This document shows, in pieces, positions 1-64,000 of a stretch of 64,000 nucleotides of DNA. The notes beneath the pieces are model-generated. The model did no database searches and was not told the origin of the DNA. It worked only from the letters and a program-made list of their open reading frames with translations. The translations under genes were made by a program, and so were the position numbers. Each line of letters starts with the position of its first letter. Position 1 is the first letter of the stretch. This stretch comes from Bacteroidetes bacterium HGW-Bacteroidetes-8 (lineage in GTDB: Bacteria; Bacteroidota; Bacteroidia; Bacteroidales; UBA932), in contig PHCZ01000002.1 in assembly GCA_002840895.1 (NCBI GenBank), forward strand, positions 157,786-221,785, read 5' to 3'.

Positions 1-53
1 ACGCCTAACTTGTCAACGATGATGGCTTTAACTTTTGCATTAATGTCTGCCAT
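1..53 (-). CDS. acpP: Acyl carrier protein (N-terminal fragment, cut by the window edge)
   Basis: Only the first 17 codons are inside the window. They read MADINAKVKAIIVDKLGV, which fits the N-terminal helix of bacterial acyl carrier protein (Bacteroidetes forms begin very similarly). ACP carries growing fatty-acyl chains on a phosphopantetheinylated Ser that lies beyond the window edge. The gene is divergent from purN, an arrangement I recall as common in Bacteroidales, where acpP is followed by fabF and rnc. The identification rests on a short stretch plus this context. Confidence 0.8.
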   Translation of the reverse strand, partial: MADINAKVKAIIVDKLG

Positions 54-96
54 GATTCTAAATAATTAGTTAATAAAAAAAAGTTATTTGATATTT

Positions 97-104
97 CAAA
101 ATTA
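97..104 (-). promoter_or_regulatory. Putative -7 element for acpP
   Basis: On the minus strand the sequence reads TAATTTTG, matching the Bacteroidetes TAnnTTTG -7 consensus, about 44 bases upstream of the acpP start codon. No convincing -33 TTTG is seen at the usual distance. Confidence 0.4.
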
Positions 105-236
105 GTGTGCAAAGAAAGTTAAAAAAATCCAAAAATGAAAATTTCTATAAAGTGGAATTACATACTACTGATTTTCAATATTTAAAAATTTCAAAGTATA
201 ATTATTCTCCAATTCGGGATAATACTCTATTTTTCT

Positions 237-244
237 TACCTTTG
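237..244 (+). promoter_or_regulatory. Putative purN promoter (-7 TACCTTTG)
   Basis: TACCTTTG matches the TAnnTTTG consensus exactly. A weak -33 element (TTCG at 213-216) lies 20 bases upstream. The expected transcription start is about 250, which leaves the ATG at 268 rather than the in-frame TTG at 256 as the sensible purN start. Confidence 0.6.
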
Positions 245-267
245 CGACTGATTTTTTGAATATATTA

Positions 268-858
268 ATGAGCGGTATAAATATAGCAATATTTGCTTCA
301 GGTTCCGGAACAAATGCAGAGAACTTAATCAATTATCTTAACGATAATTTTACTTCCTTAAATATCACTCCAAAGCTAGTGCTTTCCAACAGGAGTGATG
401 CATACGTTCTTGAAAGGGCCGCCAGATTAAATGTTAAGAGTTCTATCTTCTCTGCAAAAGAGCTCAGGGAGGAGAGGGTTGTGGATAATCTTTTAACCTA
501 CAACACTATAGACTTTATAGTTCTGGCCGGTTTTCTGCTTAAACTTCCCGATAGGTTGGTCTCTGCATACAAGGGGAGGATAATAAACGTACACCCATCA
601 CTCTTACCAAAGTATGGAGGAAAAGGGATGTACGGCGAGTTTGTGCATAGGGCTGTTATTGAATCCGGGGATAATGAGTCGGGTATCACAGTTCATCTTG
701 TAGATGAGATATACGATAACGGAGAGCATCTGTTTCAGGCAAAATGCACTATAGAGGGTGGGGAGACCCCTGACTCGCTCTCCAAAAAAATTCACGCCCT
801 TGAAAAAGAGCATCTGCCAAAAGTTGTCTGTAGTTATATCCTCAACTACGGCAAGTAA
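268..858 (+). CDS. purN: Phosphoribosylglycinamide formyltransferase PurN
   Basis: This is the folate-dependent GAR transformylase of purine synthesis. It moves the formyl group of 10-formyl-THF to GAR in the cytosol. The 196-residue length fits the family. Seen in order: the N-terminal strand and phosphate-binding loop IAIFASGSGTNAENL, the active-site segment INVHPSLLPKYGG with the catalytic Asn and His of the NxHPSLLP motif, and the downstream ITVHLVDEIYDNG, which carries the conserved catalytic Asp. I chose the ATG at 268 over an in-frame TTG at 256 because the promoter is very close and PurN proteins usually begin a few residues before the IAIFASGSG strand. It is a single gene, divergent from acpP and convergent with the DUF5686 gene. 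Confidence 0.93.
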   Translation: MSGINIAIFASGSGTNAENLINYLNDNFTSLNITPKLVLSNRSDAYVLERAARLNVKSSIFSAKELREERVVDNLLTYNTIDFIVLAGFLLKLPDRLVSAYKGRIINVHPSLLPKYGGKGMYGEFVHRAVIESGDNESGITVHLVDEIYDNGEHLFQAKCTIEGGETPDSLSKKIHALEKEHLPKVVCSYILNYGK

Positions 859-895
859 CTCCCAACCCGGGATTATCCTCTTTTTAAGAAAATTG

Positions 896-3436
896 CTATC
901 TGTTAATCTCGGTTAAAATTGGAATCTCCAGCCGGAAAGCTGTTCCGCTATATTTTGACCCGTCAAATCCCACAAAAACACCTGCTCTGATAATCTGCTT
1001 CAGGCCAAATGAGTACCCGGCTTCGGTATGGATTACATCTCTCTCCGGAAGCCAAACTGTTTTCAGGTGAAGAGCCTCGTATAGCAGCTGACTGTTTAAA
1101 AATGGGAGTCGGTTAAGAACTAAATAGTCTGTATTGTATTCGCAACCTGCAGTTATCCAGCTTTGTGGAGTTGAGAGTCTATAGTTATCCAAAAGAAGAA
1201 ATGAGGAGAGGAATCCGTTCTCTGTAACCATTATATCGGAGGAGCGAAAATGCTTGTAGTCGCTCAAAAACAGCCTGCTTCTGTTATAGAAACCCCCAGC
1301 CTCAACAGAGTAGTAGATGGAACTGTAGAGTCCGCTTTTAAATCTCTGGGATATAGAGCCTCCAACCATTCCGTAATTTGATTTTGAAGTAGCGGTGGAG
1401 GGCAAGGAGGCTCGAGTAAAGATTGAAAATGTAGGATATTTTGTTCTTACATATCGCTTTCTACCCTCGACCACCCTGTAGTAGTAGTTTGGTGTATAAA
1501 TGAGAGCGGCAGTGTAAAACAGGGAGGTGTTGTTTTGAGAGGTTGCTCCGTAGATATTATCGGGACTATTTGGTAGGGGGATATGCCGGAAGATTGAGGT
1601 TAAATTGGCATTTTCCAGGGGAGTGTTTTGATGCCAGGCGAGGCTTGTGTTTAACCTGAGTCCGGTTGCAAGCTCTATGCTGTTTTTAACCTCCATCCAT
1701 CTTCTGGATTGGAATTTTACCGGATTTAGACCAAAAAGGTAGGATGCATATGAGTTAACAAAGGGAGAGATAGAGGAGTTATTGCTTATATCTGCACTGC
1801 TCTCTCCCATACTAAACGAGATGTTTCCTAATCTAAGAGGTGAATATGATGCAGATACGTTAATACTCCACAAAAGCTCTCTCCTGTGTGAGGAGTAGTA
1901 GAGAGCCGGCAATATTGTGATTGCAGAGTTTTTACTAAACTCATACTTTGCAAACAGCTCCTGACCTATCTGATAGCCGTCGACAAAATTGAAATCTCCG
2001 ATAACCCCCGAGAGACCGCTGTAACCCAAAGTGAGATTTTTACCTGCCTTAAACCTGGTTTTAAAGAGAAGTCTGTCCAATATTTTATTCCCTGTAGATC
2101 TGTTTACCCTCTTTATCGAATCCTCTTCAAAAACTCTCTTAAATTCGCTCTTTAGGCTATCTGCCTGTTTGTAGGAGAGAATTTCTTCCTCCCTTAATGG
2201 GAGCCTGCGAACCTCTGCCCAGTAGATAGTATCTCTTAAACGGGCAAGTGTGTCTACCACCCTTTTTATGTTGGTATCTTTTTTTATCTCAAGCCTCTGC
2301 AGGGGTTTTACCTGCTTTATAGATCTCTTTTGGGTTTTGTTCTGTGATATTATAGCGGATCTCTCTTTTAGGGAGTCCGGTGATAACTCTTCTGCTTTAT
2401 CTCTGCTTGCGCTTCCCTCGTTAACTCTGCTAAAGGTTACAGATGAGTTGAACCTCCCCTGTGCATTAACTCCCATAAGGTCTACGGTAACATCCATTGC
2501 ATATGAGGTGGGCATTAAAACCTCCGGCTTAACTTCGTTGAAGTTAACGCTGATATTCATAGTAATACCGGTCCCTTTTGCTGTGAAGTCGATATATGAG
2601 ACACTCCAGGTGTCATCAACTATATAGATATGGCCTCTGAAAAGCTTAGAGTCACCCCCTTTGGGTACTACCCGAATCTTATTAACAACTCTCCCGGACT
2701 CATTAGATATCCCCTCATAAACAAAACTATAATACCTGAATGAGTTTGTTGCCAGAGGAGAGAGGTAGCCGAAGAACTCTTTGTCGTAGATTGAGGTTCT
2801 GGTCACTCCGGAGATGTTATCTATCTCTATCTCTGAAGGAATTGTGCTGGAGAAGGCCTTAACCTGTTCGTTATAGCTTCCGGGATATTGGTAGCTGATT
2901 AGTGAGTGTGACTCCAACAGAAAAAGTTTGTTGAGCATAAGGTTGCTCCTGGCTTTTCCGGCCTGTATTTTAAAAATGGCGGGTATTTTGGTGATCTTCA
3001 TTGTCCCTTTAAGGTATACCGAAGATTCATAGCTCTTAACCTGCTCTCTGTGGAACGGGGCTCTGGCTATAGCTTTTCTCATTACAGAGTTGGCACGGTT
3101 CCCCCCTTTTGAGCTAAAATAGGCGTCATTTAGCTGATATACCTCCTCCTGCATAACAATCTTCCGGAAGATATCCTCATTTACCATCTCTAGGGTGAAC
3201 CTCTCTCTCTTGTATCCAAGTGATGAGACTTCACAGGTGTAGCTACCTTTAGAGAGTGAAATGCGAAACTCACCCTTGTCATCTGCACTGACTCCGGATG
3301 AGATTTCATATACGTATATTGTGGCAAACGGAACCGGCAATCCATTGCGGTCAGAGACTCTGCCGCTGAAGACAGTTCCAAAAACAGCTGAGCTCAGTAG
3401 TAACAGAAGAGAGGTTAAACAGAGTCTACTCACCAC
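896..3436 (-). CDS. DUF5686 outer-membrane protein with carboxypeptidase-regulatory-like domain
   Basis: An 846-residue exported protein. Residues 1-20 are a signal peptide and about 22-100 form a CarboxypepD_reg-like beta-sandwich (GRVSDRNGLPVPFATIYV). The rest resembles the DUF5686 family, with a long C-terminal part rich in alternating aromatic and polar strands that suggests an outer-membrane beta-barrel. The function of the family is unknown and no catalytic motif is recognised. The start is a GTG (a second GTG follows directly) that overlaps the stop codon of the upstream nitroreductase, so translation of the two is probably coupled. No in-frame ATG lies near enough to keep the signal peptide. 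It converges on purN. Confidence 0.75.
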   Translation of the reverse strand: MVSRLCLTSLLLLLSSAVFGTVFSGRVSDRNGLPVPFATIYVYEISSGVSADDKGEFRISLSKGSYTCEVSSLGYKRERFTLEMVNEDIFRKIVMQEEVYQLNDAYFSSKGGNRANSVMRKAIARAPFHREQVKSYESSVYLKGTMKITKIPAIFKIQAGKARSNLMLNKLFLLESHSLISYQYPGSYNEQVKAFSSTIPSEIEIDNISGVTRTSIYDKEFFGYLSPLATNSFRYYSFVYEGISNESGRVVNKIRVVPKGGDSKLFRGHIYIVDDTWSVSYIDFTAKGTGITMNISVNFNEVKPEVLMPTSYAMDVTVDLMGVNAQGRFNSSVTFSRVNEGSASRDKAEELSPDSLKERSAIISQNKTQKRSIKQVKPLQRLEIKKDTNIKRVVDTLARLRDTIYWAEVRRLPLREEEILSYKQADSLKSEFKRVFEEDSIKRVNRSTGNKILDRLLFKTRFKAGKNLTLGYSGLSGVIGDFNFVDGYQIGQELFAKYEFSKNSAITILPALYYSSHRRELLWSINVSASYSPLRLGNISFSMGESSADISNNSSISPFVNSYASYLFGLNPVKFQSRRWMEVKNSIELATGLRLNTSLAWHQNTPLENANLTSIFRHIPLPNSPDNIYGATSQNNTSLFYTAALIYTPNYYYRVVEGRKRYVRTKYPTFSIFTRASLPSTATSKSNYGMVGGSISQRFKSGLYSSIYYSVEAGGFYNRSRLFLSDYKHFRSSDIMVTENGFLSSFLLLDNYRLSTPQSWITAGCEYNTDYLVLNRLPFLNSQLLYEALHLKTVWLPERDVIHTEAGYSFGLKQIIRAGVFVGFDGSKYSGTAFRLEIPILTEINR

Positions 3437-3999
3437 TTATTTATGTGAAGCTTCTCCTGCTTCCATTTATCCTTAGGGGTTTGCTCACCTTTCGGATAGC
3501 CGATAGGGATAAGGCAAAGCGGGAGATAGGGTTCAGGAATACCCACTGCGTCTGAGATTGCCTTCATTCTTTCAACTCCGGGATATCCTGCTGTCCACAC
3601 TGCTCCAAGTCCCATAGATTCTGCGGCAAGAAGTATGTTTTGAGTCGCAGCAGAGCAGTCCAGATACCAGTAGTGAGAAGTTTGAGGGTTACCGGCAACA
3701 ACTATTGCAGCCTGAGCCTCTTTGAGCATTCTGTTGTTGGGCAATTTCTGCGAAAGGGCAGCCATCTCCTCTTTTCCGTGTATGATTACAAACTCCCAGG
3801 GCTGACGGTTCATACCCGATGGGGCAGCCATTCCTGCCTTAACAAGCAACTTGAGGTCATCAAGGGATACCTGCTGCTCTGTATAGCTTCTTACGCTTTT
3901 TCTGTTAAAGATGTTCTCAAACACAGAATTCTGTGCAAAGATTGCATTGCTGCCAATCATTAAAATTGCAAATGCTACAAAAAGAGTCTTTTTAGCCAT
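3430..3999 (-). CDS. Exported nitroreductase family protein
   Basis: A 189-residue FMN-dependent nitroreductase-fold protein. Family hallmarks seen: RKSVRSYTEQQVSLDDLKLL near residue 33, the FMN-binding APSGMNRQPWEF segment, an amphipathic region ending LLAAESMGLGAVW, and a C-terminal PIGYPKGE. Unusually for this mostly cytosolic family, residues 1-22 form a clear signal peptide ending in IFAQ, so the protein should work in the periplasm. Its last bases overlap the GTG start of the DUF5686 gene. The substrate cannot be told from the sequence. Confidence 0.88.
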   Translation of the reverse strand: MAKKTLFVAFAILMIGSNAIFAQNSVFENIFNRKSVRSYTEQQVSLDDLKLLVKAGMAAPSGMNRQPWEFVIIHGKEEMAALSQKLPNNRMLKEAQAAIVVAGNPQTSHYWYLDCSAATQNILLAAESMGLGAVWTAGYPGVERMKAISDAVGIPEPYLPLCLIPIGYPKGEQTPKDKWKQEKLHINKW

Positions 4000-4026
4000 A
4001 ATTATTATATTTAAAGTTAATTTCCA

Positions 4027-5220
4027 TTACCAATAGTGTGCCAATATCATTGTCTTATAAATATTCAAAGCAGTCTCCATAATCGGGTCGGAGAATTTAT
4101 ACCCGCTTCTGTGAATATCCTCTGTGGCGGTGCCGTTTCCTATATCAAAAAAGGATGAGATAGAGTCAAATGCAAAGAAAGAGAAGTCATCTGAGCCTCT
4201 GGTAGGCTCTTTCGCATATATTATCTCTAATCCATTGCTCTTTGCAGCTGCCTCAACCATAGAGTTTGCTTTGTCGTCATTAACTGTGGCAGGGAATCGG
4301 TCAAAATAGGCAATATTCACCTCCAGTTTATCTATAGCACCTCTCTCCTTGGCAAACCTCTCCATCATTGAACACAATTTGTCAAGGTCTTCATCTGCAA
4401 AGGAGCGAAGAGTCATCCGAAGATAGCCCTCCCCGGGAGTTACACCGTAGTTAATCTCCCCAAGTGTGATGTTGACGACAGTGCCAAGAATGAAATCCTT
4501 AAAGGTGTCGCGATCTGAGTTAAGGATTTTCATATAGTCTGCGGTACCGATTATTGCATTCAGCGGAGATATTGCCTGCTCCGGGTAGGCAGCGTGTGAA
4601 GGAGAGCCCTTAAATCGGATCTCCATCCCCACGGAGCCTGCTGCATAGACCCCTTTGTGAATAATTACAGAATTGAGGGGATAACCCGGATGGTTATGAA
4701 GAGCAAATGCGTAGTCGAATTTGACTCCAAGCTCCTTTAGCTCCTTAGCCATCATTGAGGCCCCCTCTCCAATCTCCTCTGCAGGCTGAAAAAGCAGCCA
4801 AACAGTGCCATTAAACTCTCTGTTTTGTGAGAGTAGCTGTGAAAGACCCAGCAGAATCGACATATGACCATCGTGCCCGCACAGATGTTCAAACCCCTTT
4901 TCGGTCTTGATTGCATCCATCTCACAGCGAAACATAACCGACGGACCATCTCCCCTGCCCCTATACCCTGCTACTATTCCGTGTCCTCCAATGTTCTTAT
5001 GAAGGAGATCGGGTTTGGTTGGTTCAATATACCCCAGAAGAATCTGAGCAGTTTTCTCCTCTTTGTGAGAGTACTCCGGAGATTTGTGAAGAATCTCTCT
5101 CATCTCTTTCATCTGAGTGAACAGATGACCGGTAGTCTCTTTGCTTTGGGAATTTGCCATTATGCCTGTGAAATTTAGAATTATAATACCTATAAATTTC
5201 AAAATGATAGCTCTCTTCAT
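4027..5220 (-). CDS. M20 family metallo-amidohydrolase, exported
   Basis: A 397-residue zinc-dependent amidohydrolase of the M20D type (hippurate or N-acyl-amino-acid hydrolase, IAA-amino acid hydrolase-like). Metal-site motifs seen: FRCEMDAI, the HLCGHDGHMS segment that stands in for the usual HACGHDGH, and FQPAEEIGEGA with the catalytic Glu. A dimerisation lid follows (about 190-300) and a C-terminal RGSDDFSFF. Residues 1-24 look like a signal peptide, so it would cleave acylated amino acids or peptides outside the cytosol. It is divergent from the TonB receptor at 5315 and lies 27 bases upstream of the nitroreductase gene on the same strand. The exact substrate is unknown. Confidence 0.88.
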   Translation of the reverse strand: MKRAIILKFIGIIILNFTGIMANSQSKETTGHLFTQMKEMREILHKSPEYSHKEEKTAQILLGYIEPTKPDLLHKNIGGHGIVAGYRGRGDGPSVMFRCEMDAIKTEKGFEHLCGHDGHMSILLGLSQLLSQNREFNGTVWLLFQPAEEIGEGASMMAKELKELGVKFDYAFALHNHPGYPLNSVIIHKGVYAAGSVGMEIRFKGSPSHAAYPEQAISPLNAIIGTADYMKILNSDRDTFKDFILGTVVNITLGEINYGVTPGEGYLRMTLRSFADEDLDKLCSMMERFAKERGAIDKLEVNIAYFDRFPATVNDDKANSMVEAAAKSNGLEIIYAKEPTRGSDDFSFFAFDSISSFFDIGNGTATEDIHRSGYKFSDPIMETALNIYKTMILAHYW

Positions 5221-5234
5221 TTTTGATCTTTTCT

Positions 5235-5242
5235 CAAAAATA
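5235..5242 (-). promoter_or_regulatory. Putative -7 element for the M20 gene
   Basis: The minus strand reads TATTTTTG, a full match to TAnnTTTG. It would give a very short leader of roughly 10 bases before the ATG at 5220. No clear -33 element. Confidence 0.4.
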
Positions 5243-5251
5243 GAAAATTAA

Positions 5252-5283
5252 TTTGTGAGATTTTTATTTAAGTGGCAAATTTG
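5252..5283 (+). promoter_or_regulatory. Putative promoter for the TonB receptor gene
   Basis: TTTG at 5252-5255 is followed after 20 bases by CAAATTTG at 5276-5283, one base off the TAnnTTTG consensus. The spacing is right for a Bacteroidetes -33/-7 pair, 31 bases before the start at 5315. Confidence 0.45.
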
Positions 5284-5314
5284 CGCCTCACTAATGGTTC
5301 AATAATTTGAAATT

Positions 5315-7300
5315 ATGCACAACAGCAACGCAATGAGAGGCCAAATATCTTTTAAACAATATATTAGCGAATCTATTAGACTAGGGCTCCTGTGCATTTC
5401 CTGCTCGCTGCTAGTGGTTAAGAGCAGCCCCATACTCGCCCAGAGTAAGGAGAAAAAGATTGGCGAGAGCCAAAGGGTGCTGGAGGAGGTTGTGATAAAC
5501 ACAGAGCGGCCCTCACATTTTTCGCCTCTGGTGCGTGTTGTTGCAGTAATTGATAAAAGGGAGATTGAGAGGGCAGCCGTTCAAAACGTTCAGGATCTGC
5601 TTAGATATGTACAGGGTGTAGACCTGCGAAGCAGGGGAAGTGAAGGGGTTCAGGCAGATCTTAACATCCTGGGGGGTACTTTCGACCAAACAATGGTAAT
5701 GATAAACGGCGTTGACTTCTCTGACCCTCAGACAGGACATCACTCACTAAACATACCTGTGGATATTACACAAATTGAAAGAGTTGAAGTTCTTCACGGG
5801 CCTGGAGCGTGGTCCGGGGGGGGTGTAGCTTACGCCGGCGCCATTAACATCATAACAAAAAAACCGACAAAAAGAGATCTGCAGGCTTCTCTCTCCGGGG
5901 GTGAGAACGGCTATTTTCGCGGCTCTGCCAATATTGGGATTACCCCTGGTACTATCTTCAATAGGTGGCAAATCTCCGGCCAGGGGGGCGGTAGCCACAA
6001 CCGAAGTGACGGCTACACAGATAATACCGATTTTGAGATAACCAATCTCTATTCAAATATCTCGCTTACCAATAACAGCGGTCATTCAATAGATATTCAG
6101 GCCGGATGGCAGAGTAAATCTTTCGGTGCCAACAGCTTTTACACTATTGCTTACCCGGAGCAGTATGAGAGAACACGACTTTTCCTCTCCAGTATAAAAT
6201 ATCTATGGGAGAGCAGACGCTGGCAGATAAGCGCAACTGTGTATCAAAGAAGGCATCACGACAGGTTTGAGCTTTTCCGGTACGACTCTCCACAGTGGTA
6301 CAAAGGGCACAACTACCATATGAACGATGTTGCAGGAGTAAACGCCAATGTAGCATACCGCTGGAAAAGGTGGGGAAGCTCTCTATTTGGAGCAGATTAC
6401 AGATATGAACATATCTACAGCACAGTTCTTGGAGATCCACTCGAATCACCATATAAAACTCCGGGAGAAGATGGGGTAAGCTTCACAAAGGGGAAAAGCA
6501 GAGAGATTCCGGCACTCTATGCAAGACACACTCTTCAATTGGAGAGGTGGCGTTTTACAGCGGGGGTTATATATGCCAATAGGCTCTATGCAGGATTTGC
6601 TTGTGCATACACAATAAACCCATATCTTGAGGTTAACGGATGGATTAACAACAGCTACCGTAACCCCACCTTTACAGATCTTTACTACAAGAGTCCCACC
6701 CAGACAGGCAATATGGAGCTGGAACCGGAGGAGGCACTGGCTGCGCAGCTTGGGCTAAGATATACAAAACACAAACTTAGAGCCTCCATAGGTGCATTTT
6801 ATCGATATGGATACCGCATCATCGACTGGACAAGGGAGAGTGGAAGTGACCAGTGGAGTGCCAGTAATATAACTAATGTAAGATCTGCAGGGGTGGATTT
6901 TAGCGCCTCAATCAGATTCGAGTCCGGGTTTGTGACAAAAACCGGAATCTCTTACTCGTGGATGGATCTCTCCAAACAGAGTGCACTCTTGCACTCTCTC
7001 TATGCTACCGATTTTCTCCGGCATAAGGCTGCTCTCAATATTGAGCACAATGTTTTCTCTAAGCTAAGCGGGCGGTGGGATCTGAGCTGGCAAAAAAGAG
7101 AGGGAACCTATCTTGGTCCCGGAAATCTGGAGACTCCCTATAAAGGATTTGTTTTAGCCGACTTAAAAATAGTATGGGGCGGCCGGCAGATAAAACCATT
7201 TGCTGAGGCAACCAACCTGTTTAACACAAACTATCTGCATATAGGAAACCTCCCTCAACCCGGGCGCTGGGTTAAAGTTGGGGTCAATTTTGTTTTATAG
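5315..7300 (+). CDS. TonB-dependent outer-membrane receptor
   Basis: A 661-residue receptor for TonB-driven import across the outer membrane. Order: signal peptide (about 1-43, ending ILAQS), then directly a plug domain (about 55-165) with DLLRYVQGVDLRSRG, a QTMVMINGVDF segment and RVEVLHGPGAWSGG...GAINIITKK. A 22-strand barrel of about 490 residues ends in WVKVGVNFVL with a terminal hydrophobic residue. Unlike the two large receptors in this window it has no N-terminal carboxypeptidase-like domain and no SusD partner. The size and plug resemble BtuB-type receptors, but the substrate is not evident. An in-frame Met at residue 7 is an alternative start. Confidence 0.88.
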   Translation: MHNSNAMRGQISFKQYISESIRLGLLCISCSLLVVKSSPILAQSKEKKIGESQRVLEEVVINTERPSHFSPLVRVVAVIDKREIERAAVQNVQDLLRYVQGVDLRSRGSEGVQADLNILGGTFDQTMVMINGVDFSDPQTGHHSLNIPVDITQIERVEVLHGPGAWSGGGVAYAGAINIITKKPTKRDLQASLSGGENGYFRGSANIGITPGTIFNRWQISGQGGGSHNRSDGYTDNTDFEITNLYSNISLTNNSGHSIDIQAGWQSKSFGANSFYTIAYPEQYERTRLFLSSIKYLWESRRWQISATVYQRRHHDRFELFRYDSPQWYKGHNYHMNDVAGVNANVAYRWKRWGSSLFGADYRYEHIYSTVLGDPLESPYKTPGEDGVSFTKGKSREIPALYARHTLQLERWRFTAGVIYANRLYAGFACAYTINPYLEVNGWINNSYRNPTFTDLYYKSPTQTGNMELEPEEALAAQLGLRYTKHKLRASIGAFYRYGYRIIDWTRESGSDQWSASNITNVRSAGVDFSASIRFESGFVTKTGISYSWMDLSKQSALLHSLYATDFLRHKAALNIEHNVFSKLSGRWDLSWQKREGTYLGPGNLETPYKGFVLADLKIVWGGRQIKPFAEATNLFNTNYLHIGNLPQPGRWVKVGVNFVL

Positions 7301-7371
7301 TTATAACCCTTGAATTGGGCGAACATATTTGCTTGTGGGTTGTTTTTTATGGAGATTAATCTATTTTAAAT

Positions 7372-8187
7372 ATGAAACACTTAATCACAATAGTGGCAAT
7401 GAGCCTTACCCTTACGGTAACAGCTCAGAACACATTCAGCCATAAGAGTAAAAATGCAGAGGTTATTCTGCTTAGCGAAGGTCAGAGAGTGAGCAATTTG
7501 AACAATCTTATTGGTCTTACCCCTGAGATTATTGCCGAAGTTGCTCCGGATAAGACATTTCCCGGTGCTACCAACGCTTTTCTTATACGTAGCGGCGGCA
7601 AGAATATTCTTATAGATACAGGACACGGCAGAGAGTTGTTCAATAACCTGAAAGCGTTTGGTGTATCTCCACAAGATATTGATGTAATATTAATTACTCA
7701 CCTGCACGGAGATCATATAGGAGGGCTTGTAAAAGAGGGCGTCCGTACATTCCCCAAGGCAGGGCTCTACCTCTCCAAAAAAGAGTTTGAGAGTGCCTCT
7801 GAGAATGCACTTAAGATAATAAACCAGTACTCCCAGGATATGGTGCTGTTTGACCCCGGTATTGACTCCCCTGAGAGAGTTTATGAGGGTGTTAAATCTA
7901 TGGCTTGTTACGGACACACTCCCGGTCACACTGCATTTATTATAGATGACCTTGTGATATGGGGAGACCTTACCCACGCAATGGCTGTACAGATGCCATA
8001 TCCAAATATTGCCATTACTTACGACACCGACCCCGAGATGGCAATAAAATCACGTCTCAAAATGCTCGACTATATAGTACAAAACAGGCTTAAAGCAGCC
8101 GGGATGCATATCCCTTATCCGGGAATAGGAAGCGTAAAGGCAAATGATAAAGGTGGATTCGTTTTTGAACCTGCCTATTTTAAATGA
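7372..8187 (+). CDS. MBL-fold metallo-hydrolase, exported
   Basis: A 271-residue metallo-beta-lactamase-fold protein. The hallmark THLHGDHIGG metal-binding motif is present, preceded by the conserved NILIDTGHG strand and followed by YGHTPGHTAF and an IWGDLTH with the bridging Asp. The last ligand is probably the His of AAGMHIPYPG. Residues 1-18 form a signal peptide (cleavage near TAQN), so it acts in the periplasm or beyond. It could be a lactonase, an esterase or a thiolester hydrolase; the sequence does not decide. The last 13 bases overlap the convergent propeller lipoprotein gene. Confidence 0.85.
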   Translation: MKHLITIVAMSLTLTVTAQNTFSHKSKNAEVILLSEGQRVSNLNNLIGLTPEIIAEVAPDKTFPGATNAFLIRSGGKNILIDTGHGRELFNNLKAFGVSPQDIDVILITHLHGDHIGGLVKEGVRTFPKAGLYLSKKEFESASENALKIINQYSQDMVLFDPGIDSPERVYEGVKSMACYGHTPGHTAFIIDDLVIWGDLTHAMAVQMPYPNIAITYDTDPEMAIKSRLKMLDYIVQNRLKAAGMHIPYPGIGSVKANDKGGFVFEPAYFK

Positions 8188-9326
8188 TAGAGTATCAGAA
8201 CAGGATTATCTGTCTCAGGGTTATAAGCATCTATTATACTCATCTTTTCCGGACTGACTGTTTTTTTAAGAAAGTCCCGGCTATTTTCATAATATAGATC
8301 TATCAATATCTTTTCATTGACATTTCTGAATATTAGTTTAACCCCCTCTTTAGTCTCACTAAAGACAAAGCTTTTATTGTTTATTTTATCTAAAACAACA
8401 CTTTTGTGTTTCCCGAATCCTCCGTATCTGAGAGTTGTTATTCTGAACCTCTCGGTCTCTGCAACTCCTATTGTTTGGTATGCAGGAAAGCGTGGATTTT
8501 CAATCCTCTCTATCATTCTGTTTTTTTGATCCTCTGCAGTATAGTCTCTCTTTTTTGGTAGTGTATCATATTCAACCAGAGCATCAATCTGTTTTTCGGT
8601 ATAATTATTCTTACCAAAATCCCATCTGTAAACAACCCTATGTGCACTATCGGACATATTTATAACTTGGTTATTGACTCCTGATTGATTGAAATACAAT
8701 GAATCTTTGTAGTAATATGAGTTATCGAATGGTGGAAGAGACTTACTTCTGTGAAAGGTTGTCTGAACATAACCACCCGAAAGTTTTGCCTCCTTTTTTG
8801 AATAGTAATATGCATAGTAATCATAACCCCAGGTAAAAAACAGCAATTTATCTTTATCTATCGCATAGACCTCATTATATGCTCTCAGATCGGGAGGCAA
8901 CTGTGTTTTTGAGATAAAATTGCCGTCAAGGTCATAATTTATAAGAATCCCCCAGGGAACAAGTACCATCAACTGATCAAGAAACGGGTCAAAACCAAAG
9001 TACCCGCAATAGGTGAACTCTTGAGGCCCCCGCCCTTGTCTCTTCTTTACGAAGATAGATCTCCCCGATTTATCAAAACAGTAGATAGCCTGACCCTGCA
9101 TCACCATAAAGTAAAACCGGTTTTTATAGTAAAAATATTCGTGGAAGAAACCCATCAGCGATCCTTCAGTTTTGTCAAGCTGTATTACAGAAACAGAATC
9201 CACCAAATCGAAAATTGAGATGGAGTCGTTTCGTTCAAGATCTATTGAAGAGTTAAGATTCTCTTTTGGTGAGCAGCAGCAAAGAGCCATCAAAAGCAGA
9301 ATGGATAAAAAAGTTGTATGTTTCAT
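8175..9326 (-). CDS. 6-bladed beta-propeller lipoprotein
   Basis: A 383-residue lipoprotein. Residues 1-20 form a signal with a lipobox ending in CCC followed by SPKEN. The rest fits the 6-bladed beta-propeller family of Bacteroidetes (PF17170-like): repeating blades such as AIYCFDKSGRSI and LINYDLDGNFISKTQLP, and a GRGPQEF turn typical of the family. These are surface or periplasmic proteins, often near peptidases and TonB systems; their ligands are mostly unknown. It is divergent from the DPP5 gene across a 260-base gap. It is a distant relative of the tandem pair at 14.8-17.4 kb but clearly not a recent copy. Confidence 0.75.
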   Translation of the reverse strand: MKHTTFLSILLLMALCCCSPKENLNSSIDLERNDSISIFDLVDSVSVIQLDKTEGSLMGFFHEYFYYKNRFYFMVMQGQAIYCFDKSGRSIFVKKRQGRGPQEFTYCGYFGFDPFLDQLMVLVPWGILINYDLDGNFISKTQLPPDLRAYNEVYAIDKDKLLFFTWGYDYYAYYYSKKEAKLSGGYVQTTFHRSKSLPPFDNSYYYKDSLYFNQSGVNNQVINMSDSAHRVVYRWDFGKNNYTEKQIDALVEYDTLPKKRDYTAEDQKNRMIERIENPRFPAYQTIGVAETERFRITTLRYGGFGKHKSVVLDKINNKSFVFSETKEGVKLIFRNVNEKILIDLYYENSRDFLKKTVSPEKMSIIDAYNPETDNPVLILYHLK

Positions 9327-9530
9327 TTCGGAGAGTTTGAATTATGATTCCGTAAAATCAGTTCAAATATAGAATACTTCTTTGTAAATTACAATATATC
9401 AGTTGACTTTATGTCCGACATATGGTTTTGCCTTCTATCTCGGGGCGTCTCAGATAATTTGAACATATAAAACTTGACTCATCTGCATCAAAAAAGAGCG
9501 AACTAAACTCAGTTTGTAACCATTTTTAAC

Positions 9531-9538
9531 TATTTTTG
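9531..9538 (+). promoter_or_regulatory. Putative -7 element for the DPP5 gene
   Basis: TATTTTTG matches TAnnTTTG exactly and sits about 48 bases before the start at 9587. The nearest TTTG upstream (9513-9516) is closer than usual for a -33 element. The remainder of the 9327-9586 gap is AT-rich with no other feature seen. Confidence 0.5.
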
Positions 9539-9586
9539 AATGAATAGAGCAAAATCATTTTAATTATATAATAAAATCTATCGAAT

Positions 9587-11662
9587 ATGAAGAGTAAATT
9601 ACTGGTTATGTTAGTTTCATCGGCAGTTATGGCCTCATCCTGTACAGGAGAGGGAGGAGAAAAGAGAACAGAGGTGCCTATCGGCAGAAGCACTATTGAG
9701 GTTGTAAACGGTATTATGACCCCGGAGGTAATGCACAATTTGGGCAAAGTAAGTGACCCTCAGGTATCTCCTGACGGGAAGGAGATTCTATATGGGGTAT
9801 CGTTTACCAGCATTGCGGAGAATAAGAATAACCGTGAGTTGTTCATTATGAACATAGATGGTAGTGACAACCGCCAAGTAACCACCTCTGTAAAGAGTGA
9901 AAACAATGCTCGTTGGATTAACGAGGGCAAAGAGATTCTCTACCTAATGAGCGGCCAGCTATGGAAAATGAACAGGGATGGATCCAACTCAGTAAAAGTT
10001 GGCGAGTACGGAGAGGGCATCTCTGAGTTTGAGCTCTCTCCTGCTCAGGACAAAATTCTGTTTGTCTCTGAGGTAAAATCTATCCAGACGTCCAAAGATC
10101 TGTGGAGCGACCTTGACAAAGGGAGCGGCAGAATGATAGACAAACTAATGTATCGCCACTGGGATCATTTTGTAGAGGCTATCCCTCACCCATTTATTGC
10201 CGGTTTCAACGGCAGCGCAATCGCAGATGTTGTTGATATTCTAGAGGGTGAGCCATATGAGTCACCAACACTGCCTTTAAGTGGTATTGAGCAGCTTAGC
10301 TGGAGTCCAGATGGCAAGAAGGTGCTCTATGCATCCAGGAAAGTTGTGGGTCGCGAGTATGCCTACTCTACCAATACAGACATCTATCTATATGATATCG
10401 AAGCAAAAACACACGAGAACCTCACCGAAGGAATGCCCGGATACGATACAGAGCCGGTATTCTCTCCCGATGGAACCCATTTTGCCTGGTTAAGTATGGA
10501 GAGAGGCGGATATGAGGCAGATAAGTCACGTCTTTTTATTATGAATCTGCAAACTAAAGAGAAGAGAGACCTTACACGGAATTTTGCATACAATGCAGAG
10601 AGTCCTGTTTGGTTACCGGATGGTTCAGGACTATATTTCAACTCCTGCGTAAATGCTCTAACGGGCATCTATCAAATCAATATTGCAGATGAGAGTATCC
10701 GCAAAATAACCGATGGTTGGTTTGATTTCGGGAATGTAACCATCGCCGGAGATAGGCTGATTGCTCTCTACAGAAGTATGTCACAGCCAAACGAGATTGT
10801 ATCGGTAGATCCAATAACCGGAGAGTACACCCAAATATCCAAAGAGAATGAGCATCTGCTTAAGCAGATATCAATGGGTAAAGTTGAACAGAGATGGATT
10901 AAAACTGTAGACAACAAAGATATGCATATGTGGGTGGTCTATCCTCCGGGATTTGACCCTGCAAAAAAGTATCCTGCTCTGCTATTCTGTATGGGTGGCC
11001 CTCAAGGAACACTAAGTCAAAACTGGTCATACAGATGGAACTTCCAGCTTATGGCAGCCAACGGATATGTGGTTATTCTTCCAAACAGAAGAGGGACATC
11101 TGCCTTTGGACTTGAGTGGGGAGAGCAGATCTCGGGTGACTATATCGGGCTCAATATGCAGGACTACCTCTCATCTGTGAAGGAGATGAAGAGAGAGAGC
11201 TACATTGGCAGAATTGGGGCAGTTGGTGCCAGCTATGGCGGATACTCCGTATTCTACCTTGCAGGCATTCACAAGGGGATGTTTAGTGCATTTGTTGCTC
11301 ACGCCGGAATTTTTAACCAGGAGCATATGTATATGACCACAGAGGAGCTTTGGTTCCCACATTGGGATAACGGAGGAGCGCCTTGGGACGACAATGCTAC
11401 AGCAAAGAGGCACTACGCAAACTCGCCTCACAAGTTGGTTAAGAACTGGGACACCCCTATTCTTGTAACACACGGAGAGCTTGACTACAGAGTTCCGGTT
11501 GACCAGGGGATGGCGGCGTTCAACGCAGCTCAGGCATTGGGCGTTCCTTCGGAGCTGATGCTCTTCCCGGATGAGAATCACTGGATTTTAAAACCGCAAA
11601 ACAGCGTTCAGTGGAACAGGGTTTTCTACCGCTGGCTGGACAAATGGCTTAAAACCGAATAG
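9587..11662 (+). CDS. dpp5: Dipeptidyl-peptidase 5 (S9 family serine peptidase), lipoprotein
   Basis: A 691-residue S9 peptidase that closely resembles my memory of Porphyromonas gingivalis DPP5, which removes dipeptides with Ala or hydrophobic P1 residues. Order: lipoprotein signal (MASSC, lipid Cys at about 19), a beta-propeller domain (about 45-400) with SPDGK-type blades, the segment MYRHWDHFVEAIPHPF shared with DPP5, then the alpha/beta-hydrolase domain. Catalytic triad by position: Ser549 in GASYGGY, Asp633 in HGELDYRVP, His665 in DENHW. The lipobox suggests anchoring to a membrane face rather than free periplasmic location. It is followed after 82 bases by a second S9 gene, so the two may be co-transcribed. 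Confidence 0.9.
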   Translation: MKSKLLVMLVSSAVMASSCTGEGGEKRTEVPIGRSTIEVVNGIMTPEVMHNLGKVSDPQVSPDGKEILYGVSFTSIAENKNNRELFIMNIDGSDNRQVTTSVKSENNARWINEGKEILYLMSGQLWKMNRDGSNSVKVGEYGEGISEFELSPAQDKILFVSEVKSIQTSKDLWSDLDKGSGRMIDKLMYRHWDHFVEAIPHPFIAGFNGSAIADVVDILEGEPYESPTLPLSGIEQLSWSPDGKKVLYASRKVVGREYAYSTNTDIYLYDIEAKTHENLTEGMPGYDTEPVFSPDGTHFAWLSMERGGYEADKSRLFIMNLQTKEKRDLTRNFAYNAESPVWLPDGSGLYFNSCVNALTGIYQINIADESIRKITDGWFDFGNVTIAGDRLIALYRSMSQPNEIVSVDPITGEYTQISKENEHLLKQISMGKVEQRWIKTVDNKDMHMWVVYPPGFDPAKKYPALLFCMGGPQGTLSQNWSYRWNFQLMAANGYVVILPNRRGTSAFGLEWGEQISGDYIGLNMQDYLSSVKEMKRESYIGRIGAVGASYGGYSVFYLAGIHKGMFSAFVAHAGIFNQEHMYMTTEELWFPHWDNGGAPWDDNATAKRHYANSPHKLVKNWDTPILVTHGELDYRVPVDQGMAAFNAAQALGVPSELMLFPDENHWILKPQNSVQWNRVFYRWLDKWLKTE

Positions 11663-11744
11663 TATCAAATGAATGGAATCAATTAAATAACTCCATATAA
11701 AGCAAATAATTACAAACAAAGCAAATAAACACAAACAAGAAGCG

Positions 11745-14561
11745 ATGAAGAGAATTTTACTATTTACGGCACTGATTCTTACGGTCTCTTTTGCATCTGC
11801 GCAAAAAAAACCTCTGGATCACAGCGTTTATGACGGTTGGAAGAGTGTGGGAGCATTCAATATGACCGAGGATGGCAAATACACCATCTTTATGGTTAAT
11901 CCCCAGGAGGGCGATAACTACCTTGTCTCAATGAATCTTATAAATTTTACCAAAGACTCGATAGCAAGGGTAAATGGTCCTAAGATGACTGACGATGGAA
12001 AATTTGTTGCAGCAACAATAAAACCTACTTTTAAACAGAGCAGAGATGCCCGTATAAAGAAGGTTAAACCTGATCTTATGCCTAAAGACACTTTGGGGAT
12101 ATATAATATCCAGACAAAAGAGCTTAAGAAGATCCCATATCTCAAAGAGTTTAAAATTGGCCGATATGCCAAGGACTTTATAGCTTTCCAGACAACACCT
12201 CCTGCAGATACAAGCAAGAGCAAGAAGCCAGTTAAGAAAGATAAGAATGAGGGCGAAAATGTAATGGTGTACCAACTCTCTACCGGGATGATTGATACTC
12301 TAAAATTCGTTTCGGATTATGAATTCACAAAAGGGGGAGACACACTCTTCTTTGCTACAAGGCCAAACTCTAAGGATAGTGTAAATAAACCAGGTCTATT
12401 CCTTTACATTCCAAAGACAAAATCAATTACCACTATCTACAATTACGATCTAAAACAGAGTGTAAAGCTTCCGCTGGTAAGTAAAGATAACAAGCATATG
12501 GCATTCTATGCAAAGCTGGATACTACCAAGAATAAGGATAAATTCATCTCTATTCTATACTACAACGCAACACTACCTCAGGCGAAACTGGTTATAGACA
12601 ATAACTTAGACGGTATGCCGGAAGGGATGAGAGTTACAGAAAACAGGTCGCTTCAGTTCAATAAAGAGGGAAACAGACTCTTTTTCGGAATCTCAAAGAT
12701 TCTCAGAGAGAAGGATACAACACTGGTAGACGCAGAGCTGGCCAAACTTGATATCTGGCACTATAAAGATACATATGTACAACCTTATCAGCTTATTAAC
12801 CTCACAAGAGAGCAGAGGAAATCTTATGTTAGTGTAATTCGCCTCGACTCAGAACCAAAGCTTGTTCAGCTTGCCAAAGAGGAGTATGAGCAGGTACAGG
12901 TTCCTAACGAGTGGTCTGCAGATTGGGCCTACGCCGTCTCCGATTATAACTATCAGTTGGAGTCTCAGTGGAGTGCAAATCCAAGAAGAGATGTCTATAT
13001 TATAGATGTAAATACAGGTGACAGCAAGCTTATTATGAAGGACCAATATATAGGGAGCGGCTCTCCATCACCGGATGCAAACTTCCTTGTTTGGTACAAC
13101 AGTGTAGATAAAAACTGGTACTCCTATGAGGTTAAAACCGGGAAAACCGTTTGTCTGACCAATGGACTGAATGTCTCATTTACAGATGAGATGCACGACA
13201 CTCCGGAGATGGCACGCCCATACGGACACGGTGGCTGGGCAGAGGGTGATGCAGCTATCTACCTCTATGACAGATATGACATCTGGCAGATTGACCCTAA
13301 AGGGGTTGCTCCGGCAGTTATGCTTACAGACGGCGAAGGAAGGAAGAACAATATGACTTTCCGGATTGTTCGCCTTGACGATATTCTACTCCCTCCGGGA
13401 ACTCCGGGAGTTAGAATGGAGCCAATCAAACCTAAGGAGACTATCTACTTCTCTGCTTTTGATAATGTTACCAAAAATAATGGATACTACTTTAAGGAGA
13501 TGGGTAAGAGAAAACCTCTAATGAAACAGTGGGTTATGGAGCCGGTTACTTTTGTCTATCTTAACAAGGCAAAGAAGGGAGATGTAATTACCTATGTAAA
13601 ACACAACTTCACAAACTCTCCGGATGTGTGGGTTACCAAAGATAACTTCAAAACTCAGACTAAGGTTACAGACATTAACCCTCAACAGAGAGATTACAAC
13701 TGGGGAACTGCCGAGCTTGTAAAGTGGAAATCGAAAACAGGGCTGGATGTAGAGGGTATTCTTCATAAACCTGAGAATTTTGACCCTAACAAGAAGTACC
13801 CTATGATAGTCTATTTCTATGAGACAATCACAGATAATCTGCACACATACAGGGCTCCTGCACCAAGCCGCTCAACAATTAATATTACATTCTTCACAAG
13901 TAACGGATACTTGGTATTTACACCGGACATCTATTACCAGATAGGATACCCCGGAAAAAGCGCAATGGACTGCATTGTGCCGGGAGTTGAGAAGATATGC
14001 GAAAACCCTTGGGCAGATCGTGACAACGTTGCAATTCAGGGACAGAGCTGGGGCGGATATCAGGTTGCCTATATGGTTACCCAACCGGAGATCTTCAAAT
14101 GGAAAGCTGCCGGAGCGGGTGCTCCTGTAGCAAATATGACCAGCGCATACGGCGGTATCAGATGGGGCTCAGGAATGGTTCGTCAATTCCAGTATGAGCA
14201 CACTCAAAGCCGCATTGGTAAAACCCTCTGGGATGGATTTGACCTCTATATTGAGAACTCTCCTCTCTTCTTTGCCAACAAAGTCGAGACACCACTCCTC
14301 ATTATGCACAACGACGAAGATGATGCAGTTCCGTGGTACCAGGGTATTGAGTACTTTACCGCACTTCGCCGACTTGGCAAACCTGTGTGGATGCTTCAGT
14401 ACAACAAGGAGAAACACAACCTTGTAAGCAGAGTCAACGCCAAAGACCTTAGTGTAAGACTTTCGCAGTTCTTTGACCACTACCTAAAAGGCGCACCAAT
14501 GCCAACCTGGATGGACAAGGGCGTTCCTGCTGTACTTAAAGGAATAGATTGGGGGTTGTAG
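11745..14561 (+). CDS. S9 family prolyl-oligopeptidase-like peptidase
   Basis: A 938-residue exported S9 peptidase. Residues 1-19 are a signal peptide (cleavage near ASAQ). A long propeller domain runs to about residue 640, followed by the alpha/beta-hydrolase domain with Ser768 in GQSWGGY, Asp859 in HNDEDDAVPW and His891 in NKEKHNL. The GQSWGGY nucleophile elbow and great length set it apart from DPP5 and place it in a Bacteroidetes group of large S9 peptidases of unknown preference. A Lys-rich insert (about 145-165, SKSKKPVKKDKNEG) interrupts the propeller. Lies directly before the inverted-repeat element at 14567. Confidence 0.88.
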   Translation: MKRILLFTALILTVSFASAQKKPLDHSVYDGWKSVGAFNMTEDGKYTIFMVNPQEGDNYLVSMNLINFTKDSIARVNGPKMTDDGKFVAATIKPTFKQSRDARIKKVKPDLMPKDTLGIYNIQTKELKKIPYLKEFKIGRYAKDFIAFQTTPPADTSKSKKPVKKDKNEGENVMVYQLSTGMIDTLKFVSDYEFTKGGDTLFFATRPNSKDSVNKPGLFLYIPKTKSITTIYNYDLKQSVKLPLVSKDNKHMAFYAKLDTTKNKDKFISILYYNATLPQAKLVIDNNLDGMPEGMRVTENRSLQFNKEGNRLFFGISKILREKDTTLVDAELAKLDIWHYKDTYVQPYQLINLTREQRKSYVSVIRLDSEPKLVQLAKEEYEQVQVPNEWSADWAYAVSDYNYQLESQWSANPRRDVYIIDVNTGDSKLIMKDQYIGSGSPSPDANFLVWYNSVDKNWYSYEVKTGKTVCLTNGLNVSFTDEMHDTPEMARPYGHGGWAEGDAAIYLYDRYDIWQIDPKGVAPAVMLTDGEGRKNNMTFRIVRLDDILLPPGTPGVRMEPIKPKETIYFSAFDNVTKNNGYYFKEMGKRKPLMKQWVMEPVTFVYLNKAKKGDVITYVKHNFTNSPDVWVTKDNFKTQTKVTDINPQQRDYNWGTAELVKWKSKTGLDVEGILHKPENFDPNKKYPMIVYFYETITDNLHTYRAPAPSRSTINITFFTSNGYLVFTPDIYYQIGYPGKSAMDCIVPGVEKICENPWADRDNVAIQGQSWGGYQVAYMVTQPEIFKWKAAGAGAPVANMTSAYGGIRWGSGMVRQFQYEHTQSRIGKTLWDGFDLYIENSPLFFANKVETPLLIMHNDEDDAVPWYQGIEYFTALRRLGKPVWMLQYNKEKHNLVSRVNAKDLSVRLSQFFDHYLKGAPMPTWMDKGVPAVLKGIDWGL

Positions 14562-14566
14562 GGGAA

Positions 14567-14739
14567 CCTTGCCAAGGATCGTGGGGCATTGCTCATTTTA
14601 AAGCACTTAACCCAAATTGCTTCACCAAAAACTACGGGCTCACAACGTTTACACGTTGCGGGCTCGTTTCATTTATTCGATACCAGCATTACAGTTCAAA
14701 TACCTTGAAACCAGCAAAGCCCCACGATCCTTGGCAAGG
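14567..14739 (+). repeat. 173-bp element with 27-bp terminal inverted repeats
   Basis: The left arm 14567-14593 and right arm 14713-14739 are reverse complements at 26 of 27 positions; the outer 21 match exactly. Each arm starts with the near-palindrome CCTTGCCAAGG. Between the arms lie two direct CGGGCTC copies flanking a small hairpin CAACGT-ttac-ACGTTG (14643-14658). There is no open reading frame of note and no obvious target-site duplication. It begins five bases after the S9 stop codon and ends about 87 bases before the next gene. It could be a MITE-like insertion or a structured intergenic RNA element. Confidence 0.75.
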
Positions 14740-14826
14740 TAGTGCCCTGGCGTGAAATTTGTAGCAAAGCAATCCGGAATACCGCTTAATATCACTCAAT
14801 TACTTCACTTAATCAACCCTTTTGTT

Positions 14827-16101
14827 ATGAAAAAAACACTTTTTCTCCTACTGGTTTTCTGTATGAGCTCACTGCTCAATTCCTGTGATAGCAATAAATC
14901 CGGCGAATCTGCCTCGGATGGTATTAAAACAATCTCCCTGCCCGATGCTATTGGCAAAGAGAGGATAGTAAACCTAAGCGAAGTTGCCCAATCTATCCGT
15001 TACATACCGTTAGAGACTTCGGATAGTTCGCTTTTAGGGAATGTCTCCAGACCAATACTTGAAGATGGGATATTTTATGTTATTGTCAGTAAAGGGTTTA
15101 ATCAAAATGAGTACAGAATGTATCATATTGACGGCAGATTCAAAGGGAAACTTGGAACATTAGGAAGGGCAAAGGGTGAACTACCCCAAATTGAGCATTT
15201 TTCCCTCTCGTTCGATCCTGTAACGGGAAATCCTATGATCTATTCTATCAACAAAATTATTGAGTATGATAAAGATGGAAATTTCATTAACGAGGTATAC
15301 GCACCAATAGATGAGGGGAGTAATTTCAGAGGTTACAGAATTCACAAGGTGGGTGAGAATTATATCTCTGTTGTAAGCGATATAATGGCCAATAAATTCG
15401 GGATTATCTCCTTTAACAGTAACAAAGAGATTATAGCTGAATCTCCTGTTGGGATCATTACAAATAATAACAAAGAGACCAAAAGTGCAGAAGATGTTGC
15501 CGGCAATGAAGAGACAATGACAATAACTATGGGGGGTGTAATGTCTACAGCAGTAGTTATTATAAGCAAGCATCCTACTCTCTATCCCTATAAAAAGGAG
15601 TTCAGATATGTGTCAGATAATGGTGCTGAAATTTATTCTTTAGATGAAAAACTGAATATCACAACTCACTACAATCTCGATTACGGAAAATATAAACGTC
15701 CGGTAAAGGCTACTGAAGATGAATTGAATAGAAGTATAATTTTTGTTGCAGGATTTACCTGTGAATCCGAAAATAATCTATTCCTAACTTACAACTTTGG
15801 TCAGAACGAACCTAATGGTTATACTCCTCCTTTGGTATCTGCCCTTTATGATATTAAAAACGAAGAGCTGGTTTTGCTTAAAAGGGACAATCCCGAAATG
15901 AGAGGGTTTAAAAATGACCTGGACAATGGTGCTCCGTTCTGGCCGGTTCATATCTCAAGGGAGGGGGAGATGATAATGCCGCTCTCTGCTGCAAAGTTTA
16001 TTGAACTCAGTGAAAAGTATGACTCGCCGGAGATGAAGAGGGTTGCCGCAACCCTTACCGAGGAGTCAAATCCGGTGATGATTGTTGTTAAACTAAAATA
16101 A
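14827..16101 (+). CDS. 6-bladed beta-propeller lipoprotein, tandem copy 1
   Basis: A 424-residue lipoprotein. The start at 14827 is preferred because it directly gives a lipoprotein signal (MKKTLFLLLV, lipobox LLNSC), whereas the longer reading from 14752 adds 25 residues that overlap no signal. The body fits the Bacteroidetes 6-bladed propeller lipoprotein family: VNLSEVAQSIRYIPLETSD, FKGKLGTLGRAKGEL and NKIIEYDKDGNFINEV are typical blade segments. The next gene, 8 bases on, is a paralogue with nearly identical ends. Ligand unknown; location after two S9 peptidases suggests a role in peptide metabolism, which is inference. Confidence 0.75.
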   Translation: MKKTLFLLLVFCMSSLLNSCDSNKSGESASDGIKTISLPDAIGKERIVNLSEVAQSIRYIPLETSDSSLLGNVSRPILEDGIFYVIVSKGFNQNEYRMYHIDGRFKGKLGTLGRAKGELPQIEHFSLSFDPVTGNPMIYSINKIIEYDKDGNFINEVYAPIDEGSNFRGYRIHKVGENYISVVSDIMANKFGIISFNSNKEIIAESPVGIITNNNKETKSAEDVAGNEETMTITMGGVMSTAVVIISKHPTLYPYKKEFRYVSDNGAEIYSLDEKLNITTHYNLDYGKYKRPVKATEDELNRSIIFVAGFTCESENNLFLTYNFGQNEPNGYTPPLVSALYDIKNEELVLLKRDNPEMRGFKNDLDNGAPFWPVHISREGEMIMPLSAAKFIELSEKYDSPEMKRVAATLTEESNPVMIVVKLK

Positions 16102-16109
16102 ATTGAATT

Positions 16110-17354
16110 ATGAAAAAGTCTCAACTCCTGTATTTATCAGTTGTCATCATTTTCTTTGCTCATTCCTGCAAAGAGAAGAGTACTTATGACTCTTCATCTA
16201 CAGGTATTAAAACAATCTCCCTGCCCGATGCTATTGGAAAAGAGAGGATAGTAAATCTTAGCGAGGTTGCAAAATCTATCCGCTACATCCCGCTGGAGAC
16301 TTCGGATAGTTCGCTGCTTGGCAACATACCAAGACCTATTCTGGAAAACGGGGTATTCTATGTTACAATCAGGTCCGGGTTAAAAGAGGAGTTTATGATG
16401 TATAATATTGATGGTAAATTTTTAGGCAAGTTGGGTCGGTACGGCAGAGCAGCCGGCGAGTACCAGACAAATATGTCCTCACTTGCACTCTCTGTTGATT
16501 ACAAAAGTGGTAATCCCATAATCTTCTCTACAAATAAAGTTATTGAGTTTGATAAAAAAGGTAATTTCATAAAGGAGGTAAAATCCCCGGTTGAATCTAC
16601 TTTTAATTTAATCTTACTTAGAGTTAAAAAATTAGGTGATAACTACATCTCTACTCTTTATGATTTTGACCAACGCAAATCTTTCTACCTCTTTTTTAAT
16701 GCGAATGGAGAAGCAATTGAAGAGGCACCTGAGTTACCTAAAGCACAAAATAGAGATGGGTTAAAAACCAAAGAGTCAAATGAAGTGAGTACCACAATCT
16801 TGTCTGCATCCAATGCCATAGCTGTATCGATACCCTATATGTACGATTATAAAGATAACACCAGATTGATGGGAAATACAGACACCCTCTACACCTTTAA
16901 TCCTAAGATGGAAAAAAGAGCTCTTTATCATTTTGAATATGGAAAATATGAGTTGCCTCTTAACTCAACCGGCGACCAGAGATCACAGTCAATCTTTCTT
17001 ATATCCGGATTTACCTGTGAATGGGAAGATCACCTGTTTCTCACATATAACTTTGGTAACAATGAACCCAATGGATATACACCGCCACTAGTAAGGGGAG
17101 TGTTTAACAAAAAGAGAGGGGATCTGACTCTTCTTAAAAGGGTAACCCCGGAGATTGGAGGGTTTAAAAATGACCTGGACAATGGTGCTCCGTTCTGGCC
17201 CGTTCACATCTCAAGGGAGGGGGAGATGATAATGCCGCTCTCTGCTGCAAAATTTATTGAACTCAGTGAAAAGTATGACTCGCCGGAGATGAAGAGGGTT
17301 GCTGCAACCCTTACCGAGGAGTCAAATCCGGTGATGGTTGTGGTAAAATTGTAG
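16110..17354 (+). CDS. 6-bladed beta-propeller lipoprotein, tandem copy 2
   Basis: A 414-residue paralogue of the preceding gene, 8 bases downstream. Lipoprotein signal with lipobox AHSC near residue 20. Two blocks are almost the same as in copy 1: the N-terminal block (16203-16364 versus 14920-15081) and the last part of the gene (17161-17336 versus 15905-16080), where only four differences are seen, all at third codon positions. The middle third is much more diverged. The shared C-terminal segment includes NGAPFWPVHISREGEM and SEKYDSPEMKRVAATL. No function can be assigned. Confidence 0.75.
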   Translation: MKKSQLLYLSVVIIFFAHSCKEKSTYDSSSTGIKTISLPDAIGKERIVNLSEVAKSIRYIPLETSDSSLLGNIPRPILENGVFYVTIRSGLKEEFMMYNIDGKFLGKLGRYGRAAGEYQTNMSSLALSVDYKSGNPIIFSTNKVIEFDKKGNFIKEVKSPVESTFNLILLRVKKLGDNYISTLYDFDQRKSFYLFFNANGEAIEEAPELPKAQNRDGLKTKESNEVSTTILSASNAIAVSIPYMYDYKDNTRLMGNTDTLYTFNPKMEKRALYHFEYGKYELPLNSTGDQRSQSIFLISGFTCEWEDHLFLTYNFGNNEPNGYTPPLVRGVFNKKRGDLTLLKRVTPEIGGFKNDLDNGAPFWPVHISREGEMIMPLSAAKFIELSEKYDSPEMKRVAATLTEESNPVMVVVKL

Positions 17355-17372
17355 CAGATGGTTAAATTCGAT

Positions 17373-17406
17373 TAAAAAAAAGGGGCGGCCATTTTGAGCC
17401 GCCCCT
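17373..17406 (-). terminator. Intrinsic terminator of the C25/TonB operon
   Basis: A 9-bp perfect GC-rich stem (AGGGGCGGC at 17381-17389 with GCCGCCCCT at 17398-17406) and an 8-base loop. On the minus strand the stem is followed by a run of eight T, so it ends transcripts from the minus-strand cluster, 34 bases after the stop at 17440. Confidence 0.85.
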
Positions 17407-17439
17407 GCCGTTACATAACACAAGGTACTTAATAACTAC

Positions 17440-19731
17440 CTACTTTAACCTTAAGGTGCTTTGCAGCGCCTCTGCTTTAAGCTCTGGGGCGGTAGTTTTA
17501 TCGTTATACACTGCTTCGAGTGCATTAATAATCTCGCTTTTTCTTATGCTCCAGTTAAACCAGCCCAAAGCCTCTGCCATAGTGATTCTCACTTTAAGGT
17601 TGTCGCCGGTATCTGCAAGAACATTTATAAAATGGGATGTCTGTTTGTGGTTGTTGTAGTTTCTAAGTGATCTTACTGCAGATATCCTTTTTTCAGGTGT
17701 ACTGTTTTTATCCTTAATTGTTGCCAGGGCTGTCTCCTGTCTTTTAAACTCACTATTAAAGTAACCTGTAAGATCGCTTGCTGTTTTGGATGGGTTAAGC
17801 AGATTTGAGCCTTCGCTCTGTCTTTTGACCTCCTCTAAAACCATCTCCTTTTCGAACATAAGCAGAGAGCTCTGTGCAGCGTACTGAACCCTGATGCTCT
17901 CGTTTGAGAATAGCAGGGTGTTTACCAACGGTTTTACAAGCGCAGGATTACCCGAGTAACCACAAAAGCGGGCAGCATTTCTTCTGATAAGTTCATAAGG
18001 ATCTTCTAAAGCAACTAAAAGCGCCTCTGCAAAATTATTGTCAGAGAGGTCAATAAATCTTTTAAGCGCCTGCATACGAACAATGTAGTAAGGGCTCTCT
18101 TTTAAGACCTTCAAAAGAAGATCTGAGTAGCCTGCCGGAGGGTTTTTTGAGAGCTGTTTAAGAGCTGTTGCCAGGTAATTTGGGTTCTCTCCATTTTTCT
18201 CAAAAATGCTCATCCAGTACCTGCTATCTTTTGATCTGGTTGCAAGATCTCTGTTTAACAAATCTCCCCGCTCTCTGTTTTTTGCAGATTGCTCTCCCAA
18301 AACTTTGGATTGCTCTGACGAAATCACCGGTGGTGTTCCCGGAATCAGACGATATGTTGGGTCTCCTATCAGGTGAGACTCAAGGGTTTGGATCTCTTTT
18401 TGCCAGAACCCCACTCTTGCACCCTCTGCCAGCATACCGATAAGCTCCATTGACCATTTATCCTGCAATACATTTACAGTATTGCCCTGGGCAACCACAG
18501 TGTTACCATCTGCAAAAACGTGGTAGCCGGCAATATAGCCTTTCTGGTGGAAAGAGCCGTTGTAGCAAGCGTCAAAGATGGTTATTCTTGACTGTGGCGT
18601 AATTGTCTTAAGGTCTGCAAGGGAGATGTTGATATTGGCAGCAAATGTAGAGTCGGCAGCTTTGGTTGAGCGGAGAAGCTCTGCGTCAAAGAAGGCCTCT
18701 GTGAGGCCAAAATCTGCCATCATACTGCTTTTAAAGTTGCTTTTCCTCTCTCCTGTGTATCTGCGATAAGTATTCCTGACAGAGGCAGAGAGTGCCTCCA
18801 TCGGGCCCGTAACTTTTCCGCTAAGGGTATTAGGTGCCGGGTATTCTCCGCTAATATACTGGGTGTCGAAGGCTCCGTGTTCGTGAAAAACAAAGAGGTC
18901 GGTACCTTTTCGCTGCATCCTCTCATAAAGTTTGAACTTCATAAAAGGGTCCTGGCGGAAGTTGTAGAAGCCGTTACCTTTAGAGCTCTTAAAAGCAGCA
19001 GGAAACTGCTCTTTAATTGCAAACTGCTGGTTCTGCCATACAGTAAGGCAATCTGAGTTATAACCGTGTCCGTTAAAGAAGATAATATTATCTGCATAGT
19101 TCTCTTCCAGATGCGCCTCTACAGCCTTTTTGAAGAATCGTCTTATGAGCTCATAAGTGTCCACTCCAAAATCTGAGGGAGGTAGTACTCTTGCGGAGTA
19201 GAACTCGCTCTCTATCTTTTGCCCAGAGCTCTCTTTAAGATTATAGTAGAAGTGGCGTGGGTTAAGAGAGCCCTTTTTAAAAAACTCAAACTCAAGGTCC
19301 AGATCGTCATAATATCTGTCACTTGTAACAGAAGATTCGGTGATGGGGAAGTTCTCTTCATCCATCTTAAATGCAGTGGTTGCGTGCTGGAAATTTCTAA
19401 CCCTTACAACAGGGATATCTCCGACAAACAGAGCCCCCTCCATTACCGGACGCTTGTTGTAGATCTTTCGTATCTCTTCACGCAGTGTCTCGGGTGAGCT
19501 CCACTCCCCTATGAGAATCTCAACTCCCAAACCCTCCTTTTCAAGCACTTTTTTATACTCTGCAACCTCAGATGATGCCGCTTCGAAGCTTGTTCGGTCT
19601 ATTACAACCAGAAATCTGGATGCATATTTACCCTTTGCAGGGATAATGCGACTTCTCCCCTCCATCTCCGATAAAGATCCAATCAGTATCAGAGCTAAAA
19701 ATATGTATTTTATTATTTTTTTCATCTTCAT
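17440..19731 (-). CDS. C25-like (gingipain-fold) cysteine peptidase with HEAT repeats, copy 3
   Basis: A 763-residue exported protein. After a signal peptide (about 1-25) comes a region resembling Peptidase_C25: a VLEKEGLGVEI strand, ALFVGDIPVV, SDRYYDDLDLEFEF, then two strand-HG motifs (FFNGHGYNS with His222, and FVFHEHG with His285) and a nucleophile strand ITIFDACYNG with Cys389, followed by the SHLIGDPTYR typical of the end of the C25 domain. By clan CD logic His285 and Cys389 are the likely dyad. Residues about 480-763 are alpha-helical repeats of HEAT type (AVRSLRNYNNHKQ, VRITMAEALGWFNW). There is no gingipain propeptide and no T9SS sorting domain. Six bases separate it from copy 2. Confidence 0.7.
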   Translation of the reverse strand: MKMKKIIKYIFLALILIGSLSEMEGRSRIIPAKGKYASRFLVVIDRTSFEAASSEVAEYKKVLEKEGLGVEILIGEWSSPETLREEIRKIYNKRPVMEGALFVGDIPVVRVRNFQHATTAFKMDEENFPITESSVTSDRYYDDLDLEFEFFKKGSLNPRHFYYNLKESSGQKIESEFYSARVLPPSDFGVDTYELIRRFFKKAVEAHLEENYADNIIFFNGHGYNSDCLTVWQNQQFAIKEQFPAAFKSSKGNGFYNFRQDPFMKFKLYERMQRKGTDLFVFHEHGAFDTQYISGEYPAPNTLSGKVTGPMEALSASVRNTYRRYTGERKSNFKSSMMADFGLTEAFFDAELLRSTKAADSTFAANINISLADLKTITPQSRITIFDACYNGSFHQKGYIAGYHVFADGNTVVAQGNTVNVLQDKWSMELIGMLAEGARVGFWQKEIQTLESHLIGDPTYRLIPGTPPVISSEQSKVLGEQSAKNRERGDLLNRDLATRSKDSRYWMSIFEKNGENPNYLATALKQLSKNPPAGYSDLLLKVLKESPYYIVRMQALKRFIDLSDNNFAEALLVALEDPYELIRRNAARFCGYSGNPALVKPLVNTLLFSNESIRVQYAAQSSLLMFEKEMVLEEVKRQSEGSNLLNPSKTASDLTGYFNSEFKRQETALATIKDKNSTPEKRISAVRSLRNYNNHKQTSHFINVLADTGDNLKVRITMAEALGWFNWSIRKSEIINALEAVYNDKTTAPELKAEALQSTLRLK

Positions 19732-19737
19732 CTCACT

Positions 19738-21900
19738 TTATCGCATATACACCTCTAATCTCGCAATTGTCTTTGTAAGCTCATCCAGAAGCTTAGGGTC
19801 AATCTCTCTATTTTGGGAGGCTTCTTTGCAGGCAGCCACAATTTCGCCTCTTCTATGTGAGAGGTTAAACCAACCCAGAGCCTCTGCCAGAGCAATTCTC
19901 ACTTTGACATCATCCTTCGGGTCTTTCAAAACTATCAGCAAATCGTCAACTTTGTTGTGATATGTGTTGTTCCTGAGCATCTTCACAGAAGCCAGCCTGG
20001 CCTTAGTGCTTTTGTCCCTGTTTGTGACATCGTCTGCCATCTGGGCAATCCGTCTGCGGGAGTCAAATCTATCTTTGAAATCTGCCCAAACAACTCTCTT
20101 ATCATAAAAAGTTGTGTTTAAGTCCAGCTGAGCTTTAACCTCATTCTCAAGCTTATCCATATCCATAAGGTCAAAACCGAAGGCGGCATTAAACTGCACC
20201 CTCTCGTCCAGATAGTCATTAAGATAAACCTTTGCTATATGTGGTATATACTCATCTTTTCCAACTCTTCCCATTGCAAATGTAGATTTACGCCTTATGA
20301 ACTCATAAGGGTCATAAACAGAACTTTTGATAAGCTCTTCAAATTTCCCGTTATTGTAGAACTGAAGCAGATGGAAACATTGAAGCCTTACTGTATAGAG
20401 TTGAGAGCTGTTATATGTATCCAGAAGCAGCTCATCCAGGTTGGGATAGTCAAGAGCGAACAGTTTATGTAGTGCCAAACCTTGAAGGTCGGCCTCTTTT
20501 TCTAGTTTAAGTACAGATAGCCAGTATTGAGAATCTTTCGACTTAAAGTCGATTGATTTGGTCTTAGCAGATTTAAAGCGGAAAGTAGGATCTCCAATGA
20601 TATGAGATTCCAGAATGTTTACATTTTGCATCCACTCCCCTACGCTAAACCCAAGCCCAAGCATACCCATAAGGTCACAGGCAGATTTATCCTGCAGCAC
20701 ATTTACGCTGTTCCCGATGGAAACAACAGTCTTACCCTCGCTAAAGATGTACTCAGCTGCAATGGAGGACTCTTCCCTAAAATCTGCGTTGTAACAGGCG
20801 TCAAAGAGAACAACCCTTGCATTTGGTTTAATGTTTGGAATATCTTCAAGCAAGATACCCATCTTTGCATCGTCCAGTGAGTCCTTAACTAGTTGTTTAG
20901 GGTCCAAAAAGCCTTCAAACCAGGTGGAGTCAATTTTGTATTGGCTCATCCATTTGGTTTTCATCTGCTCCCTCTTAGCTGAATCGCTCTCTTTTGCGAG
21001 TGCAGTTCTAAAAAGGGCCCTTGCAGATTCGCTGTACTCAGATACCCCTTTGCTTAGAGGAATTCCTGTAAGATATTGCCTGTAAGGCATCCCGTGCTCG
21101 TGAAAGAGCATCAGGTCCATCTCCTCACGCCTTAACTCCTCACTAACTATATCCTTCATATATGGATACATATTGAAAAGCAAAAACTTAACAGAGTTTT
21201 TGTCTTTAAAAGAGTTCGGGAACTGCTCCCGGAGCGTGTGCCCCTCCTCTTTCCAGGCAGTTATGCTGTTTGAAAATGAGCCGTCTCCGGTATATGATAT
21301 AATGACATCCAAGTAGTTATCCTTAGCTCTCTCTTTGAGAAGCTTCTTAAAATAGCCTCTTATCTGGTTGTACCCCTGCTCACCTGACTTTGTAGGCTTG
21401 ATTCTCCCGCTGTAGATATCACAACTAATTTTTTGAGGAGAGTCTCCCCTCAAAGAGTAGTAGTGAAAAAGGGAATTAACACTATCCTTACCTAAGTAGT
21501 TAAATTTAAGATCGAAGTCATCGTAGTAGCGGTCCGAAGGGACCGAGGAGCTCTTGAAGGGGAAGAGCTCCTGATCCATTTTAAATGCAGAAGTAAAGTG
21601 CTGAGCATCTCTTAACATTGGAATTGGGATCTCTCCTAAAAAGAGAGCACCCTCAAGACCTTTGTCAAGATATAACCTCTGCAGGACATCCTTAACCTGC
21701 ATAGGATTACTCCACACCTGCGCAACCACTACAGCGGAGAGCCCCTCTCTCTCCAACACAGATCTGTAGTTTTCTATTTCGGCCCTGCAGGCCGTGTAAG
21801 TATCTTTGTCAACAATTATGGCAAACCCCCTCTCTGCGCTTTTTAACTGCGCAGAGAGCGAGATTACCAATAGAACAAGAATTAATAACTTTTTATACAT
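19738..21900 (-). CDS. C25-like cysteine peptidase with HEAT repeats, copy 2
   Basis: A 720-residue paralogue of its neighbours. Signal peptide about 1-22, C25-like domain about 25-440 and HEAT-type helices about 455-720 (VRLQCFHLLQFY, VRIALAEALGWFNL). The likely dyad is His269 in LFHEHG and Cys369 in VVLFDACYNA. The first strand-HG motif of the other copies is changed here to TGDG (Asp206 in place of His), which supports the second HG as the catalytic one. SHIIGDPTFRF closes the domain. Spaced 6 bases from copy 3 and 15 from the DUF6850 gene, so certainly in one transcript. The substrate is unknown; a protease acting on an outer-membrane partner is one option. Confidence 0.7.
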   Translation of the reverse strand: MYKKLLILVLLVISLSAQLKSAERGFAIIVDKDTYTACRAEIENYRSVLEREGLSAVVVAQVWSNPMQVKDVLQRLYLDKGLEGALFLGEIPIPMLRDAQHFTSAFKMDQELFPFKSSSVPSDRYYDDFDLKFNYLGKDSVNSLFHYYSLRGDSPQKISCDIYSGRIKPTKSGEQGYNQIRGYFKKLLKERAKDNYLDVIISYTGDGSFSNSITAWKEEGHTLREQFPNSFKDKNSVKFLLFNMYPYMKDIVSEELRREEMDLMLFHEHGMPYRQYLTGIPLSKGVSEYSESARALFRTALAKESDSAKREQMKTKWMSQYKIDSTWFEGFLDPKQLVKDSLDDAKMGILLEDIPNIKPNARVVLFDACYNADFREESSIAAEYIFSEGKTVVSIGNSVNVLQDKSACDLMGMLGLGFSVGEWMQNVNILESHIIGDPTFRFKSAKTKSIDFKSKDSQYWLSVLKLEKEADLQGLALHKLFALDYPNLDELLLDTYNSSQLYTVRLQCFHLLQFYNNGKFEELIKSSVYDPYEFIRRKSTFAMGRVGKDEYIPHIAKVYLNDYLDERVQFNAAFGFDLMDMDKLENEVKAQLDLNTTFYDKRVVWADFKDRFDSRRRIAQMADDVTNRDKSTKARLASVKMLRNNTYHNKVDDLLIVLKDPKDDVKVRIALAEALGWFNLSHRRGEIVAACKEASQNREIDPKLLDELTKTIARLEVYMR

Positions 21901-21915
21901 TCCTTAAGAGCAACA

Positions 21916-23481
21916 TTAGAAGGTAAATCCAAGGCCGATAGTTGTCTGCATACGATTCCCTTCACCCTCTACAGGTTTGTAGTAATCTGCAGCAACTTTA
22001 ACAAACATACCGGATTTATTACTACGGCTGATATTTGTAAAGTAGCTCACCTCACCCCCTATTTTATAATAGTCCTGTCTTGAGTATTGCATATCCGGTG
22101 TCATAAACTGGGTAATAACAGGGGAGGTAGCATCTGCTCCTTTATAGATATAGTAACCATTAATATTGTTTTTATAGATAAAATCTGCACCCAGAATCAA
22201 TCTGTTTGCAAGTTTTAGAGGAATATTTGTCTTTGCATTAATTCCAAAGAAAAGATTCTCAACCCTCATTTTGGATTTAGGTAAGATGTAGAGGTCGTCG
22301 TTATCTCTGTAGTTAGCGAAGAGCCCGGCTTTCCACTTGTACTCGTGAGCAGCGCCGCGGAAGAAGTCGTATTTGGCAACCATATCAATCTGGTTGTAGG
22401 TAGATCTTACACTGCTGTATACATCTACCCAGCGCTGAACTTCATATGTATTGTCAAGAACCTGAACATACTCGATTCCGCTACTGTTATTTACACTGTA
22501 TGATAGATCCAGACGGTGAAAATTGTCACAGCTTTTGGTTACTGTAAGGTTTGCCGACATCATCTCCTCCTTTATGGTTCCCTCTTTCTTTGGTTTTGTC
22601 GGGGAGCTGATAACATCCTCTACCCTTAGGTGATAGTTACCGGATAGAATGAAATTGATATCGGAAATTCCGTATGAGTACTGGATATCGCCTCCAATCT
22701 TATTACCACTGTAAACAAACTGACCCAAAGATTGAAGTCCGCCCACTACTGCCGAGTAGAAATTTCCAAGCCCTTTAACAACATAGACATCCTGGCTTAG
22801 CTGACCGTTACTGTTGGTAGTTCTGGTCTCTTCTACAAGGTTTTGATAGACCATATTTACCCCTACAGAGTGTTTGCCGAACATAGCTGCAATACCAGGT
22901 TTTACAGTAATGGTGTAGAAATATCCAACAGAACGAGGGTCTACCTGTTTAGCTCCGGTGCTTGTTACATATTCACCCTGAATACCTACTATATACTTAT
23001 CCCATAAAGGTTTGCTGGCAACCTTCATCTCCAGTTTATAGTTCTGTCTTTTCCAGTCACTCATATTTTTATCTACTGTATAGAATGGCATACCTCTCTC
23101 GGGGTTGATCATAGTGGTATTGTAAAGAGTATTTCTCAGGGTTTCGTTATTGTAGGAGAATTTACCCCAAACATAACCTCCGCTAAGTTTTAGTCCACCC
23201 TCTGTAGATACGCCAAGAGTACTCTCCTTCTCTCCGTCGTGGCTCTTTTTAAAGTCGCCGCTCTTAATTTTATATTGAAAATTAAGGTCGCTATAGTCGT
23301 GCATCTTGTCCAATGTGAGACCCGCTGCGTTGTTTGTATTGAACCATAAAGATTTAGCCTTTAACAATTCAATAGATGCCGGCGAATTTTGCTTCGCCGC
23401 CTCCTGGGCAACCGCTGAATTAGTGGTTATTAGAGTCATAATTAGTGCTCCTGCCCAATATATATATTTAACTTTTCTCAT
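21916..23481 (-). CDS. DUF6850-like outer-membrane beta-barrel protein, module 1
   Basis: A 521-residue exported protein. The start at 23481 is chosen because it gives a clean signal peptide (MRKVKYIYW to AVAQ) and exactly the same length as its paralogue at 39933; a longer in-frame reading from 23526 would overlap the previous gene. NTNNAAGLTLDK near residue 45 is the kind of segment I associate with the DUF6850 family, and the remainder is alternating strands ending in QTTIGLGFTF, as expected for an outer-membrane barrel. It forms a trio with the DUF4876 and TonB-receptor genes just upstream. No biochemical role is known to me. Confidence 0.72.
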   Translation of the reverse strand: MRKVKYIYWAGALIMTLITTNSAVAQEAAKQNSPASIELLKAKSLWFNTNNAAGLTLDKMHDYSDLNFQYKIKSGDFKKSHDGEKESTLGVSTEGGLKLSGGYVWGKFSYNNETLRNTLYNTTMINPERGMPFYTVDKNMSDWKRQNYKLEMKVASKPLWDKYIVGIQGEYVTSTGAKQVDPRSVGYFYTITVKPGIAAMFGKHSVGVNMVYQNLVEETRTTNSNGQLSQDVYVVKGLGNFYSAVVGGLQSLGQFVYSGNKIGGDIQYSYGISDINFILSGNYHLRVEDVISSPTKPKKEGTIKEEMMSANLTVTKSCDNFHRLDLSYSVNNSSGIEYVQVLDNTYEVQRWVDVYSSVRSTYNQIDMVAKYDFFRGAAHEYKWKAGLFANYRDNDDLYILPKSKMRVENLFFGINAKTNIPLKLANRLILGADFIYKNNINGYYIYKGADATSPVITQFMTPDMQYSRQDYYKIGGEVSYFTNISRSNKSGMFVKVAADYYKPVEGEGNRMQTTIGLGFTF

Positions 23482-23507
23482 TTTAATATTATTGATGATG
23501 TTAAACA

Positions 23508-24728
23508 CTATTTCCAAGTATTCCAAGATGGGGCTTTTGCACCATATCTTCTGATAACAGGAGGGTTCAACACTTCAAAATCCTCCGAACTGTTGTTTGT
23601 GTCATACAGAATTACCCTTCCGTCTGTCTTTGTCTCTTTAACCTTTCTGCCAACACTCACACTCAGGTAAGTCCCGCCAACGGTAGCTGCTCCTGCATCT
23701 AATACAGCCGGCATCCTCTTAAGCTGAACCTGATTTGCATTACCTACCAACTCAAGGGCATCCACAACCTCATCAATAGGAATTTTGTAGTTCTTGGATG
23801 TACTCCCTACCGGGCTTATGAAATTCGCAGGGTTAATAGCAACGGAAGGATAGTAGATTACAAAAGCTCCTCCAAAGACAGTTGTTAACCACTGAGGCGT
23901 AGGAGATGGCCAGAATGCCATCACCATATTAATTGCAGGATTGTTCTGAATTAGAGAAGTAGTGTTTATGAAGGTCTCAAACTCTGCGCTTAAAAGATTA
24001 ACCGGAGAGTTTGGATTTAGATTTGACTTCTTATGGTCATCTGCCATTTGGGCAATAATAATTGACTCACCTGGATTAAGAGGGTAGTCAACATCTGTTG
24101 GTACTTGCCATATTGTAGAGGCATAGACAAACTTGGAAGCATCATCTCCGGGCCATACAGGCAGATTGGCTGTTGCTGTAAGAGGGTTAAGAATTGCAAT
24201 ACACAAACCTCTAACATTCTGAACAGTTTCGCTGTTGTTATAAATTTCGTAGAACTGATCACGGAAATATGAACCGCCGGTTGGTGTTTTTGAACCACAA
24301 TAGTAGACCTCTTTCAAAACCAGTGCACCCGATTTCGAAGCACCTACATTGACTGTTATCTGTTTATTGTTTGTTACAACATCTACGTTTACCACATTAC
24401 CACTGTAGTTATAGGTAAATCCATCCTGAGCCTTTTCCGAAGACAATGTAATGGTATAAATCCCCGGAATTATACCTTCAACAGTAACAGTACCGTTTGC
24501 ACCCATAGTGGTGTTAACCTCATACCTTTCGGCATAGTTTATCAGTTTAACATTAAATCCATTGGGAGCCGGAGCGGATCCCAAGTCGAGGTTCGCTTTA
24601 ACCACTACGCTTAGTGATTCTATTTCACCTATTTTGGAAACATCTTCGAACTGCTGGCACGATGCAGCGGTGAAAAGAGCCAAAACAGCTACTATTAATA
24701 TTTTATAAATATTTTTCATCTCTGACAT
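23508..24728 (-). CDS. DUF4876 lipoprotein, module 1
   Basis: A 406-residue lipoprotein (signal, lipobox TAASC near residue 24). An N-terminal beta-sandwich (about 35-130) resembles a carboxypeptidase-regulatory or Ig-like fold. The second part starts with ALVLKEVYYCGSKTPTGGSY and FYEIYNNSETVQNVRGL, reminiscent of a lamin-tail-like domain, and the C-terminus holds VILYDTNNSSEDFEVL, conserved in the paralogue at 41511. The family (DUF4876) is uncharacterised and found in Bacteroidetes. By position it is probably the surface lipoprotein partner of the receptor 8 bases upstream, playing a SusD-like capture role; that role is inference. Confidence 0.75.
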   Translation of the reverse strand: MSEMKNIYKILIVAVLALFTAASCQQFEDVSKIGEIESLSVVVKANLDLGSAPAPNGFNVKLINYAERYEVNTTMGANGTVTVEGIIPGIYTITLSSEKAQDGFTYNYSGNVVNVDVVTNNKQITVNVGASKSGALVLKEVYYCGSKTPTGGSYFRDQFYEIYNNSETVQNVRGLCIAILNPLTATANLPVWPGDDASKFVYASTIWQVPTDVDYPLNPGESIIIAQMADDHKKSNLNPNSPVNLLSAEFETFINTTSLIQNNPAINMVMAFWPSPTPQWLTTVFGGAFVIYYPSVAINPANFISPVGSTSKNYKIPIDEVVDALELVGNANQVQLKRMPAVLDAGAATVGGTYLSVSVGRKVKETKTDGRVILYDTNNSSEDFEVLNPPVIRRYGAKAPSWNTWK

Positions 24729-24736
24729 ATTTTTAA

Positions 24737-27601
24737 CTATTTGATTGTTAATGCCAGCTCAAATCCGAAGAACATAGGAATGTTCAGTCGGGTGAATGAG
24801 CCCGGTGTTCGTTTACTCTCATAGAGAGGCCTGCTGTTAAACATATTGTTCGCATAGAAGGAGGCCTTTAGGTTCTCTCCAATCTCTTTTGTAAGGTAGA
24901 AGTTGATAAGAAGAACAGGGAAATAGGCTTCGGCTACAAAACGAGATGGACTTCTGCTACTGAACATATATGCAAATTCCGGGTCGTTTTTAAGTGCAGG
25001 ATCAAATGGCTTGATCTGTCCGTCAACTCTTGAGATGTACGAGACAAAAGTTGTATCATTTCCGTAGCTTGTCCAGCTCTTATTGTGCCAGTTAACCTGT
25101 GCGGTAGCTGTCACTACAAATCCGATAGAAGGTATATTATGAATAACTCTTAGCGTTGTTAAGAACCTCTCTCTCTGGTCTTTTGTGTTTCCCTCTTCGT
25201 AGATACCGATGTTTTTCTCCAGGCTATTAAGATTCTTATTTGTCCCGAAGCTATTTGCATCATTCCACTCGGTGCTTCTCATATATGCCCCGCTAAGTAC
25301 AAATGAGGTTCTTATTGCGTCAAACCTTCCGAAGTCAAAATCAAATTCAACCCCTCTGTTATTCGCTTTAACAGTATTCATCGGGGTTGCAAAGCTTACA
25401 AACACCTTGTTAGTGGATTTCTCCTTAAGCTTAGGTATAGAACCTGGTACTGCCTCACCAACTTCATACTGAACGTAGTTGATAAGTCTGAAGTTTTCTG
25501 CCCTCATACCCAAATCGTATCCATTGATAAGGTTTTCGTTGTAGGCAGTAACTGAGAATCTCATTTTTTTGATCCTGAGGTCAAAACCAAATTCGCTTTT
25601 GGCGTTGGAAGCTATCTTAAGAGCCTTATTCTCGGTATTGAAAATTTTGGTTGAAGATAGTAGGAGCTGCTCTGCAACCGGAATTGACGAGCTGTTGAGA
25701 GTATTGTAGTGGACAAAATCGAAATAGGCGTTCTCCGGGCTAAGGTATATTGTCCCCGGTGCTTTGGCAGATACTCCGTATCCCCCTCTTATCCATAATG
25801 ACGCCGGTAGAAGCTCAAACGATGCATTAAAACGCGGAGCAACAATATTTTTACCGGCAATGTTGTCATATCTCACTCCGGCCTGAGCGGTAAGATCTCT
25901 ATCCCCGATGTTCCAGGTTAGGTTCTCCTCGGCATATAGACCCATTTGGGTTATGAAAGGTATATCGGAATATTTACGAGGTCTTGATGATGAGTTTTCT
26001 GAACTTAATACCCTGTATGGAGGGTTTTTAAGATCGTAGACTTTCCCGTCACCAAGGTTTCCGTCTGTCTTGAAATCTGCACCCAAAACTATTCTATTGG
26101 TAATGTTTCCACTTCTTTTAGAAAAGGTTGCGTTTATTTTTGCAAAAACGTTAAGCTCTTTACCATAGATATCGTAACGACTGAAATATTCGTTAGGCAG
26201 ATATGTGGCATAGTAGCTACTCTCACTTGAAGGTATGTTTGTCAGTTCAGTTCCGTTCATATGGTACACCTTCTGCCCAGGTTTGTTACTTAAAACTGCA
26301 CCATCTGTAGTTGACATCGAGTAGGCAGAGAAAGCATTACCCAGTAGCTCCTGACGGAATGAGTGTTTATCTCTGTAGCTTGCAGATGCTGTATATTTGA
26401 TGTTATTGAGCCAGCCCCAGTTAATGTTCCAGGTTCCGTTTGTGTTAAACCTGATACCCATATCCTTTGCACCTGTCTCAAGCTGAGTTCTCTCGTCATC
26501 CGGATTTCTCTCGCGTGTATCTTTACCAAGAGAGAGGTCGAATGAGGTTGTAGTTGAGAGGTTTTTAAAGGTGTTTGAATAGAGTGCTTTTGCGGTAACC
26601 CTCTGGTAATATGCATATGACTCTGTTTGATCTGAAGCGCTGTATGCATAGTCTCCGCTGATATTTATGTTTCCTCTCTTCTCTCCAAGGCTTATCCCTT
26701 TACTTACAGATGTCTGATAGATGTTAGGGTCGGTTTTAAACCTTATTGTAAGAGGCTCTTTACCTGCTTTAGACCTTACGATTACCGCACCTGATGTTAA
26801 GTCTCCGTATTCAACTGATGGAATACCTCTTATAACCTCTACAGACTCAATGTTATCTGTTGATATTGAGCGGATATCCAACCCTGAGTTAGGAGAGGAC
26901 CCCCCTGCAACAGCTGAGCCGCCACCACTGATTGTTGGATTAAGAGTCTGCATATTGGCATTATTTGAGAGTGGTGCACCATCCACAATAATAGAGGTAC
27001 CCATACTGTTCATATTTGTTGCAGACCCACCTATACTACGAATCGTAAAGGTTTTGGCAATAGAGAGGCTTGGGTTTACAGTGATTCCACCGGGAAGTAG
27101 CTGCATAATATCCGAAAGCGAGCTGGTTTGTAGGTGGTCCATTGCCTGTCTTGAGATATTGGAGGCAGTTGCCTGTCCCGCCTTCCCTGCCGTAGCCACT
27201 ACTGTCACGTCTGAAAGACGGAATGAGCTATACTGCATACGGAAGGTGATCTCGGTCACCTTACCGGCAGTAAGTACAAAGGTGGTATCAACGGTCTCCA
27301 TCCCGAGAAACTGGATTTTAACATCCACTCTCCCCGGAGATAGTCTCTCAAATGAGAACTCCCCCTTTGTAGTGGTAGTAGTTACCGACCCCTGAGGGAG
27401 AACCTGAATTGTTGCAAACTCAACCGGGATATTTTCCGATCCGCGCTCAAGCACAACACCTTTTAACGTAGCATAATTTCCCTGAACAGAAGTTTGTGCC
27501 GAGAGATTGGCACAAAATCCCATTACAAGAAACAACACTAACGCAGACAGAGCAAATGACTTCGCACCTCTGTCCGGAACCTGGATTTTGTGTCTCTTCA
27601 T
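24737..27601 (-). CDS. TonB-dependent receptor with CarboxypepD_reg-like domain, module 1
   Basis: A 954-residue outer-membrane receptor. Order: signal peptide (about 1-36, LSAQ), carboxypeptidase-regulatory-like domain (about 45-125; ATLKGVVLERGSENIPVEF), plug (about 135-265) with TSLSDIMQLLPGG, a Gly/Ser-rich loop SGGGSAVAGGSSPNSG and NIESVEVIRGIPSVEYGD, then a barrel ending in FFGFELALTIK. No SusD follows; instead a DUF4876 lipoprotein and a DUF6850 barrel do. The substrate is not known. It sits 53 bases after a C25-like gene on the same strand. The plug resembles that of the receptor at 42761, showing the two modules are paralogous. Confidence 0.88.
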   Translation of the reverse strand: MKRHKIQVPDRGAKSFALSALVLFLVMGFCANLSAQTSVQGNYATLKGVVLERGSENIPVEFATIQVLPQGSVTTTTTKGEFSFERLSPGRVDVKIQFLGMETVDTTFVLTAGKVTEITFRMQYSSFRLSDVTVVATAGKAGQATASNISRQAMDHLQTSSLSDIMQLLPGGITVNPSLSIAKTFTIRSIGGSATNMNSMGTSIIVDGAPLSNNANMQTLNPTISGGGSAVAGGSSPNSGLDIRSISTDNIESVEVIRGIPSVEYGDLTSGAVIVRSKAGKEPLTIRFKTDPNIYQTSVSKGISLGEKRGNINISGDYAYSASDQTESYAYYQRVTAKALYSNTFKNLSTTTSFDLSLGKDTRERNPDDERTQLETGAKDMGIRFNTNGTWNINWGWLNNIKYTASASYRDKHSFRQELLGNAFSAYSMSTTDGAVLSNKPGQKVYHMNGTELTNIPSSESSYYATYLPNEYFSRYDIYGKELNVFAKINATFSKRSGNITNRIVLGADFKTDGNLGDGKVYDLKNPPYRVLSSENSSSRPRKYSDIPFITQMGLYAEENLTWNIGDRDLTAQAGVRYDNIAGKNIVAPRFNASFELLPASLWIRGGYGVSAKAPGTIYLSPENAYFDFVHYNTLNSSSIPVAEQLLLSSTKIFNTENKALKIASNAKSEFGFDLRIKKMRFSVTAYNENLINGYDLGMRAENFRLINYVQYEVGEAVPGSIPKLKEKSTNKVFVSFATPMNTVKANNRGVEFDFDFGRFDAIRTSFVLSGAYMRSTEWNDANSFGTNKNLNSLEKNIGIYEEGNTKDQRERFLTTLRVIHNIPSIGFVVTATAQVNWHNKSWTSYGNDTTFVSYISRVDGQIKPFDPALKNDPEFAYMFSSRSPSRFVAEAYFPVLLINFYLTKEIGENLKASFYANNMFNSRPLYESKRTPGSFTRLNIPMFFGFELALTIK

Positions 27602-27654
27602 AGTTAATAATTGTTAATTTGGGTTAGTTGTATAAGTTTTTTTCTATATTCTTA

Positions 27655-29814
27655 TTAATAAGTAAGCCGATACACTGTTCTCAGAAGCTCTTTTTTGACA
27701 GCTTCGCTCTTCTCTACTTGTGCCTGCTCTTTGCAAAAGGCAACTATCTCGTCTCTTTTACTTGAGTTGGTGTACCATCCGAACGCCTCTGCCAGATATA
27801 CTTTTAGTTCTGCATCTTCCGATGTTTTAAGAAACTTAAACAGGATATCCAGATAGGCAATACTATTGGAGTTGCGTAGAGCTGTTATGGAAAATCGTTT
27901 GCTTTTTGCAGCTACTGCAGGATTTAAAAGATCTGTATACTCCTTCTCCGTTCTCTCCAGAGTATAGAGCATACTTTTTCTCTCCTTTGCTCTGTTTTTA
28001 TACCACTGGTCATCTTTGGACTCTACGTGATTCTTAAATGCTTCCAGAGCATCACTTTTCGAATAGGCCTCACATCCACCCTTTAGCTGAAACTCAACTC
28101 TTTTACTTGTTCCCGGCGCAAATCTTACATTGAAAATATCATCAATAAGCTCGGGAGAGAGATTTGTAGATGCATCTTTGGCAGCAAGCCTTCTAATTAA
28201 CTCATAGTTATCGTAAAGACCGGCCCTTAAAGATGCAACCAAGTTAGGGTTATCCTTTTTATTTATTAGATAGAATGCCTGCAGCCTTACCGTTGGCCTG
28301 CTTTCACTCCTCTGGATCGATAGAAGCTCTTCTGTTGAGATCTTCCCTGAAAAGTAGAGCATTTTCATTGCCAATGATTTCAACTCAGGATTTGAATCTT
28401 TCATAGCCTTTCTCCAGAGCTTTTCGTCACTCTTATTTAACACCATAGCCTCATCTAGCCAGTTAAGATCTGCTCTTGACGAAGCGTATCTGAAAGTGGG
28501 GTCTCCAATGAGATGAGACTCAAGTGTCATCTGACCTTTTGCCCAGTTACCAACACTCACACCAAGGTCCATAAGGCCTATCAGCTGATTTGTCCAGGTG
28601 TCCTGCAGAGTGTTAACCGAATTTGCCTTTACAACAACTGTCTTTCCATCGTTGAAAATATAGTGACCGCTGATGTAGTCATTCAGGTGGAAAGAGCCGT
28701 TAAAGCAAGCGTCTATTAAGATAACCGGAACATTGGATTTATACCCGTACATATCGGGAATGGTAATATCCATCGAAGCATCATCAAGGCTATCCTTTCT
28801 CATCACCTCTGGATTAAAAGCGTTCTCTACCCAGGACTCAGGAACAGAGTAGTTCTCTACGTAATATTTTTTTGACGCAGTAGTGTCATCTGAACCTCTT
28901 ATTTTGCCTCTGAAAAATTTCTTAGTAAGTTCCAGCCATATATTGGCCGAATTGGTGATTGGTGAACCGTTAAGAAGTTGCGCATCTTCCGATCCGTGAT
29001 GGTGAAGTACAGCGAGGTCGAGATCTTCTCTGGAGAGCTCTGCCATAAGGCGATACTTAACATAGTCGTCAAAGGTAAAGTCTATATAATTCAATTTGCC
29101 TTTCCCCTCACGAAAAATATTGAACTGCTCTATTAGAGTCACTCTCTCATCTGCACGAGAGACCATACAGTTTGAGTTGTATCCGTGACCTGCAAAATAT
29201 GAAAGATCTGTTATACCTCTTTTAACACTCTTCTCTCTGACCGCTTTGTCCAGATATTCGTTTATAAGCTCAAAGCTATTTTTCCCTGGAACTACCGGCG
29301 GTTTGATGCGTGCGCTATAGATGTCACAGTTGATTCTGTGCGGCGAGTTGTCACTCAGGTTATAGTAATGAAAAAGAGTGTGAACAGAGTCTCTTTTGAT
29401 ATATTCAAACTTAAGGTCAAAGTCATCATAGAACCTGTCCGAAGGAATAGATGAATCCTCCCAGGCTCTTCTCTGGTCCATTTTAAAAGCTGTTGAGAGG
29501 TGCTGACCATTCCTGATCATTGGGATAGGTATATTACCTATAAAAATAGCCCCCTCAAGATTTTTATCTGCATATAGTTTGTACAGGTGGGCTCTTAAAG
29601 AGTCCGGCACTCCCCACTTATCTAACACTACTATTGGGACAAGTCCGTCGGTCATTATGGAGCCGGCAAAACCATCGATTGAACTCTTGCAGTTGTCGTA
29701 GGTGATCATATCAACCACGATTGCAACTGCTCTTTTTGCAGGCTTTGCTATTAGAAAACCTGACTGAAGCATTGAAAATGAAATCAGTAATATTGTAACA
29801 AATTTTTTCATCAT
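27655..29814 (-). CDS. C25-like cysteine peptidase with HEAT repeats, copy 1
   Basis: A 719-residue paralogue of the two C25-like genes at the far end of the cluster, placed upstream of the TonB receptor. Signal peptide about 1-23; C25-like domain to about 445 with FAGHGYNS (His210), VLHHHGSED (His273, likely catalytic) and VILIDACFNG (Cys370, likely nucleophile), ending SHLIGDPTFRY; HEAT-type helices to the C-terminus (VRLQAFYLINK, LKVYLAEAFGWY). The HHHGSE segment is the closest of the three to the HGSE of gingipains as I remember them. No propeptide, no Ig domain, no T9SS tail. Flanking the receptor trio on both sides, the three copies look like working parts of the system rather than bystanders. 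Confidence 0.7.
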   Translation of the reverse strand: MMKKFVTILLISFSMLQSGFLIAKPAKRAVAIVVDMITYDNCKSSIDGFAGSIMTDGLVPIVVLDKWGVPDSLRAHLYKLYADKNLEGAIFIGNIPIPMIRNGQHLSTAFKMDQRRAWEDSSIPSDRFYDDFDLKFEYIKRDSVHTLFHYYNLSDNSPHRINCDIYSARIKPPVVPGKNSFELINEYLDKAVREKSVKRGITDLSYFAGHGYNSNCMVSRADERVTLIEQFNIFREGKGKLNYIDFTFDDYVKYRLMAELSREDLDLAVLHHHGSEDAQLLNGSPITNSANIWLELTKKFFRGKIRGSDDTTASKKYYVENYSVPESWVENAFNPEVMRKDSLDDASMDITIPDMYGYKSNVPVILIDACFNGSFHLNDYISGHYIFNDGKTVVVKANSVNTLQDTWTNQLIGLMDLGVSVGNWAKGQMTLESHLIGDPTFRYASSRADLNWLDEAMVLNKSDEKLWRKAMKDSNPELKSLAMKMLYFSGKISTEELLSIQRSESRPTVRLQAFYLINKKDNPNLVASLRAGLYDNYELIRRLAAKDASTNLSPELIDDIFNVRFAPGTSKRVEFQLKGGCEAYSKSDALEAFKNHVESKDDQWYKNRAKERKSMLYTLERTEKEYTDLLNPAVAAKSKRFSITALRNSNSIAYLDILFKFLKTSEDAELKVYLAEAFGWYTNSSKRDEIVAFCKEQAQVEKSEAVKKELLRTVYRLTY

Positions 29815-29915
29815 TATTTTTTATGCGATGTATATAAAATTTAATCCCCGCAAAGCTGATTGCGAAAACACAAACCAAAACGGGAGGTAAAATTTTTACC
29901 CCCTATCGCTGCAGA

Positions 29916-30356
29916 TCATAAAATCAGCTGACGATTCAACTCGAATATGGGTATCGGGGCGCATCGGAACAGCGCGTGAAAAGTTTTGATAATTGGACGC
30001 TGAATAATGGTTATCCCAAGACAGAGCATATTCTGCGGCAATAACAGTGAGATGTCCGTTAAAATAAAACTGAATAGGTGACCCTGAACATCTTGATCTG
30101 AATCAAGGAAATAGTATGAGACCGAACAGCAGTCATCTTTTTTTGGTTCTTTTGCCAACAGGTGCTCACCACATATGCAACGATGACCTTTATGGGCACT
30201 CTCAACCTCGTGGGTACAAGAGCATTGTGTGCGTATACCAAAAAAAGATATTTGGGATGCGTGGTCGCAGTGACAGGAATATCTGCCTACACCCATCATC
30301 GTAAAAAGATAGATGGAAATTGATGTAGTAGCCAGTATGAAATTCTTTACAACCAC
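29916..30356 (-). CDS. Small Cys/His-rich protein (HYC_CC_PP-like)
   Basis: A 146-residue protein with an N-terminal hydrophobic segment (about 5-22) and eight Cys between residues 28 and 77: three CxC pairs (28/30, 45/47, 60/62) and a CC at 76-77, mixed with His 29, 32, 49, 55, 58 and 65. This layout recalls the small HYC_CC_PP-type proteins encoded beside metal-linked TonB receptors in Bacteroidetes; the match is by pattern, not by close similarity. It probably binds a soft metal or a metal complex in the periplasm (inference). The start is a GTG at 30356; a good promoter lies just upstream within the DUF6599-like gene. Confidence 0.55.
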   Translation of the reverse strand: MVVKNFILATTSISIYLFTMMGVGRYSCHCDHASQISFFGIRTQCSCTHEVESAHKGHRCICGEHLLAKEPKKDDCCSVSYYFLDSDQDVQGHLFSFILTDISLLLPQNMLCLGITIIQRPIIKTFHALFRCAPIPIFELNRQLIL

Positions 30357-30379
30357 TTTTATTAAACCTGCCGTTGTGG

Positions 30380-30413
30380 CAAATGTAGTAAAAATTTTTG
30401 TTTAAAACTCAAA
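30380..30413 (-). promoter_or_regulatory. Putative promoter for the C25/TonB operon
   Basis: On the minus strand TTTG (30410-30413) is followed after 22 bases by TACATTTG (30380-30387), an exact TAnnTTTG. It lies at the 3' end of the DUF6599-like gene and 24 bases before the GTG start of the Cys-rich gene, so the downstream seven genes could be transcribed separately from DUF362. Confidence 0.55.
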
Positions 30414-31148
30414 CCGGATACAATCTTCGTCACAGGAAACAATAGAGGAGGCGGGAATTCTCTCTTTTAAAATTGTAAGATAATCTCTGTTATTTACATA
30501 AATTATCGCCAAATTCCTGTTGTTTAACCCCTTCTCTGCGACCCACAAGTTATAATCTGCAATCTCCTCAAAAAGGGGAGAGAGCTCGGGGGCAGCATTA
30601 ACCAAAGCTAGTTTACCCCGGACATATTTTACCCTTCCCGAAACCGGCCTATCTGTCGCAGATATATCTGCAGGAAATGCGGGGTTTCTCTTCTCTGTAT
30701 CCTTTGAGTAAATTGCCAGGAGTTCCGCCGCCTCTTTTTTAAACCTTATAGCAGATTTTTCATATACTATCGAGTAGTATACATCTCCGATTACTGCCTG
30801 CATCTGCAATGGAGAGAAGCAATTAAGCTGTGAAAGAGTATCTGCGCAATTGCAGCGGAAGGTGTGAAGTGAGTAGATACCGAAAGCATCCTCCGGTGAT
30901 GGCATTTTGTATATCTCAATAGAGTACTGCTCTCCTTTATAAGTCACCTCCAGGGCTCTTAGCTCTTTGAATCCGTACTCAAGATAGAGATCACTGCCAC
31001 CATTCATAAAGCCATACAGGGCAGTTCCGGTGAATGTTCGCTCTCTTGTAACCGTAAGCTCCTGTGCACAGAGGTGATCAACTGTATTAAGAAGAGTCAG
31101 GGCTGCAAATAATACTGCTATTTTGTTGATCTTTAAATTGAAATCCAT
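30402..31148 (-). CDS. DUF6599-like exported protein
   Basis: A 248-residue exported protein (signal about 1-28, ending LCAQE). It looks like the DUF6599 family: FTGTALYGFMNGGSDLYLEYGF near the start, then IEIYKMPSPEDAFGIYSLH and a paired RCNCADTLSQLNC. I recall members of this group occurring next to DUF362 proteins, as here (18-base gap). No catalytic motif is recognised. The RCNC motif could bind metal or form a disulfide. Function unknown. Confidence 0.55.
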   Translation of the reverse strand: MDFNLKINKIAVLFAALTLLNTVDHLCAQELTVTRERTFTGTALYGFMNGGSDLYLEYGFKELRALEVTYKGEQYSIEIYKMPSPEDAFGIYSLHTFRCNCADTLSQLNCFSPLQMQAVIGDVYYSIVYEKSAIRFKKEAAELLAIYSKDTEKRNPAFPADISATDRPVSGRVKYVRGKLALVNAAPELSPLFEEIADYNLWVAEKGLNNRNLAIIYVNNRDYLTILKERIPASSIVSCDEDCIRFEF

Positions 31149-31166
31149 CGCCTATAACTCATAAAT

Positions 31167-32318
31167 CTATATTATTTTCTCTGTAATAGATATCTTATCA
31201 CGGTCTCCCACTCCAAGTTTAAGCTCCTGGGCAAGGTCTATAAATCTTGAAGATTTTTGTAAGTCCTCCTTCTGGATACCGTTCTCTATCCTTTTTTTAA
31301 TTATCACATCGTGACCGACTCTGTCTACAGCAACCGCGTCGCTACCAACAAGAAGCATATTGTAGTTGCAGATAAACTGAGGTTTTGCAGATGGACCTCC
31401 GTCGAAGCATCCCACCAAACCATCTACGATATTCAAGACAACCTTGTCTCTAAGAGGGGGAAATGCGCAAACATAGGCACAGGTCTCGTGCCATAGTTTG
31501 TGGAGCCTGGATGTGTTTGTGATTGCCCCGAATGAGAGGTTTTTGAGGCAGAGGGTGGTGGTTGGTCCTGCATTCTTCAAAATTGGAAGGTTAATAATCT
31601 TGGTAACCCTCTCTGTACATATTTTTGTGAAATATGACTCTTTCCCTCCGTTGACCATATATGGAATAGTGTAGTCGTCATAAACTCCATCAAGATTGGC
31701 ATAGAAGAATTGAGATTTATCTATGCGGCTCTCACTATGAAGTTTTCCCTCCTTATCATAGAAGCCACCATCTGCATCCTGGCACTCGGTTCCTGTAATT
31801 GTAATTCCGGGATAGTTCTCCTGAGTATACCCGGTCTCGTGCAGCTGCATCTCACGTCTGTCCCAAATAACAATGTTCTCTCTTGGGATTCCTGCCTCCT
31901 CCAGCTGCCTGATAACAGACTTTGTAACAGCGTGAGAGGTTGTCAAAAGCTTTCCGGCAACAGGGTTTACCTTAAGACCTATTATATCTTTGGGTCCTAC
32001 AAATTGTCGCCACGCCTTTTTTAGCTTTTTTTCGCCGGTTAACGAGAGCATCGCTTCGCTTAACATTCTGTATGCAGCCTCCTCCTGTGGTTTCCCATCA
32101 ATTACAGATTTTTCGTCCATCACTCTTATAACTTTTCCGGGGTAGAGTCCCGGCATAGAGTCTTTAACCCTTGGGATTTTTACTGCATCTGCAATATTAG
32201 TTTCTATAGCTTCTGCACCAAACAATAAGGGCGAACCCTCTGCTGCCTTAAGAACAGGATTTATTGCCATAGCGGCACCTGTCATAGAGACAACTTTGAA
32301 AAAGTCTCTTCTTTCCAT
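31167..32318 (-). CDS. DUF362 domain protein with Tat signal
   Basis: A 383-residue protein. The N-terminus ERRDFFKVVSMTG followed by a hydrophobic stretch is a twin-arginine signal, so it is likely exported folded, often a sign of a bound cofactor. The body fits DUF362: VGLKVNPVAGKLLTTSHAV, ENIVIWDRREMQLHETGY, ITNTSRLHKLWH, LNIVDGLVG and a C-terminal VAVDRVGHDVI. DUF362 proteins often accompany Fe-S proteins, but no CxxCxxC ferredoxin motif is present here. First gene of the minus-strand cluster, 37 bases after cysS on the same strand. Confidence 0.8.
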   Translation of the reverse strand: MERRDFFKVVSMTGAAMAINPVLKAAEGSPLLFGAEAIETNIADAVKIPRVKDSMPGLYPGKVIRVMDEKSVIDGKPQEEAAYRMLSEAMLSLTGEKKLKKAWRQFVGPKDIIGLKVNPVAGKLLTTSHAVTKSVIRQLEEAGIPRENIVIWDRREMQLHETGYTQENYPGITITGTECQDADGGFYDKEGKLHSESRIDKSQFFYANLDGVYDDYTIPYMVNGGKESYFTKICTERVTKIINLPILKNAGPTTTLCLKNLSFGAITNTSRLHKLWHETCAYVCAFPPLRDKVVLNIVDGLVGCFDGGPSAKPQFICNYNMLLVGSDAVAVDRVGHDVIIKKRIENGIQKEDLQKSSRFIDLAQELKLGVGDRDKISITEKII

Positions 32319-32355
32319 AATAAAGTGGTATTTTGAATTAGTTAAATCAAAAAAA

Positions 32356-33828
32356 TCAAATACTCCACTCGGCTCCCTCTTTAGTATCCTTTATCGTTAT
32401 CCCAAGCCGGGAGAGATTATCCCTTATCATATCGCTCTTGGCAAAATCTCTGTTTGCTTTTGCCTCCTTTCTCATATCAAGTACCATCTCCATCACTCCA
32501 TTTATTATCTTACTGTTTGATGAGAGTGACTGCTCATCTGAAAGCCCTAAAACACCCTCTGCTATGTTTTCGAACAACTCCTCTATAACCTGCTTGTCTT
32601 CTGTTGTTAAGGATAACTGTCCATCTTTTGCAGAGTTTACAATTCTAACTGCATCAAACAGATGAGCAATTGCTATAGGAGTGTTCATATCGTCGCACAG
32701 TGCTTCGTAGATGCCATCTTGCAGGTTCTTAATATCAGGAGAGAGTGCTCCCTGTTTTGGATTGATTGATGAGATATCTCTTTTTGCCTGCATCATCCTT
32801 TTGTACCCCTTCTCTGCAGCGACTAGTGCTTCATTGCTGAAATCCAGAGTGCTTCTGTAGTGAGCCTGAAGAATAAAAAACCGTATTGTCATAGGTGTAT
32901 AGGGCTGAGTCAAAATCTTATGAGAGCCGGTAAAGAGCTCCTCTAAAGTTATAAAGTTGCCCAATGATTTCCCCATCTTTTGGCCGTTGATGGTAATCAT
33001 ATTGTTGTGCATCCAGTACTTAACCCCACCTGTTCCTCTTGAGGCTGTGTTCTGGGCAAGTTCGCACTCGTGGTGAGGGAACAGCAGATCCATTCCTCCT
33101 CCGTGTATATCAAAGCTCTCTCCAAGATATTTGGCGCTCATTGCAGAGCACTCCAGATGCCATCCCGGGAAACCAACGCTCCAGGGAGATGGCCATCTCA
33201 TAATATGCTCCGGAGCCGCTTTCTTCCAAAGCGCAAAGTCAAACTGTGACCTCTTATCCTGCTGCCCCTCCAGCACTCTGCCAGTATTGGATATCATATC
33301 TTCAAGGGATCTTCCCGAGAGAATACCGTAAGGGTAATCACTATTGTATCTCTCTACATCGAAGTAGACCGAGCCGTTGCTCTCATATGCAAATCCCTTT
33401 TCGAGAATTCTCTCCACAAGAGATATCTGCTCAATAATGTGGCCCGATGCTCTTGGTTCAATGCTTGGCGGCAATGTGTTAAGGAGCTTCATCGCCTCGT
33501 GATACCTTATCGTGTAGTGCTGCACAACCTCCATAGGCTCTAACTGCTCAATACGGGCCTTTTGTGCTATTTTGTCCTCTCCGCTGTCTGAATCATTCTC
33601 CAGGTGTCCCACATCGGTAATATTCCTGACATATCTCACCTTATAACCCAGGTGCCTAAAGAGCCTTACCAGCACATCGTAGGTAATTCCGGGCCTGGCG
33701 TGCCCCAGGTGAGCATCACCATACACAGTAGGGCCGCACACATAGATGCCGGCTAAACCGGGATTGATAGGTTCAAATTTCTCTTTTCTCCTTGTTAGTG
33801 TATTATATATCAAAAAATCTCTTTCCAT
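32356..33828 (-). CDS. cysS: Cysteine-tRNA ligase
   Basis: Cytosolic class I aminoacyl-tRNA synthetase, 490 residues, that charges tRNA-Cys. Seen: the zinc-site Cys in [19 protein letters not shown], which also holds the HIGH-type motif (HLGH); further zinc ligands in WHLECSAMS and [10 protein letters not shown]; the KMSKS loop as [11 protein letters not shown]; and a C-terminal helical anticodon-binding region ([14 protein letters not shown] onward). Length and motif order fit the family well. It lies downstream of ssb on the same strand with its own likely promoter. Confidence 0.96.
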
Positions 33829-33880
33829 AAATATTGAAGCAATAAAGGAGGAAGATGCTACTCCCCCCTGTTTAACGCTT

Positions 33881-33888
33881 CAAAAATA
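33881..33888 (-). promoter_or_regulatory. Putative -7 element for cysS
   Basis: The minus strand reads TATTTTTG (exact TAnnTTTG), about 53 bases before the cysS start. A TTG (33913-33915) lies 24 bases further upstream inside ssb. Confidence 0.45.
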
Positions 33889-33899
33889 GTTATAATTTT

Positions 33900-34241
33900 C
33901 TATTCCTCCACACAATCTGCAAGTTTTATATTGTAGGCGACTATCTCGTAAGTTTGCCTCTCAACTCCGCTCTTGGTTTGATACTGAACCGGTTTTAACC
34001 TACCGGTAACCGAGAGAAAGTCACCCTTTTTAATCTTACCGAAATCCGGCATACTCTTACCTGCCCAGGCAACAATATTGTGCCAAACAGTCTCCTCCTG
34101 GAGCTCCCCTTTTTTGTTTTTAAAGCTCTCATTTGTTGCAAGGGAAAGTCTCATTACAACTCCCCCATCTTCAAAATTGCTGATACGTGGATCAAAGCCC
34201 ACGTTTCCTCTTAACTCAACTCTGTTTAGTGACTTTTCCAT
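33900..34241 (-). CDS. ssb: Single-stranded DNA-binding protein (short form)
   Basis: A 113-residue OB-fold ssDNA-binding protein. It starts NRVELRGNVGFDP, continues with RLSLATNESF and ETVWHNIVAWAGK, and has the GDFLSVTGRLKPVQYQ strand, all classic SSB. It ends soon after the OB fold (KLADCVEE) and lacks the long linker and acidic DDxPF-type tip through which the main SSB recruits partners. This short form is therefore either a Bacteroidetes-type compact SSB or a second SSB beside a longer one elsewhere in the genome. Upstream of cysS and divergent from the coiled-coil lipoprotein gene. Confidence 0.88.
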   Translation of the reverse strand: MEKSLNRVELRGNVGFDPRISNFEDGGVVMRLSLATNESFKNKKGELQEETVWHNIVAWAGKSMPDFGKIKKGDFLSVTGRLKPVQYQTKSGVERQTYEIVAYNIKLADCVEE

Positions 34242-34355
34242 AATTTGATCTTTTTTAAATTAATCTGTTACAAAATAATTAATTCTATTTTGATAGTTGT
34301 ATCCGTAAATAGATAATTAAAATTAAGAATTGGATAAACAGAGCGAATTATTGTC

Positions 34356-34363
34356 TACATTTG
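34356..34363 (+). promoter_or_regulatory. Putative -7 element for the coiled-coil lipoprotein gene
   Basis: TACATTTG is an exact TAnnTTTG; a TTG (34330-34332) lies 23 bases upstream. The start codon follows about 51 bases later at 34415. Confidence 0.5.
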
Positions 34364-34414
34364 AGCTATTATTGAAGCGCAACAAAAACACCTAAAATAC
34401 TAATCACCAACACA

Positions 34415-35305
34415 ATGAAACAGTTTTTATCACTATTAACCGTTGTATTTATTCTCTCATCGCTCACATCTTGCGTAGAGAACTCCAAAAAATACAAAAC
34501 CCTTTTGGCCCAGATGGACTCCTTGACTCTGGTTAAGGACTCTACAAGCGCAGAGCTTGAGCAGGTTTTTGAGACCTTAAACGAGGTAGAGAATGGGCTA
34601 AAATCCCTTCGCGAAGCCGAGAATATTCTTGCTCTTCAGACACAGTCGGGAAAAGAGCTTACCCTTAACACTAGAGAGCAGATGAAGTCAGATGTAGCAG
34701 CAATCAGCGAAGCAATTGCAGGTTACAAAAGCCAGATAGAGAAGCTTAAAAATGAAAACCGTATCAAATCTGCAGAGTTTAAGAAGAGGCTTGATATCCT
34801 TAGTATGGAGCTTGAAGAGAAATCTGTGTTGATCGCAGATCTTCAAAAGCAGCTCGAAGAGAAGGATTCTCAATTGAGGCTTAAAACCCAGCAGATTGCA
34901 ACTCTGGACCAGGCGGTGAACAATCTTCGCAGCGATGTATCTTCTTTGTCGCAGGAAAAAGCGGCTCAAAAAGAGACAATTGCCACCCAGGATCAGCTTC
35001 TTAACAGCGCATTCTATATCTCAGGTACAAAAGATGAGCTTATCGCTGCCAGAGTTCTCTCTAAAGGAGGTCTTTTCCGCTCTGCAAGAATCTCTTATGA
35101 GGCAGAACAAAGTGCATTTGTTAAAATAGACATCAGAGATGTTAATCAGATTAACCTGAATGCAAAAAGGGCTAAGGTTCTATCTGTTCACCCTACAGGA
35201 ACATATAGTGTTGAGCCGGATGAGAATGGGATGCAGGTAATAAAGATATCCTCTCCTGCTGCTTTTTGGGAGCAGACCAAGTATCTTGTAATTCAGATCC
35301 AATAA
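34415..35305 (+). CDS. Coiled-coil lipoprotein (Cbp1-like adhesin family, tentative)
   Basis: A 296-residue lipoprotein (signal with lipobox LTSC near residue 20). Residues about 25-200 are a long coiled coil rich in Glu, Lys, Leu and Gln (for example ADLQKQLEEKDSQLRLKTQQ), followed by a compact beta-rich C-terminal domain (about 200-296; ELIAARVLSKGGLFRS, KRAKVLSVHPTGTYSV). Proteins of this shape are common in Bacteroidetes and some databases call them Cbp1-family collagen-binding adhesins; I cannot confirm an adhesin role from sequence. A single gene with its own promoter. Confidence 0.65.
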   Translation: MKQFLSLLTVVFILSSLTSCVENSKKYKTLLAQMDSLTLVKDSTSAELEQVFETLNEVENGLKSLREAENILALQTQSGKELTLNTREQMKSDVAAISEAIAGYKSQIEKLKNENRIKSAEFKKRLDILSMELEEKSVLIADLQKQLEEKDSQLRLKTQQIATLDQAVNNLRSDVSSLSQEKAAQKETIATQDQLLNSAFYISGTKDELIAARVLSKGGLFRSARISYEAEQSAFVKIDIRDVNQINLNAKRAKVLSVHPTGTYSVEPDENGMQVIKISSPAAFWEQTKYLVIQIQ

Positions 35306-35425
35306 GAGTCTCTTACACCATTAATAACTTATTGCCGGGCAGCATTTTGCAGATGCAGTCCGGCATTGGTTGTATGGTATCAAAATAGAGTCCCCCCATA
35401 ATAATAATCAAACAAAAAAGAGAAT

Positions 35426-37543
35426 ATGAGAACTAAAACCGGAACAATTATTACCGTAATAACTGTTCTTTCAATCTACTCCTGTAACAGCAACAAAATG
35501 GAAAAGACAAACCCGCTACTGACACAATCTTTAAACCCGTTTGAGGCCCCTGCTTTCGACAAAATTAGAGACGAACACTATAAGCCTGCATTTGAAGAGG
35601 CCATTGCTCTGGGAAGGGCACAGATAGACTCAATTGCAAATAACCCAGATACAGCCACCTTCGAAAATACAATCGAGAAGCTGGAGTACGCCGGAAAGGT
35701 ACTCTCGGGTGTTAGCTCTATCTTCTTCAACCTTAACGAAGCGAATACAAACGATACTATGCAAAAGATTGCACTCGATGTTTCGCCTATGCTCTCGGAG
35801 TACTCAAACGACATTATGCTCAACGAAAAGCTGTTCGAAAGGGTTAAGTCTGTTTACAGTAAAAGAGGTGAACTATCACTTAATCCTGAGCAGATAAGGC
35901 TCACAGAGGAGACCTTTAAAGGATTTGCACGAAACGGAGCGGACCTTAAAGGTGACCAGAGAGATAAGTTTCGGGAGATAAACAAAGAGCTATCACAGAT
36001 TACACTTCAGTTTGGTCAGAATCTGCTTGCCGCTACAAATAAATTCACGCTCCATATCACAGACAGCTCTATGCTGGATGGACTTCCTCAGTTCGTAATA
36101 GAGGCATCGAGCGCAGAGGCAGCCGAGAGGTCACTCCAGGGGTGGGTCTTTACCCTTAATGCTCCAAGCTACGGCCCTTTTATGCAGTACAGCAATAACA
36201 GGGATCTAAGAGAGAAGATGTGGATAGCATACAACAGTAAATCTTTTGGAGATGAATTTGACAATAGAGACATTGTAAAGAGAATTGTCGACCTAAGGCT
36301 ACAAAGGGCAAATCTTCTAGGTTATAAGAGTCACGCAGATTATGTCCTTGAAGATAATATGGCAGAGACATCTGAAGCTGTAAATAAATTTCTGAACGAC
36401 CTTCTGGAAAAGACTCTTCCATATGCAAAAAAAGAGATAGAGCAGATCCAACACTATGCCACTCAAAACGGCTTCGATTCACAAATTATGCCTTGGGATT
36501 TTAGCTTCTGGTCTGAGAGATATAAAAGTGAGAAATATGCAATTAATGATGAGCTGTTAAAACCATATTTCCAACTGGAGAGTGTTGAGAGGGCCATCTT
36601 CTCTCTTGCAGACTCTCTCTACGGGCTCAAGTTTACACAGAACGGATCTATCCCGGTTTACCATCCAGATGTTAAGGTTTTTGAAGTTCACGATACAGGC
36701 GGACGTTTTCTGTCACTACTCTATGTAGACTACTTCCCTCGCGAAAGCAAACGGGGCGGAGCCTGGATGACATCTTTCCGCGAACAGTCTGTCAAAGATG
36801 GACAAGAGAAGAGGCCATTTGTCTCTCTTGTATGCAACTTTACCAAACCAACTCCACAAAGCCCTTCACTTTTAACTTTTTATGAGTTCAACACCCTTTT
36901 ACACGAGTTTGGCCACGCACTACACGGAATGTTGGCTGAGGGTAACTACTCATCCCTGACCGGGACAAATGTGGTTCGTGATTTTGTTGAACTCCCATCT
37001 CAAATTATGGAGAACTGGGCAACCGAGAGTCTCTTTCTTAAATCGTTCGCAACTCACTACCAGACAGGCGAAGCAATTCCCGATGAGCTGATAAAAAAGA
37101 TAATTGATGCACGCAACTACCTTAGCGGGTATGGCAATGTGAGACAACTAACATTTGGCATAAACGATATGGCCTGGCACTCAATCAACTCCGCTTCTCA
37201 AGTTACCGATGTGGTTGATTTCGAAAAGAGTGCAATTAAAAACGCACAGATTTTGCCTGTTGTAGATTCTGTCTGTATCTCCACATCCTTCGGGCACATA
37301 TTCTCCGGAGGCTACTCTGCCGGTTACTATAGCTATAAATGGGCAGAGGTACTTGAAGCAGACGCCTTCTCCCTGTTTAAGGAGAGAGGAATCTTTAACA
37401 AAGAGGTGGCAGACTCTTTCCGTAAAAACATTCTCTCAAAAGGGAACCTGGAAGATGCAGGTAAACTCTACAGAAACTTCCGCTCTAGAGACCCAAGGGC
37501 AGATGCTCTTCTGGAAAAATTTGGTATGACAAGCAGTAAATAA
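35426..37543 (+). CDS. M3 family metallopeptidase (peptidyl-dipeptidase Dcp type), lipoprotein
   Basis: A 705-residue M3 zinc peptidase. The HExxH motif is HEFGH with zinc ligands His493 and His497 and catalytic Glu494, followed by HGML and, about 27 residues on, the helix with the third ligand Glu (DFVELPSQIMENW). The C-terminal GGYSAGYYSYKWAEVLEADAF is the substrate-binding Tyr-rich segment of M3 enzymes. Dcp-type enzymes release C-terminal dipeptides. Unlike cytosolic Dcp it has a lipoprotein signal (SIYSC near residue 20), so it should be anchored in the envelope, consistent with other exported peptidases here. Confidence 0.92.
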   Translation: MRTKTGTIITVITVLSIYSCNSNKMEKTNPLLTQSLNPFEAPAFDKIRDEHYKPAFEEAIALGRAQIDSIANNPDTATFENTIEKLEYAGKVLSGVSSIFFNLNEANTNDTMQKIALDVSPMLSEYSNDIMLNEKLFERVKSVYSKRGELSLNPEQIRLTEETFKGFARNGADLKGDQRDKFREINKELSQITLQFGQNLLAATNKFTLHITDSSMLDGLPQFVIEASSAEAAERSLQGWVFTLNAPSYGPFMQYSNNRDLREKMWIAYNSKSFGDEFDNRDIVKRIVDLRLQRANLLGYKSHADYVLEDNMAETSEAVNKFLNDLLEKTLPYAKKEIEQIQHYATQNGFDSQIMPWDFSFWSERYKSEKYAINDELLKPYFQLESVERAIFSLADSLYGLKFTQNGSIPVYHPDVKVFEVHDTGGRFLSLLYVDYFPRESKRGGAWMTSFREQSVKDGQEKRPFVSLVCNFTKPTPQSPSLLTFYEFNTLLHEFGHALHGMLAEGNYSSLTGTNVVRDFVELPSQIMENWATESLFLKSFATHYQTGEAIPDELIKKIIDARNYLSGYGNVRQLTFGINDMAWHSINSASQVTDVVDFEKSAIKNAQILPVVDSVCISTSFGHIFSGGYSAGYYSYKWAEVLEADAFSLFKERGIFNKEVADSFRKNILSKGNLEDAGKLYRNFRSRDPRADALLEKFGMTSSK

Positions 37544-37557
37544 TTAGCCTATAATAC

Positions 37558-37599
37558 ATTAAAAAGCCTTCTTATTAAAAAATGAGAAGGCTTTTTAAT
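37558..37599. terminator. Bidirectional intrinsic terminator
   Basis: Two 15-bp arms (37558-37572 and 37585-37599) are exact reverse complements, and the stem extends inward by three more pairs and one G-T pair. Both flanks have A/T runs, so it can stop transcription from the M3 gene (plus) and from the S46 gene (minus). Confidence 0.9.
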
Positions 37600-37621
37600 T
37601 AAACAATAGAAATTTAGTGAA

Positions 37622-39793
37622 TTATCTAAGATCCATCTCCTTTAGCAAATGTCCTGCACCGGCATACTTCTCAACTACCCAAAGTACATATCTGATATCT
37701 ACATTAACAGATTTACAATAACCTTCTACATAATATACATCTCCGGCCATTGACTCACGGTTACCGTCAAATGCAAGCCCGATTAGCTCTCCTTTACCAT
37801 TCATCACTGCACTGCCTGAGTTACCTCCTGTGATGTCATTATCGGCCATAAAGTTTACATACAATACTCCGTTTTCTCCCCATCTGCCAAAATCTCCACT
37901 GCCAAGTAGCTTTTCATAACCCGGCTTTACACGAAACTCATAATTGTTAGGATCTATCTTCTCAACAATTCCCTTAGTGGTGGTTTGATGGTGATATACT
38001 ACGGCATCGCGGGCCTTTATTCCGCCTACCTCACCGAAAGTTAGTCGCATTGTTGAGTTGGCATCAGGGTAAATAATTGTGCCTCTCTCCATCTGCATCT
38101 GATACATAGCCTTTACATATGCTGTTCTCTCTTTGGAAGGGTCAAGCCCTGCCTCTTTAAGAATTTCATCTTCGGTTTTATTGTACTGCAGTATACCTAT
38201 TGTTTTAACCACGTCAGAAATGGGATCGTTCTCAATATCCTTTGCCACTCTCTTTTGTGCAAAGAAACTCTCCAGACGGCCAATATCTGTCAAAACACTG
38301 TTATCATATACAAAATCTGCAAGGTCATCTGTGTCTCCTTTAAACCTCTCCATCATTTTTATAAACGCCTCGTCGTGAAATTTTACCGGGACCTCTTTCA
38401 CAAAGTATTTTAGCATAACCTTGAAAAGCTCCCTGTCGGCATCTACATTAAGCTCTTCGTGTGTCTTTTTGGCGATAGAGACAAAATTCTCAATCTCGCT
38501 ATCCACTATTGAAAACTCCTCTTTTTTAGCTCTTTTGAGGGTATTGATAAGTCCGTTAAACCTCTGCCCCAGCCCAACCAACTCTGCACCTCTTACCATT
38601 GACTCGCGGAAATACTCTCGTATCTTAACAATACCTGCAGTTGCATCGTATGCCTTTTTCAAGTTATCAAGCATACTTCCATATTTCTCAACTCTTTCGG
38701 GACTTGCCTCTATCCACTTTTTAAGCTCTCTCTCCCTGTTTTGCAACTTCTCAATAACATCAAAGCGTTCCAGGCAGATGTTCTCCCATTTTGCGTAATC
38801 GGTATAATTGCTTATTCCGAAATACTTATCTGCGTACTTGAGCCTTACCTCGTCGGAGCGGTCCATATATTTTTTCCAAACCTCTAGTTTAGACCTGCGG
38901 ACTCCGCTAATTACCGGGTTGAGGATATCAAATTTCTCCTTAACCTCAAAAGATGACATATATCTGTTTGTCCTTCCGGGATAGCCAAGAATCATAGTAA
39001 AGTCATCTGGTTTCACCCCTTTTGTAGATACCGGCAGATACCTCTTTGCCACCAATGGAACGTTTTCGGCAGAGTAGGTGGCTGGTTTGCCATCTTCGGA
39101 GGTATATACTCTGTAAATTGCAAAATCTCCTTTGTGTTGTGGCCATCCCCAGTTATCTGTCTCTCCTCCGAAAGCTCCCACAGATACAGGAGGTGCTCCT
39201 GCAAGTCTTACATCACTGTAAGTTTCGTAGAGATAGAGGTAATATTTGCTTCCTCTCCACATAGATGATAGAGATTTCTCATAAGGCAAACTCTCATACT
39301 TCTTGTCAACAATAGATGAAACTCTATTCATAAAAAATAGTCCTCTTGGACCTACGGCATCCAGACTGTCAATGATTTTTATGACAACATCGGTAACATC
39401 AGAAACACCTCTTAAAAAGGTTACAGTCTTACCCTTAATGGGAATTTCATCTTCAATTTTCATTGCCCAAAATCCATCTTCAAGATAGTTCTTTCCAGGA
39501 GTGCTCAGAGAGTGAATATCTCCGTATGCACAGTGGTGGTTTGTAATCATTAGTCCATTGGGCGAAATTATACTTCCACTGCAACTACCGCCGTCCAGTG
39601 CCACGATGGCATCTGTAAGAGCTGTTCCATCAGGATTATAAATCTCTCCCGGCTTTAGTTGAAGACCTTTGTTTTTCATCAGTTCATAGAGCTGCTTATC
39701 CAGAAGATTTACCAGCCACATCCCCTCATCTGCAACAGCTTGATAAAAAGAGCTTATCAGGAGTGCTGCTAAAATGATTAATCTTTTTTTCAT
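37622..39793 (-). CDS. S46 dipeptidyl-peptidase (DPP7-type)
   Basis: A 723-residue S46 serine peptidase, an exopeptidase that removes dipeptides from peptide N-termini. A signal peptide (about 1-21) precedes the mature start DEGMWLVNLLD typical of the family. Catalytic His87 in TNHHCAY, Asp in GGETDNW and Ser659 in TGGNSGSAV. Eighteen residues after the Ser comes Gly677 in AFDGN; in P. gingivalis enzymes Gly at this spot marks DPP7 (hydrophobic P1), while Arg marks DPP11 (acidic P1). The residue after FDGN is Arg679, where I remember a Trp in DPP7. Downstream of the second receptor module on the same strand, with a likely terminator between. Confidence 0.93.
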   Translation of the reverse strand: MKKRLIILAALLISSFYQAVADEGMWLVNLLDKQLYELMKNKGLQLKPGEIYNPDGTALTDAIVALDGGSCSGSIISPNGLMITNHHCAYGDIHSLSTPGKNYLEDGFWAMKIEDEIPIKGKTVTFLRGVSDVTDVVIKIIDSLDAVGPRGLFFMNRVSSIVDKKYESLPYEKSLSSMWRGSKYYLYLYETYSDVRLAGAPPVSVGAFGGETDNWGWPQHKGDFAIYRVYTSEDGKPATYSAENVPLVAKRYLPVSTKGVKPDDFTMILGYPGRTNRYMSSFEVKEKFDILNPVISGVRRSKLEVWKKYMDRSDEVRLKYADKYFGISNYTDYAKWENICLERFDVIEKLQNRERELKKWIEASPERVEKYGSMLDNLKKAYDATAGIVKIREYFRESMVRGAELVGLGQRFNGLINTLKRAKKEEFSIVDSEIENFVSIAKKTHEELNVDADRELFKVMLKYFVKEVPVKFHDEAFIKMMERFKGDTDDLADFVYDNSVLTDIGRLESFFAQKRVAKDIENDPISDVVKTIGILQYNKTEDEILKEAGLDPSKERTAYVKAMYQMQMERGTIIYPDANSTMRLTFGEVGGIKARDAVVYHHQTTTKGIVEKIDPNNYEFRVKPGYEKLLGSGDFGRWGENGVLYVNFMADNDITGGNSGSAVMNGKGELIGLAFDGNRESMAGDVYYVEGYCKSVNVDIRYVLWVVEKYAGAGHLLKEMDLR

Positions 39794-39825
39794 AAATAGT
39801 AATGTTATAATTTTAAATAGAAGAA

Positions 39826-39872
39826 AACCCGCATAGCAGTTAAATCGCTAAAGATCAACAGATATACGGGTT
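39826..39872 (-). terminator. Possible terminator after the second DUF6850 gene
   Basis: AACCCGCAT (39826-39834) pairs with ATACGGGTT (39864-39872), 9 bp with one G-T pair and a 29-base loop, followed on the minus strand by TTCTTC and AT-rich bases. A second small inverted repeat, AGATTGA/TCAATCT (39890-39896 and 39907-39913), lies closer to the stop codon. The long loop lowers confidence. Confidence 0.4.
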
Positions 39873-39932
39873 AACAAGAAACTTGAGGCAGATTGAAACT
39901 TTTGTCTCAATCTTTTAAATTATTATAATTAG

Positions 39933-41498
39933 TTAAAAATTCAACCCTAATGACAATGAGAACAGAGCTCTGTTCTTATCGTCAGCCGTTAAATGTTTAT
40001 ACGCTAACCCACAGTAAACAGAGTTACCCTTTTGGGAATCTAATACTCTCTGATATTTAACTCCACCACCTATTGACATTCTCTCTGCAGTATTGTAATT
40101 ATAATCTGTATCAAGAATAGTGTTGTTAAGTTTGAGAGCACCCACCGTGAGAGGATTATAAGATCTAAGTTTAGTTCCGTCACCAAAGATATATGCACCA
40201 TTGATTTCTAAACTCAACGTTGCTTTTTCGCTAATGTTCAGATCTTTGTTTACTCTAGCATAGGCCTCATTTACGGTATAGTCCTGATAGTAGTATGCAG
40301 GAAAAGCTTTATATCTCTTCTCAATAGTGTGTTGGTTAAACCCTGCTGCAAGTATCCAGGTGCATCTCCACTCACCGTCTCTGAAATATGTTTTATATTC
40401 AGCTCCCATTTTCCTGTAGTTAGTCAGATAACGTAATGATTTTCCATACTCAAAATATGCCCAGTTGTTTGCCTCTCCGGGGATAAGTTCATAGTTATTA
40501 ATTACGTTATATGAAAGATTCTCTTCGTTAATAAATGAAAGCGATAAAAAGTGATCTGTATTCTCTGCGGAGTATCTGATCACACCATCATAAACATATT
40601 TAAGCTTCTCGACGGTGGCATATCTTCTAGAGAAAGTTTTTGCATCATAATCATTCTCATTTCCGTAGTCAATAGAAAATTGGTTGAAAAATGACAACCC
40701 ACCTATTTTTACCTGAGCTTGAAGTGAGGCCCCAAAGATATCTCTAAGATATTGTCTTTCTAGTGTCGTGGTATTGGTAATGCCTGTAACGGTATAAAAC
40801 CACAACCCCTCCATATAGTAGATTTTCTTTCCTGTAACATCCCCAATAAAGTCATAATCCAGTCGTTCAACATCTCTTTTGTATGTGAGATTCAAACCGG
40901 CTACAACAGGTTTACTGCTAAAAGTCATACCCGGCGAGATATTGAGCTTTGATAGGGTATTCAAGTTTCTACCATCTATTCTTTTGGCAGCTGTTGATGT
41001 CTGGTAATCAAAAGCAACCCCAATGGATACTCTTTTACTGAGATTATATCCCACTTTACCACTCATAATGTAATCTTCCCTTAATACCTTACCGGGAATT
41101 GAGTCAACTATTGTGTTTATGTTTGACCCGGGATAAATTGTACCACTCCAGGCAAGATCTTTATTTACTCCATAGTCATATTTAAAAGAGCCGTAAAAGA
41201 ATACGTTTTTAATTTTTGTATATGATTTTGTCTCAATACCATAGGTTGAATATTGCTCCGGTTGGTTGAAATTTTTATATGAACCACTTTCGTTCGTAAA
41301 ATATGCACCAACATTAGCAAAGTTCTTCGCAGTATTAAATACTATACCTGCTCCGTTACCACTAAGAAGCCACGGACTTTTCATCTCAATTTTCTCAAAG
41401 GTGTAATGTCTCTTTTCCGATATCTGCTGTGAATATGAGAGAACCGGCAGCAAGCATATCGCAATAACACCCGATATATATGTTAATCTATTTTTCAT
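39933..41498 (-). CDS. DUF6850-like outer-membrane beta-barrel protein, module 2
   Basis: A 521-residue exported protein, the same length as its paralogue at 21916. Signal peptide about 1-23 (SYSQ). SPWLLSGNGAGIVFNTAKNF near residue 40 parallels the NAAGL segment of the other copy. The rest is alternating strands with many Tyr and ends in FSLSLGLNF, as in outer-membrane barrels. Third gene of the receptor - DUF4876 - DUF6850 trio, 12 bases from the DUF4876 gene. Function unknown; given the constant pairing it may form a complex with, or a second pore for, the receptor (inference). Confidence 0.7.
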   Translation of the reverse strand: MKNRLTYISGVIAICLLPVLSYSQQISEKRHYTFEKIEMKSPWLLSGNGAGIVFNTAKNFANVGAYFTNESGSYKNFNQPEQYSTYGIETKSYTKIKNVFFYGSFKYDYGVNKDLAWSGTIYPGSNINTIVDSIPGKVLREDYIMSGKVGYNLSKRVSIGVAFDYQTSTAAKRIDGRNLNTLSKLNISPGMTFSSKPVVAGLNLTYKRDVERLDYDFIGDVTGKKIYYMEGLWFYTVTGITNTTTLERQYLRDIFGASLQAQVKIGGLSFFNQFSIDYGNENDYDAKTFSRRYATVEKLKYVYDGVIRYSAENTDHFLSLSFINEENLSYNVINNYELIPGEANNWAYFEYGKSLRYLTNYRKMGAEYKTYFRDGEWRCTWILAAGFNQHTIEKRYKAFPAYYYQDYTVNEAYARVNKDLNISEKATLSLEINGAYIFGDGTKLRSYNPLTVGALKLNNTILDTDYNYNTAERMSIGGGVKYQRVLDSQKGNSVYCGLAYKHLTADDKNRALFSLSLGLNF

Positions 41499-41510
41499 CT
41501 TTATATCAAA

Positions 41511-42749
41511 TTACTTATTTAACAATGATGCTGTTGCCCTCTTCTCAAAGTCGTTGGAAGAGTTATTTGTGTCCATATAGACAATTCTGCCACCTGCTGC
41601 TGCTGTTGCTTCCTGATCAATTTTTCTGTGAACACTCTGACCCTGCCCGCTACCATCTGTCATAGCAAAACCATTATCAACTTCAGGTCTGAACCTTTTG
41701 GTATCAGTAATATTTCGCAAACACTCAACACCATCAATTATGAGGTTTTTATCAACCATTAGAACATCGAAATTTCGGTTTGTTGCATATCCTGGATTTC
41801 GTGTATAGGTATCAGTGATAAATTTTTGAACAGTTTTTCCTCCCATATTATATATAAACAGACCAGGACTTAGTGCAGATATCACAAACTGGTTTGCAGT
41901 TCCCATTTTCCAAAAGCCAACCATACGATTTACTCCTGCATTAGGAACAGACTGCCCTGTAGTTAGAATAGGGTCATATATAGCCCAGTAGCCCGGCTTA
42001 CCCAAGTTTATTGATGTTGAGACAGAAGCAGCGTGGTTGATTGCATTTGTTGCTAATACAACCTCTTCTCCCGGTAGAAGCGGATAATCTCTTCCTGTAC
42101 CCGGAAACATCCAGGCAAATGAGATATTCGGAACAGAGTCCCTTAACTCTGTAGTGCCGGGTTTTACCCAATTGGATAATCTACCGCTTGTTGGTGCATT
42201 ATAAGGATCAATTACTCCGACACACAATGAGTCCAGATAAGCTATATCTCCTGAGTTATTATACAATATGATGTATTTATCATTTGCGTAAGAACTACCG
42301 GTTGCTGGATTTAGACAACCTCCGTAGTAGAACTCCTTAATAACTATCTGACCTGTTTTTGACACATTTAAATTTAGGTTAGCAGATATTGTTTTTGGAT
42401 CTAATGGTGTAACTCTAAGTCTCTCTGTTGTACCATTGAATATAAAAATCACCCCTCCGGATTCTGTTTGTTTGAACTCAGTTGTAGCAATATAGCTCCC
42501 GTGAGCAACTTTTATCGTTGCAGTTCCTGTTGCATCAGTTGTTCCGGTGAATTGAAGTCCCGAAGATGGGTCGGTCAGTTTTATGATTAAGCCCTGTGTA
42601 GAGTAGCTGAACCCCTGCGGCATCAGAACCTTGATTGTAAGCGTAGAACTTAAAGCATCATCAGAAAACTCTTCTATCCTGAGATCTTTAAGACAACCCG
42701 ACAATGTATAGGTTAAGGCCAATAACAAAAATATTTTTATTGTTTTCAT
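41511..42749 (-). CDS. DUF4876 lipoprotein, module 2
   Basis: A 412-residue lipoprotein (lipobox LSGC at about 19). Layout as in module 1: N-terminal beta-sandwich with TLTIKVLMPQGFSYS and GTATIKVAHGSY, then QIVIKEFYYGGCLNPATGSSY and YIILYNNSGDIAYLDSL, and near the end RIVYMDTNNSSNDFEKRA. Similarity to the module 1 protein is clear in these segments but moderate overall, so the two modules split long ago or serve different ligands. Eleven bases separate it from the receptor gene upstream. Confidence 0.75.
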   Translation of the reverse strand: MKTIKIFLLLALTYTLSGCLKDLRIEEFSDDALSSTLTIKVLMPQGFSYSTQGLIIKLTDPSSGLQFTGTTDATGTATIKVAHGSYIATTEFKQTESGGVIFIFNGTTERLRVTPLDPKTISANLNLNVSKTGQIVIKEFYYGGCLNPATGSSYANDKYIILYNNSGDIAYLDSLCVGVIDPYNAPTSGRLSNWVKPGTTELRDSVPNISFAWMFPGTGRDYPLLPGEEVVLATNAINHAASVSTSINLGKPGYWAIYDPILTTGQSVPNAGVNRMVGFWKMGTANQFVISALSPGLFIYNMGGKTVQKFITDTYTRNPGYATNRNFDVLMVDKNLIIDGVECLRNITDTKRFRPEVDNGFAMTDGSGQGQSVHRKIDQEATAAAGGRIVYMDTNNSSNDFEKRATASLLNK

Positions 42750-42760
42750 TTCTTATCAGA

Positions 42761-45592
42761 TTATAGAGTTATTTTAAGCTCTGCACCAAAATAGATAGGC
42801 GTATTTTTAACAGTTGCAATGGCATTAGGTCTAGCCTTGTTGACCATTCTCGGAGTAGAGTTTGTGAAGTTGTTGGCATAGAATGATAGAGTAGCAAGGT
42901 CTCCTAGCTCTTTTGTCACCCTGATGTTTGCCATAAAGTATGGCTTGTATCCGGTTGTAAGGTAGTAGTAGCTATTATCTGTGGATTTTCTCAACATCTC
43001 AAGCCTTCTTCTGAGATCTGCATCTGTTGTTGTATGATAATCGGTAAATGGCCTTATAGTGCCGTTATGATCCATATAAGCTACAGGATCCCTGTATAGG
43101 ACAGAAAGATTACTCTGTTTATTGTAGTTACCGTAAACTGGATTGCCGGAAGCATCCTCTGTGTAGATATTACCCTCGTCATAGATGTTCCAACTATTCT
43201 CAATCCATATGCATTGTGCCGTTAGCGATACAACCATCCTGACAGAAGGAATTCTTGTTACAAAACTGAGATTTGTTGAGAGCCTCTCTCTTCCAGTTCC
43301 CAGTGACAAAACAGATTCATCCTGATAAATTCCCACATAAGGTAGCTTGATTTGAGGATTAATAGGATCTGTTTGACCTGTATATGAATAAACCAGACCA
43401 GGTGAACCATCCTCAGATCTGATGTATGCACCGTTAACAATAACATTGGTATTAATTCTCTCAATCCTTCCGAAATCGAAGTCATACTCTATACCCCATT
43501 TATCTATCTTACCTCTGTTATCCGGTCTTGAATAGGATCTGAACTCCTTATTGATTTTAGACCCGACAGCAACATAGTTACCCGAAGCATCTTTTATGTA
43601 TACTTTGCCAAATTCAAATTTCGGAGCTGCATTTGGGTCACTGACAGCATTAAAGAACTCAACCTCTTTTGTTATATAATTTGAATTTGGGGTTATTCCG
43701 TCCCTTACCTTTTCATTGAAATATGTAAGTTTGGCTCTTATTCCGGATATGTTAAAATCTACTCCGAACTCTGCATTTGTTGTCCTTATTGGCTTAAGGT
43801 TATAAGAAAGTTTGTTATCAATTACCATTGAATTGATCACAGCAAGGCTCTCTCCGGTTGAACTATTTCTGTATTGGAATACGGCATTATCTATGTAGTT
43901 GTAGTCCGGATATAAAAAGCCCATTGATGGCAGCTTTTGCATAATACCCCAACCTCCTCTCAAGGTAAGCTCCCTTAGAAAACCACCTCTTTTCTCCTTA
44001 ACAATATTATATCTTGCATTTAACCTAGGGTCTATTGTAGGATCATAATCAAACCCGTAAACAATCATTTTATTGATACGGAGACCCGCCATAAGATCGA
44101 TAGAAGATTTATTTCCACCTACAGGAAATGTTACCTTCTCCTCAATAAATGCACTAAGGTCAGACATAAATGGGATATCGGTATAACTTCTTTGACGGAA
44201 ATATTGTGGAGATGCTCCTACGTAGTACTCCCCTTTACCTTTGTTACCTCTAGTGTTAAATTCAATTCCGGCAAGAGTTTTAAATAGGGTTCCCCCGGAT
44301 TTTTTGTTAAGACTCCCGGTAAGTTTCGCATTTAGGTACATTGGGATCTCCTCTCTTCTTTGATCTCTCTCATCTATCAATTCTGTGAAATAACCTTCAA
44401 ATACACCATCAATCTTACTGTTTGTTGTAGGAAGCGGAAGCTGATTGGAGACAATAAATTTCTGGTAATTTTGTCTGCCGTAAGAGCCTGATATGTTGTA
44501 GTTAAGTGCAGTTATCCACGATTTATTCAGCTGCCAGTTTCCATAGATCGCCAAAGTAAAATTGTTGTCTCTCCTCTTTTGAAAATCCAGCTTAGATACA
44601 TCAGGGTCACTTGTAACGCTGTTACCAACAAGATAGCCGCTCAATCTTGCATTGAATCTTAATGGTTTACCATCCATCTCAAATGTGTTTGAATAGGTAA
44701 CCCCCATAGTTGTTCTGTCAAAAATCGCAACAGGCGATCTCCAGTCTACGAAAGAGCGTGCATAATCTACATCTAAGTTTAGATTACCGGCTTTAGCTCC
44801 CAACGAGAGACCTTTCGCAAGAGAGAATGCTTTTGTTCTCGGGTCCGATTTTACCCTTATTTCGTATGGAGAGCGACCCACCTTTGTTGTTACTAAAACA
44901 GCACCGGAAGTAATGTCACCATACTCTGCCGAAAGTACACCCTTCAGAACCTCAACCGACTCAATATTGTCTGTTGAGAAGGCTCGGAAGTCGATAAGGT
45001 CTGAGTTAATACCGGCATCGTTAGATACCTTAGCTCCGTTAATCAGAACTCCCACCCCCCTGACATTTGTTTCCGCCTCGTTAATTGAACGGATAGTAAT
45101 CCTATTTTCGTCTGTTAGAGTTGGGTTTTTTATAAGAGAGCCGGGCATTAGCTGCATCACATCGGACAAGCTTGTTGCCTGAAGGTGCTCTATTGCCCTT
45201 TTGTCAACTCTTGAGGATGAGTTCATACTACTTCCGGCTGTCGCTGTAACAACCACATCGGACAAGGTCAGATTCTCCTCTTTAAGTTGAATCTTAAAAC
45301 CTGTAATGCTCTTTTGTAAAATTACAGGAAGCGTATACTTTTGATATCCAAGGCACGTAGCCTCAAGAGTATAGCTGCCGGGAATAATTCCGGAAATTTT
45401 AAAGAGCCCTTTATCATCTGAGAATCCCCATAGATTAAGCTCTTTAATGGTAACATGTGCAAAGGGAATAGACTCTTTAGATTCAAAGAGCGTTATTGTT
45501 CCCTCTAATGTTACCCTCTCCTGTGCACTTGCAACGGAGATTTTTGGTATTATCCAAACGGATAATAGCATCAAAACCAATAATTTTTTCAC
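42761..45592 (-). CDS. TonB-dependent receptor with CarboxypepD_reg-like domain, module 2
   Basis: A 943-residue outer-membrane receptor: signal peptide (about 1-24), carboxypeptidase-regulatory-like domain (about 27-110; FAHVTIKELNLWGFSDDKG), plug (about 120-245) with ATSLSDVMQLMPGSL and NIESVEVLKGVLSAEYGD, and a barrel ending IYFGAELKITL. It parallels the receptor at 24737 along its length. It is divergent from the membrane Fe-S/HMA gene across a 298-base region with a promoter in each direction, and unlike module 1 has no C25-like genes beside it. Substrate unknown. Confidence 0.88.
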   Translation of the reverse strand: MKKLLVLMLLSVWIIPKISVASAQERVTLEGTITLFESKESIPFAHVTIKELNLWGFSDDKGLFKISGIIPGSYTLEATCLGYQKYTLPVILQKSITGFKIQLKEENLTLSDVVVTATAGSSMNSSSRVDKRAIEHLQATSLSDVMQLMPGSLIKNPTLTDENRITIRSINEAETNVRGVGVLINGAKVSNDAGINSDLIDFRAFSTDNIESVEVLKGVLSAEYGDITSGAVLVTTKVGRSPYEIRVKSDPRTKAFSLAKGLSLGAKAGNLNLDVDYARSFVDWRSPVAIFDRTTMGVTYSNTFEMDGKPLRFNARLSGYLVGNSVTSDPDVSKLDFQKRRDNNFTLAIYGNWQLNKSWITALNYNISGSYGRQNYQKFIVSNQLPLPTTNSKIDGVFEGYFTELIDERDQRREEIPMYLNAKLTGSLNKKSGGTLFKTLAGIEFNTRGNKGKGEYYVGASPQYFRQRSYTDIPFMSDLSAFIEEKVTFPVGGNKSSIDLMAGLRINKMIVYGFDYDPTIDPRLNARYNIVKEKRGGFLRELTLRGGWGIMQKLPSMGFLYPDYNYIDNAVFQYRNSSTGESLAVINSMVIDNKLSYNLKPIRTTNAEFGVDFNISGIRAKLTYFNEKVRDGITPNSNYITKEVEFFNAVSDPNAAPKFEFGKVYIKDASGNYVAVGSKINKEFRSYSRPDNRGKIDKWGIEYDFDFGRIERINTNVIVNGAYIRSEDGSPGLVYSYTGQTDPINPQIKLPYVGIYQDESVLSLGTGRERLSTNLSFVTRIPSVRMVVSLTAQCIWIENSWNIYDEGNIYTEDASGNPVYGNYNKQSNLSVLYRDPVAYMDHNGTIRPFTDYHTTTDADLRRRLEMLRKSTDNSYYYLTTGYKPYFMANIRVTKELGDLATLSFYANNFTNSTPRMVNKARPNAIATVKNTPIYFGAELKITL

Positions 45593-45681
45593 AGTTAAGT
45601 TAGTTTGGGTTAGTTAATATTTGTTATAAATTGCCGTCCTATTTATAAAATTTCAAATATTGAAGTAATAATATAGTCGCT

Positions 45682-45689
45682 CAAAGATA
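45682..45689 (-). promoter_or_regulatory. Putative -7 element for receptor module 2
   Basis: The minus strand reads TATCTTTG, an exact TAnnTTTG, about 90 bases before the receptor start. No convincing -33. Confidence 0.5.
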
Positions 45690-45731
45690 TAAAAAAACCC
45701 TTATCCTGCGTACATTTCCGTTTAAATTAAC

Positions 45732-45739
45732 TATTTTTG
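45732..45739 (+). promoter_or_regulatory. Putative -7 element for the Fe-S/HMA gene
   Basis: TATTTTTG is an exact TAnnTTTG. It implies a long leader of about 145 bases before the ATG at 45891. Confidence 0.5.
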
Positions 45740-45775
45740 CGAACTAGTGATTTTTTTAAGGAAAAAATAGTTTGT

Positions 45776-45815
45776 GAGACTCAGATTTGTCTCGGTAAAT
45801 ATGAGATATCTGAGT
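45776..45815 (+). promoter_or_regulatory. Leader with two competing hairpins
   Basis: GAGAC (45776-45780) can pair with GTCTC (45789-45793), or ACTCAGAT (45779-45786) with ATCTGAGT (45808-45815); the two use overlapping bases and exclude each other. This sits in the leader of the Fe-S/HMA gene and could be an attenuation or ligand switch, but such short repeats also occur by chance. Confidence 0.25.
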
Positions 45816-45890
45816 TCCATTTTATTTTTAACGGCAATTAACTAACAAATTATAACAAACCTTTTTACAAAATCAAAAATTCTTTCTAAA

Positions 45891-47846
45891 ATGAAGAACC
45901 TGAAAAAAAACTGGTTCCGCCATTTAATACAATGGGGAACTCTAATTGCGATTATCATCATCCTGACAAAGGTATTCGGGAATGAGAGCGCAGATCCTGA
46001 AGCTTACTGCCCATTTGGGGGACTCCAGACTCTGGGAACCTATCTTGTGGCCGGCTCTATGGCCTGCAGTATGACGGCAACACAAATTATGATGGGAGTT
46101 GTGCTGGCTCTGGGAGTAATACTCTTCAGCAAACTTTTTTGCGGTTATCTATGCCCATTGGGCTGGGCAACCGAATATCTGGCAAAACTACGCAAAAAAC
46201 TAAAGATCAAAGAGATCGTAATTAATTATGGCACTATTGCAGATAAAGCTCTGCGCCTTTTTAAATATGTTCTTCTTTTCTGGATCTTCTACACAACCGT
46301 AAACAGTTCTGAGCTCTTCTGCAAAAATTTTGACCCTTATTACGCTGCTGCTACAGGGTTCAAAGGTGAGCTTACAATGTGGATGGCTCTTTTGGCAATT
46401 GCTATTTTTGTACTTGGCAATCTATTTGTTAAGATGTTCTGGTGCAAATATCTCTGCCCACTTGGAGCACTCAGCAATATCTTTAAATATGCAATAACTT
46501 TTGCAGTACTTGTTGGAATTTTTGCCCTTATTAATTATAGCGGACTTGCAGTTTCGTGGGTATATCTGCTTGGTGCAGCCTCTTTGATAGGCTATCTTTG
46601 GGAGATTCTTTATCTTGAGGTTAAGGTGTTCCCTCTTCTTAAAGTTGTAAGATCTACCGAAAAGTGTAATGACTGCGGTCTTTGCGCAAAAAAATGTCCT
46701 TACGGAATTAATGTAGATAAAGTTGGTTCAGTTAAAAATGTTGATTGTAACCTTTGCGGAGAGTGTATAGCCAGTTGTAACCAGGATGCTCTTACCTTCG
46801 GAGGCAAAAAGAGTTTTAGATGGGTTCCTGCAATCCTTACAATTGTACTGTTTGCTGCAGCCTTCTTCCTTGGAAGAACAATGGAACTCCCAACAATTGA
46901 TATTAGATGGGGAGACGAAGCAAAACACGAACAGCTGGAGAAATTCCGCGTTGAGGGTCTTCGCTCCGTTAAATGCTATGGTAGCTCAATGGCATTCTCT
47001 GCCACTCTCAAAAAAATACCTGGAGTATACGGAGTTGCTACTTTTGTAAAACACTCAAAAGTTGATATCTACTATGTACCTTCTGAGGTTACAGAGGAGA
47101 AGATACGCGAGATGATTTATGTTCCTTCAAAATTCAAGATTGCAACCCCACCTGTTGAGGCTCAGCAGATAAAGGTCATTACAATCTATACCGAGAAGAT
47201 GTACGACAGGATGGATCCTAACTACCTTGGCCTTCAGTTCAGAAACTCCGGCAAAGGGTACTATGGAATTGAAACTGAGTACTCTTGCCCATTAACTGTC
47301 AGGCTCTATATGGATATAAATGAACCTGTAGATGAAAAGTTCTTTAAAGAGATGGTTGAGCTTAAACAACTTGAGATGGCGGTTCACGGCGGCGGTGTTA
47401 ATATCGTTGATGTAGATTTTGAGTACATCGGTCTTGCAGAGGGCTCGGACACAATCACAAGAAGAGAGTTCCTGGAGCGTCAGTTTAATAAGTTCTCTGT
47501 GCCATTCAAAAAGAATCAGGAGGGCTGGGACGGCAAAAACGCTGCAGTATACGAACTTGTCTATCCAAATCTAGACAAGCCCCTTATCACAAGAAACCTT
47601 CCTTATCTCTCAAATCACCTATCTCAGCTTGAGGGATTCCTCTCTATTGAGACAACCCTTAATGAGAGTGATGAGTACTGCTTTAGAATTACCTACAGGG
47701 CAGATGTTCTTAACGATGATAAGATATGGGAGGCACTGAACAAAACTAAATGGACCATCAAAAACAAAGATGGTGTTATGGAAGAGGTAGATCCAAAATT
47801 CGCTTTTGAAACCAAAGGCGCTACCAAAGCGATTACCAAAGAGTAG
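45891..47846 (+). CDS. Membrane 4Fe-4S protein (NapH/NosR/CcoG-like) with HMA-like C-terminal part
   Basis: A 651-residue inner-membrane electron-transfer protein. About six membrane segments occur before residue 245, with the paired FCGYLCPLGW and WCKYLCPLGA motifs typical of NapH/NosR/CcoG proteins. Two ferredoxin motifs follow (CNDCGLCAKKCPYG starting at Cys259, and CNLCGECIASC), then another membrane helix near 305-325. The 330-residue tail has a segment like a heavy-metal-associated fold (GLRSVKCYGSSMAFSATL, VATFVKHSKVDIYYV) that keeps one Cys of the usual CxxC, and a second similar region after 425. Divergent from receptor module 2. It may supply electrons across the membrane for reducing a metal or cofactor; that is inference. 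Confidence 0.75.
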   Translation: MKNLKKNWFRHLIQWGTLIAIIIILTKVFGNESADPEAYCPFGGLQTLGTYLVAGSMACSMTATQIMMGVVLALGVILFSKLFCGYLCPLGWATEYLAKLRKKLKIKEIVINYGTIADKALRLFKYVLLFWIFYTTVNSSELFCKNFDPYYAAATGFKGELTMWMALLAIAIFVLGNLFVKMFWCKYLCPLGALSNIFKYAITFAVLVGIFALINYSGLAVSWVYLLGAASLIGYLWEILYLEVKVFPLLKVVRSTEKCNDCGLCAKKCPYGINVDKVGSVKNVDCNLCGECIASCNQDALTFGGKKSFRWVPAILTIVLFAAAFFLGRTMELPTIDIRWGDEAKHEQLEKFRVEGLRSVKCYGSSMAFSATLKKIPGVYGVATFVKHSKVDIYYVPSEVTEEKIREMIYVPSKFKIATPPVEAQQIKVITIYTEKMYDRMDPNYLGLQFRNSGKGYYGIETEYSCPLTVRLYMDINEPVDEKFFKEMVELKQLEMAVHGGGVNIVDVDFEYIGLAEGSDTITRREFLERQFNKFSVPFKKNQEGWDGKNAAVYELVYPNLDKPLITRNLPYLSNHLSQLEGFLSIETTLNESDEYCFRITYRADVLNDDKIWEALNKTKWTIKNKDGVMEEVDPKFAFETKGATKAITKE

Positions 47847-47878
47847 TTGCATCATATATTTAACGGCAAATAAAATAG

Positions 47879-50047
47879 ATGAGACATTTAATTAAAGTTA
47901 CAACTCTCTTCACCCTGCTCTTGATATTAACACCATCAAGGGCAGATGAGGGGATGTGGTTAATTAACCTGCTGGATAAAAACCTCACCTCAAAGATGAG
48001 AAATGCAGGATTGAAGATTGACCCAAAAGTTATTTACGACGAGAACACCGCCTCCATAAGTGACGCGGTAGTAGCACTGGATTTCGGTTGCACCGGAAGT
48101 ATAATCTCCAAAGATGGTCTGCTAATAACAAACCACCACTGCGCTTACGGTGACGTACACGCACTGAGCACCCCGGACAAAAACTATCTTGAAGATGGTT
48201 TCTGGGCGATGAAAAGAGACCAGGAGATTTACATTAACGGCAAGTCTGTCTACTTCCTGAGAAAGGTGGAGGATGTCTCCGACCAGGTAAAGAGAGTTTC
48301 TGACTCTCTAAAAGCCGGCGGGCAACCATCGGGGATGAGAAAAATCTCATCTGTAATGGAGGGAGATGCCAATAAGCGTAGCGGAATGGAGAGTATGCTT
48401 ATGTCAATGTGGAGAGGCTCAAAGTATTATATGTTCTACTATGAGGTCTACACAGACATCCGACTTGTGGGAGCTCCTCCTGTATCTATTGCTGCCTATG
48501 GCGGTGAAACAGATAACTGGGAGTGGCCGCAGCATAAAGGAGACTTTGCACTCTACAGAGTTTACGGAGGCAAAGATGGGAAACCTGCTAAGTACTCTGT
48601 TAACAATGTTCCCATTACACCAAAAAAAGTGCTCAACATCTCCACCAAAGGGGTAAAAGAGGGTGATTACACAATGGTTATGGGATTTCCCGGCAGAACA
48701 AACCGCTACAACTCCTCTTTTGGAGTAAATGAAAAGGAGAGGGTTACAAACCCGGTATCGGTAAAGCTTCGCAAGGGCAAATTGCAGATTATGAACAGCT
48801 TTATGGAGGTAGATCCCGCCGTAAGACTTAAATATGCAGATCATTACTTCAGTATTAGCAATGTACAAGAGCTAATGGCAGGAGAGGTTACCAACTTCAG
48901 ACGTTTTGGTGTAGTAGACATCAAAAAGAGTCAGGAGGGTGAACTTCAGAGCTGGATAATGAGCGACCCGGAGAGAGCAAAAAAATGGGGTGATCTTCTA
49001 AAAAAGATGGAGGATAGCTACAATAAACTAGAGAAAATTGCAAGAGCCAGGAAATATTTTCAGGAGACAATGGTTGCAGGTCAAGGTTTTATCTATATGG
49101 GAAACCGCACCAACTCTCTTAAAACAGCAAAAGATAGAGAGAAGCTGGATACTCTAAAGGTGGGCAGTGAGCATCACAAGACACTTATAAGAAACATAGA
49201 AAGTGGTTATGAGTCTTGTGACCTGAGGGTTGAGAAAGAGTTGATGCTATATCAGCTGCGCGAATTTCTTGGCGCTGTTCCGGAAGAGTACTGGGGAGAT
49301 TACATCCGCAGGCTTTATAAGGAGTTTTATGGCGACAGTAAATTGATGACAGACTATATCTTTGAAAACTCAATAATTCTCAACCCGGATAGATTCCGTG
49401 CTACTGTGAGTAAAGATCAGCCGATAGACCTCTATATTGAAGACCCTATATCACAGCTCTCCAGATCTGCCAAAATTACTGAGTTCAACAGTGACGAGGC
49501 AAAGATTATGAATGGCGAGAGCGTTTATGATATGGAGGCCTACTACACCCGGCTTGTTTACCAGATGAACAAAGAGAAGGGGGCGGTTCAGTACCCCGAT
49601 GCTAACTCCACAATGAGGCTCACATACGGAACAGTGGGACCTATTAACCCTTCCGACGGAATTTACTACAGTTCTCAAAGTACAACACAAGGGTTCATAG
49701 ATAAATACAACCCGGATAATTACGAATTCAACATCAAACCGGAAGTTCTCTCTCTCCTTAAATCCAAAGATTGGGGCAGATGGGGTGAGAAAGGCAAGTT
49801 GTATGTTAACTTCCTCTCAAATAACGATATCACAGGAGGAAACTCCGGGAGCCCTGTTCTCAACGCAAAAGGAGAGCTTATAGGACTCGCGTTTGACGGA
49901 AATAAAGAGTCTCTGGCGGGTGATGCATACTTCCATCCTCAGATGAATAAATGTGTCAATGTAGATATTCGATATGTCCTTTGGGTTATCGAGAAATATG
50001 CAAAGGCAAATCACCTGATAGAGGAGATGAACTTCTCCACAAAATAG
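47879..50047 (+). CDS. S46 dipeptidyl-peptidase (DPP7-type), second copy
   Basis: A 722-residue paralogue of the S46 enzyme at 37622. Signal peptide about 1-22, mature start DEGMWLINLLD, catalytic His in TNHHCAY, Asp in GGETDNW and Ser656 in TGGNSGSPV. Gly674 in AFDGN again points to DPP7-type rather than acidic-specific DPP11. The residue after FDGN is Lys676. It follows the Fe-S/HMA gene by 32 bases and precedes the M16 gene by 9, so these three are probably one transcript. Confidence 0.93.
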   Translation: MRHLIKVTTLFTLLLILTPSRADEGMWLINLLDKNLTSKMRNAGLKIDPKVIYDENTASISDAVVALDFGCTGSIISKDGLLITNHHCAYGDVHALSTPDKNYLEDGFWAMKRDQEIYINGKSVYFLRKVEDVSDQVKRVSDSLKAGGQPSGMRKISSVMEGDANKRSGMESMLMSMWRGSKYYMFYYEVYTDIRLVGAPPVSIAAYGGETDNWEWPQHKGDFALYRVYGGKDGKPAKYSVNNVPITPKKVLNISTKGVKEGDYTMVMGFPGRTNRYNSSFGVNEKERVTNPVSVKLRKGKLQIMNSFMEVDPAVRLKYADHYFSISNVQELMAGEVTNFRRFGVVDIKKSQEGELQSWIMSDPERAKKWGDLLKKMEDSYNKLEKIARARKYFQETMVAGQGFIYMGNRTNSLKTAKDREKLDTLKVGSEHHKTLIRNIESGYESCDLRVEKELMLYQLREFLGAVPEEYWGDYIRRLYKEFYGDSKLMTDYIFENSIILNPDRFRATVSKDQPIDLYIEDPISQLSRSAKITEFNSDEAKIMNGESVYDMEAYYTRLVYQMNKEKGAVQYPDANSTMRLTYGTVGPINPSDGIYYSSQSTTQGFIDKYNPDNYEFNIKPEVLSLLKSKDWGRWGEKGKLYVNFLSNNDITGGNSGSPVLNAKGELIGLAFDGNKESLAGDAYFHPQMNKCVNVDIRYVLWVIEKYAKANHLIEEMNFSTK

Positions 50048-50056
50048 AGAGAGAAT

Positions 50057-52909
50057 ATGAACCAAATAAAAAGAGTAACCATCCTGCTCTTGGTAGCCGT
50101 AATAGGCATCACAGCAGGGTTTGCGCAGAGTTTTGATGTTACATCACCACTGCCTGCAGATACTAACTTTAAAATAGGTAAGCTCGAAAACGGGCTTACC
50201 TATTATATCCGACACGCCACAAACCCTGCGGGGAGAGCCGAATTCTTTATTGTACATAATGTAGGCTCACTTCAGGAGAATGATAATCAGCGTGGGCTGG
50301 CTCACTTTCTTGAACATATGGCATTTAACGGCACTAAAAACTTTCCTAAAAAACAGCTGCTGGAGTATTTCGGCAGCATTGGGGTTAAGTTCGGAGCCAA
50401 CATAAATGCATACACCTCAATGGAGAGAACTGTATATAATATATCTGCAGTTCCTGTGCAAAGAGGTGTTGTGATTGATTCTGCCCTTTTAGCACTTCAC
50501 GACTGGTCTCACTACATCTCCTGCGAACCGGCAGAGGTAGAGGCAGAGCGAGGGGTTGTAAGAGAGGAGTGGCGCAGGGGAGATGACGCCAGAACCAGAA
50601 TGATGAAGGGAATTACACGTTTTGAGCAGAGCGGGTCACGTTTTGCCCAGAGAGATGTAATTGGCCTTCCCGAAATTATAAACACCTTCACCCGCGAGAC
50701 CCTTGTAGATTATTACCACAAATGGTACCGTCCGGATTTACAGGCTGTTATTGTTGTAGGAGATATAGATGTCGCAGATATAGAGAAGAGGATTATAGAA
50801 CGATTTTCAACTATTCCTAAGGTAGAGAACGGAGCTGTAAGAGAGTCTTACTCCATCCCTGAAAATAAAAAACCGATAGTAGGGTTCCATACAGACCCCG
50901 AGTCTAAAGCGCTTTCAGTAAGAATGACAATAAAGATCCCTCACCTCTCTGTAGCAAAGAGGCATACAGCAGAGGCCCTGTATGATGAGCTGATCAAGAA
51001 TCTTTTCCTGGATATGTTCAAGGTTCGCTGCCAGGTTGCAGTGGAGGGATCAGACTCACTTACAAGAGCTCTTATACCTGTATTCGGGAGTATAAGCTAC
51101 GCCAGCGGCACCTTCACCACCACCTCGCTTCCTGTGAATAATAAATCTACCCTCAATGCACTTAAAGCGGTATTTATTGAGGTTGAGAGAGTGAAGCAAC
51201 ACGGTTTTGAACAGGATGAGCTGGACGCTGCCCTTATAAGAGTAAAAAAACAGTGGGAGGGATTCCATAAGAGAGTGGCTAAACCGAAAAATGAAGAGTA
51301 TGTCTCTGCAGCTGTTGAGCACTTTACACGAAATAACCCCCTCTTAAACATAGATGCATATTTTGGGCTTTCAAAAGAGATACTTGGCAAGATTACACTT
51401 GAAGATGTTAATTCATCTGTTTCAAGAATTATCACCGATGAGAATCGTGTTATAATATTTGCTATTCCTGAGAGTGATAAGATATATCTTCCTACCGAAG
51501 ACGATGTTCTCTCCCTGTTGGATGAGGTGAAAAACAGCTCATTGGACAAATTCACCCCGGTAACAGACAAAGAGATCTCCACAACTAAAGAGATAATCGC
51601 GGGTAAGATTTTGAAAACAAAAGCTCTTACATCTAAAGATCTCAATATAACCTACGAAAAACAGCTCGACTCGACAACTGAGTGGTTGCTGGAGAACGGA
51701 GCAAGGGTTATTTGGAAAGAGAGCTATGGTGGTACCGATAAGATTATCCGTATGAAAGCATTCCGCAACGGTGGCTATGCACTTCCACACAACATCGGAG
51801 AGATTAAAGTACTAGAGCAATTCCTTTCAAGACTCAGTGTTAACGGGCTTAACAAAAACGAGAGAGCCAAATGGAGTTCAAAAAAAGGGGTCTCAGTAAG
51901 CTGTGGTATCAGCTACAGAAGCAATGATTTTTCCGGAACATTTAATAATGTAAAGGAGGCAGAAGATATGTTCCGTCTGCTCTATCTCTACTTCACAGAT
52001 GTCTCTGTTGACGATCGTGAGTTGAAAAACTTCAAGAGTCAACTGCTTAAGAACCTCTCGACAGATAAGGGTGAGGCAAACAGTTATAAAGACTCTGTTA
52101 ATAAGTTGCGTTTTGCTGTAAATCCGACTCATTTCAAATACGACTCTGCCTATGTAAACTCAATTACCGCAGATATGATTATGCAACTCTACAGTAATCA
52201 ATTTATGAACCCTGCAGGTTACACATTTGTATTTAGCGGACCTATGGAGGCTTCAAAGGGCAAAGAGCTTACAGAGAAGTATATCGCCTCAATAAAAGGG
52301 TCGAAATATAAGGCGCCGAAACTAAACTACAGAGAGGCAACAGTTAAAGATGGTGAGGTTGAACTTCGTTACAAAGCAAAAAATATGCTCAGCACAAAGG
52401 CAGAGGTAACCAGAACTTACCACGGCAAAACCGAGTATAGTGCAGAGAATAACCTTATGGCCAAGTTTATAACCTATATCCTAAGGGACAGATATATGAA
52501 ATCTATCCGGGAAGAGCGTGGAGGAACATATCACGTAGGAGTTACAGGCGATATAACAAAATACCCGAAAACAATATGCAAGTTCACAATAGAATTTGAT
52601 ACCGATCCTGCTCTTGTAACGGATTTGTTAGAAGTTGTTCAGATGGAGATAGACAACCTGGTTAAGAGTGGCCCTACAGAAAAAGAGATGAAAGAGATAA
52701 AACTCTATTTATCTAAAGTTTATCAGGACCAAAAAGATGATCCGGCCTGGGTCTCCATTATTACCAATGCTATTATTGGTGAACAAGACCTAAGACTGGA
52801 GGAGAAGAAGCTTCTGGACAAGATGAATTCCGCTGATATTCATAAATTTGCTACCACAATTTTTAATGCCGGTAACAGAATGACATTTGTTTTTGAACCG
52901 CAGTTGTAA
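50057..52909 (+). CDS. M16 family zinc peptidase (pitrilysin/insulinase type)
   Basis: A 950-residue M16 peptidase with signal peptide (about 1-23, GFAQ). The inverted zinc motif HFLEH has ligands His83 and His87 and catalytic Glu86; the third ligand Glu is in the helix with AEVEAERGVVREEW. It contains the second, inactive M16 half with the RxxxY-type segment IREERGGTYHVGVTG near residue 815. Such two-domain enzymes degrade peptides inside a closed chamber; this one should act in the periplasm, next to the DPP7 gene it follows by 9 bases. Confidence 0.92.
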   Translation: MNQIKRVTILLLVAVIGITAGFAQSFDVTSPLPADTNFKIGKLENGLTYYIRHATNPAGRAEFFIVHNVGSLQENDNQRGLAHFLEHMAFNGTKNFPKKQLLEYFGSIGVKFGANINAYTSMERTVYNISAVPVQRGVVIDSALLALHDWSHYISCEPAEVEAERGVVREEWRRGDDARTRMMKGITRFEQSGSRFAQRDVIGLPEIINTFTRETLVDYYHKWYRPDLQAVIVVGDIDVADIEKRIIERFSTIPKVENGAVRESYSIPENKKPIVGFHTDPESKALSVRMTIKIPHLSVAKRHTAEALYDELIKNLFLDMFKVRCQVAVEGSDSLTRALIPVFGSISYASGTFTTTSLPVNNKSTLNALKAVFIEVERVKQHGFEQDELDAALIRVKKQWEGFHKRVAKPKNEEYVSAAVEHFTRNNPLLNIDAYFGLSKEILGKITLEDVNSSVSRIITDENRVIIFAIPESDKIYLPTEDDVLSLLDEVKNSSLDKFTPVTDKEISTTKEIIAGKILKTKALTSKDLNITYEKQLDSTTEWLLENGARVIWKESYGGTDKIIRMKAFRNGGYALPHNIGEIKVLEQFLSRLSVNGLNKNERAKWSSKKGVSVSCGISYRSNDFSGTFNNVKEAEDMFRLLYLYFTDVSVDDRELKNFKSQLLKNLSTDKGEANSYKDSVNKLRFAVNPTHFKYDSAYVNSITADMIMQLYSNQFMNPAGYTFVFSGPMEASKGKELTEKYIASIKGSKYKAPKLNYREATVKDGEVELRYKAKNMLSTKAEVTRTYHGKTEYSAENNLMAKFITYILRDRYMKSIREERGGTYHVGVTGDITKYPKTICKFTIEFDTDPALVTDLLEVVQMEIDNLVKSGPTEKEMKEIKLYLSKVYQDQKDDPAWVSIITNAIIGEQDLRLEEKKLLDKMNSADIHKFATTIFNAGNRMTFVFEPQL

Positions 52910-52954
52910 ATGTGGCAAACTCTTTGATTGTGTTATCTTATAATACTTTTTATT

Positions 52955-53341
52955 ATGAAAAAAATAATTTTCGCACTTTTGGCTCTCACTATTATTGTGA
53001 GCAGTTGCGGTCCTACTGTCTATGTTACCCGTGATCAGAGAAAACAGGGTTTTGAAACCCGAAAGATTAACGAACACCGGACAGATTACAATAGGAGAAG
53101 GGGTGTTAACGGATCACTTATTTTTATCAAAGAGAGCTCCAGACACGATAGAATAACCGTTGTAGTTGACGACAAAATCCGGTTTGATATGAGTAATGAT
53201 CATCGCAAAAGAGATTCAAAGATGAGACAACTCAGGTTAAAACCAGGGCGACACGACATTAAGATCTTCGTTAACGGAAAGTTGATTGACCAGAGAAGTT
53301 ACAATGTGGTGCCAAACAGAGATATCAGAATATCTTTATAG
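52955..53341 (+). CDS. Small lipoprotein of unknown function
   Basis: A 128-residue lipoprotein. The ATG at 52955 directly precedes a lipoprotein signal (MKKIIFALLA, lipobox VSSC near residue 18), which favours it over an in-frame reading starting at 52928. The mature part is very basic (many Arg and Lys) and its end, KPGRHDIKIFVNGKLIDQRS, looks like a PEGA- or Ig-like strand pair. No family is recognised. It lies 45 bases after the M16 gene and 11 bases before the end of the convergent DUF4105 gene. Confidence 0.65.
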   Translation: MKKIIFALLALTIIVSSCGPTVYVTRDQRKQGFETRKINEHRTDYNRRRGVNGSLIFIKESSRHDRITVVVDDKIRFDMSNDHRKRDSKMRQLRLKPGRHDIKIFVNGKLIDQRSYNVVPNRDIRISL

Positions 53342-53352
53342 GAGGAGAACAA

Positions 53353-54495
53353 CTATTTGCCCCTTTTACAGAGAATCCTTCCTAAAAAGCTAAATGCCAG
53401 AGTTATAACAATTACCACAAACCCTGGCTCGGCATACTGGATTTTGTTAGCCCACACAATCTGAAGAATCGCAAGAGAGACCAGAGAGATTGCAGATAGC
53501 AATCTCTCTGTTTTTTTCCACCCCCCTAACGATGCAATTACCACAAAAATAAAGAGCGGATTACACCAAAGGAGGTTATAGTTTGAGTAGAGCTCTCTAT
53601 GCTCTGTTATTAATATTATTACAGTTAAGAGTGCTCCAAGAGCAGAGATTAATGTAACATAAAGGTTATCTGCCCACCCCGAACAACCCCTCTTTAAAAA
53701 GAGGAAGATGACTAGAATAAGAAGCACAAGCAGAGTTGCTACCGGAGTGGTTATGAAATTCAAAAAACCTCTACTCTTCTCAGAAATTTGATTATCTGCA
53801 ATCAATACAATCTCTTTGGCGACAAAAGGTTCTGTCCCGTTTTGGCTTTGAGCAAGTACTGAGTAGAGGTTTTCCGGCAAAAACATACTCTGCCATAAGT
53901 CTATCTCTCTGTCCAGAGTTGAACCCAGAATGAGATTGATTCCAAATTTTGTCCATCCCTTTATATAGCCATTAATCAGCTCTCTATCTGTAACCTGAGC
54001 ACTTTTTGGAAGAGTCTCTTGGTTTGAATCTGTAACCGAGTAGATAATATCCCTGAGTTCCGAAGTGCAGTTCTTATATAGGAAGCTGTAGAGGTAGTAT
54101 CTGTTCTGTGGCCTGTAGAGATACTCCAGTCGTGCCATAATTTTATCGTTCTGTTCATCTGTAAGATTGAGCTTCTGCTCCTTAACCCCTCTGTTTTCCC
54201 AGCGGTACTGCTCCATAAAATCTGGCATAGTTTGAATCCCGAGCAGATATTTTAACTGACCCTTTACGAATTTTGAGTAGAAATTTGGGGTATTAAAATC
54301 GAAGAGACCAAAATTGAACACCACGTCCCTGCCGGATTGAGGATACCAGGCTCTGAGTGCGCTATGGCCAAAGATTGAGTATAGCTCATTGCCACTCGAG
54401 CAGGTTAAAAGAGAGATCTCCGGCCGCTCTGCAAGAGCTCTATCCGGTATAAAAACTGCAAATATTAAAAGCCACTTCAGAAAATATCTTTTCAT
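53353..54495 (-). CDS. DUF4105 membrane protein (Lnb N-terminal domain-like)
   Basis: A 380-residue protein with a signal peptide (about 1-22), a periplasmic domain (about 25-220) and four to five C-terminal membrane helices. The periplasmic part fits DUF4105, a papain-like fold related to the N-terminal domain of lacto-N-biosidase chaperones: the LLTCSSGNELYSIFGHSALR segment with a conserved His, and YSFLYKNCTSELRDII with a conserved Cys, the likely His/Cys pair. The role of these proteins in Bacteroidetes is not clear; a lipid or peptide hydrolase has been considered. Last gene of the minus-strand run from 60.1 kb. Confidence 0.78.
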   Translation of the reverse strand: MKRYFLKWLLIFAVFIPDRALAERPEISLLTCSSGNELYSIFGHSALRAWYPQSGRDVVFNFGLFDFNTPNFYSKFVKGQLKYLLGIQTMPDFMEQYRWENRGVKEQKLNLTDEQNDKIMARLEYLYRPQNRYYLYSFLYKNCTSELRDIIYSVTDSNQETLPKSAQVTDRELINGYIKGWTKFGINLILGSTLDREIDLWQSMFLPENLYSVLAQSQNGTEPFVAKEIVLIADNQISEKSRGFLNFITTPVATLLVLLILVIFLFLKRGCSGWADNLYVTLISALGALLTVIILITEHRELYSNYNLLWCNPLFIFVVIASLGGWKKTERLLSAISLVSLAILQIVWANKIQYAEPGFVVIVITLAFSFLGRILCKRGK

Positions 54496-54560
54496 ATAAT
54501 TCTCAATTCTAATCTACTCTATCCAATTTGCTTAAATTTAAACATCTCTCCCGGATCCAT

Positions 54561-56156
54561 CTATTTTGCAAAATATTGTGGTGCTCTTCTCTGTTTTGTC
54601 CTCTGCTCAAAAGCGTAGGCTGCCTCAATGAGCAAAGGTTCGCTCCAGGCTCTCCCCACAAATGATATTCCAACCGGCAGTCTGTCTATAAACCCCATTG
54701 GGACAGTAATGGATGGATAGCCCGATATTGCGGCGTAAGAGGAGCTTCCACCCATAAACTTATCACCATTTATTGGGTCTGTTTTCCAGGCTGGTGACCC
54801 TGTTGGGGCTATCAACATATCCAGATTGTTTTCACTCATCACCTTATCTATTCCATCCTCCCTGATAGCCTTGAACATTCTATCCAGTAACTCCTTATAC
54901 TCGGGAGAGTCTATTGGCCCCTTTTCATTTGCAGTAATTAGAAGATTCTGGTCAAAATAGCGAAGTTCTACAGAGTCTTTAAGGTTAAAGGCTATCAGCT
55001 CATCCATATTTTTAACTGCAGCACCCTCCCCCAAAGATGCAAAGTATTTGTTGAGTCCATCTTTAAACTCATATAGCATTATCTGAAAAGAGGCTGCTCC
55101 GCTACCTGCCGGGAGCGGAAACTGGATATCAACCACCTCTGCCCCGGCACCCTTGATATATTCCACAGCGCTATCCATAAGCGTATCAACTCTATGGTGA
55201 TAACCGGAAATATTTTTTATACGGCCGATTCTCTTCCCTTTAAGCCCATCAATGTTAAGAAACTGAGTATAATCTTTGAAGAATTTTGCATCCGGGTTAA
55301 GTGTCTTAAGATCCGATGAGTCTACTCCGGTCATCACTCCAAGAGCAACTGCCACATCTGCCACTACACGTCCCATTGGCCCCGGGGTGTCCTGAGTGAA
55401 CGAGATAGGGATAATTCCCGACCTGCTTAGTAGCCCCACTGTAGGTTTTATCCCTACAATTCCGTTGTTGTTTGAGGGACAAACAATACTTCCGTTAGTC
55501 TCTGTCCCGATAGCCAGTGCACAGAGGTTTGCAGATACTGCAACTGCAGATCCCGAGCTTGAGCCGCAGGGGTTTCTGTCCAGGATGTATGGGTTTTTTG
55601 TCTGCCCTCCCACTCCACTCCAACCGCTTGAAGAGAATTTAGAGCGGAAGTTTGCCCACTCGCTCAGGTTCGATTTCGCTATGATTACTGCTCCTGCCTC
55701 CCTTAACATCTGTGCAATGCGGCTATCTTTAGGTGCAATTGAGTTTTTCAATGCAACAGAGCCTGCAGTTGTGGGCATCTTGTCGTATGTATCCAGATTA
55801 TCTTTAAGTATAACCGGGATTCCGTGCATCGGCCCCCTTGCCTTACCCTCTGAGAGCTCTTTATCTAAGGCTCTTGCTATCTCCAGTGCATCCGGGTTGA
55901 CTACAATCACTGAGTTAAGCATAGGGCCGCTCTTGTCCAGTTTCTCGATTCTCTCCAGATAGTCCCCCACAACCTTCTCTATTGTTAAGCTTCCATCCAG
56001 ATATCCTTTGGTTAAATCTGAGATAGTGATCTCCTCCAGATATGGAGCAGGGTTTTCATATTCTGCGTTAACCTCTGTTTTGCACCCTGTTACAAGGGGT
56101 AGGCAAAAAGAGATTAATACTAAAAATTTCACCGAAAATTTAATAAGCTGTTTCAT
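54561..56156 (-). CDS. Amidase signature family enzyme, lipoprotein
   Basis: A 531-residue amidase. The Ser-cisSer-Lys triad is visible: the Lys in IPVILKDNL, and the Ser pair in NPCGSSSGSAVAVSANLC, followed by GTETNGSIVCPSNNNGIVG with the nucleophile region. A lipoprotein signal (TGC near 25) puts it in the envelope. The amidase signature family covers amidases, peptide amidases and related hydrolases; enzymes of this shape with export signals often act on peptide amides or small amides. Substrate not predictable. It lies 53 bases after the UPF0316 gene on the same strand. Confidence 0.88.
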   Translation of the reverse strand: MKQLIKFSVKFLVLISFCLPLVTGCKTEVNAEYENPAPYLEEITISDLTKGYLDGSLTIEKVVGDYLERIEKLDKSGPMLNSVIVVNPDALEIARALDKELSEGKARGPMHGIPVILKDNLDTYDKMPTTAGSVALKNSIAPKDSRIAQMLREAGAVIIAKSNLSEWANFRSKFSSSGWSGVGGQTKNPYILDRNPCGSSSGSAVAVSANLCALAIGTETNGSIVCPSNNNGIVGIKPTVGLLSRSGIIPISFTQDTPGPMGRVVADVAVALGVMTGVDSSDLKTLNPDAKFFKDYTQFLNIDGLKGKRIGRIKNISGYHHRVDTLMDSAVEYIKGAGAEVVDIQFPLPAGSGAASFQIMLYEFKDGLNKYFASLGEGAAVKNMDELIAFNLKDSVELRYFDQNLLITANEKGPIDSPEYKELLDRMFKAIREDGIDKVMSENNLDMLIAPTGSPAWKTDPINGDKFMGGSSSYAAISGYPSITVPMGFIDRLPVGISFVGRAWSEPLLIEAAYAFEQRTKQRRAPQYFAK

Positions 56157-56209
56157 ATCAATTTAAGTTTAACACTTTTCTACACTTAATCTATGTAAAT
56201 TTTGCAATA

Positions 56210-56773
56210 CTATTTCCCTATCCTCCAACGAGACAGAACAGATCTGCTCTTGGGAAATATCCCTCTCTGTTTAGTGCGGATATCTTCAGAAACATAGAAA
56301 ACTCCGGGGTCAAAATCTGTAAAGATCTTCTCTACTCTCCTAAGCATCTTTCTATCTACTACGGTCTCAATAATATCTATCTCTCCCTGAGAACCGCTCC
56401 CGTGAATAAGGGTGGCTCCAAAATTACTCCTGTTGAGTAGTGCCACCAGCTCCTTGCCATTCTCTTTGGTATAGATTCTAAAGAGGAGAACCCCAAAGGC
56501 TATTCTTTGCTCAATAAGAATCCCCACAAAATTTCCTGTTGCATACCCCCCGGCATATGACAGATAGGCAACTGTATCGTTTGCACGGGAGAAGATTTCC
56601 GATATTATAACAATCCATATCAGAACCTCAAAAAACCCGATAAATGGTGCAATGTACTTCTCTCCCTTTGAGACAAAAATTATCCTTAGTGTTCCCAACG
56701 AAACATCTACAATTCTTCCAAAAAAGATGACAATTGGAAGAAGGTAGGGGTACTGATCCAGAAAGTCAAACAT
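56210..56773 (-). CDS. UPF0316/DUF2179-type membrane protein
   Basis: A 187-residue protein with three membrane helices in the first 110 residues (IVIFFGRIVDVSLGTLRIIF, then two more) and a C-terminal soluble DUF2179-like domain (FGVLLFRIYTKENG, GSQGEIDIIETVVDR). This is the layout of the UPF0316/YebE-type family. Function unknown; the soluble part resembles small regulatory domains. Twelve bases from the Nnr gene upstream. Confidence 0.82.
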   Translation of the reverse strand: MFDFLDQYPYLLPIVIFFGRIVDVSLGTLRIIFVSKGEKYIAPFIGFFEVLIWIVIISEIFSRANDTVAYLSYAGGYATGNFVGILIEQRIAFGVLLFRIYTKENGKELVALLNRSNFGATLIHGSGSQGEIDIIETVVDRKMLRRVEKIFTDFDPGVFYVSEDIRTKQRGIFPKSRSVLSRWRIGK

Positions 56774-56785
56774 ATCTTCTCTATT

Positions 56786-58201
56786 TTAATATACTATTTT
56801 AAACGCCTCCCCCAGATTATTCACAATATCACCCGATGTCATTGATATTTCGCCGAATTTTTTTGCTGCAAAATCTCCCGAGGTGCTGTGAATAAAGAGA
56901 GCAGATATTGCACTCTCTTTTGGAGAGTAGCCTTGAGCCATAAGAGCAGCGATTACACCTGTGAGCACATCTCCGCTACCTCCGGTTGCCATTCCGGGGT
57001 TCCCACACACATTGAACCATATCTCACCTTCGGGTGTAGATAAGGTTGTGTTTGCACCTTTGAGCAGAACATAAACCCTGTATTTTAACGAAAAAGCCAG
57101 TTGCATATGCAGCGCTTGGGCAGAGTCACCAAACTCACCGGCTAATCTGGAGAACTCTTTAGGGTGAGGGGTCAAGATGGAGTTCTGTGGAATTAACTCC
57201 AGCATCTCTCTATGTGCAGAGATGATATTTAATCCATCTGCATCAATAACCATAGGTTTGGTATAGCTCTTTAACAGATTCCGCAGCCTGAGTACAGTTT
57301 CGGGAGATGTGCCTATACCCGGACCAACAGCAATGGTGGTAAATCTTTCGTAATCTGTCAAATTTGATGTTGTGCACATCGCCTCGGGGACCGAAACCTG
57401 CACTATATCGCACAACTCTTCGGGAACATTCAAAGTAACCAGTCCCGCTCCGGATCTCAAGGCACCTTTAGCGCAGAGGATTGCTGCCCCTGCCATTCCA
57501 TAAGAGCCCGCAACCAAGAGTGCGTGACCGTAATCTCCTTTATGGGAGTTTTTTACCCTTCTCTTTATAACAGAACTTACATGTTCTTTATCAATAACAT
57601 AGTAGGGACTCTCTATATTTTGTTTAGCATCACTGTCAAGTCCTATGTCAAGAACCCTCCACTCACCAATATATTGTGAGCTCTCTTTAAAAAACATAGC
57701 CAATTTTGGAAACTCCAGGGTAAGTGTAATATCTGCTTCAATTACTGAACTCCCATTCTCATCGTTTATTGTATCTGAGAAGAGACCGCTGGGGATATCT
57801 ATAGAGATCACTTTAGCATTTGAGCTGTTTATGGTTCTGATAACCTCGGCATATATCCCCTCAGGGCTACGGTTTAAACCGGTTCCGAATATCCCGTCAA
57901 TTATCACACAACCCTGGTCAATTTCAGGAATATCCGATATGCTCTCTATCTTATTTACCGGAAACAGTTCACAGTTTATATTTTTCCCGGCCAGAATAGT
58001 GGATAGCGCAATAGCATCTTTACCGTTGTTGCCAGGTCCTGCAAAAATCAATAATCTCTTCTCTTTTAGATGAATATTAGCGGTAATCCATTTTGCCAGA
58101 AGGTCTGCTACTCTTAAAATAAGCTCATCTTCTGATATAGATTGACTGTTTAAGGTAATCCGGTCAATTTTTGCTATCTGCCCTGATGTAAATATCTTCA
58201 T
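56786..58201 (-). CDS. nnr: Bifunctional NAD(P)H-hydrate epimerase / dehydratase
   Basis: A 471-residue repair enzyme for damaged NAD(P)H. The N-terminal epimerase half (YjeF_N, about 1-205) has LLIFAGPGNNGKDAIALS and IDGIFGTGLNRSPEG and turns R- into S-NAD(P)HX. The C-terminal dehydratase half (about 215-471) has the VAGSYGMAGAAIL segment, DADGLNII, TPHPKEFSRL and the nucleotide-binding GNPGMATGGSGDVLTG and restores NAD(P)H using ATP or ADP. Cytosolic housekeeping gene; its place after an envelope lipoprotein gene is probably only positional. Confidence 0.93.
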   Translation of the reverse strand: MKIFTSGQIAKIDRITLNSQSISEDELILRVADLLAKWITANIHLKEKRLLIFAGPGNNGKDAIALSTILAGKNINCELFPVNKIESISDIPEIDQGCVIIDGIFGTGLNRSPEGIYAEVIRTINSSNAKVISIDIPSGLFSDTINDENGSSVIEADITLTLEFPKLAMFFKESSQYIGEWRVLDIGLDSDAKQNIESPYYVIDKEHVSSVIKRRVKNSHKGDYGHALLVAGSYGMAGAAILCAKGALRSGAGLVTLNVPEELCDIVQVSVPEAMCTTSNLTDYERFTTIAVGPGIGTSPETVLRLRNLLKSYTKPMVIDADGLNIISAHREMLELIPQNSILTPHPKEFSRLAGEFGDSAQALHMQLAFSLKYRVYVLLKGANTTLSTPEGEIWFNVCGNPGMATGGSGDVLTGVIAALMAQGYSPKESAISALFIHSTSGDFAAKKFGEISMTSGDIVNNLGEAFKIVY

Positions 58202-58227
58202 TCCAGTAGGTTTTAAAGAGTGGAGTC

Positions 58228-58644
58228 CTACTGTTTTATGAGAGTGTAGTATACTGAATAGATACCCTCGACTCGGTTTTTATTTTTATCCAGAGAGTGA
58301 GCTTTTCCATCTTCCAGAAGGAAGAATCTCTTGTTTCCCGTGCTATAGGAAATTGTAACAATATTATTGGATAACGTGAATCTCCCCCGCTCACTCACCC
58401 CTTTTGATTTAATGTCTGTATAATCCATATTTAGAGTATAGGTGGAGTCTTTTCTTAAGATTAGAGTTGTCCTAATTCCTGCACCTGCTGTACTGGGAAG
58501 AATTCCGTAGTAATCGCCTTCAAAATTTTCAATTATCTTAACCTCCCTCTCCAGCTCCACAGGTGCTTTGAACTCAGACTCCTGAAACCACTTACAACCC
58601 TGAGCTAAAAGTAATGAGATAGATATGATAACAAACAACCTCAT
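58228..58644 (-). CDS. NlpE-like lipoprotein lacking the CxxC motif
   Basis: A 138-residue lipoprotein (lipobox AQGC at about 17). The mature part matches the NlpE N-terminal domain pattern: GDYYGILPSTAGAGIRTTLILRKDSTYTL would align with the NlpE segment GxxxGxLPCxxCxGIxTxLxL. The two Cys of that CxxC are replaced (Ser and Ala), so it cannot bind copper or form a disulfide there. E. coli NlpE is an outer-membrane sensor that triggers the Cpx two-component system. Here its start codon overlaps the stop of a response regulator gene (ATGA), itself downstream of a histidine kinase, so a sensory role is plausible. Confidence 0.65.
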   Translation of the reverse strand: MRLFVIISISLLLAQGCKWFQESEFKAPVELEREVKIIENFEGDYYGILPSTAGAGIRTTLILRKDSTYTLNMDYTDIKSKGVSERGRFTLSNNIVTISYSTGNKRFFLLEDGKAHSLDKNKNRVEGIYSVYYTLIKQ

Positions 58645-59054
58645 ATTTTGGCCAAGTAGGATCCAATAACGCTTAATAAAATATCTTTACTTACAGGTTT
58701 TGTAAGATAATCTGTGCAACCTGCATTAAGAGCCTTTTCGCGGTCACCATCCAGCGCAAATGCTGTGAGGGCAATCACCGGAATTTTCAAATTGAGTTTT
58801 CTTATTTCGCGGGTGGCTTCATAGCCATCCATTATTGGCATCTTAATATCCATCAGGATTATATCTACGAGAGGAGTGTTTTTGAACATTTCAAGAGCTT
58901 CAGATCCATTCTTAGCGTGGATAACATTTATATTCTGATGCTTCATTACAAGCTTTACATACTCTGCGTTTGCAAAATCGTCTTCGGCGAGGAGCAGTTT
59001 ATAGATGCACTCCGTCTGCTTTGGCTTGTTAAGATCGTTTATATCGTCTGCCAT
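58641..59054 (-). CDS. Stand-alone response-regulator receiver (CheY-like)
   Basis: A 137-residue receiver domain with nothing after it. Seen: acidic pair in LLLAEDDFANAEY, the phospho-acceptor Asp in IILMDIKMPIMDGYEA, Thr in IPVIALTAFA and Lys in YLTKPVSKD. With no DNA-binding or enzymatic output it must act through protein contacts or as a phosphate relay or sink. Downstream of the histidine kinase by 98 bases and translationally coupled to the NlpE-like gene. Confidence 0.9.
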   Translation of the reverse strand: MADDINDLNKPKQTECIYKLLLAEDDFANAEYVKLVMKHQNINVIHAKNGSEALEMFKNTPLVDIILMDIKMPIMDGYEATREIRKLNLKIPVIALTAFALDGDREKALNAGCTDYLTKPVSKDILLSVIGSYLAKI

Positions 59055-59152
59055 TGTGTCTCCTCCTTTTAAAGAAAATCTATTATGTAAAAAGTGGTAT
59101 AAAGGTATAAAAAAAATCTAAACTTATAGTTTGGTATACTCCAGAAACTTTT

Positions 59153-60112
59153 TTAAAACCAGTAACCTAATGACTCTGCCGAGTTTTTTAGAGGTATTTC
59201 AAACACAAATAAAGATCCCTCTCCCTCTGTAGATGTTACCCATATATTTCCTTGCATAATCTCTACATAGGCTTTGGCAATTGAGAGTCCAATGCCAAGC
59301 CCCTCGTATGCCATCTTAACAACATTATCTGCCTGAACAAATCTGTCAAAAATATGAGATAGCCTCTCCTTTGGAATTCCTATCCCGCTATCTTTGACAA
59401 AGAAACGTGCAAAATCCTCCTCAATAGTGGCACCGATAGTCACCTCGCCTTTGGATGTAAACTTAATCGCATTCTTTACCAGATGAGACAAAATTGCCAT
59501 AAGCATCTCTTTATCTGCATAGAATGTGGAGAGATCATTTGAGGGGCGCTTTGTTAAAAAAAGATTTATCCCTTTTTCCTTTGCCAGTGGCTCAAAACCG
59601 GAGATGAGAGTATTAAGCATCTCATTTAAATCTATCCGGCTGTAGAAAACTTTTATCTCACCCGTCTCCAGCCTGGATATTGCAACAAGGTCGTTTATGA
59701 GCAAAAGCATCCTTTCACTGCTTTTACCAATTATCTCAATATACTCACTCTTCTGTTCACCTGTTAAATCCGGGGTCTTCAATAGCTCGGAAAAACCAAG
59801 TATCCCATTCATAGGTGTTCGAATTTCGTGGCTTATGTTTTCAAGAAAAGCAGATTTCAACCTGTCGCTCTCTTTGGCCCTCTTCTCGGTTTCGCGCAAC
59901 CTTACAAGATGCCTTTTAATAAAGAAGAAAAAGATTATGCCGGTTATAACTACATAGAACCACCCTTTATATGTCTGGAGATCTTTTATCTTTTCGTTAT
60001 CGGAAACAGTAAGCTCTAGTAGCAAATCGGAAAAAAGAATCCACAATCCACCAATAACCAAATACATTGCAGTTATTCCATACTCGAACCGTACCTTTTT
60101 AAACAGATTCAT
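59153..60112 (-). CDS. Sensor histidine kinase
   Basis: A 319-residue kinase. Two membrane helices in the first 70 residues (ITAMYLVIGGLWILFSDLLL and FYVVITGIIFFFFI) with only about 20 residues between them, so almost no periplasmic sensor. Then a HisKA domain with the phospho-His in ENISHEIRTPMNGILGF (about 91-100), and HATPase_c with NAIKFTSKG (N box), VKDSGIGIPKE (G1) and YEGLGIGLSIAKAYVE (G2). The lack of a sensory domain suggests it senses the membrane itself or a partner, such as the NlpE-like lipoprotein coded two genes downstream. Confidence 0.92.
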   Translation of the reverse strand: MNLFKKVRFEYGITAMYLVIGGLWILFSDLLLELTVSDNEKIKDLQTYKGWFYVVITGIIFFFFIKRHLVRLRETEKRAKESDRLKSAFLENISHEIRTPMNGILGFSELLKTPDLTGEQKSEYIEIIGKSSERMLLLINDLVAISRLETGEIKVFYSRIDLNEMLNTLISGFEPLAKEKGINLFLTKRPSNDLSTFYADKEMLMAILSHLVKNAIKFTSKGEVTIGATIEEDFARFFVKDSGIGIPKERLSHIFDRFVQADNVVKMAYEGLGIGLSIAKAYVEIMQGNIWVTSTEGEGSLFVFEIPLKNSAESLGYWF

Positions 60113-60258
60113 ATATCTGTGTGTATAACAGTTATTTCGGACAATTAAAACTATTGCGAGCTCATATTTGATTACAATTTAGGAAATCTTTCTCAATTCT
60201 TTGATAAAAAGTAAACAAATCTCTTTGAGTGCCGTTATATAATTTAAAACTAAATCTT

Positions 60259-60900
60259 ATGACCTATCGAAATCTCCATAATATGAGAAAAGAGTATTCG
60301 CAAAGTTCACTTGAGAGAGAGAATTTAAGAGAGAACCCTTATGAACAGTTTTCGATATGGTTTGAAGAGGCTCTTGAGTTTGAGCCACACGAAGCTAATG
60401 CAATGGTTCTTGCGACAGCAGATTCAAATTGTGCTCCTGCTGCAAGAGTAGTTTTACTAAAGAGCTTCTCCAGAGAGGGCTTTATCTTCTTTACAAATTA
60501 CAACAGCAAAAAGGGAGAAGATATCTCTGTAAATAAAAGGGTTGCTCTTCTTTTTTACTGGCCTCAAACTATGAGGCAGGTTAGAGTAGAGGGGAGTGCC
60601 TTTAAGATTGATCCGTCTGACTCCGATGAGTATTTCAACTCAAGACCTACACTAAGCAAAGCATCATCTGCCCTCTCTAAACAGAGTTCTCCACTTGAAA
60701 ACAGAGATGAGTTTGATAACAGTGTAAACTCTCTGGTCAGGAGCGAGAGGGAGATATCCCGTCCGGAGAATTGGGGCGGCTACATCGTTAATCCGGAGCG
60801 TTTTGAATTTTGGCAGGGAGGAGTAGGCAGGTCTCACGACCGTTTTATCTACACATCAGAGGGAGACCTGGAGTGGAGCATTACCAGACTTTATCCGTAG
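60259..60900 (+). CDS. pdxH: Pyridoxine/pyridoxamine 5'-phosphate oxidase
   Basis: A 213-residue FMN oxidase making pyridoxal 5'-phosphate. Family segments: MVLATADSNCAPAARVVLLK and FFTNYNSKKGEDISVN (FMN/PLP binding), ALLFYWPQTMRQVRVEG, and the C-terminal GGYIVNPERFEFWQGG and RLHDR-like SHDRFIY, ending in ITRLYP as in many PdxH. The ATG at 60259 is preferred over a GTG at 60229, because family members begin near MxxYRxxM as here (MTYRNLHNM). Divergent from the histidine kinase. Confidence 0.95.
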   Translation: MTYRNLHNMRKEYSQSSLERENLRENPYEQFSIWFEEALEFEPHEANAMVLATADSNCAPAARVVLLKSFSREGFIFFTNYNSKKGEDISVNKRVALLFYWPQTMRQVRVEGSAFKIDPSDSDEYFNSRPTLSKASSALSKQSSPLENRDEFDNSVNSLVRSEREISRPENWGGYIVNPERFEFWQGGVGRSHDRFIYTSEGDLEWSITRLYP

Positions 60901-60922
60901 CCCTGCACTCTCTTTGTGAATG

Positions 60923-61618
60923 CTATCCTTTAAGACTTATCTCTGCAAGTATATCCCGCTTTAAGACTACAATATCCTTTTCATTAAGTGATATTAGTCC
61001 ATCTTTCTCGAAGCTTTTAAGCAGCTTAACTGCGCTCTCTGTTGAGACAGCTGCAAATTCGGCAATATCTTTGCGGGAGAGCAGCTGGAATATATCCGGA
61101 TGTGCCAATTTTAAGTTGTCCAGGTAGAGCAAACTCTCTGCAATCCTCCCGTTCATCTGTTTATACAAAACAGTGCTAAGTTTAGAAAAGAGATTTGTGT
61201 TGACCTCACAATATCTTTTTATAATATTGAGCCCGAACTCACCGTTCTGTTTAATTACATTGGCAATTACCCCCTTTTCTACCAAAAATGCCTGGCAATC
61301 TGTAAGCGCAACTGTCGAGTAGCTATAGATATTTTTTGTAAATACCGGTGAGAGGCCTATAAATTCACCCGGTTGTACGATTCTCAGATTGTAACTCTTA
61401 CCGTCGTATCCCTCAATATATTGCCTACACAATCCGTTTATAACAAAGAGAATATAGGAGGCAAATGCACCCTGTTTTGTTAGGGAGTCCCCTCTTCGGA
61501 ATAGTACCTGAGTTTTGCTCTCCCTAACTATCTCTAGCTCCTGTTGTGATAGAATCTGGAAACAGGGGGCACTAATGTCACATATATACTCTTGATCTTG
61601 CCGGCCGATTGTCTTCAT
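60923..61618 (-). CDS. Crp/Fnr family transcription regulator
   Basis: A 231-residue regulator: cyclic-nucleotide-binding-like beta-roll (about 20-130; VLFRRGDSLTKQGAFA, GEFIGLSPVF), dimer helix, and a winged helix-turn-helix (LLSRKDIAEFAAVSTESAVK) near residues 170-195. The N-terminal part has Cys13 and Cys19 only, not the four-Cys Fnr Fe-S pattern. Divergent from the thioredoxin/trxB operon over a 200-base region, so redox control of that operon is a fair guess. Confidence 0.87.
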   Translation of the reverse strand: MKTIGRQDQEYICDISAPCFQILSQQELEIVRESKTQVLFRRGDSLTKQGAFASYILFVINGLCRQYIEGYDGKSYNLRIVQPGEFIGLSPVFTKNIYSYSTVALTDCQAFLVEKGVIANVIKQNGEFGLNIIKRYCEVNTNLFSKLSTVLYKQMNGRIAESLLYLDNLKLAHPDIFQLLSRKDIAEFAAVSTESAVKLLKSFEKDGLISLNEKDIVVLKRDILAEISLKG

Positions 61619-61661
61619 CTCAATTATTTTTTAATCAGTGGAATACAATTATATCCAAACA

Positions 61662-61669
61662 CAAAGTTA
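61662..61669 (-). promoter_or_regulatory. Putative -7 element for the Crp/Fnr gene
   Basis: The minus strand reads TAACTTTG (exact TAnnTTTG), about 44 bases before the start at 61618. Confidence 0.45.
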
Positions 61670-61757
61670 ATCTAATTCAATTAAAAAGCTGTCTAATTTC
61701 AATTACAGGGTTGTTGCACAAGATGGTCAAACTCGACGATGTTAATTATTACTGCCA

Positions 61758-61765
61758 TATCTTTG
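61758..61765 (+). promoter_or_regulatory. Putative promoter for the thioredoxin/trxB operon
   Basis: TATCTTTG (exact TAnnTTTG) lies 54 bases before the start at 61819. No -33 TTTG is present, as expected for a promoter needing an activator. Upstream at 61711-61721 the imperfect repeat TTGT-tgc-ACAA could be a binding site for the divergent Crp/Fnr protein. Confidence 0.5.
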
Positions 61766-61818
61766 CACCATACAATAAATGAGTTAACAAAAATTAATTA
61801 ACACTAAAAAATAACACA

Positions 61819-62175
61819 ATGTTATACACAAATCTTAAACATATTGAGTCAGCAGCACAATACAATAAAATATTGAGCGAAAATGAGAATGTAATGGTAA
61901 TCTGCGGTAGGATGGGACCAATGTGTATCCCGGTTTACGGAATTGCAGAGGAGCTTGAGGGGGAGTATAAGCACGTACAATTTTTTGATATGGAGTTTGA
62001 CAATCCCGAGTCGTACGTAATTCGCAACCTACCGGAAGTAAGAGGCTTTATGGGCATTCCCTTCACAATCTACTATAAAAACGGAGTAATTGTAAAGGCA
62101 ACATCCAGCATCCAGTCAAGAGATATGATTACGACTATTCTTGACAAAGAGTTTGGAGCTCCAAACAAGAATTAA
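61819..62175 (+). CDS. Thioredoxin-fold protein with atypical active site
   Basis: A 118-residue thioredoxin-like protein. The loop that normally holds WCGPC reads CGRMGPMCIPVYG: Met replaces each Cys of the CGPC, while Cys occurs before and after the loop (CGRMGPMC). The cis-Pro side is present (GFMGIPFTIYYKNG). I recall this variant family beside trxB in several Bacteroidetes, so it is a conserved type rather than a decayed gene. The two Cys could still cycle with TrxB. First gene of the operon with trxB, 26 bases apart. Confidence 0.8.
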   Translation: MLYTNLKHIESAAQYNKILSENENVMVICGRMGPMCIPVYGIAEELEGEYKHVQFFDMEFDNPESYVIRNLPEVRGFMGIPFTIYYKNGVIVKATSSIQSRDMITTILDKEFGAPNKN

Positions 62176-62201
62176 TTCCAATAAAAAGCAGGTAAATTGC
62201 A

Positions 62202-63155
62202 ATGAATACAAATCACTACGAAGTAATAGTAATAGGAGGTGGCCCGGCCGGCTTAACAGCAGGTATCTATCTCTCGCGTGCAAGGGTAAAAACCCTTATA
62301 TTGAATGAGGGTACAATTGGGGGGCAGATGGTGCTGACACACGAGATTGCCAACTACCCGGGAGTAGAGAGTGTAAGCGGTTACCAGCTCTCAAATATAA
62401 TGAAGAGGCAGGCTCTCTCATTCGGTTGTGAAATCCGCTCCAATATCTCAATCAAGGAGTTTGATCTCTCAAATGAGGTCAAGAGTTTTGTAATCTCCGA
62501 TGGCACAACTTATACCGGCGATGCAGTAATTATTGCTACAGGGGGGCGTTCGCGCACTCTGGGTGTACCTGGTGAAGATCTTCTCAAAGGTCGTGGGATC
62601 TCATATTGTGCAACCTGTGACGGAGACTTCTTTACAGATAAAGAGATTGTAGTTGTTGGGGGTGGGAACTCTGCCCTTGAAGAGGCTGTGTCTCTCACTA
62701 AATATGCAAGCAAAGTTACCATTATACACCAGTTTGACCATTTCCAGGCTTTCGAACACGCAATTGCAGAGGCAAAGAGTAACCCAAAGATTAACATTAT
62801 AATGGAGTCAACAATAACAGCGTTTTACGGTGAGGAGAGAGTGGAGAGCGTAGATATAAAAAATCTTAAAACCAATGAGAGTTTAAACTTTAAAACAGAT
62901 GGAGCGTTTATATTCATAGGTTATGTGCCAAACACAGAGTTTCTCAAAGATAGGGTTAATTTAAATCAGTGGGGAGAGATAGTAGTCGGGCCAGATATGT
63001 CAACCGGAACAGAGGGAGTTTTTGCTGGCGGAGACAGCATAACCAAGCGTTACAGACAGGTCACTACGGCAGTGGGTGATGGTACTATTGCAGCTCTTAG
63101 TGCATCAGCTTTTATAAATGATCTTAAAAAACGCAGAGAGCTAAACGGGAATTAA
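62202..63155 (+). CDS. trxB: Thioredoxin-disulfide reductase
   Basis: A 317-residue low-molecular-weight thioredoxin reductase. FAD-binding GGGPAGLTAGIYLSRA near the start, redox-active Cys pair in SYCATCDGDFF (about 143-146), NADPH-binding VVGGGNSALEEAVSL, and the C-terminal FAD motif GVFAGGDSITKRYRQVTTA. Cytosolic; it reduces thioredoxin with NADPH. Co-transcribed with the atypical thioredoxin just upstream. Confidence 0.94.
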   Translation: MNTNHYEVIVIGGGPAGLTAGIYLSRARVKTLILNEGTIGGQMVLTHEIANYPGVESVSGYQLSNIMKRQALSFGCEIRSNISIKEFDLSNEVKSFVISDGTTYTGDAVIIATGGRSRTLGVPGEDLLKGRGISYCATCDGDFFTDKEIVVVGGGNSALEEAVSLTKYASKVTIIHQFDHFQAFEHAIAEAKSNPKINIIMESTITAFYGEERVESVDIKNLKTNESLNFKTDGAFIFIGYVPNTEFLKDRVNLNQWGEIVVGPDMSTGTEGVFAGGDSITKRYRQVTTAVGDGTIAALSASAFINDLKKRRELNGN

Positions 63156-63213
63156 TAAAAGGCTCCAAAATAATTGAAGCTCCAAATTGTAATAACTTAA
63201 AATATTTTCAAGT

Positions 63214-63417
63214 ATGAAAAAAAATGTTGGCAGTACAGACAAATGGATAAGGGTAATTATTGCTCTTATAATTGTTGCCCTCTACTTCGGTAATGTAATA
63301 ACCGGCACTCTGGCAATTGTTCTGCTGGTTGTGGCAGGTATCTTTATCCTTACAGGATTTGTAGGCTTTTGCGGGTTATATACTCTTCTTGGCATAAATA
63401 CCTGCAGTAAAAAGTAA
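63214..63417 (+). CDS. DUF2892 small membrane protein
   Basis: A 67-residue inner-membrane protein with two helices, of the DUF2892 (YgaP membrane-part) type: KKNVGSTDKWIRVIIALI at the start and GFVGFCGLYTLLGINTC at the end, both typical. Two Cys (C53 and C64) sit near the second helix end. YgaP-like domains often accompany sulfur or redox functions, which fits its place after trxB. Confidence 0.85.
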   Translation: MKKNVGSTDKWIRVIIALIIVALYFGNVITGTLAIVLLVVAGIFILTGFVGFCGLYTLLGINTCSKK

Positions 63418-63436
63418 AACTCACATTAGAATTACA

Positions 63437-63485
63437 GACCGGTTGCCTAAACTATGATTTAGAGTAGCCGGTCAATTATTTTTAA
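63437..63485 (+). terminator. Likely intrinsic terminator of the trxB operon
   Basis: GACCGG (63437-63442) pairs with CCGGTC (63468-63473) with partial inner pairing (TAAA/TTTA), followed by AATTATTTTTA. Also usable by the convergent kinase gene only weakly. Confidence 0.55.
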
Positions 63486-63541
63486 TAACGTAATTATTGA
63501 CAAATTAAGCACTAAGCGGGCTAGATAAATTTTCTATATAA

Positions 63542-64000
63542 TTAAATATTAACAAGGTGCTTTTTAATTGTGCTCATCAATGTTTTTTTATCTACGGGCT
63601 TAAGAATATAATCGTCACATCCTGAGTTTAATGCAATCTCCTTGTCTATTGAAAATGCGTTTATGGTTACAGCAACTATTTTTACGCTTTTGTTAAATTG
63701 TCTAATCTTTTTTGCAGCCTCAAGACCATCTGTAAGGGGCATTCTCAAATCCATAAGAATCATAGAGATTTCGGGGTTATCTCTCATAACGCACACTGCA
63801 TCTTCGCCGTTCCAGACGTGAATTATAGAGAATCTTTCATCTGAGAGTATCTTTTCCAGCAATTTATAGCTTATTTCGTCATCTTCTGCAATTAGAATTT
63901 TGTGTGATTTCTCAACATCTACCGGATCACTTTTTTCTTTTAGAACTTCCGGCTTTGAAATGACTGGTATATATGGCAGAGTAAAAAAGAAGGTGCTGCC
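63542..64000 (-). CDS. Hybrid sensor histidine kinase (C-terminal part)
   Basis: The reading frame stays open to the window edge (153 codons). It begins GSTFFFTLPYIPVI, which is the last strand of a HATPase_c kinase domain, then a short linker and a receiver domain KILIAEDDEISYKLL with the acceptor Asp in MILMDLRMPLTDG and Lys in YILKPVDKK. A short reading that starts inside the receiver at 63862 (TTG) is not a real start. The kinase core and any sensor lie beyond the edge. Confidence 0.85.
   Translation of the reverse strand, partial: GSTFFFTLPYIPVISKPEVLKEKSDPVDVEKSHKILIAEDDEISYKLLEKILSDERFSIIHVWNGEDAVCVMRDNPEISMILMDLRMPLTDGLEAAKKIRQFNKSVKIVAVTINAFSIDKEIALNSGCDDYILKPVDKKTLMSTIKKHLVNI

Follow-up and report, generated by a model that had tools for sequence, protein, structure and literature searches.

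Introduction

Import of whole proteins for the sake of their iron has already been described for M16-linked systems of Proteobacteria (PMC6793856). In Fus and YddB/PqqL, as presented in that source, the gene of a TonB receptor is linked to that of an exported protease, expression depends on iron, and the imported protein is cleaved in the periplasm.

Loci with a DUF4876 gene respond to iron in two other species. Low iron upregulated PG1019-22 of P. gingivalis 20.8- to 214.5-fold, and BT1933-39 (where a HEAT protein is listed) and BT3625-33 of B. thetaiotaomicron 3.5- to 7.4-fold and 36.7- to 128-fold, respectively (PMC10434189); the portion of that source used here also names XusABC and assigns neither a mechanism nor a peptidase to the three loci. 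Under excess hemin, a P. gingivalis DUF4876 gene was underexpressed together with hmuY (PMC10470040). PG1019 is further listed in the transcriptome of a PG_0686 study (PMC10101095), was downregulated 5.5-fold by polyphosphate (PMC4236598), and was upregulated in an RNA-binding-protein comparison (PMC12119571). An earlier note on the DNA analysed here knew of no assigned role for DUF4876 or DUF6850; for DUF4876 loci, however, there are the published data on induction upon iron depletion (PMC10434189). Here we analyse a locus, located in a 64-kb stretch of DNA (the window), in which the genes of a TonB receptor, a DUF4876 lipoprotein, and a DUF6850 barrel (the trio) accompany those of three peptidases with HEAT repeats (C25H).

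Results

Organization of the locus

The earlier note had described nine genes on one strand, a promoter ahead of the Cys-rich gene, and a strong terminator at the cluster end, and this layout was borne out: each of the nine ORFs was found on the minus strand, at the positions listed below, and the terminator closing the cluster (17406-17381) has a 10-pair stem, with 8 G-C pairs, followed by a T run.

17381..17406, minus strand: intrinsic terminator (stem and T run)
17440..19731, minus strand: C25H copy c; hydrophobic N-terminus (by eye), predicted caspase-order peptidase domain, HEAT C-terminus
19738..21900, minus strand: C25H copy b; clade b of 29
21916..23526, minus strand: DUF6850 outer-membrane barrel (PF21012, E 3.7e-100)
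23508..24728, minus strand: DUF4876 lipoprotein (PF16215, E 6.1e-44; lipobox AASC by eye)
24737..27601, minus strand: TonB-dependent receptor (Pfam Plug, E 1.5e-12; CarboxypepD_reg, E 9.4e-12)
27655..29814, minus strand: C25H copy a; dyad H273/C370, model pLDDT 94.9, clade a of 29
29916..30356, minus strand: Cys/His-rich small protein; N-terminal hydrophobic stretch, lineage-limited (15/79 loci)
30380..30413, minus strand: promoter-like element TTTG-N22-TACATTTG, ahead of the Cys-rich gene
30402..31148, minus strand: DUF6599 protein (PF20244, E 7.2e-14); neighbour, 9/79 loci
31167..32318, minus strand: DUF362 protein (PF04015, E 3.4e-14); neighbour, 9/79 loci

The trio genes, identified with Pfam and HMMs, follow the order TonB receptor, DUF4876, DUF6850. 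The DUF6850 ORF is listed with a TTG start, and an internal ATG is the likely start codon. A solved relative of the DUF4876 lipoprotein is 4q1z (E 4e-71). By eye, the DUF362 gene starts 37 bp past a gene resembling that of cysteinyl-tRNA synthetase.

The promoter-like element is of the Bacteroidota type. The pattern TT[TG]-17..24-TAnnTTTG was present ahead of the core in 33 of 72 loci, near-identical ones kept in, whereas first-order Markov resamples gave 5.6 on average. Between the Cys-rich gene and C25H copy a, a search of 13 loci for a conserved RNA leader revealed little conservation (mean column identity, 41%), and the window contained no tRNA and nothing at the Rfam gathering score.

The C25H peptidases

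When compared with Pfam, the three large window proteins matched HEAT models only (HEAT_2 for copy c, E 5.3e-13; copies a and b under the curated cut-off) and neither Peptidase_C25 nor the M16 type of FusC/PqqL. The motifs HEHG, DAC, and GDP are present in copy c. A match to PF01364 at E<=1 (best 1.5e-7) was obtained with 11 of the 73 aligned catalytic domains, all from relatives and none from the window, and when 20 relatives were scanned singly, five matched at E<=0.01, one of these over the cut-off (L090:10001-12166; 28.4 bits, the cut-off being 23, residues 348-444, a region containing DAC at 370 and GDP at 439). The C25 label is owed to those relatives that match PF01364 and not to the window copies, which miss it. 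An hhalign comparison of the C25H profile with 19 PorU-type C25 domains was negative (probability 1.4), and the PorU-type HMM reached a best E of 0.11 in an hmmsearch against 149 C25H copies.

H273 and C370 turned out to be invariant in all 80 aligned members (alignment A2, made up of the window copy plus 79 of the 87 representatives; alignment A3 holds 73 of its 80 rows) and in all 87 position-typed copies. In the predicted model we read the two residues as each following successive core strands, which suggests the caspase order. Since Foldseek placed HEAT-repeat scaffolds on top for the whole model and weak generic alpha/beta matches on top for the catalytic domain, it left the family undecided; among the best 50 of 1,224 rows for the catalytic domain there was no solved gingipain or close solved match, and SAVED-CHAT appeared with a TM of 0.25-0.26. 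Copies a, b, and c each fall in a clade of their own with 29 members (support, 0.96 to 1.0), and they keep their positions in 29 loci.

A lipobox-like motif was present in 11 of 146 C25H copies. Peptidase_C25 (PorU) had no match in the source genome, while 36 of 40 genomes of the order do have one, so that surface export of C25H by the T9SS is unlikely. Judging from the N-termini, read by eye, the peptidases would be exported, probably to the periplasm.

TonB receptors are common entry points of bacteriocins, and C25H could act as an envelope guard degrading bacteriocins or phage proteins that enter through the receptor. Copy c weakly matched the PADLOC model HEAT-ARM_XIII (E 2.5e-7, 26.5 bits), in the HEAT arm only, and RdrB (E 0.008); the other eight proteins matched no PADLOC model at E<=0.01, and we regard a guarding role as very improbable.

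Conservation of the peptidase-trio unit

Linkage was determined in the loci of the best 79 of the 519 relatives found; 12 of these 79 were set aside, by eye, as cut by a contig end (L013, L017, L023, L024, L025, L027, L032, L033, L046, L077, L081, and L088; L086 was entered as complete). The full trio accompanied C25H in 65 of the remaining 67 loci, the exceptions, checked by tblastn, being L070, with five consecutive C25H genes and no trio, and L071, with C25H and the receptor only. Of the 284 intergenic gaps in runs joined at <700 bp, 275 were <=150 bp (median, 16.5). C25H loci occur in environmental, gut, and soil lineages.

The same linkage was seen in genome samples, in which places were matched up by eye from coordinates and G000 and G262 are present in more than one sample. 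Eight of 198 genomes of the order carried C25H (E<=1e-30), all eight with DUF6850 on the same contig, at <=80 bp in seven genomes and at 3.3 kb in the eighth, against DUF6850 in 25 of the 190 genomes without C25H (Fisher 2.7e-7). Of the two C25H copies of the order genome G244, one lies at a contig end, without DUF6850. Within one genus (60 genomes), C25H was found in 10, each time within 250 bp of DUF6850, which itself occurred in 40 (presence-only association, p 0.023). Of 118 genomes sampled across the phylum, 18 matched A2 at E<=0.001, just three over the full length and the rest mostly in the HEAT part; in the two foreign full-length cases, DUF6850 shared the contig with the match, at distances of 2.7 and 8.7 kb.

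A chance neighbourhood of the core genes is ruled out by the linkage in 65/67 loci and in 8/8 and 10/10 genomes. That unrelated genes merely adjoin here has practically no probability for the core, and has support only for the lineage-limited DUF362 and DUF6599 genes and perhaps the Cys-rich one. The earlier note had read the cluster as one system and had named, as the outcome that would count against it, C25-like genes rarely sitting with the trio; the counts went the other way, and the idea of one system stood, with the membership of DUF362 and DUF6599 dropped. Both occur in 9 of the 79 loci (some loci being cut on that side), and these counts, together with the position of the promoter-like element downstream of both, speak against them as core members; they are probably lineage-limited neighbours. 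The Cys-rich gene, also counted as a member in the note, is limited to certain lineages (15/79); its protein had no Pfam match at E 0.1 and presumably resembles HYC_CC_PP proteins. Almost certainly the unit is the smaller core of C25H peptidases, TonB receptor, DUF4876 lipoprotein, and DUF6850 barrel, and it starts with the Cys-rich gene or with peptidase copy a.

Such constancy of partners (65 of the 67 loci not cut) would also be expected if C25H acted on the system itself, whether by maturing, activating, or turning over its receptor, lipoprotein, or barrel or through regulated proteolysis, the ligand being a small iron chelate. PorU, a C25 enzyme that processes envelope proteins, offers a precedent, and 54 of the 65 C25H-linked trios fall in one clade (support, 1.0), as action on partners predicts, with the other 11 spread over four other groups. 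However, C25H is missing beside 36 of the 44 DUF6850 places of the order sample, so the peptidases are dispensable for trio maturation in general, and a single cut needs fewer than three distinct conserved copies. We consider self-processing quite unlikely.

Other trios and their peptidases

The source genome has four trios, each followed by same-strand peptidase genes: C25H; S46 (139 bp); ChaN-like, M16, and M16_C-only; and Met-zincin and S46, this fourth trio being also accompanied by asparaginase and an SDF symporter. This recurrence favours a protease-associated system, although the window is generally rich in peptidase genes (S9, two; M3; M20; S46, two; M16). An S9 gene is present in 12 of the 79 C25H loci. 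RagAB imports oligopeptides, and with this peptidase content the trio might likewise bring in oligopeptides for carbon and nitrogen, with C25H beginning their breakdown and iron being irrelevant in the lineage. Against such a nutritional importer, which we hold to be unlikely, stand the response of DUF4876 loci to low iron, which induces them in two species (PMC10434189), and the company of C25H-less trios, which carry an ABC module in 24 of 35 loci (controls, 0/32) and, as in BT3625-33, DUF4857 in 22 of 35.

The ABC/DUF4857 module occurred alongside C25H in four of 79 loci, and within the available flanks 73 of 79 had no such ABC gene. DUF4857, and with it a locus of the BT3625-33 type, had no match in the whole source genome (search control positive). 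S46, M16, or Met-zincin genes adjoined C25H-less trios in 5 of 35 loci against 1 of 32 controls (p 0.20, not significant); they occurred only where the ABC module was absent (5/11 against 0/24, p 0.0014, in a test picked post hoc). One ABC-module locus (L145) has an M28 gene. The trio-gene HMMs detected none of the three genes in L151 and did not find DUF6850 in L152. Because the accessory models, ABC and DUF4857 among them, derive from these same loci, their counts describe the expectation rather than test it.

Discussion

We propose, at a probability of about 0.4, that the core (C25H-a, TonB receptor, DUF4876 lipoprotein, DUF6850 barrel, C25H-b, and C25H-c) is a protease-associated TonB import system of Bacteroidota, similar to Fus/PqqL, with clan CD-type peptidases and a likely iron cargo. 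It is a unit with its own gene order and promoter-like element, and it has three distinct conserved peptidases with an invariant dyad. Its location, iron-protein cargo, and proteolysis would be as follows. At the surface, the receptor and the DUF4876 lipoprotein would take a ligand that is bound to a protein or peptide and most likely bears iron; the DUF6850 barrel may aid assembly or passage, and TonB would power import. The HEAT arms of the three C25H would dock the cargo and the peptidases would cleave it, probably in the periplasm, yielding free metal and peptides. Surface capture followed by peptidase processing, as the earlier note suggested, thus still appears to be the best reading. 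By analogy, with the expression data all from other species, an iron link of the core may be suggested, the HEAT protein of BT1933-39 being a candidate C25H; the response of PG1019 in settings other than iron weighs against such a link.

A bolder version, somewhat unlikely in our judgment, would make the core a second, independently evolved protein-piracy machine: an iron protein, folded in whole or in part, would be imported via TonB in Bacteroidota and dismantled in the periplasm by up to three caspase-fold peptidases, with HEAT arms holding the cargo, in place of the ABC/PepSY small-chelate route of the sister trios. If the proposed import is true, a Bacteroidota counterpart with clan CD-type peptidases would represent a new way of nutrient piracy, DUF4876 and DUF6850 would gain a testable role, and the iron-induced loci of gut and oral species lacking an assigned function would be explained.

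XusABC and SusCD/RagAB share with the core a TonB receptor and a surface lipoprotein, the lipoproteins being of other families, and they are not known to have a linked peptidase set. Family C25 (gingipains and PorU) resembles C25H in the His/Cys dyad placed after caspase-order strands and, in PorU-type C25, the closing GDP motif, and differs in that C25H has a HEAT C-terminus, gave a negative hhalign result with PorU-type C25, and is missed by PF01364 in its window copies. PG1019-22, BT1933-39, and BT3625-33 have a TonB receptor and DUF4876 like the core, BT1933-39 also a HEAT-repeat protein, while BT3625-33 carries ABC, PepSY, and DUF4857 genes instead (PMC10434189). Fus and YddB/PqqL have in common with the core a TonB receptor gene-linked to an exported protease (here with export read by eye and activity predicted). 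Those systems are Proteobacterial and employ mostly M16 metalloproteases, with other proteases in some clusters (PMC6793856), whereas the core belongs to Bacteroidota and combines clan CD-type cysteine peptidases bearing HEAT arms with a surface lipoprotein and a second barrel.

Gene content and extent of the conserved unit

An ORF check bore out the cluster of nine genes at 17440-32318 on the minus strand, which the earlier note had read as one undescribed surface-capture system with three C25-like peptidases, and a terminator was located at its end. The features considered here are as follows.

29916-30356 (-): Cys/His-rich protein, 146 aa
27655-29814 (-): HEAT-repeat C25-like peptidase (C25H), copy a
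21916-27601 (-): trio of TonB receptor, DUF4876 lipoprotein, and DUF6850 outer-membrane barrel
19738-21900 (-): C25H, copy b
17440-19731 (-): C25H, copy c
17406-17381: terminator, 10-pair stem and T run

Pfam matches supported DUF362, DUF6599, the TonB receptor, DUF4876, and DUF6850; the three large proteins (719-763 aa) matched HEAT models only, and the Cys/His-rich protein had no Pfam match. The latter, which we take to be similar to HYC_CC_PP proteins, has well-conserved GRYSCxCxH, CxC, CG, and CC motifs and, judging from its sequence, looks like a metal-binding protein. Two of the three six-bladed beta-propeller (DUF5128) genes of the window (8175-9326, 14752-16101, and 16110-17354) form a tandem pair, the last two, with almost identical C termini.

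A public-genome scan gave 519 C25H relatives, of which the best 79 loci were analysed; taxa named in the records of these loci include Bacteroidales, Prolixibacteraceae, Marinilabiliaceae, and Chitinophaga. DUF362 and DUF6599 were present in 9 of these 79 and the Cys-rich gene in 15. The element TTTG-N22-TACATTTG lies upstream of the Cys-rich gene, and such TTTG-type elements preceded the core (C25H and the trio) in 33 of 72 loci, versus a mean of 5.6 in resamples. Given this promoter-like placement and the rarity of DUF362 and DUF6599, the conserved unit most likely begins at the Cys-rich gene or downstream of it. The idea of nine genes as one unit is supported for the core and not for DUF362 and DUF6599, which are probably neighbours.

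C25H is linked to the trio

The proposed repeated co-occurrence of the C25-like genes with the trio was confirmed: the whole trio adjoins C25H in 65 of the 67 loci not cut by a contig end (from the best 79 of 519), the exceptions being L070 and L071, and 275 of 284 gaps within the gene runs are ≤150 bp. L070 (5472-16866) has an array of five C25H genes and no trio in the stretch examined, which may reflect deletion or assembly collapse.

Broader samples agreed. Among 198 genomes of the order, C25H occurred in 8, always sharing a contig with DUF6850 (distance ≤80 bp in seven genomes and 3.3 kb in the eighth), and DUF6850 occurred in 33, at 44 places. In one genus (60 genomes), C25H was found in 10, every one ≤250 bp from DUF6850, which was itself present in 40. 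The phylum sample (118 genomes) had full-length C25H in 3, and in all three DUF6850 was encoded on the contig that carries C25H (2.7 and 8.7 kb apart in two). By these counts, C25H implies the trio in the genomes sampled, and the trio does not imply C25H. A tree built from 96 trios placed 54 of the 65 that are linked to C25H in one clade (support, 1.0) and the remaining 11 in four further groups, so C25H has been gained or lost more than once.

C25H peptidases and their three copies

Sequence identity to copy a is 35% for copy b and 29% for copy c. An alignment of 80 members shows H273 and C370 without exception, and the confident AlphaFold model of copy a (pLDDT 94.9) consists of an alpha/beta portion that leads into helical repeats; as read from its DSSP line, H273 and C370 follow two successive core strands, in that order, which is the caspase order. 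PF01364 was matched at E≤1 by 11 of 73 relatives, one of them above the cut-off over a stretch containing its DAC and GDP motifs, which indicates a probable kinship to C25; no match emerged when profiles were compared with PorU-type C25, and Foldseek gave no close solved fold among the matches listed. For these reasons, we call them C25-related clan CD-type peptidases, membership of C25 not being proven. A PADLOC scan gave nothing beyond a weak match of the HEAT arm of copy c (17440-19731) to HEAT-ARM_XIII (E 2.5e-7).

Twenty-nine loci, the window among them, have the order C25H, receptor, DUF4876, DUF6850, C25H, C25H; in these, copies a, b, and c formed three separate clades of 29 each, and the His/Cys dyad was kept in all 87 copies. 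The triplication is therefore old and retained in position, and separate jobs for the copies are likely from these sequences. In other lineages, the copy number is one or two.

Other trios and iron-induced relatives

The genome carrying the window (2.9 Mb, 22 contigs, 95.7% complete) has three C25H matches, confined to the cluster, and four DUF4876/DUF6850 pairs, two of them inside the window. Peptidase genes lie downstream of each of the four trios, C25H in the case of the first. The others are listed below.

39933-45592 (within 37622-52909 of the window): second trio; S46 peptidase gene downstream
L092 5088-15763 (contig C16): third trio; ECF-type sigma factor upstream; ChaN-like haem-binding protein, M16, and M16_C-only protein downstream
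L093 177-16268 (contig C11): fourth trio; ECF-type sigma factor upstream; Met-zincin, S46, asparaginase, and SDF symporter downstream

Divergent from the second trio, in 37622-52909, are NapH-like Fe-S, S46, and M16 genes; in a relative from the family (L147), the trio, M16, NapH-like, and S46 genes lie consecutively. The window is peptidase-rich overall.

Among 35 C25H-less trio loci, an ABC ATPase and permease were found in 24, DUF4857 in 22, a Cys-containing lipoprotein in 17, PepSY in 10, and a NapH-like Fe-S protein in 7; in 32 control stretches, the ABC, permease, DUF4857, PepSY, and lipoprotein families were all absent, and one NapH-like gene was present. The ABC/permease/DUF4857 module is conserved beside the C25H-less trios of L131, L132, L134, and others of L124-L156. 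To our knowledge, it is known solely through the iron induction of BT3625-33. C25H and this module occurred together in 4 of the best 79 loci of 519 (L074, L077, L082, and L083), and DUF4857 is absent from the genome of the window.

According to published work, BT3625-33 (ABC, PepSY, DUF4857, DUF4876, and TonB receptor), whose gene content matches that module, was upregulated 36.7- to 128-fold in low iron, PG1019-22 20.8- to 214.5-fold, and BT1933-39, listed with a HEAT-repeat protein, DUF4876, and a TonB receptor, 3.5- to 7.4-fold (PMC10434189). A P. gingivalis DUF4876 gene was, like hmuY, underexpressed with excess hemin (PMC10470040). PG1019 is also listed as changing in a PG_0686 study (PMC10101095), with polyphosphate (PMC4236598), and in an RNA-binding-protein comparison (PMC12119571).

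Proposed function

Exported peptidases linked to a receptor, a lipoprotein, and a barrel in an iron-induced locus family point to import and breakdown of an iron source that is bound to a protein or peptide. C25H would act with the TonB receptor, the lipoprotein, and the second barrel, and the imported iron source would then be broken down by C25H; cargo, location, and proteolysis are all what we infer. The chief alternative is that the trio and C25H simply take up and use peptides as nutrients; the fourth trio locus looks like a peptide-use operon. Peptidase genes accompanied C25H-less trios in 5 of 35 loci versus 1 of 32 controls, which is not significant overall. Surface display of C25H by the type IX secretion system is unlikely, since the genome of the window and one family relative gave no Peptidase_C25 match (versus 36 of 40 order genomes). 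With this (PorU) match missing from both genomes, the family has possibly lost that system. Lipobox-like motifs were seen in 11 of 146 C25H copies.

A search by family names and locus tags found no description of a C25H-trio system in the accessible parts of the literature. Protease-linked import is already known from Fus and PqqL, in which a protein is taken up and cleaved in the periplasm (PMC6793856), as is proposed here; the M16 link of the third trio is reminiscent of both.

What the first reader, a model, noticed from the sequence alone, without database searches (positions are those of the whole stretch)
31167..32318. Tat-type DUF362 protein paired with a DUF6599-like protein, without ferredoxin motifs
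A twin-arginine signal implies export of a folded, possibly cofactor-loaded protein, yet no CxxCxxC cluster motif is present. The adjacent DUF6599-like protein carries RCNC and NC. The pair may be a periplasmic redox or metal unit.
Basis: partly seen in the sequence, partly recalled or inferred. Interest (0 to 1): 0.35.

Follow-up and report, generated by a model that had tools for sequence, protein, structure and literature searches.

The report
Exported DUF362–DUF6599 protein pair
Two neighbouring genes of unknown function make a protein pair with export signals that recurs side by side in many Bacteroidota; the larger one is predicted to fold like a nickel-cofactor racemase but probably does not use that cofactor.

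Summary
Window 31167-32318(-) is a DUF362 protein (PF04015, 53.8 bits, cut-off 24) with a twin-arginine N-terminus and no CxxCxxC; 18 nt downstream lies a DUF6599 protein (PF20244, 52.2 bits, cut-off 27). The pairing is real: 18 of 18 Bacteroidales genomes with a window-type DUF362 have DUF6599 beside it. Of 50 DUF6599 matches, 32 lie beside some DUF362, 10 beside a twin-arginine aldo/keto reductase, 7 beside neither, 1 at a contig end.

Homologues about 54-55% identical have Sec-like signals in genomes that own TatC, so cofactor loading before export is probably not required. DUF6599's cysteines look like an optional disulfide. The predicted DUF362 fold is closest to LarA, the nickel-pincer racemase, but 17 of 18 genomes, the window's included, lack LarC.

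Best reading: an exported LarA-fold, enzyme-like protein without that cofactor, with DUF6599 as partner; substrate unknown. In passing, another DUF362 type lies beside larC in eight genomes.

The parts
31167..32318 (-). DUF362 protein, 383 aa (window-type subfamily)
   Evidence: PF04015 E 3.4e-14; alignment A1 of 39
32238..32318 (-). N-terminal twin-arginine signal region, MERRDFFKVV...KAA
   Evidence: RR invariant in A1; TIGR01409 14.0 bits, below its cut-off of 16.7; TatC in the genome
31542..31544 (-). Lys259 codon, invariant (candidate equivalent of LarA Lys184)
   Evidence: equivalence to LarA is inferred from motif spacing only
31500..31502 (-). His273 codon, invariant (candidate equivalent of LarA His200)
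   Evidence: equivalence inferred from motif spacing only
31467..31469 (-). Cys284 codon, invariant
   Evidence: 39 of 39; also kept in the six phylum homologues aligned
31407..31409 (-). Cys304 codon, invariant
   Evidence: 39 of 39; also kept in the six phylum homologues aligned
30402..31148 (-). DUF6599 protein, 248 aa, Sec-like signal peptide
   Evidence: PF20244 E 7.2e-14; model pLDDT 89.3; signal type judged by eye
30969..31019 (-). DUF6599 signature LYGFMNGGSDLYLEYGF (residues 44-60)
   Evidence: L44, G46, G50, G51, E57, Y58, G59 invariant in A2 of 39; L44 and G50 nearly invariant in the broad set A3 of 20
30819..30854 (-). C99 ... C110, likely disulfide pair of the window-type partner
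   Evidence: both present 34 of 39, neither 2, C110 only 3, C99 only 0; disulfide is inferred
32356..33828 (-). upstream cysteinyl-tRNA synthetase-like gene (neighbour in a part of the relatives)
   Evidence: homologous gene upstream in 16 of 55 loci (cluster 4); name by recall
29916..30356 (-). small Cys-rich protein, GTG start
   Evidence: no Pfam or NCBIfam match up to E 0.1; homologue in 8 of 55 loci (cluster 15)

Best explanation
A conserved exported two-protein module. DUF362 is a periplasmic, LarA-fold, enzyme-like protein that does not carry the nickel-pincer nucleotide and need not be loaded with a cofactor before export. Its invariant Lys/His/Arg/Asp residues probably bind and act on a small anionic or hydroxy-acid-like ligand between the two domains. 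DUF6599, exported by Sec, is its dedicated partner and most likely binds or delivers the ligand or stabilises the enzyme. DUF6599 can serve several exported enzymes: at least three DUF362 types and a twin-arginine Fe-S aldo/keto reductase. Shown here: the pairing, its breadth, absence of LarC, and the cysteine pattern. Read from sequence by eye: the signal types. Predicted: the folds. Inferred: periplasmic location, enzymatic nature, ligand class and the partner role.
For: Pairing: 52 of 55 relatives have DUF6599 in the locus, and the 3 misses are contig ends; 47 of 48 measured gaps are at most 98 nt, median 18.5, start codons chosen by my script. Whole genomes: 18 of 18. Partner classes over 50 DUF6599 matches: 32 DUF362, 10 twin-arginine AKR, 7 neither, 1 contig end. 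Phylum sample: 15 of the 15 examined non-own matches (18 found, 3 not examined) lie beside DUF362 (13) or AKR (2). Fold: the 12 best PDB matches are LarA-like racemase chains or 4nar, E 5.8e-6 to 1.6e-3; the next match has E 0.014, probability 0.15. Cofactor before export not needed: Sec-like homologues in TatC+ genomes. No NPN: LarC absent in 17 of 18.
Against: TM-scores to LarA are only 0.31-0.38, and profile comparison with LarA found nothing. No catalytic activity or ligand is shown. The DUF6599 fold match (TP0453, TM 0.33, rmsd 17, E 6.9e-4) is too weak to prove ligand binding. In 7 of 50 matches DUF6599 stands without either partner. C284 and C304 are invariant and could still bind a metal. 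The five Sec-like window-type loci come from two families only (four from f179, one from f197), no signal-peptide predictor was run, and in the Bacteroidales sample 18 of 18 keep RR. Genome samples share lineages, and at least five contigs of the profile search have the lengths of contigs, so counts are not independent.
Confidence: 0.45

Rival explanations
1. Periplasmic metal or redox unit: DUF362 carries a metal through C284, C304, H273 and others, and DUF6599 passes metal or electrons.
For: C284 and C304 in 39 of 39, C317 in 36 of 39; DUF6599 also lies beside aldo/keto reductases with two 4Fe-4S motifs; in 8 of 55 relatives a small Cys-rich protein and a TonB receptor follow, and in L021 DUF6599 is fused to a TonB receptor-like barrel.
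Against: No CxxC motif; C317 is absent from all six phylum homologues aligned (four Sec-like, two with RR); DUF6599 cysteines are a pair that can be absent; the Cys-rich and TonB neighbourhood is confined to those 8 loci and the window.
Confidence: 0.22
2. NPN-dependent racemase or epimerase exported by Tat with its nickel cofactor already bound.
For: LarA-like fold match; K259 and H273 invariant; another DUF362 type sits beside larC in eight genomes.
Against: No LarC match in the window's genome or in 17 of 18 genomes with the window type; a histidine invariant in the paralogue type is alanine here, threonine in L021; Sec-like homologues.
Confidence: 0.07
3. Non-enzymatic ligand-binding or envelope-maintenance pair: DUF362 is a dead LarA fold that only binds a ligand, and DUF6599 resembles lipid or ligand-binding envelope proteins.
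For: Weak DUF6599 matches to TP0453, PknH extracellular domain and RseB (their ligand roles are recalled); loss of a histidine kept in the paralogue type; SRPBCC/AHSA1-like genes near several pairs.
Against: 85 invariant columns in DUF362 across 39 sequences, many charged, suggest a catalytic site; the place of DUF362 beside DUF6599 being taken by an aldo/keto reductase suggests enzymes.
Confidence: 0.2

Closest known systems
DUF362 (PF04015, clan CL0471)
   Same: Above gathering cut-off; profile-homologous to the paralogue in the same genome (HHalign probability 98.7%), sharing the KN and His positions
   Different: No ferredoxin motif; paired with DUF6599; Ala250 replaces a His of the paralogue type
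LarA / DUF2088 nickel-pincer racemases
   Same: Best predicted-fold match; Pfam puts DUF362 in the same clan (PMC11770544, passages read)
   Different: No Lar_N (PF09861) match, no LarC in the genome, sequence profiles do not align
DUF6599 (PF20244)
   Same: Above gathering cut-off, conserved signature
   Different: Nothing tested contradicts membership; no paper in the held library names the family
Own-genome DUF362 paralogue with a polyferredoxin beside it (L001)
   Same: Twin-arginine DUF362 without ferredoxin motif of its own (by eye)
   Different: Neighbour is a membrane polyferredoxin, not DUF6599; keeps H184-K194-H207

Membership tests
DUF362 (PF04015) | score above Pfam gathering cut-off | tested here: met
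   53.8 against 24 bits
DUF362 (PF04015) | ferredoxin-type CxxCxxC motif (frequent in the family, not defining) | tested here: not met
   sequence; cysteine census
DUF6599 (PF20244) | score above Pfam gathering cut-off | tested here: met
   52.2 against 27 bits
Tat substrate | twin-arginine motif and TatC in the genome | tested here: met
   the NCBIfam signal model is below its cut-off (14.0 against 16.7)
Tat substrate | export abolished without Tat | not testable with these tools
   needs a mutant; Sec-like homologues exist
LarA nickel-pincer enzymes | LarA fold | tested here: inconclusive
   12 best PDB matches, but TM 0.31-0.38
LarA nickel-pincer enzymes | Lar_N domain PF09861 | tested here: not met
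   no such match in the protein up to E 0.1; none in the genome
LarA nickel-pincer enzymes | NPN-making LarC in the genome | tested here: not met
   0 in own genome, absent in 17 of 18 genomes with the window type
LarA nickel-pincer enzymes | residues R75, K184, H200 and D72, H108, H174, K298 (PMC7583248) | tested here: inconclusive
   sequence alignment to LarA failed; spacing suggests K259/H273 and loss of H174

The most novel reading that the evidence does not exclude
DUF362 proteins are exported LarA-fold hydride-transfer enzymes. One type, paired with a quinone-side polyferredoxin and in eight genomes linked to larC, would be one of the sought non-LarA users of the nickel-pincer nucleotide. 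The window type is a relative that works without it, with DUF6599 in place of the polyferredoxin as its envelope partner. Against it: 44 of 60 genomes with that type have no LarC, and seven of the eight linked genomes also hold a LarA-like Lar_N match.
Probability: 0.12. Interest if true: 0.75.

Novelty: new variant of a known kind. Interest (0 to 1): 0.42.

Why it matters
Both families are of unknown function. Showing that DUF6599 mostly travels with DUF362s or Fe-S aldo/keto reductases that bear export signals gives a handle on both, and isolates such as Prolixibacter (L034, L035) and Dysgonomonas mossii (L052) carry the pair, so it can be tested. The larC link of another DUF362 type bears on an open question stated in PMC11796402 (passages read): about 15% of the genomes analysed there have larB, larE and larC homologues but no larA.

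Tried and rejected
Sequence searches of the PDB: single proteins and profiles gave no credible relatives. HHalign of DUF362 profiles against LarA profiles built from loci L081-L105 found nothing, so the LarA link rests on the predicted fold and on the Pfam clan named in PMC11770544. The idea of an NPN cofactor in the window type was tested with LarC and disfavoured. A DUF6599 search of the class with the Pfam model found 2 of 247 genomes; of the 22 genomes listed there 10 were of the window's order, and the Pfam model scores this subfamily weakly, so alignment searches replaced it. The thioredoxin reductase neighbour (19 of 55 loci; identity of one example) and the AHSA1 neighbour (16 of 55; one example) do not adjoin the pair in the window and were not taken as part of the unit. 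Literature searches in the held library: DUF362 9 papers, DUF6599 0, COG2006 4, PF04015 and related terms 8, nickel-pincer 14 (13 listed), larBCE 15 (12 listed), Tat/Sec 22 (5 listed); none of those listed is about the pair by title. I read passages of PMC11770544, PMC5742341, PMC7955657, PMC12611868, PMC7583248, PMC11796402 and only listings of the rest.

Full report
What is there. On the minus strand, 31167-32318 encodes a 383-residue DUF362 protein and 30402-31148 a 248-residue DUF6599 protein, 18 nt apart. The NCBIfam Tat model is below its cut-off (14.0 against 16.7 bits), but TatC is in the genome and RR is invariant in a 39-row alignment.

The pairing is real. A scan of GTDB genomes gave 55 relatives of DUF362. 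In 52 of 55 a DUF6599 homologue lies in the locus; the other three (L054, L055, L058) end at the contig edge. In 47 of 48 measured cases the gap is at most 98 nt (median 18.5); in L031 another gene of 707 residues intervenes. In an even draw of 198 Bacteroidales genomes, 18 had a window-type DUF362 (E below 1e-160) and 18 of 18 had DUF6599 beside it (my reading of the coordinates). The two sets overlap: at least five contigs of the second have the lengths of contigs in the first, so they are not independent.

DUF6599 has other partners. The same 198 genomes hold 50 DUF6599 matches. I looked at all 50: 18 by coordinates, and 32 through fetched loci. 32 lie beside a DUF362: 18 window-type, 12 of a 'mid' type (two of them at one locus, L077) and 2 of a shorter type; Pfam was run on one mid (L065) and one short (L078) example and both pass the cut-off, the rest were assigned by similarity. 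10 lie beside a twin-arginine aldo/keto reductase (L068, L069, L071, L072, L073, L118, L121, L122, L124, L128). The five printed in full and L128 show two C-terminal 4Fe-4S motifs, and Pfam confirms the family and cluster domains for L068; for L118, L121, L122 and L124 I saw only the family match and N-terminus. 7 have neither (L061, L062, L063, L067, L119, L120, L123) and 1 is at a contig end (L125). In the 20 loci L061-L080, a strict Tat pattern picked 14 of 174 ORFs; 13 of these 14 are the DUF362 or AKR beside DUF6599 (the pattern missed L066 and L068, whose RR is visible; L080 has no RR). In a draw of 296 Bacteroidota genomes, 14 have DUF6599 with 19 matches. Of 18 matches outside the window's genome I examined 15, and all 15 are beside DUF362 (13) or AKR (2).

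Tat is not obligatory. In the Bacteroidales sample 18 of 18 window-type proteins have RR. Among nine window-type proteins from the phylum sample, four have RR (L136, L139, L157, L159) and five have a plain hydrophobic signal without RR (L134, L135, L137, L140, L160) (by eye). Four of these five were aligned and are 54-55% identical to the window protein; L160 was not aligned. They come from two families, f179 (four) and f197 (one). TatC is present in all five of their genomes. One mid-type DUF362 (L080) is also Sec-like, and its genome G362 has TatC. So the protein can probably fold after export. This argues against a cofactor that must be inserted in the cytoplasm, though not against one acquired outside.

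Fold. The DUF362 model has mean pLDDT 88.5. Its 12 best PDB matches are LarA-like nickel-pincer racemase chains plus 4nar, which carries no function in its title. TM-scores are low (0.31-0.38), so this is a superfamily-level statement; Pfam's clan CL0471 agrees (PMC11770544, passages read). The DUF6599 model (pLDDT 89.3) matches TP0453 best (E 6.9e-4, TM 0.33), followed by the PknH extracellular domain and others. From memory these are envelope ligand or lipid-associated proteins; I treat this as a lead only.

No nickel-pincer cofactor in the window type. LarA binds it through R75, K184 and H200, with catalytic D72, H108, H174 and K298 (PMC7583248, passages read). The DUF362 paralogue type has invariant H184-K194-H207 in 8 sequences (A4). 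The window type aligns to it with Ala250 in place of the first His (Thr in L021), and keeps K259 and H273. Equating these with LarA H174, K184 and H200 rests on spacing alone. LarC is found in 24 of 198 genomes but not in the window's genome (95.7% complete), and in only 1 (G278) of the 18 genomes with the window type.

Cysteines. In DUF362, C284 and C304 are in 39 of 39 and C317 in 36 of 39. C284 and C304 persist in six phylum homologues (four Sec-like, two with RR), while C317 is absent from all six. C284 and C304 could be a disulfide or ligands. In DUF6599, C99 and C110 occur together in 34 of 39, neither in 2, C110 alone in 3, C99 alone in 0; C101 is in 3 of 39; four of 20 DUF6599s from a broader set have no cysteine. 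That is the behaviour of an optional disulfide.

Interpretation. I read the pair as an exported LarA-fold, enzyme-like protein with a dedicated partner. Shown: the pairing, its breadth and absence of LarC. Read by eye: the signal switch. Predicted: both folds. Inferred: location, catalysis, ligand class and the role of DUF6599. The closest alternatives are a metal/redox unit through C284/C304 and a non-catalytic binding pair.

Side lead. A different DUF362 type, that of the own-genome paralogue L001, is found in 60 of 198 genomes at E<=1e-40. Where I read its surroundings (L001, L106-L111, L117: 8 loci) a polyferredoxin gene adjoins it; NCBIfam's best match for two of these polyferredoxins is NapH-like but below cut-off. 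The type occurs in 16 of 24 LarC-positive genomes against 44 of 174 others (Fisher p 9e-5; not corrected for kinship). In eight genomes it lies within 2 kb of larC (G252, G257, G343, G348, G379, G426 read; G359 and G375 by coordinates). NCBIfam confirms larC, larE and larB in L107 and L108; L109 and L117 look the same by eye, L110 shows larC and larB but no larE in the stretch fetched, and L106 ends after larC. Against a cofactor link: 44 of the 60 genomes with this type, the window's own among them, have no LarC, and seven of the eight linked genomes also have a Lar_N (LarA-like) match that could use the cofactor; G379 has none.

Noticed in passing
L107, L108 (also L106, L109, L110, L117; G359:C54, G375:C3): A DUF362 of the paralogue type (RR and a polyferredoxin beside it where read) lies within 2 kb of larC in eight Bacteroidales genomes; larE and larB confirmed in L107 and L108 only. 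G379 has no Lar_N match at all; 44 of 60 genomes with this DUF362 type lack LarC.
   Followed up: partly
L068, L069, L071-L073, L118, L121, L122, L124, L128: Twin-arginine aldo/keto reductases next to DUF6599; two 4Fe-4S motifs in the six read in full.
   Followed up: partly
L021:4933-7353(+): DUF6599 fused in frame to a TonB-dependent receptor-like barrel (receptor named by eye); could be real or an assembly effect.
   Followed up: no
L074, L075, L077, L126, L127 and others: SRPBCC-like genes recur close to DUF362-DUF6599 pairs: Polyketide_cyc2 plus GyrI-like in L127, AHSA1 in L057, lookalikes by eye elsewhere.
   Followed up: no
L064, L119, L120: Membrane transporter genes near DUF6599; Pfam Mem_trans in L064 and L120, L119 by resemblance.
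   Followed up: no
window 17440-29814: Minus-strand run with a TonB receptor, DUF4876, DUF6850 and three large proteins with HEAT_2 matches, one above and two below cut-off; parts follow the pair in close relatives.
   Followed up: no
L159: A paralogue-type and a window-type DUF362 lie back to back, the latter followed by DUF6599.
   Followed up: no
window 45891-47846(+): 651-residue protein with Fer4_5 and Fer4 4Fe-4S domain matches.
   Followed up: no
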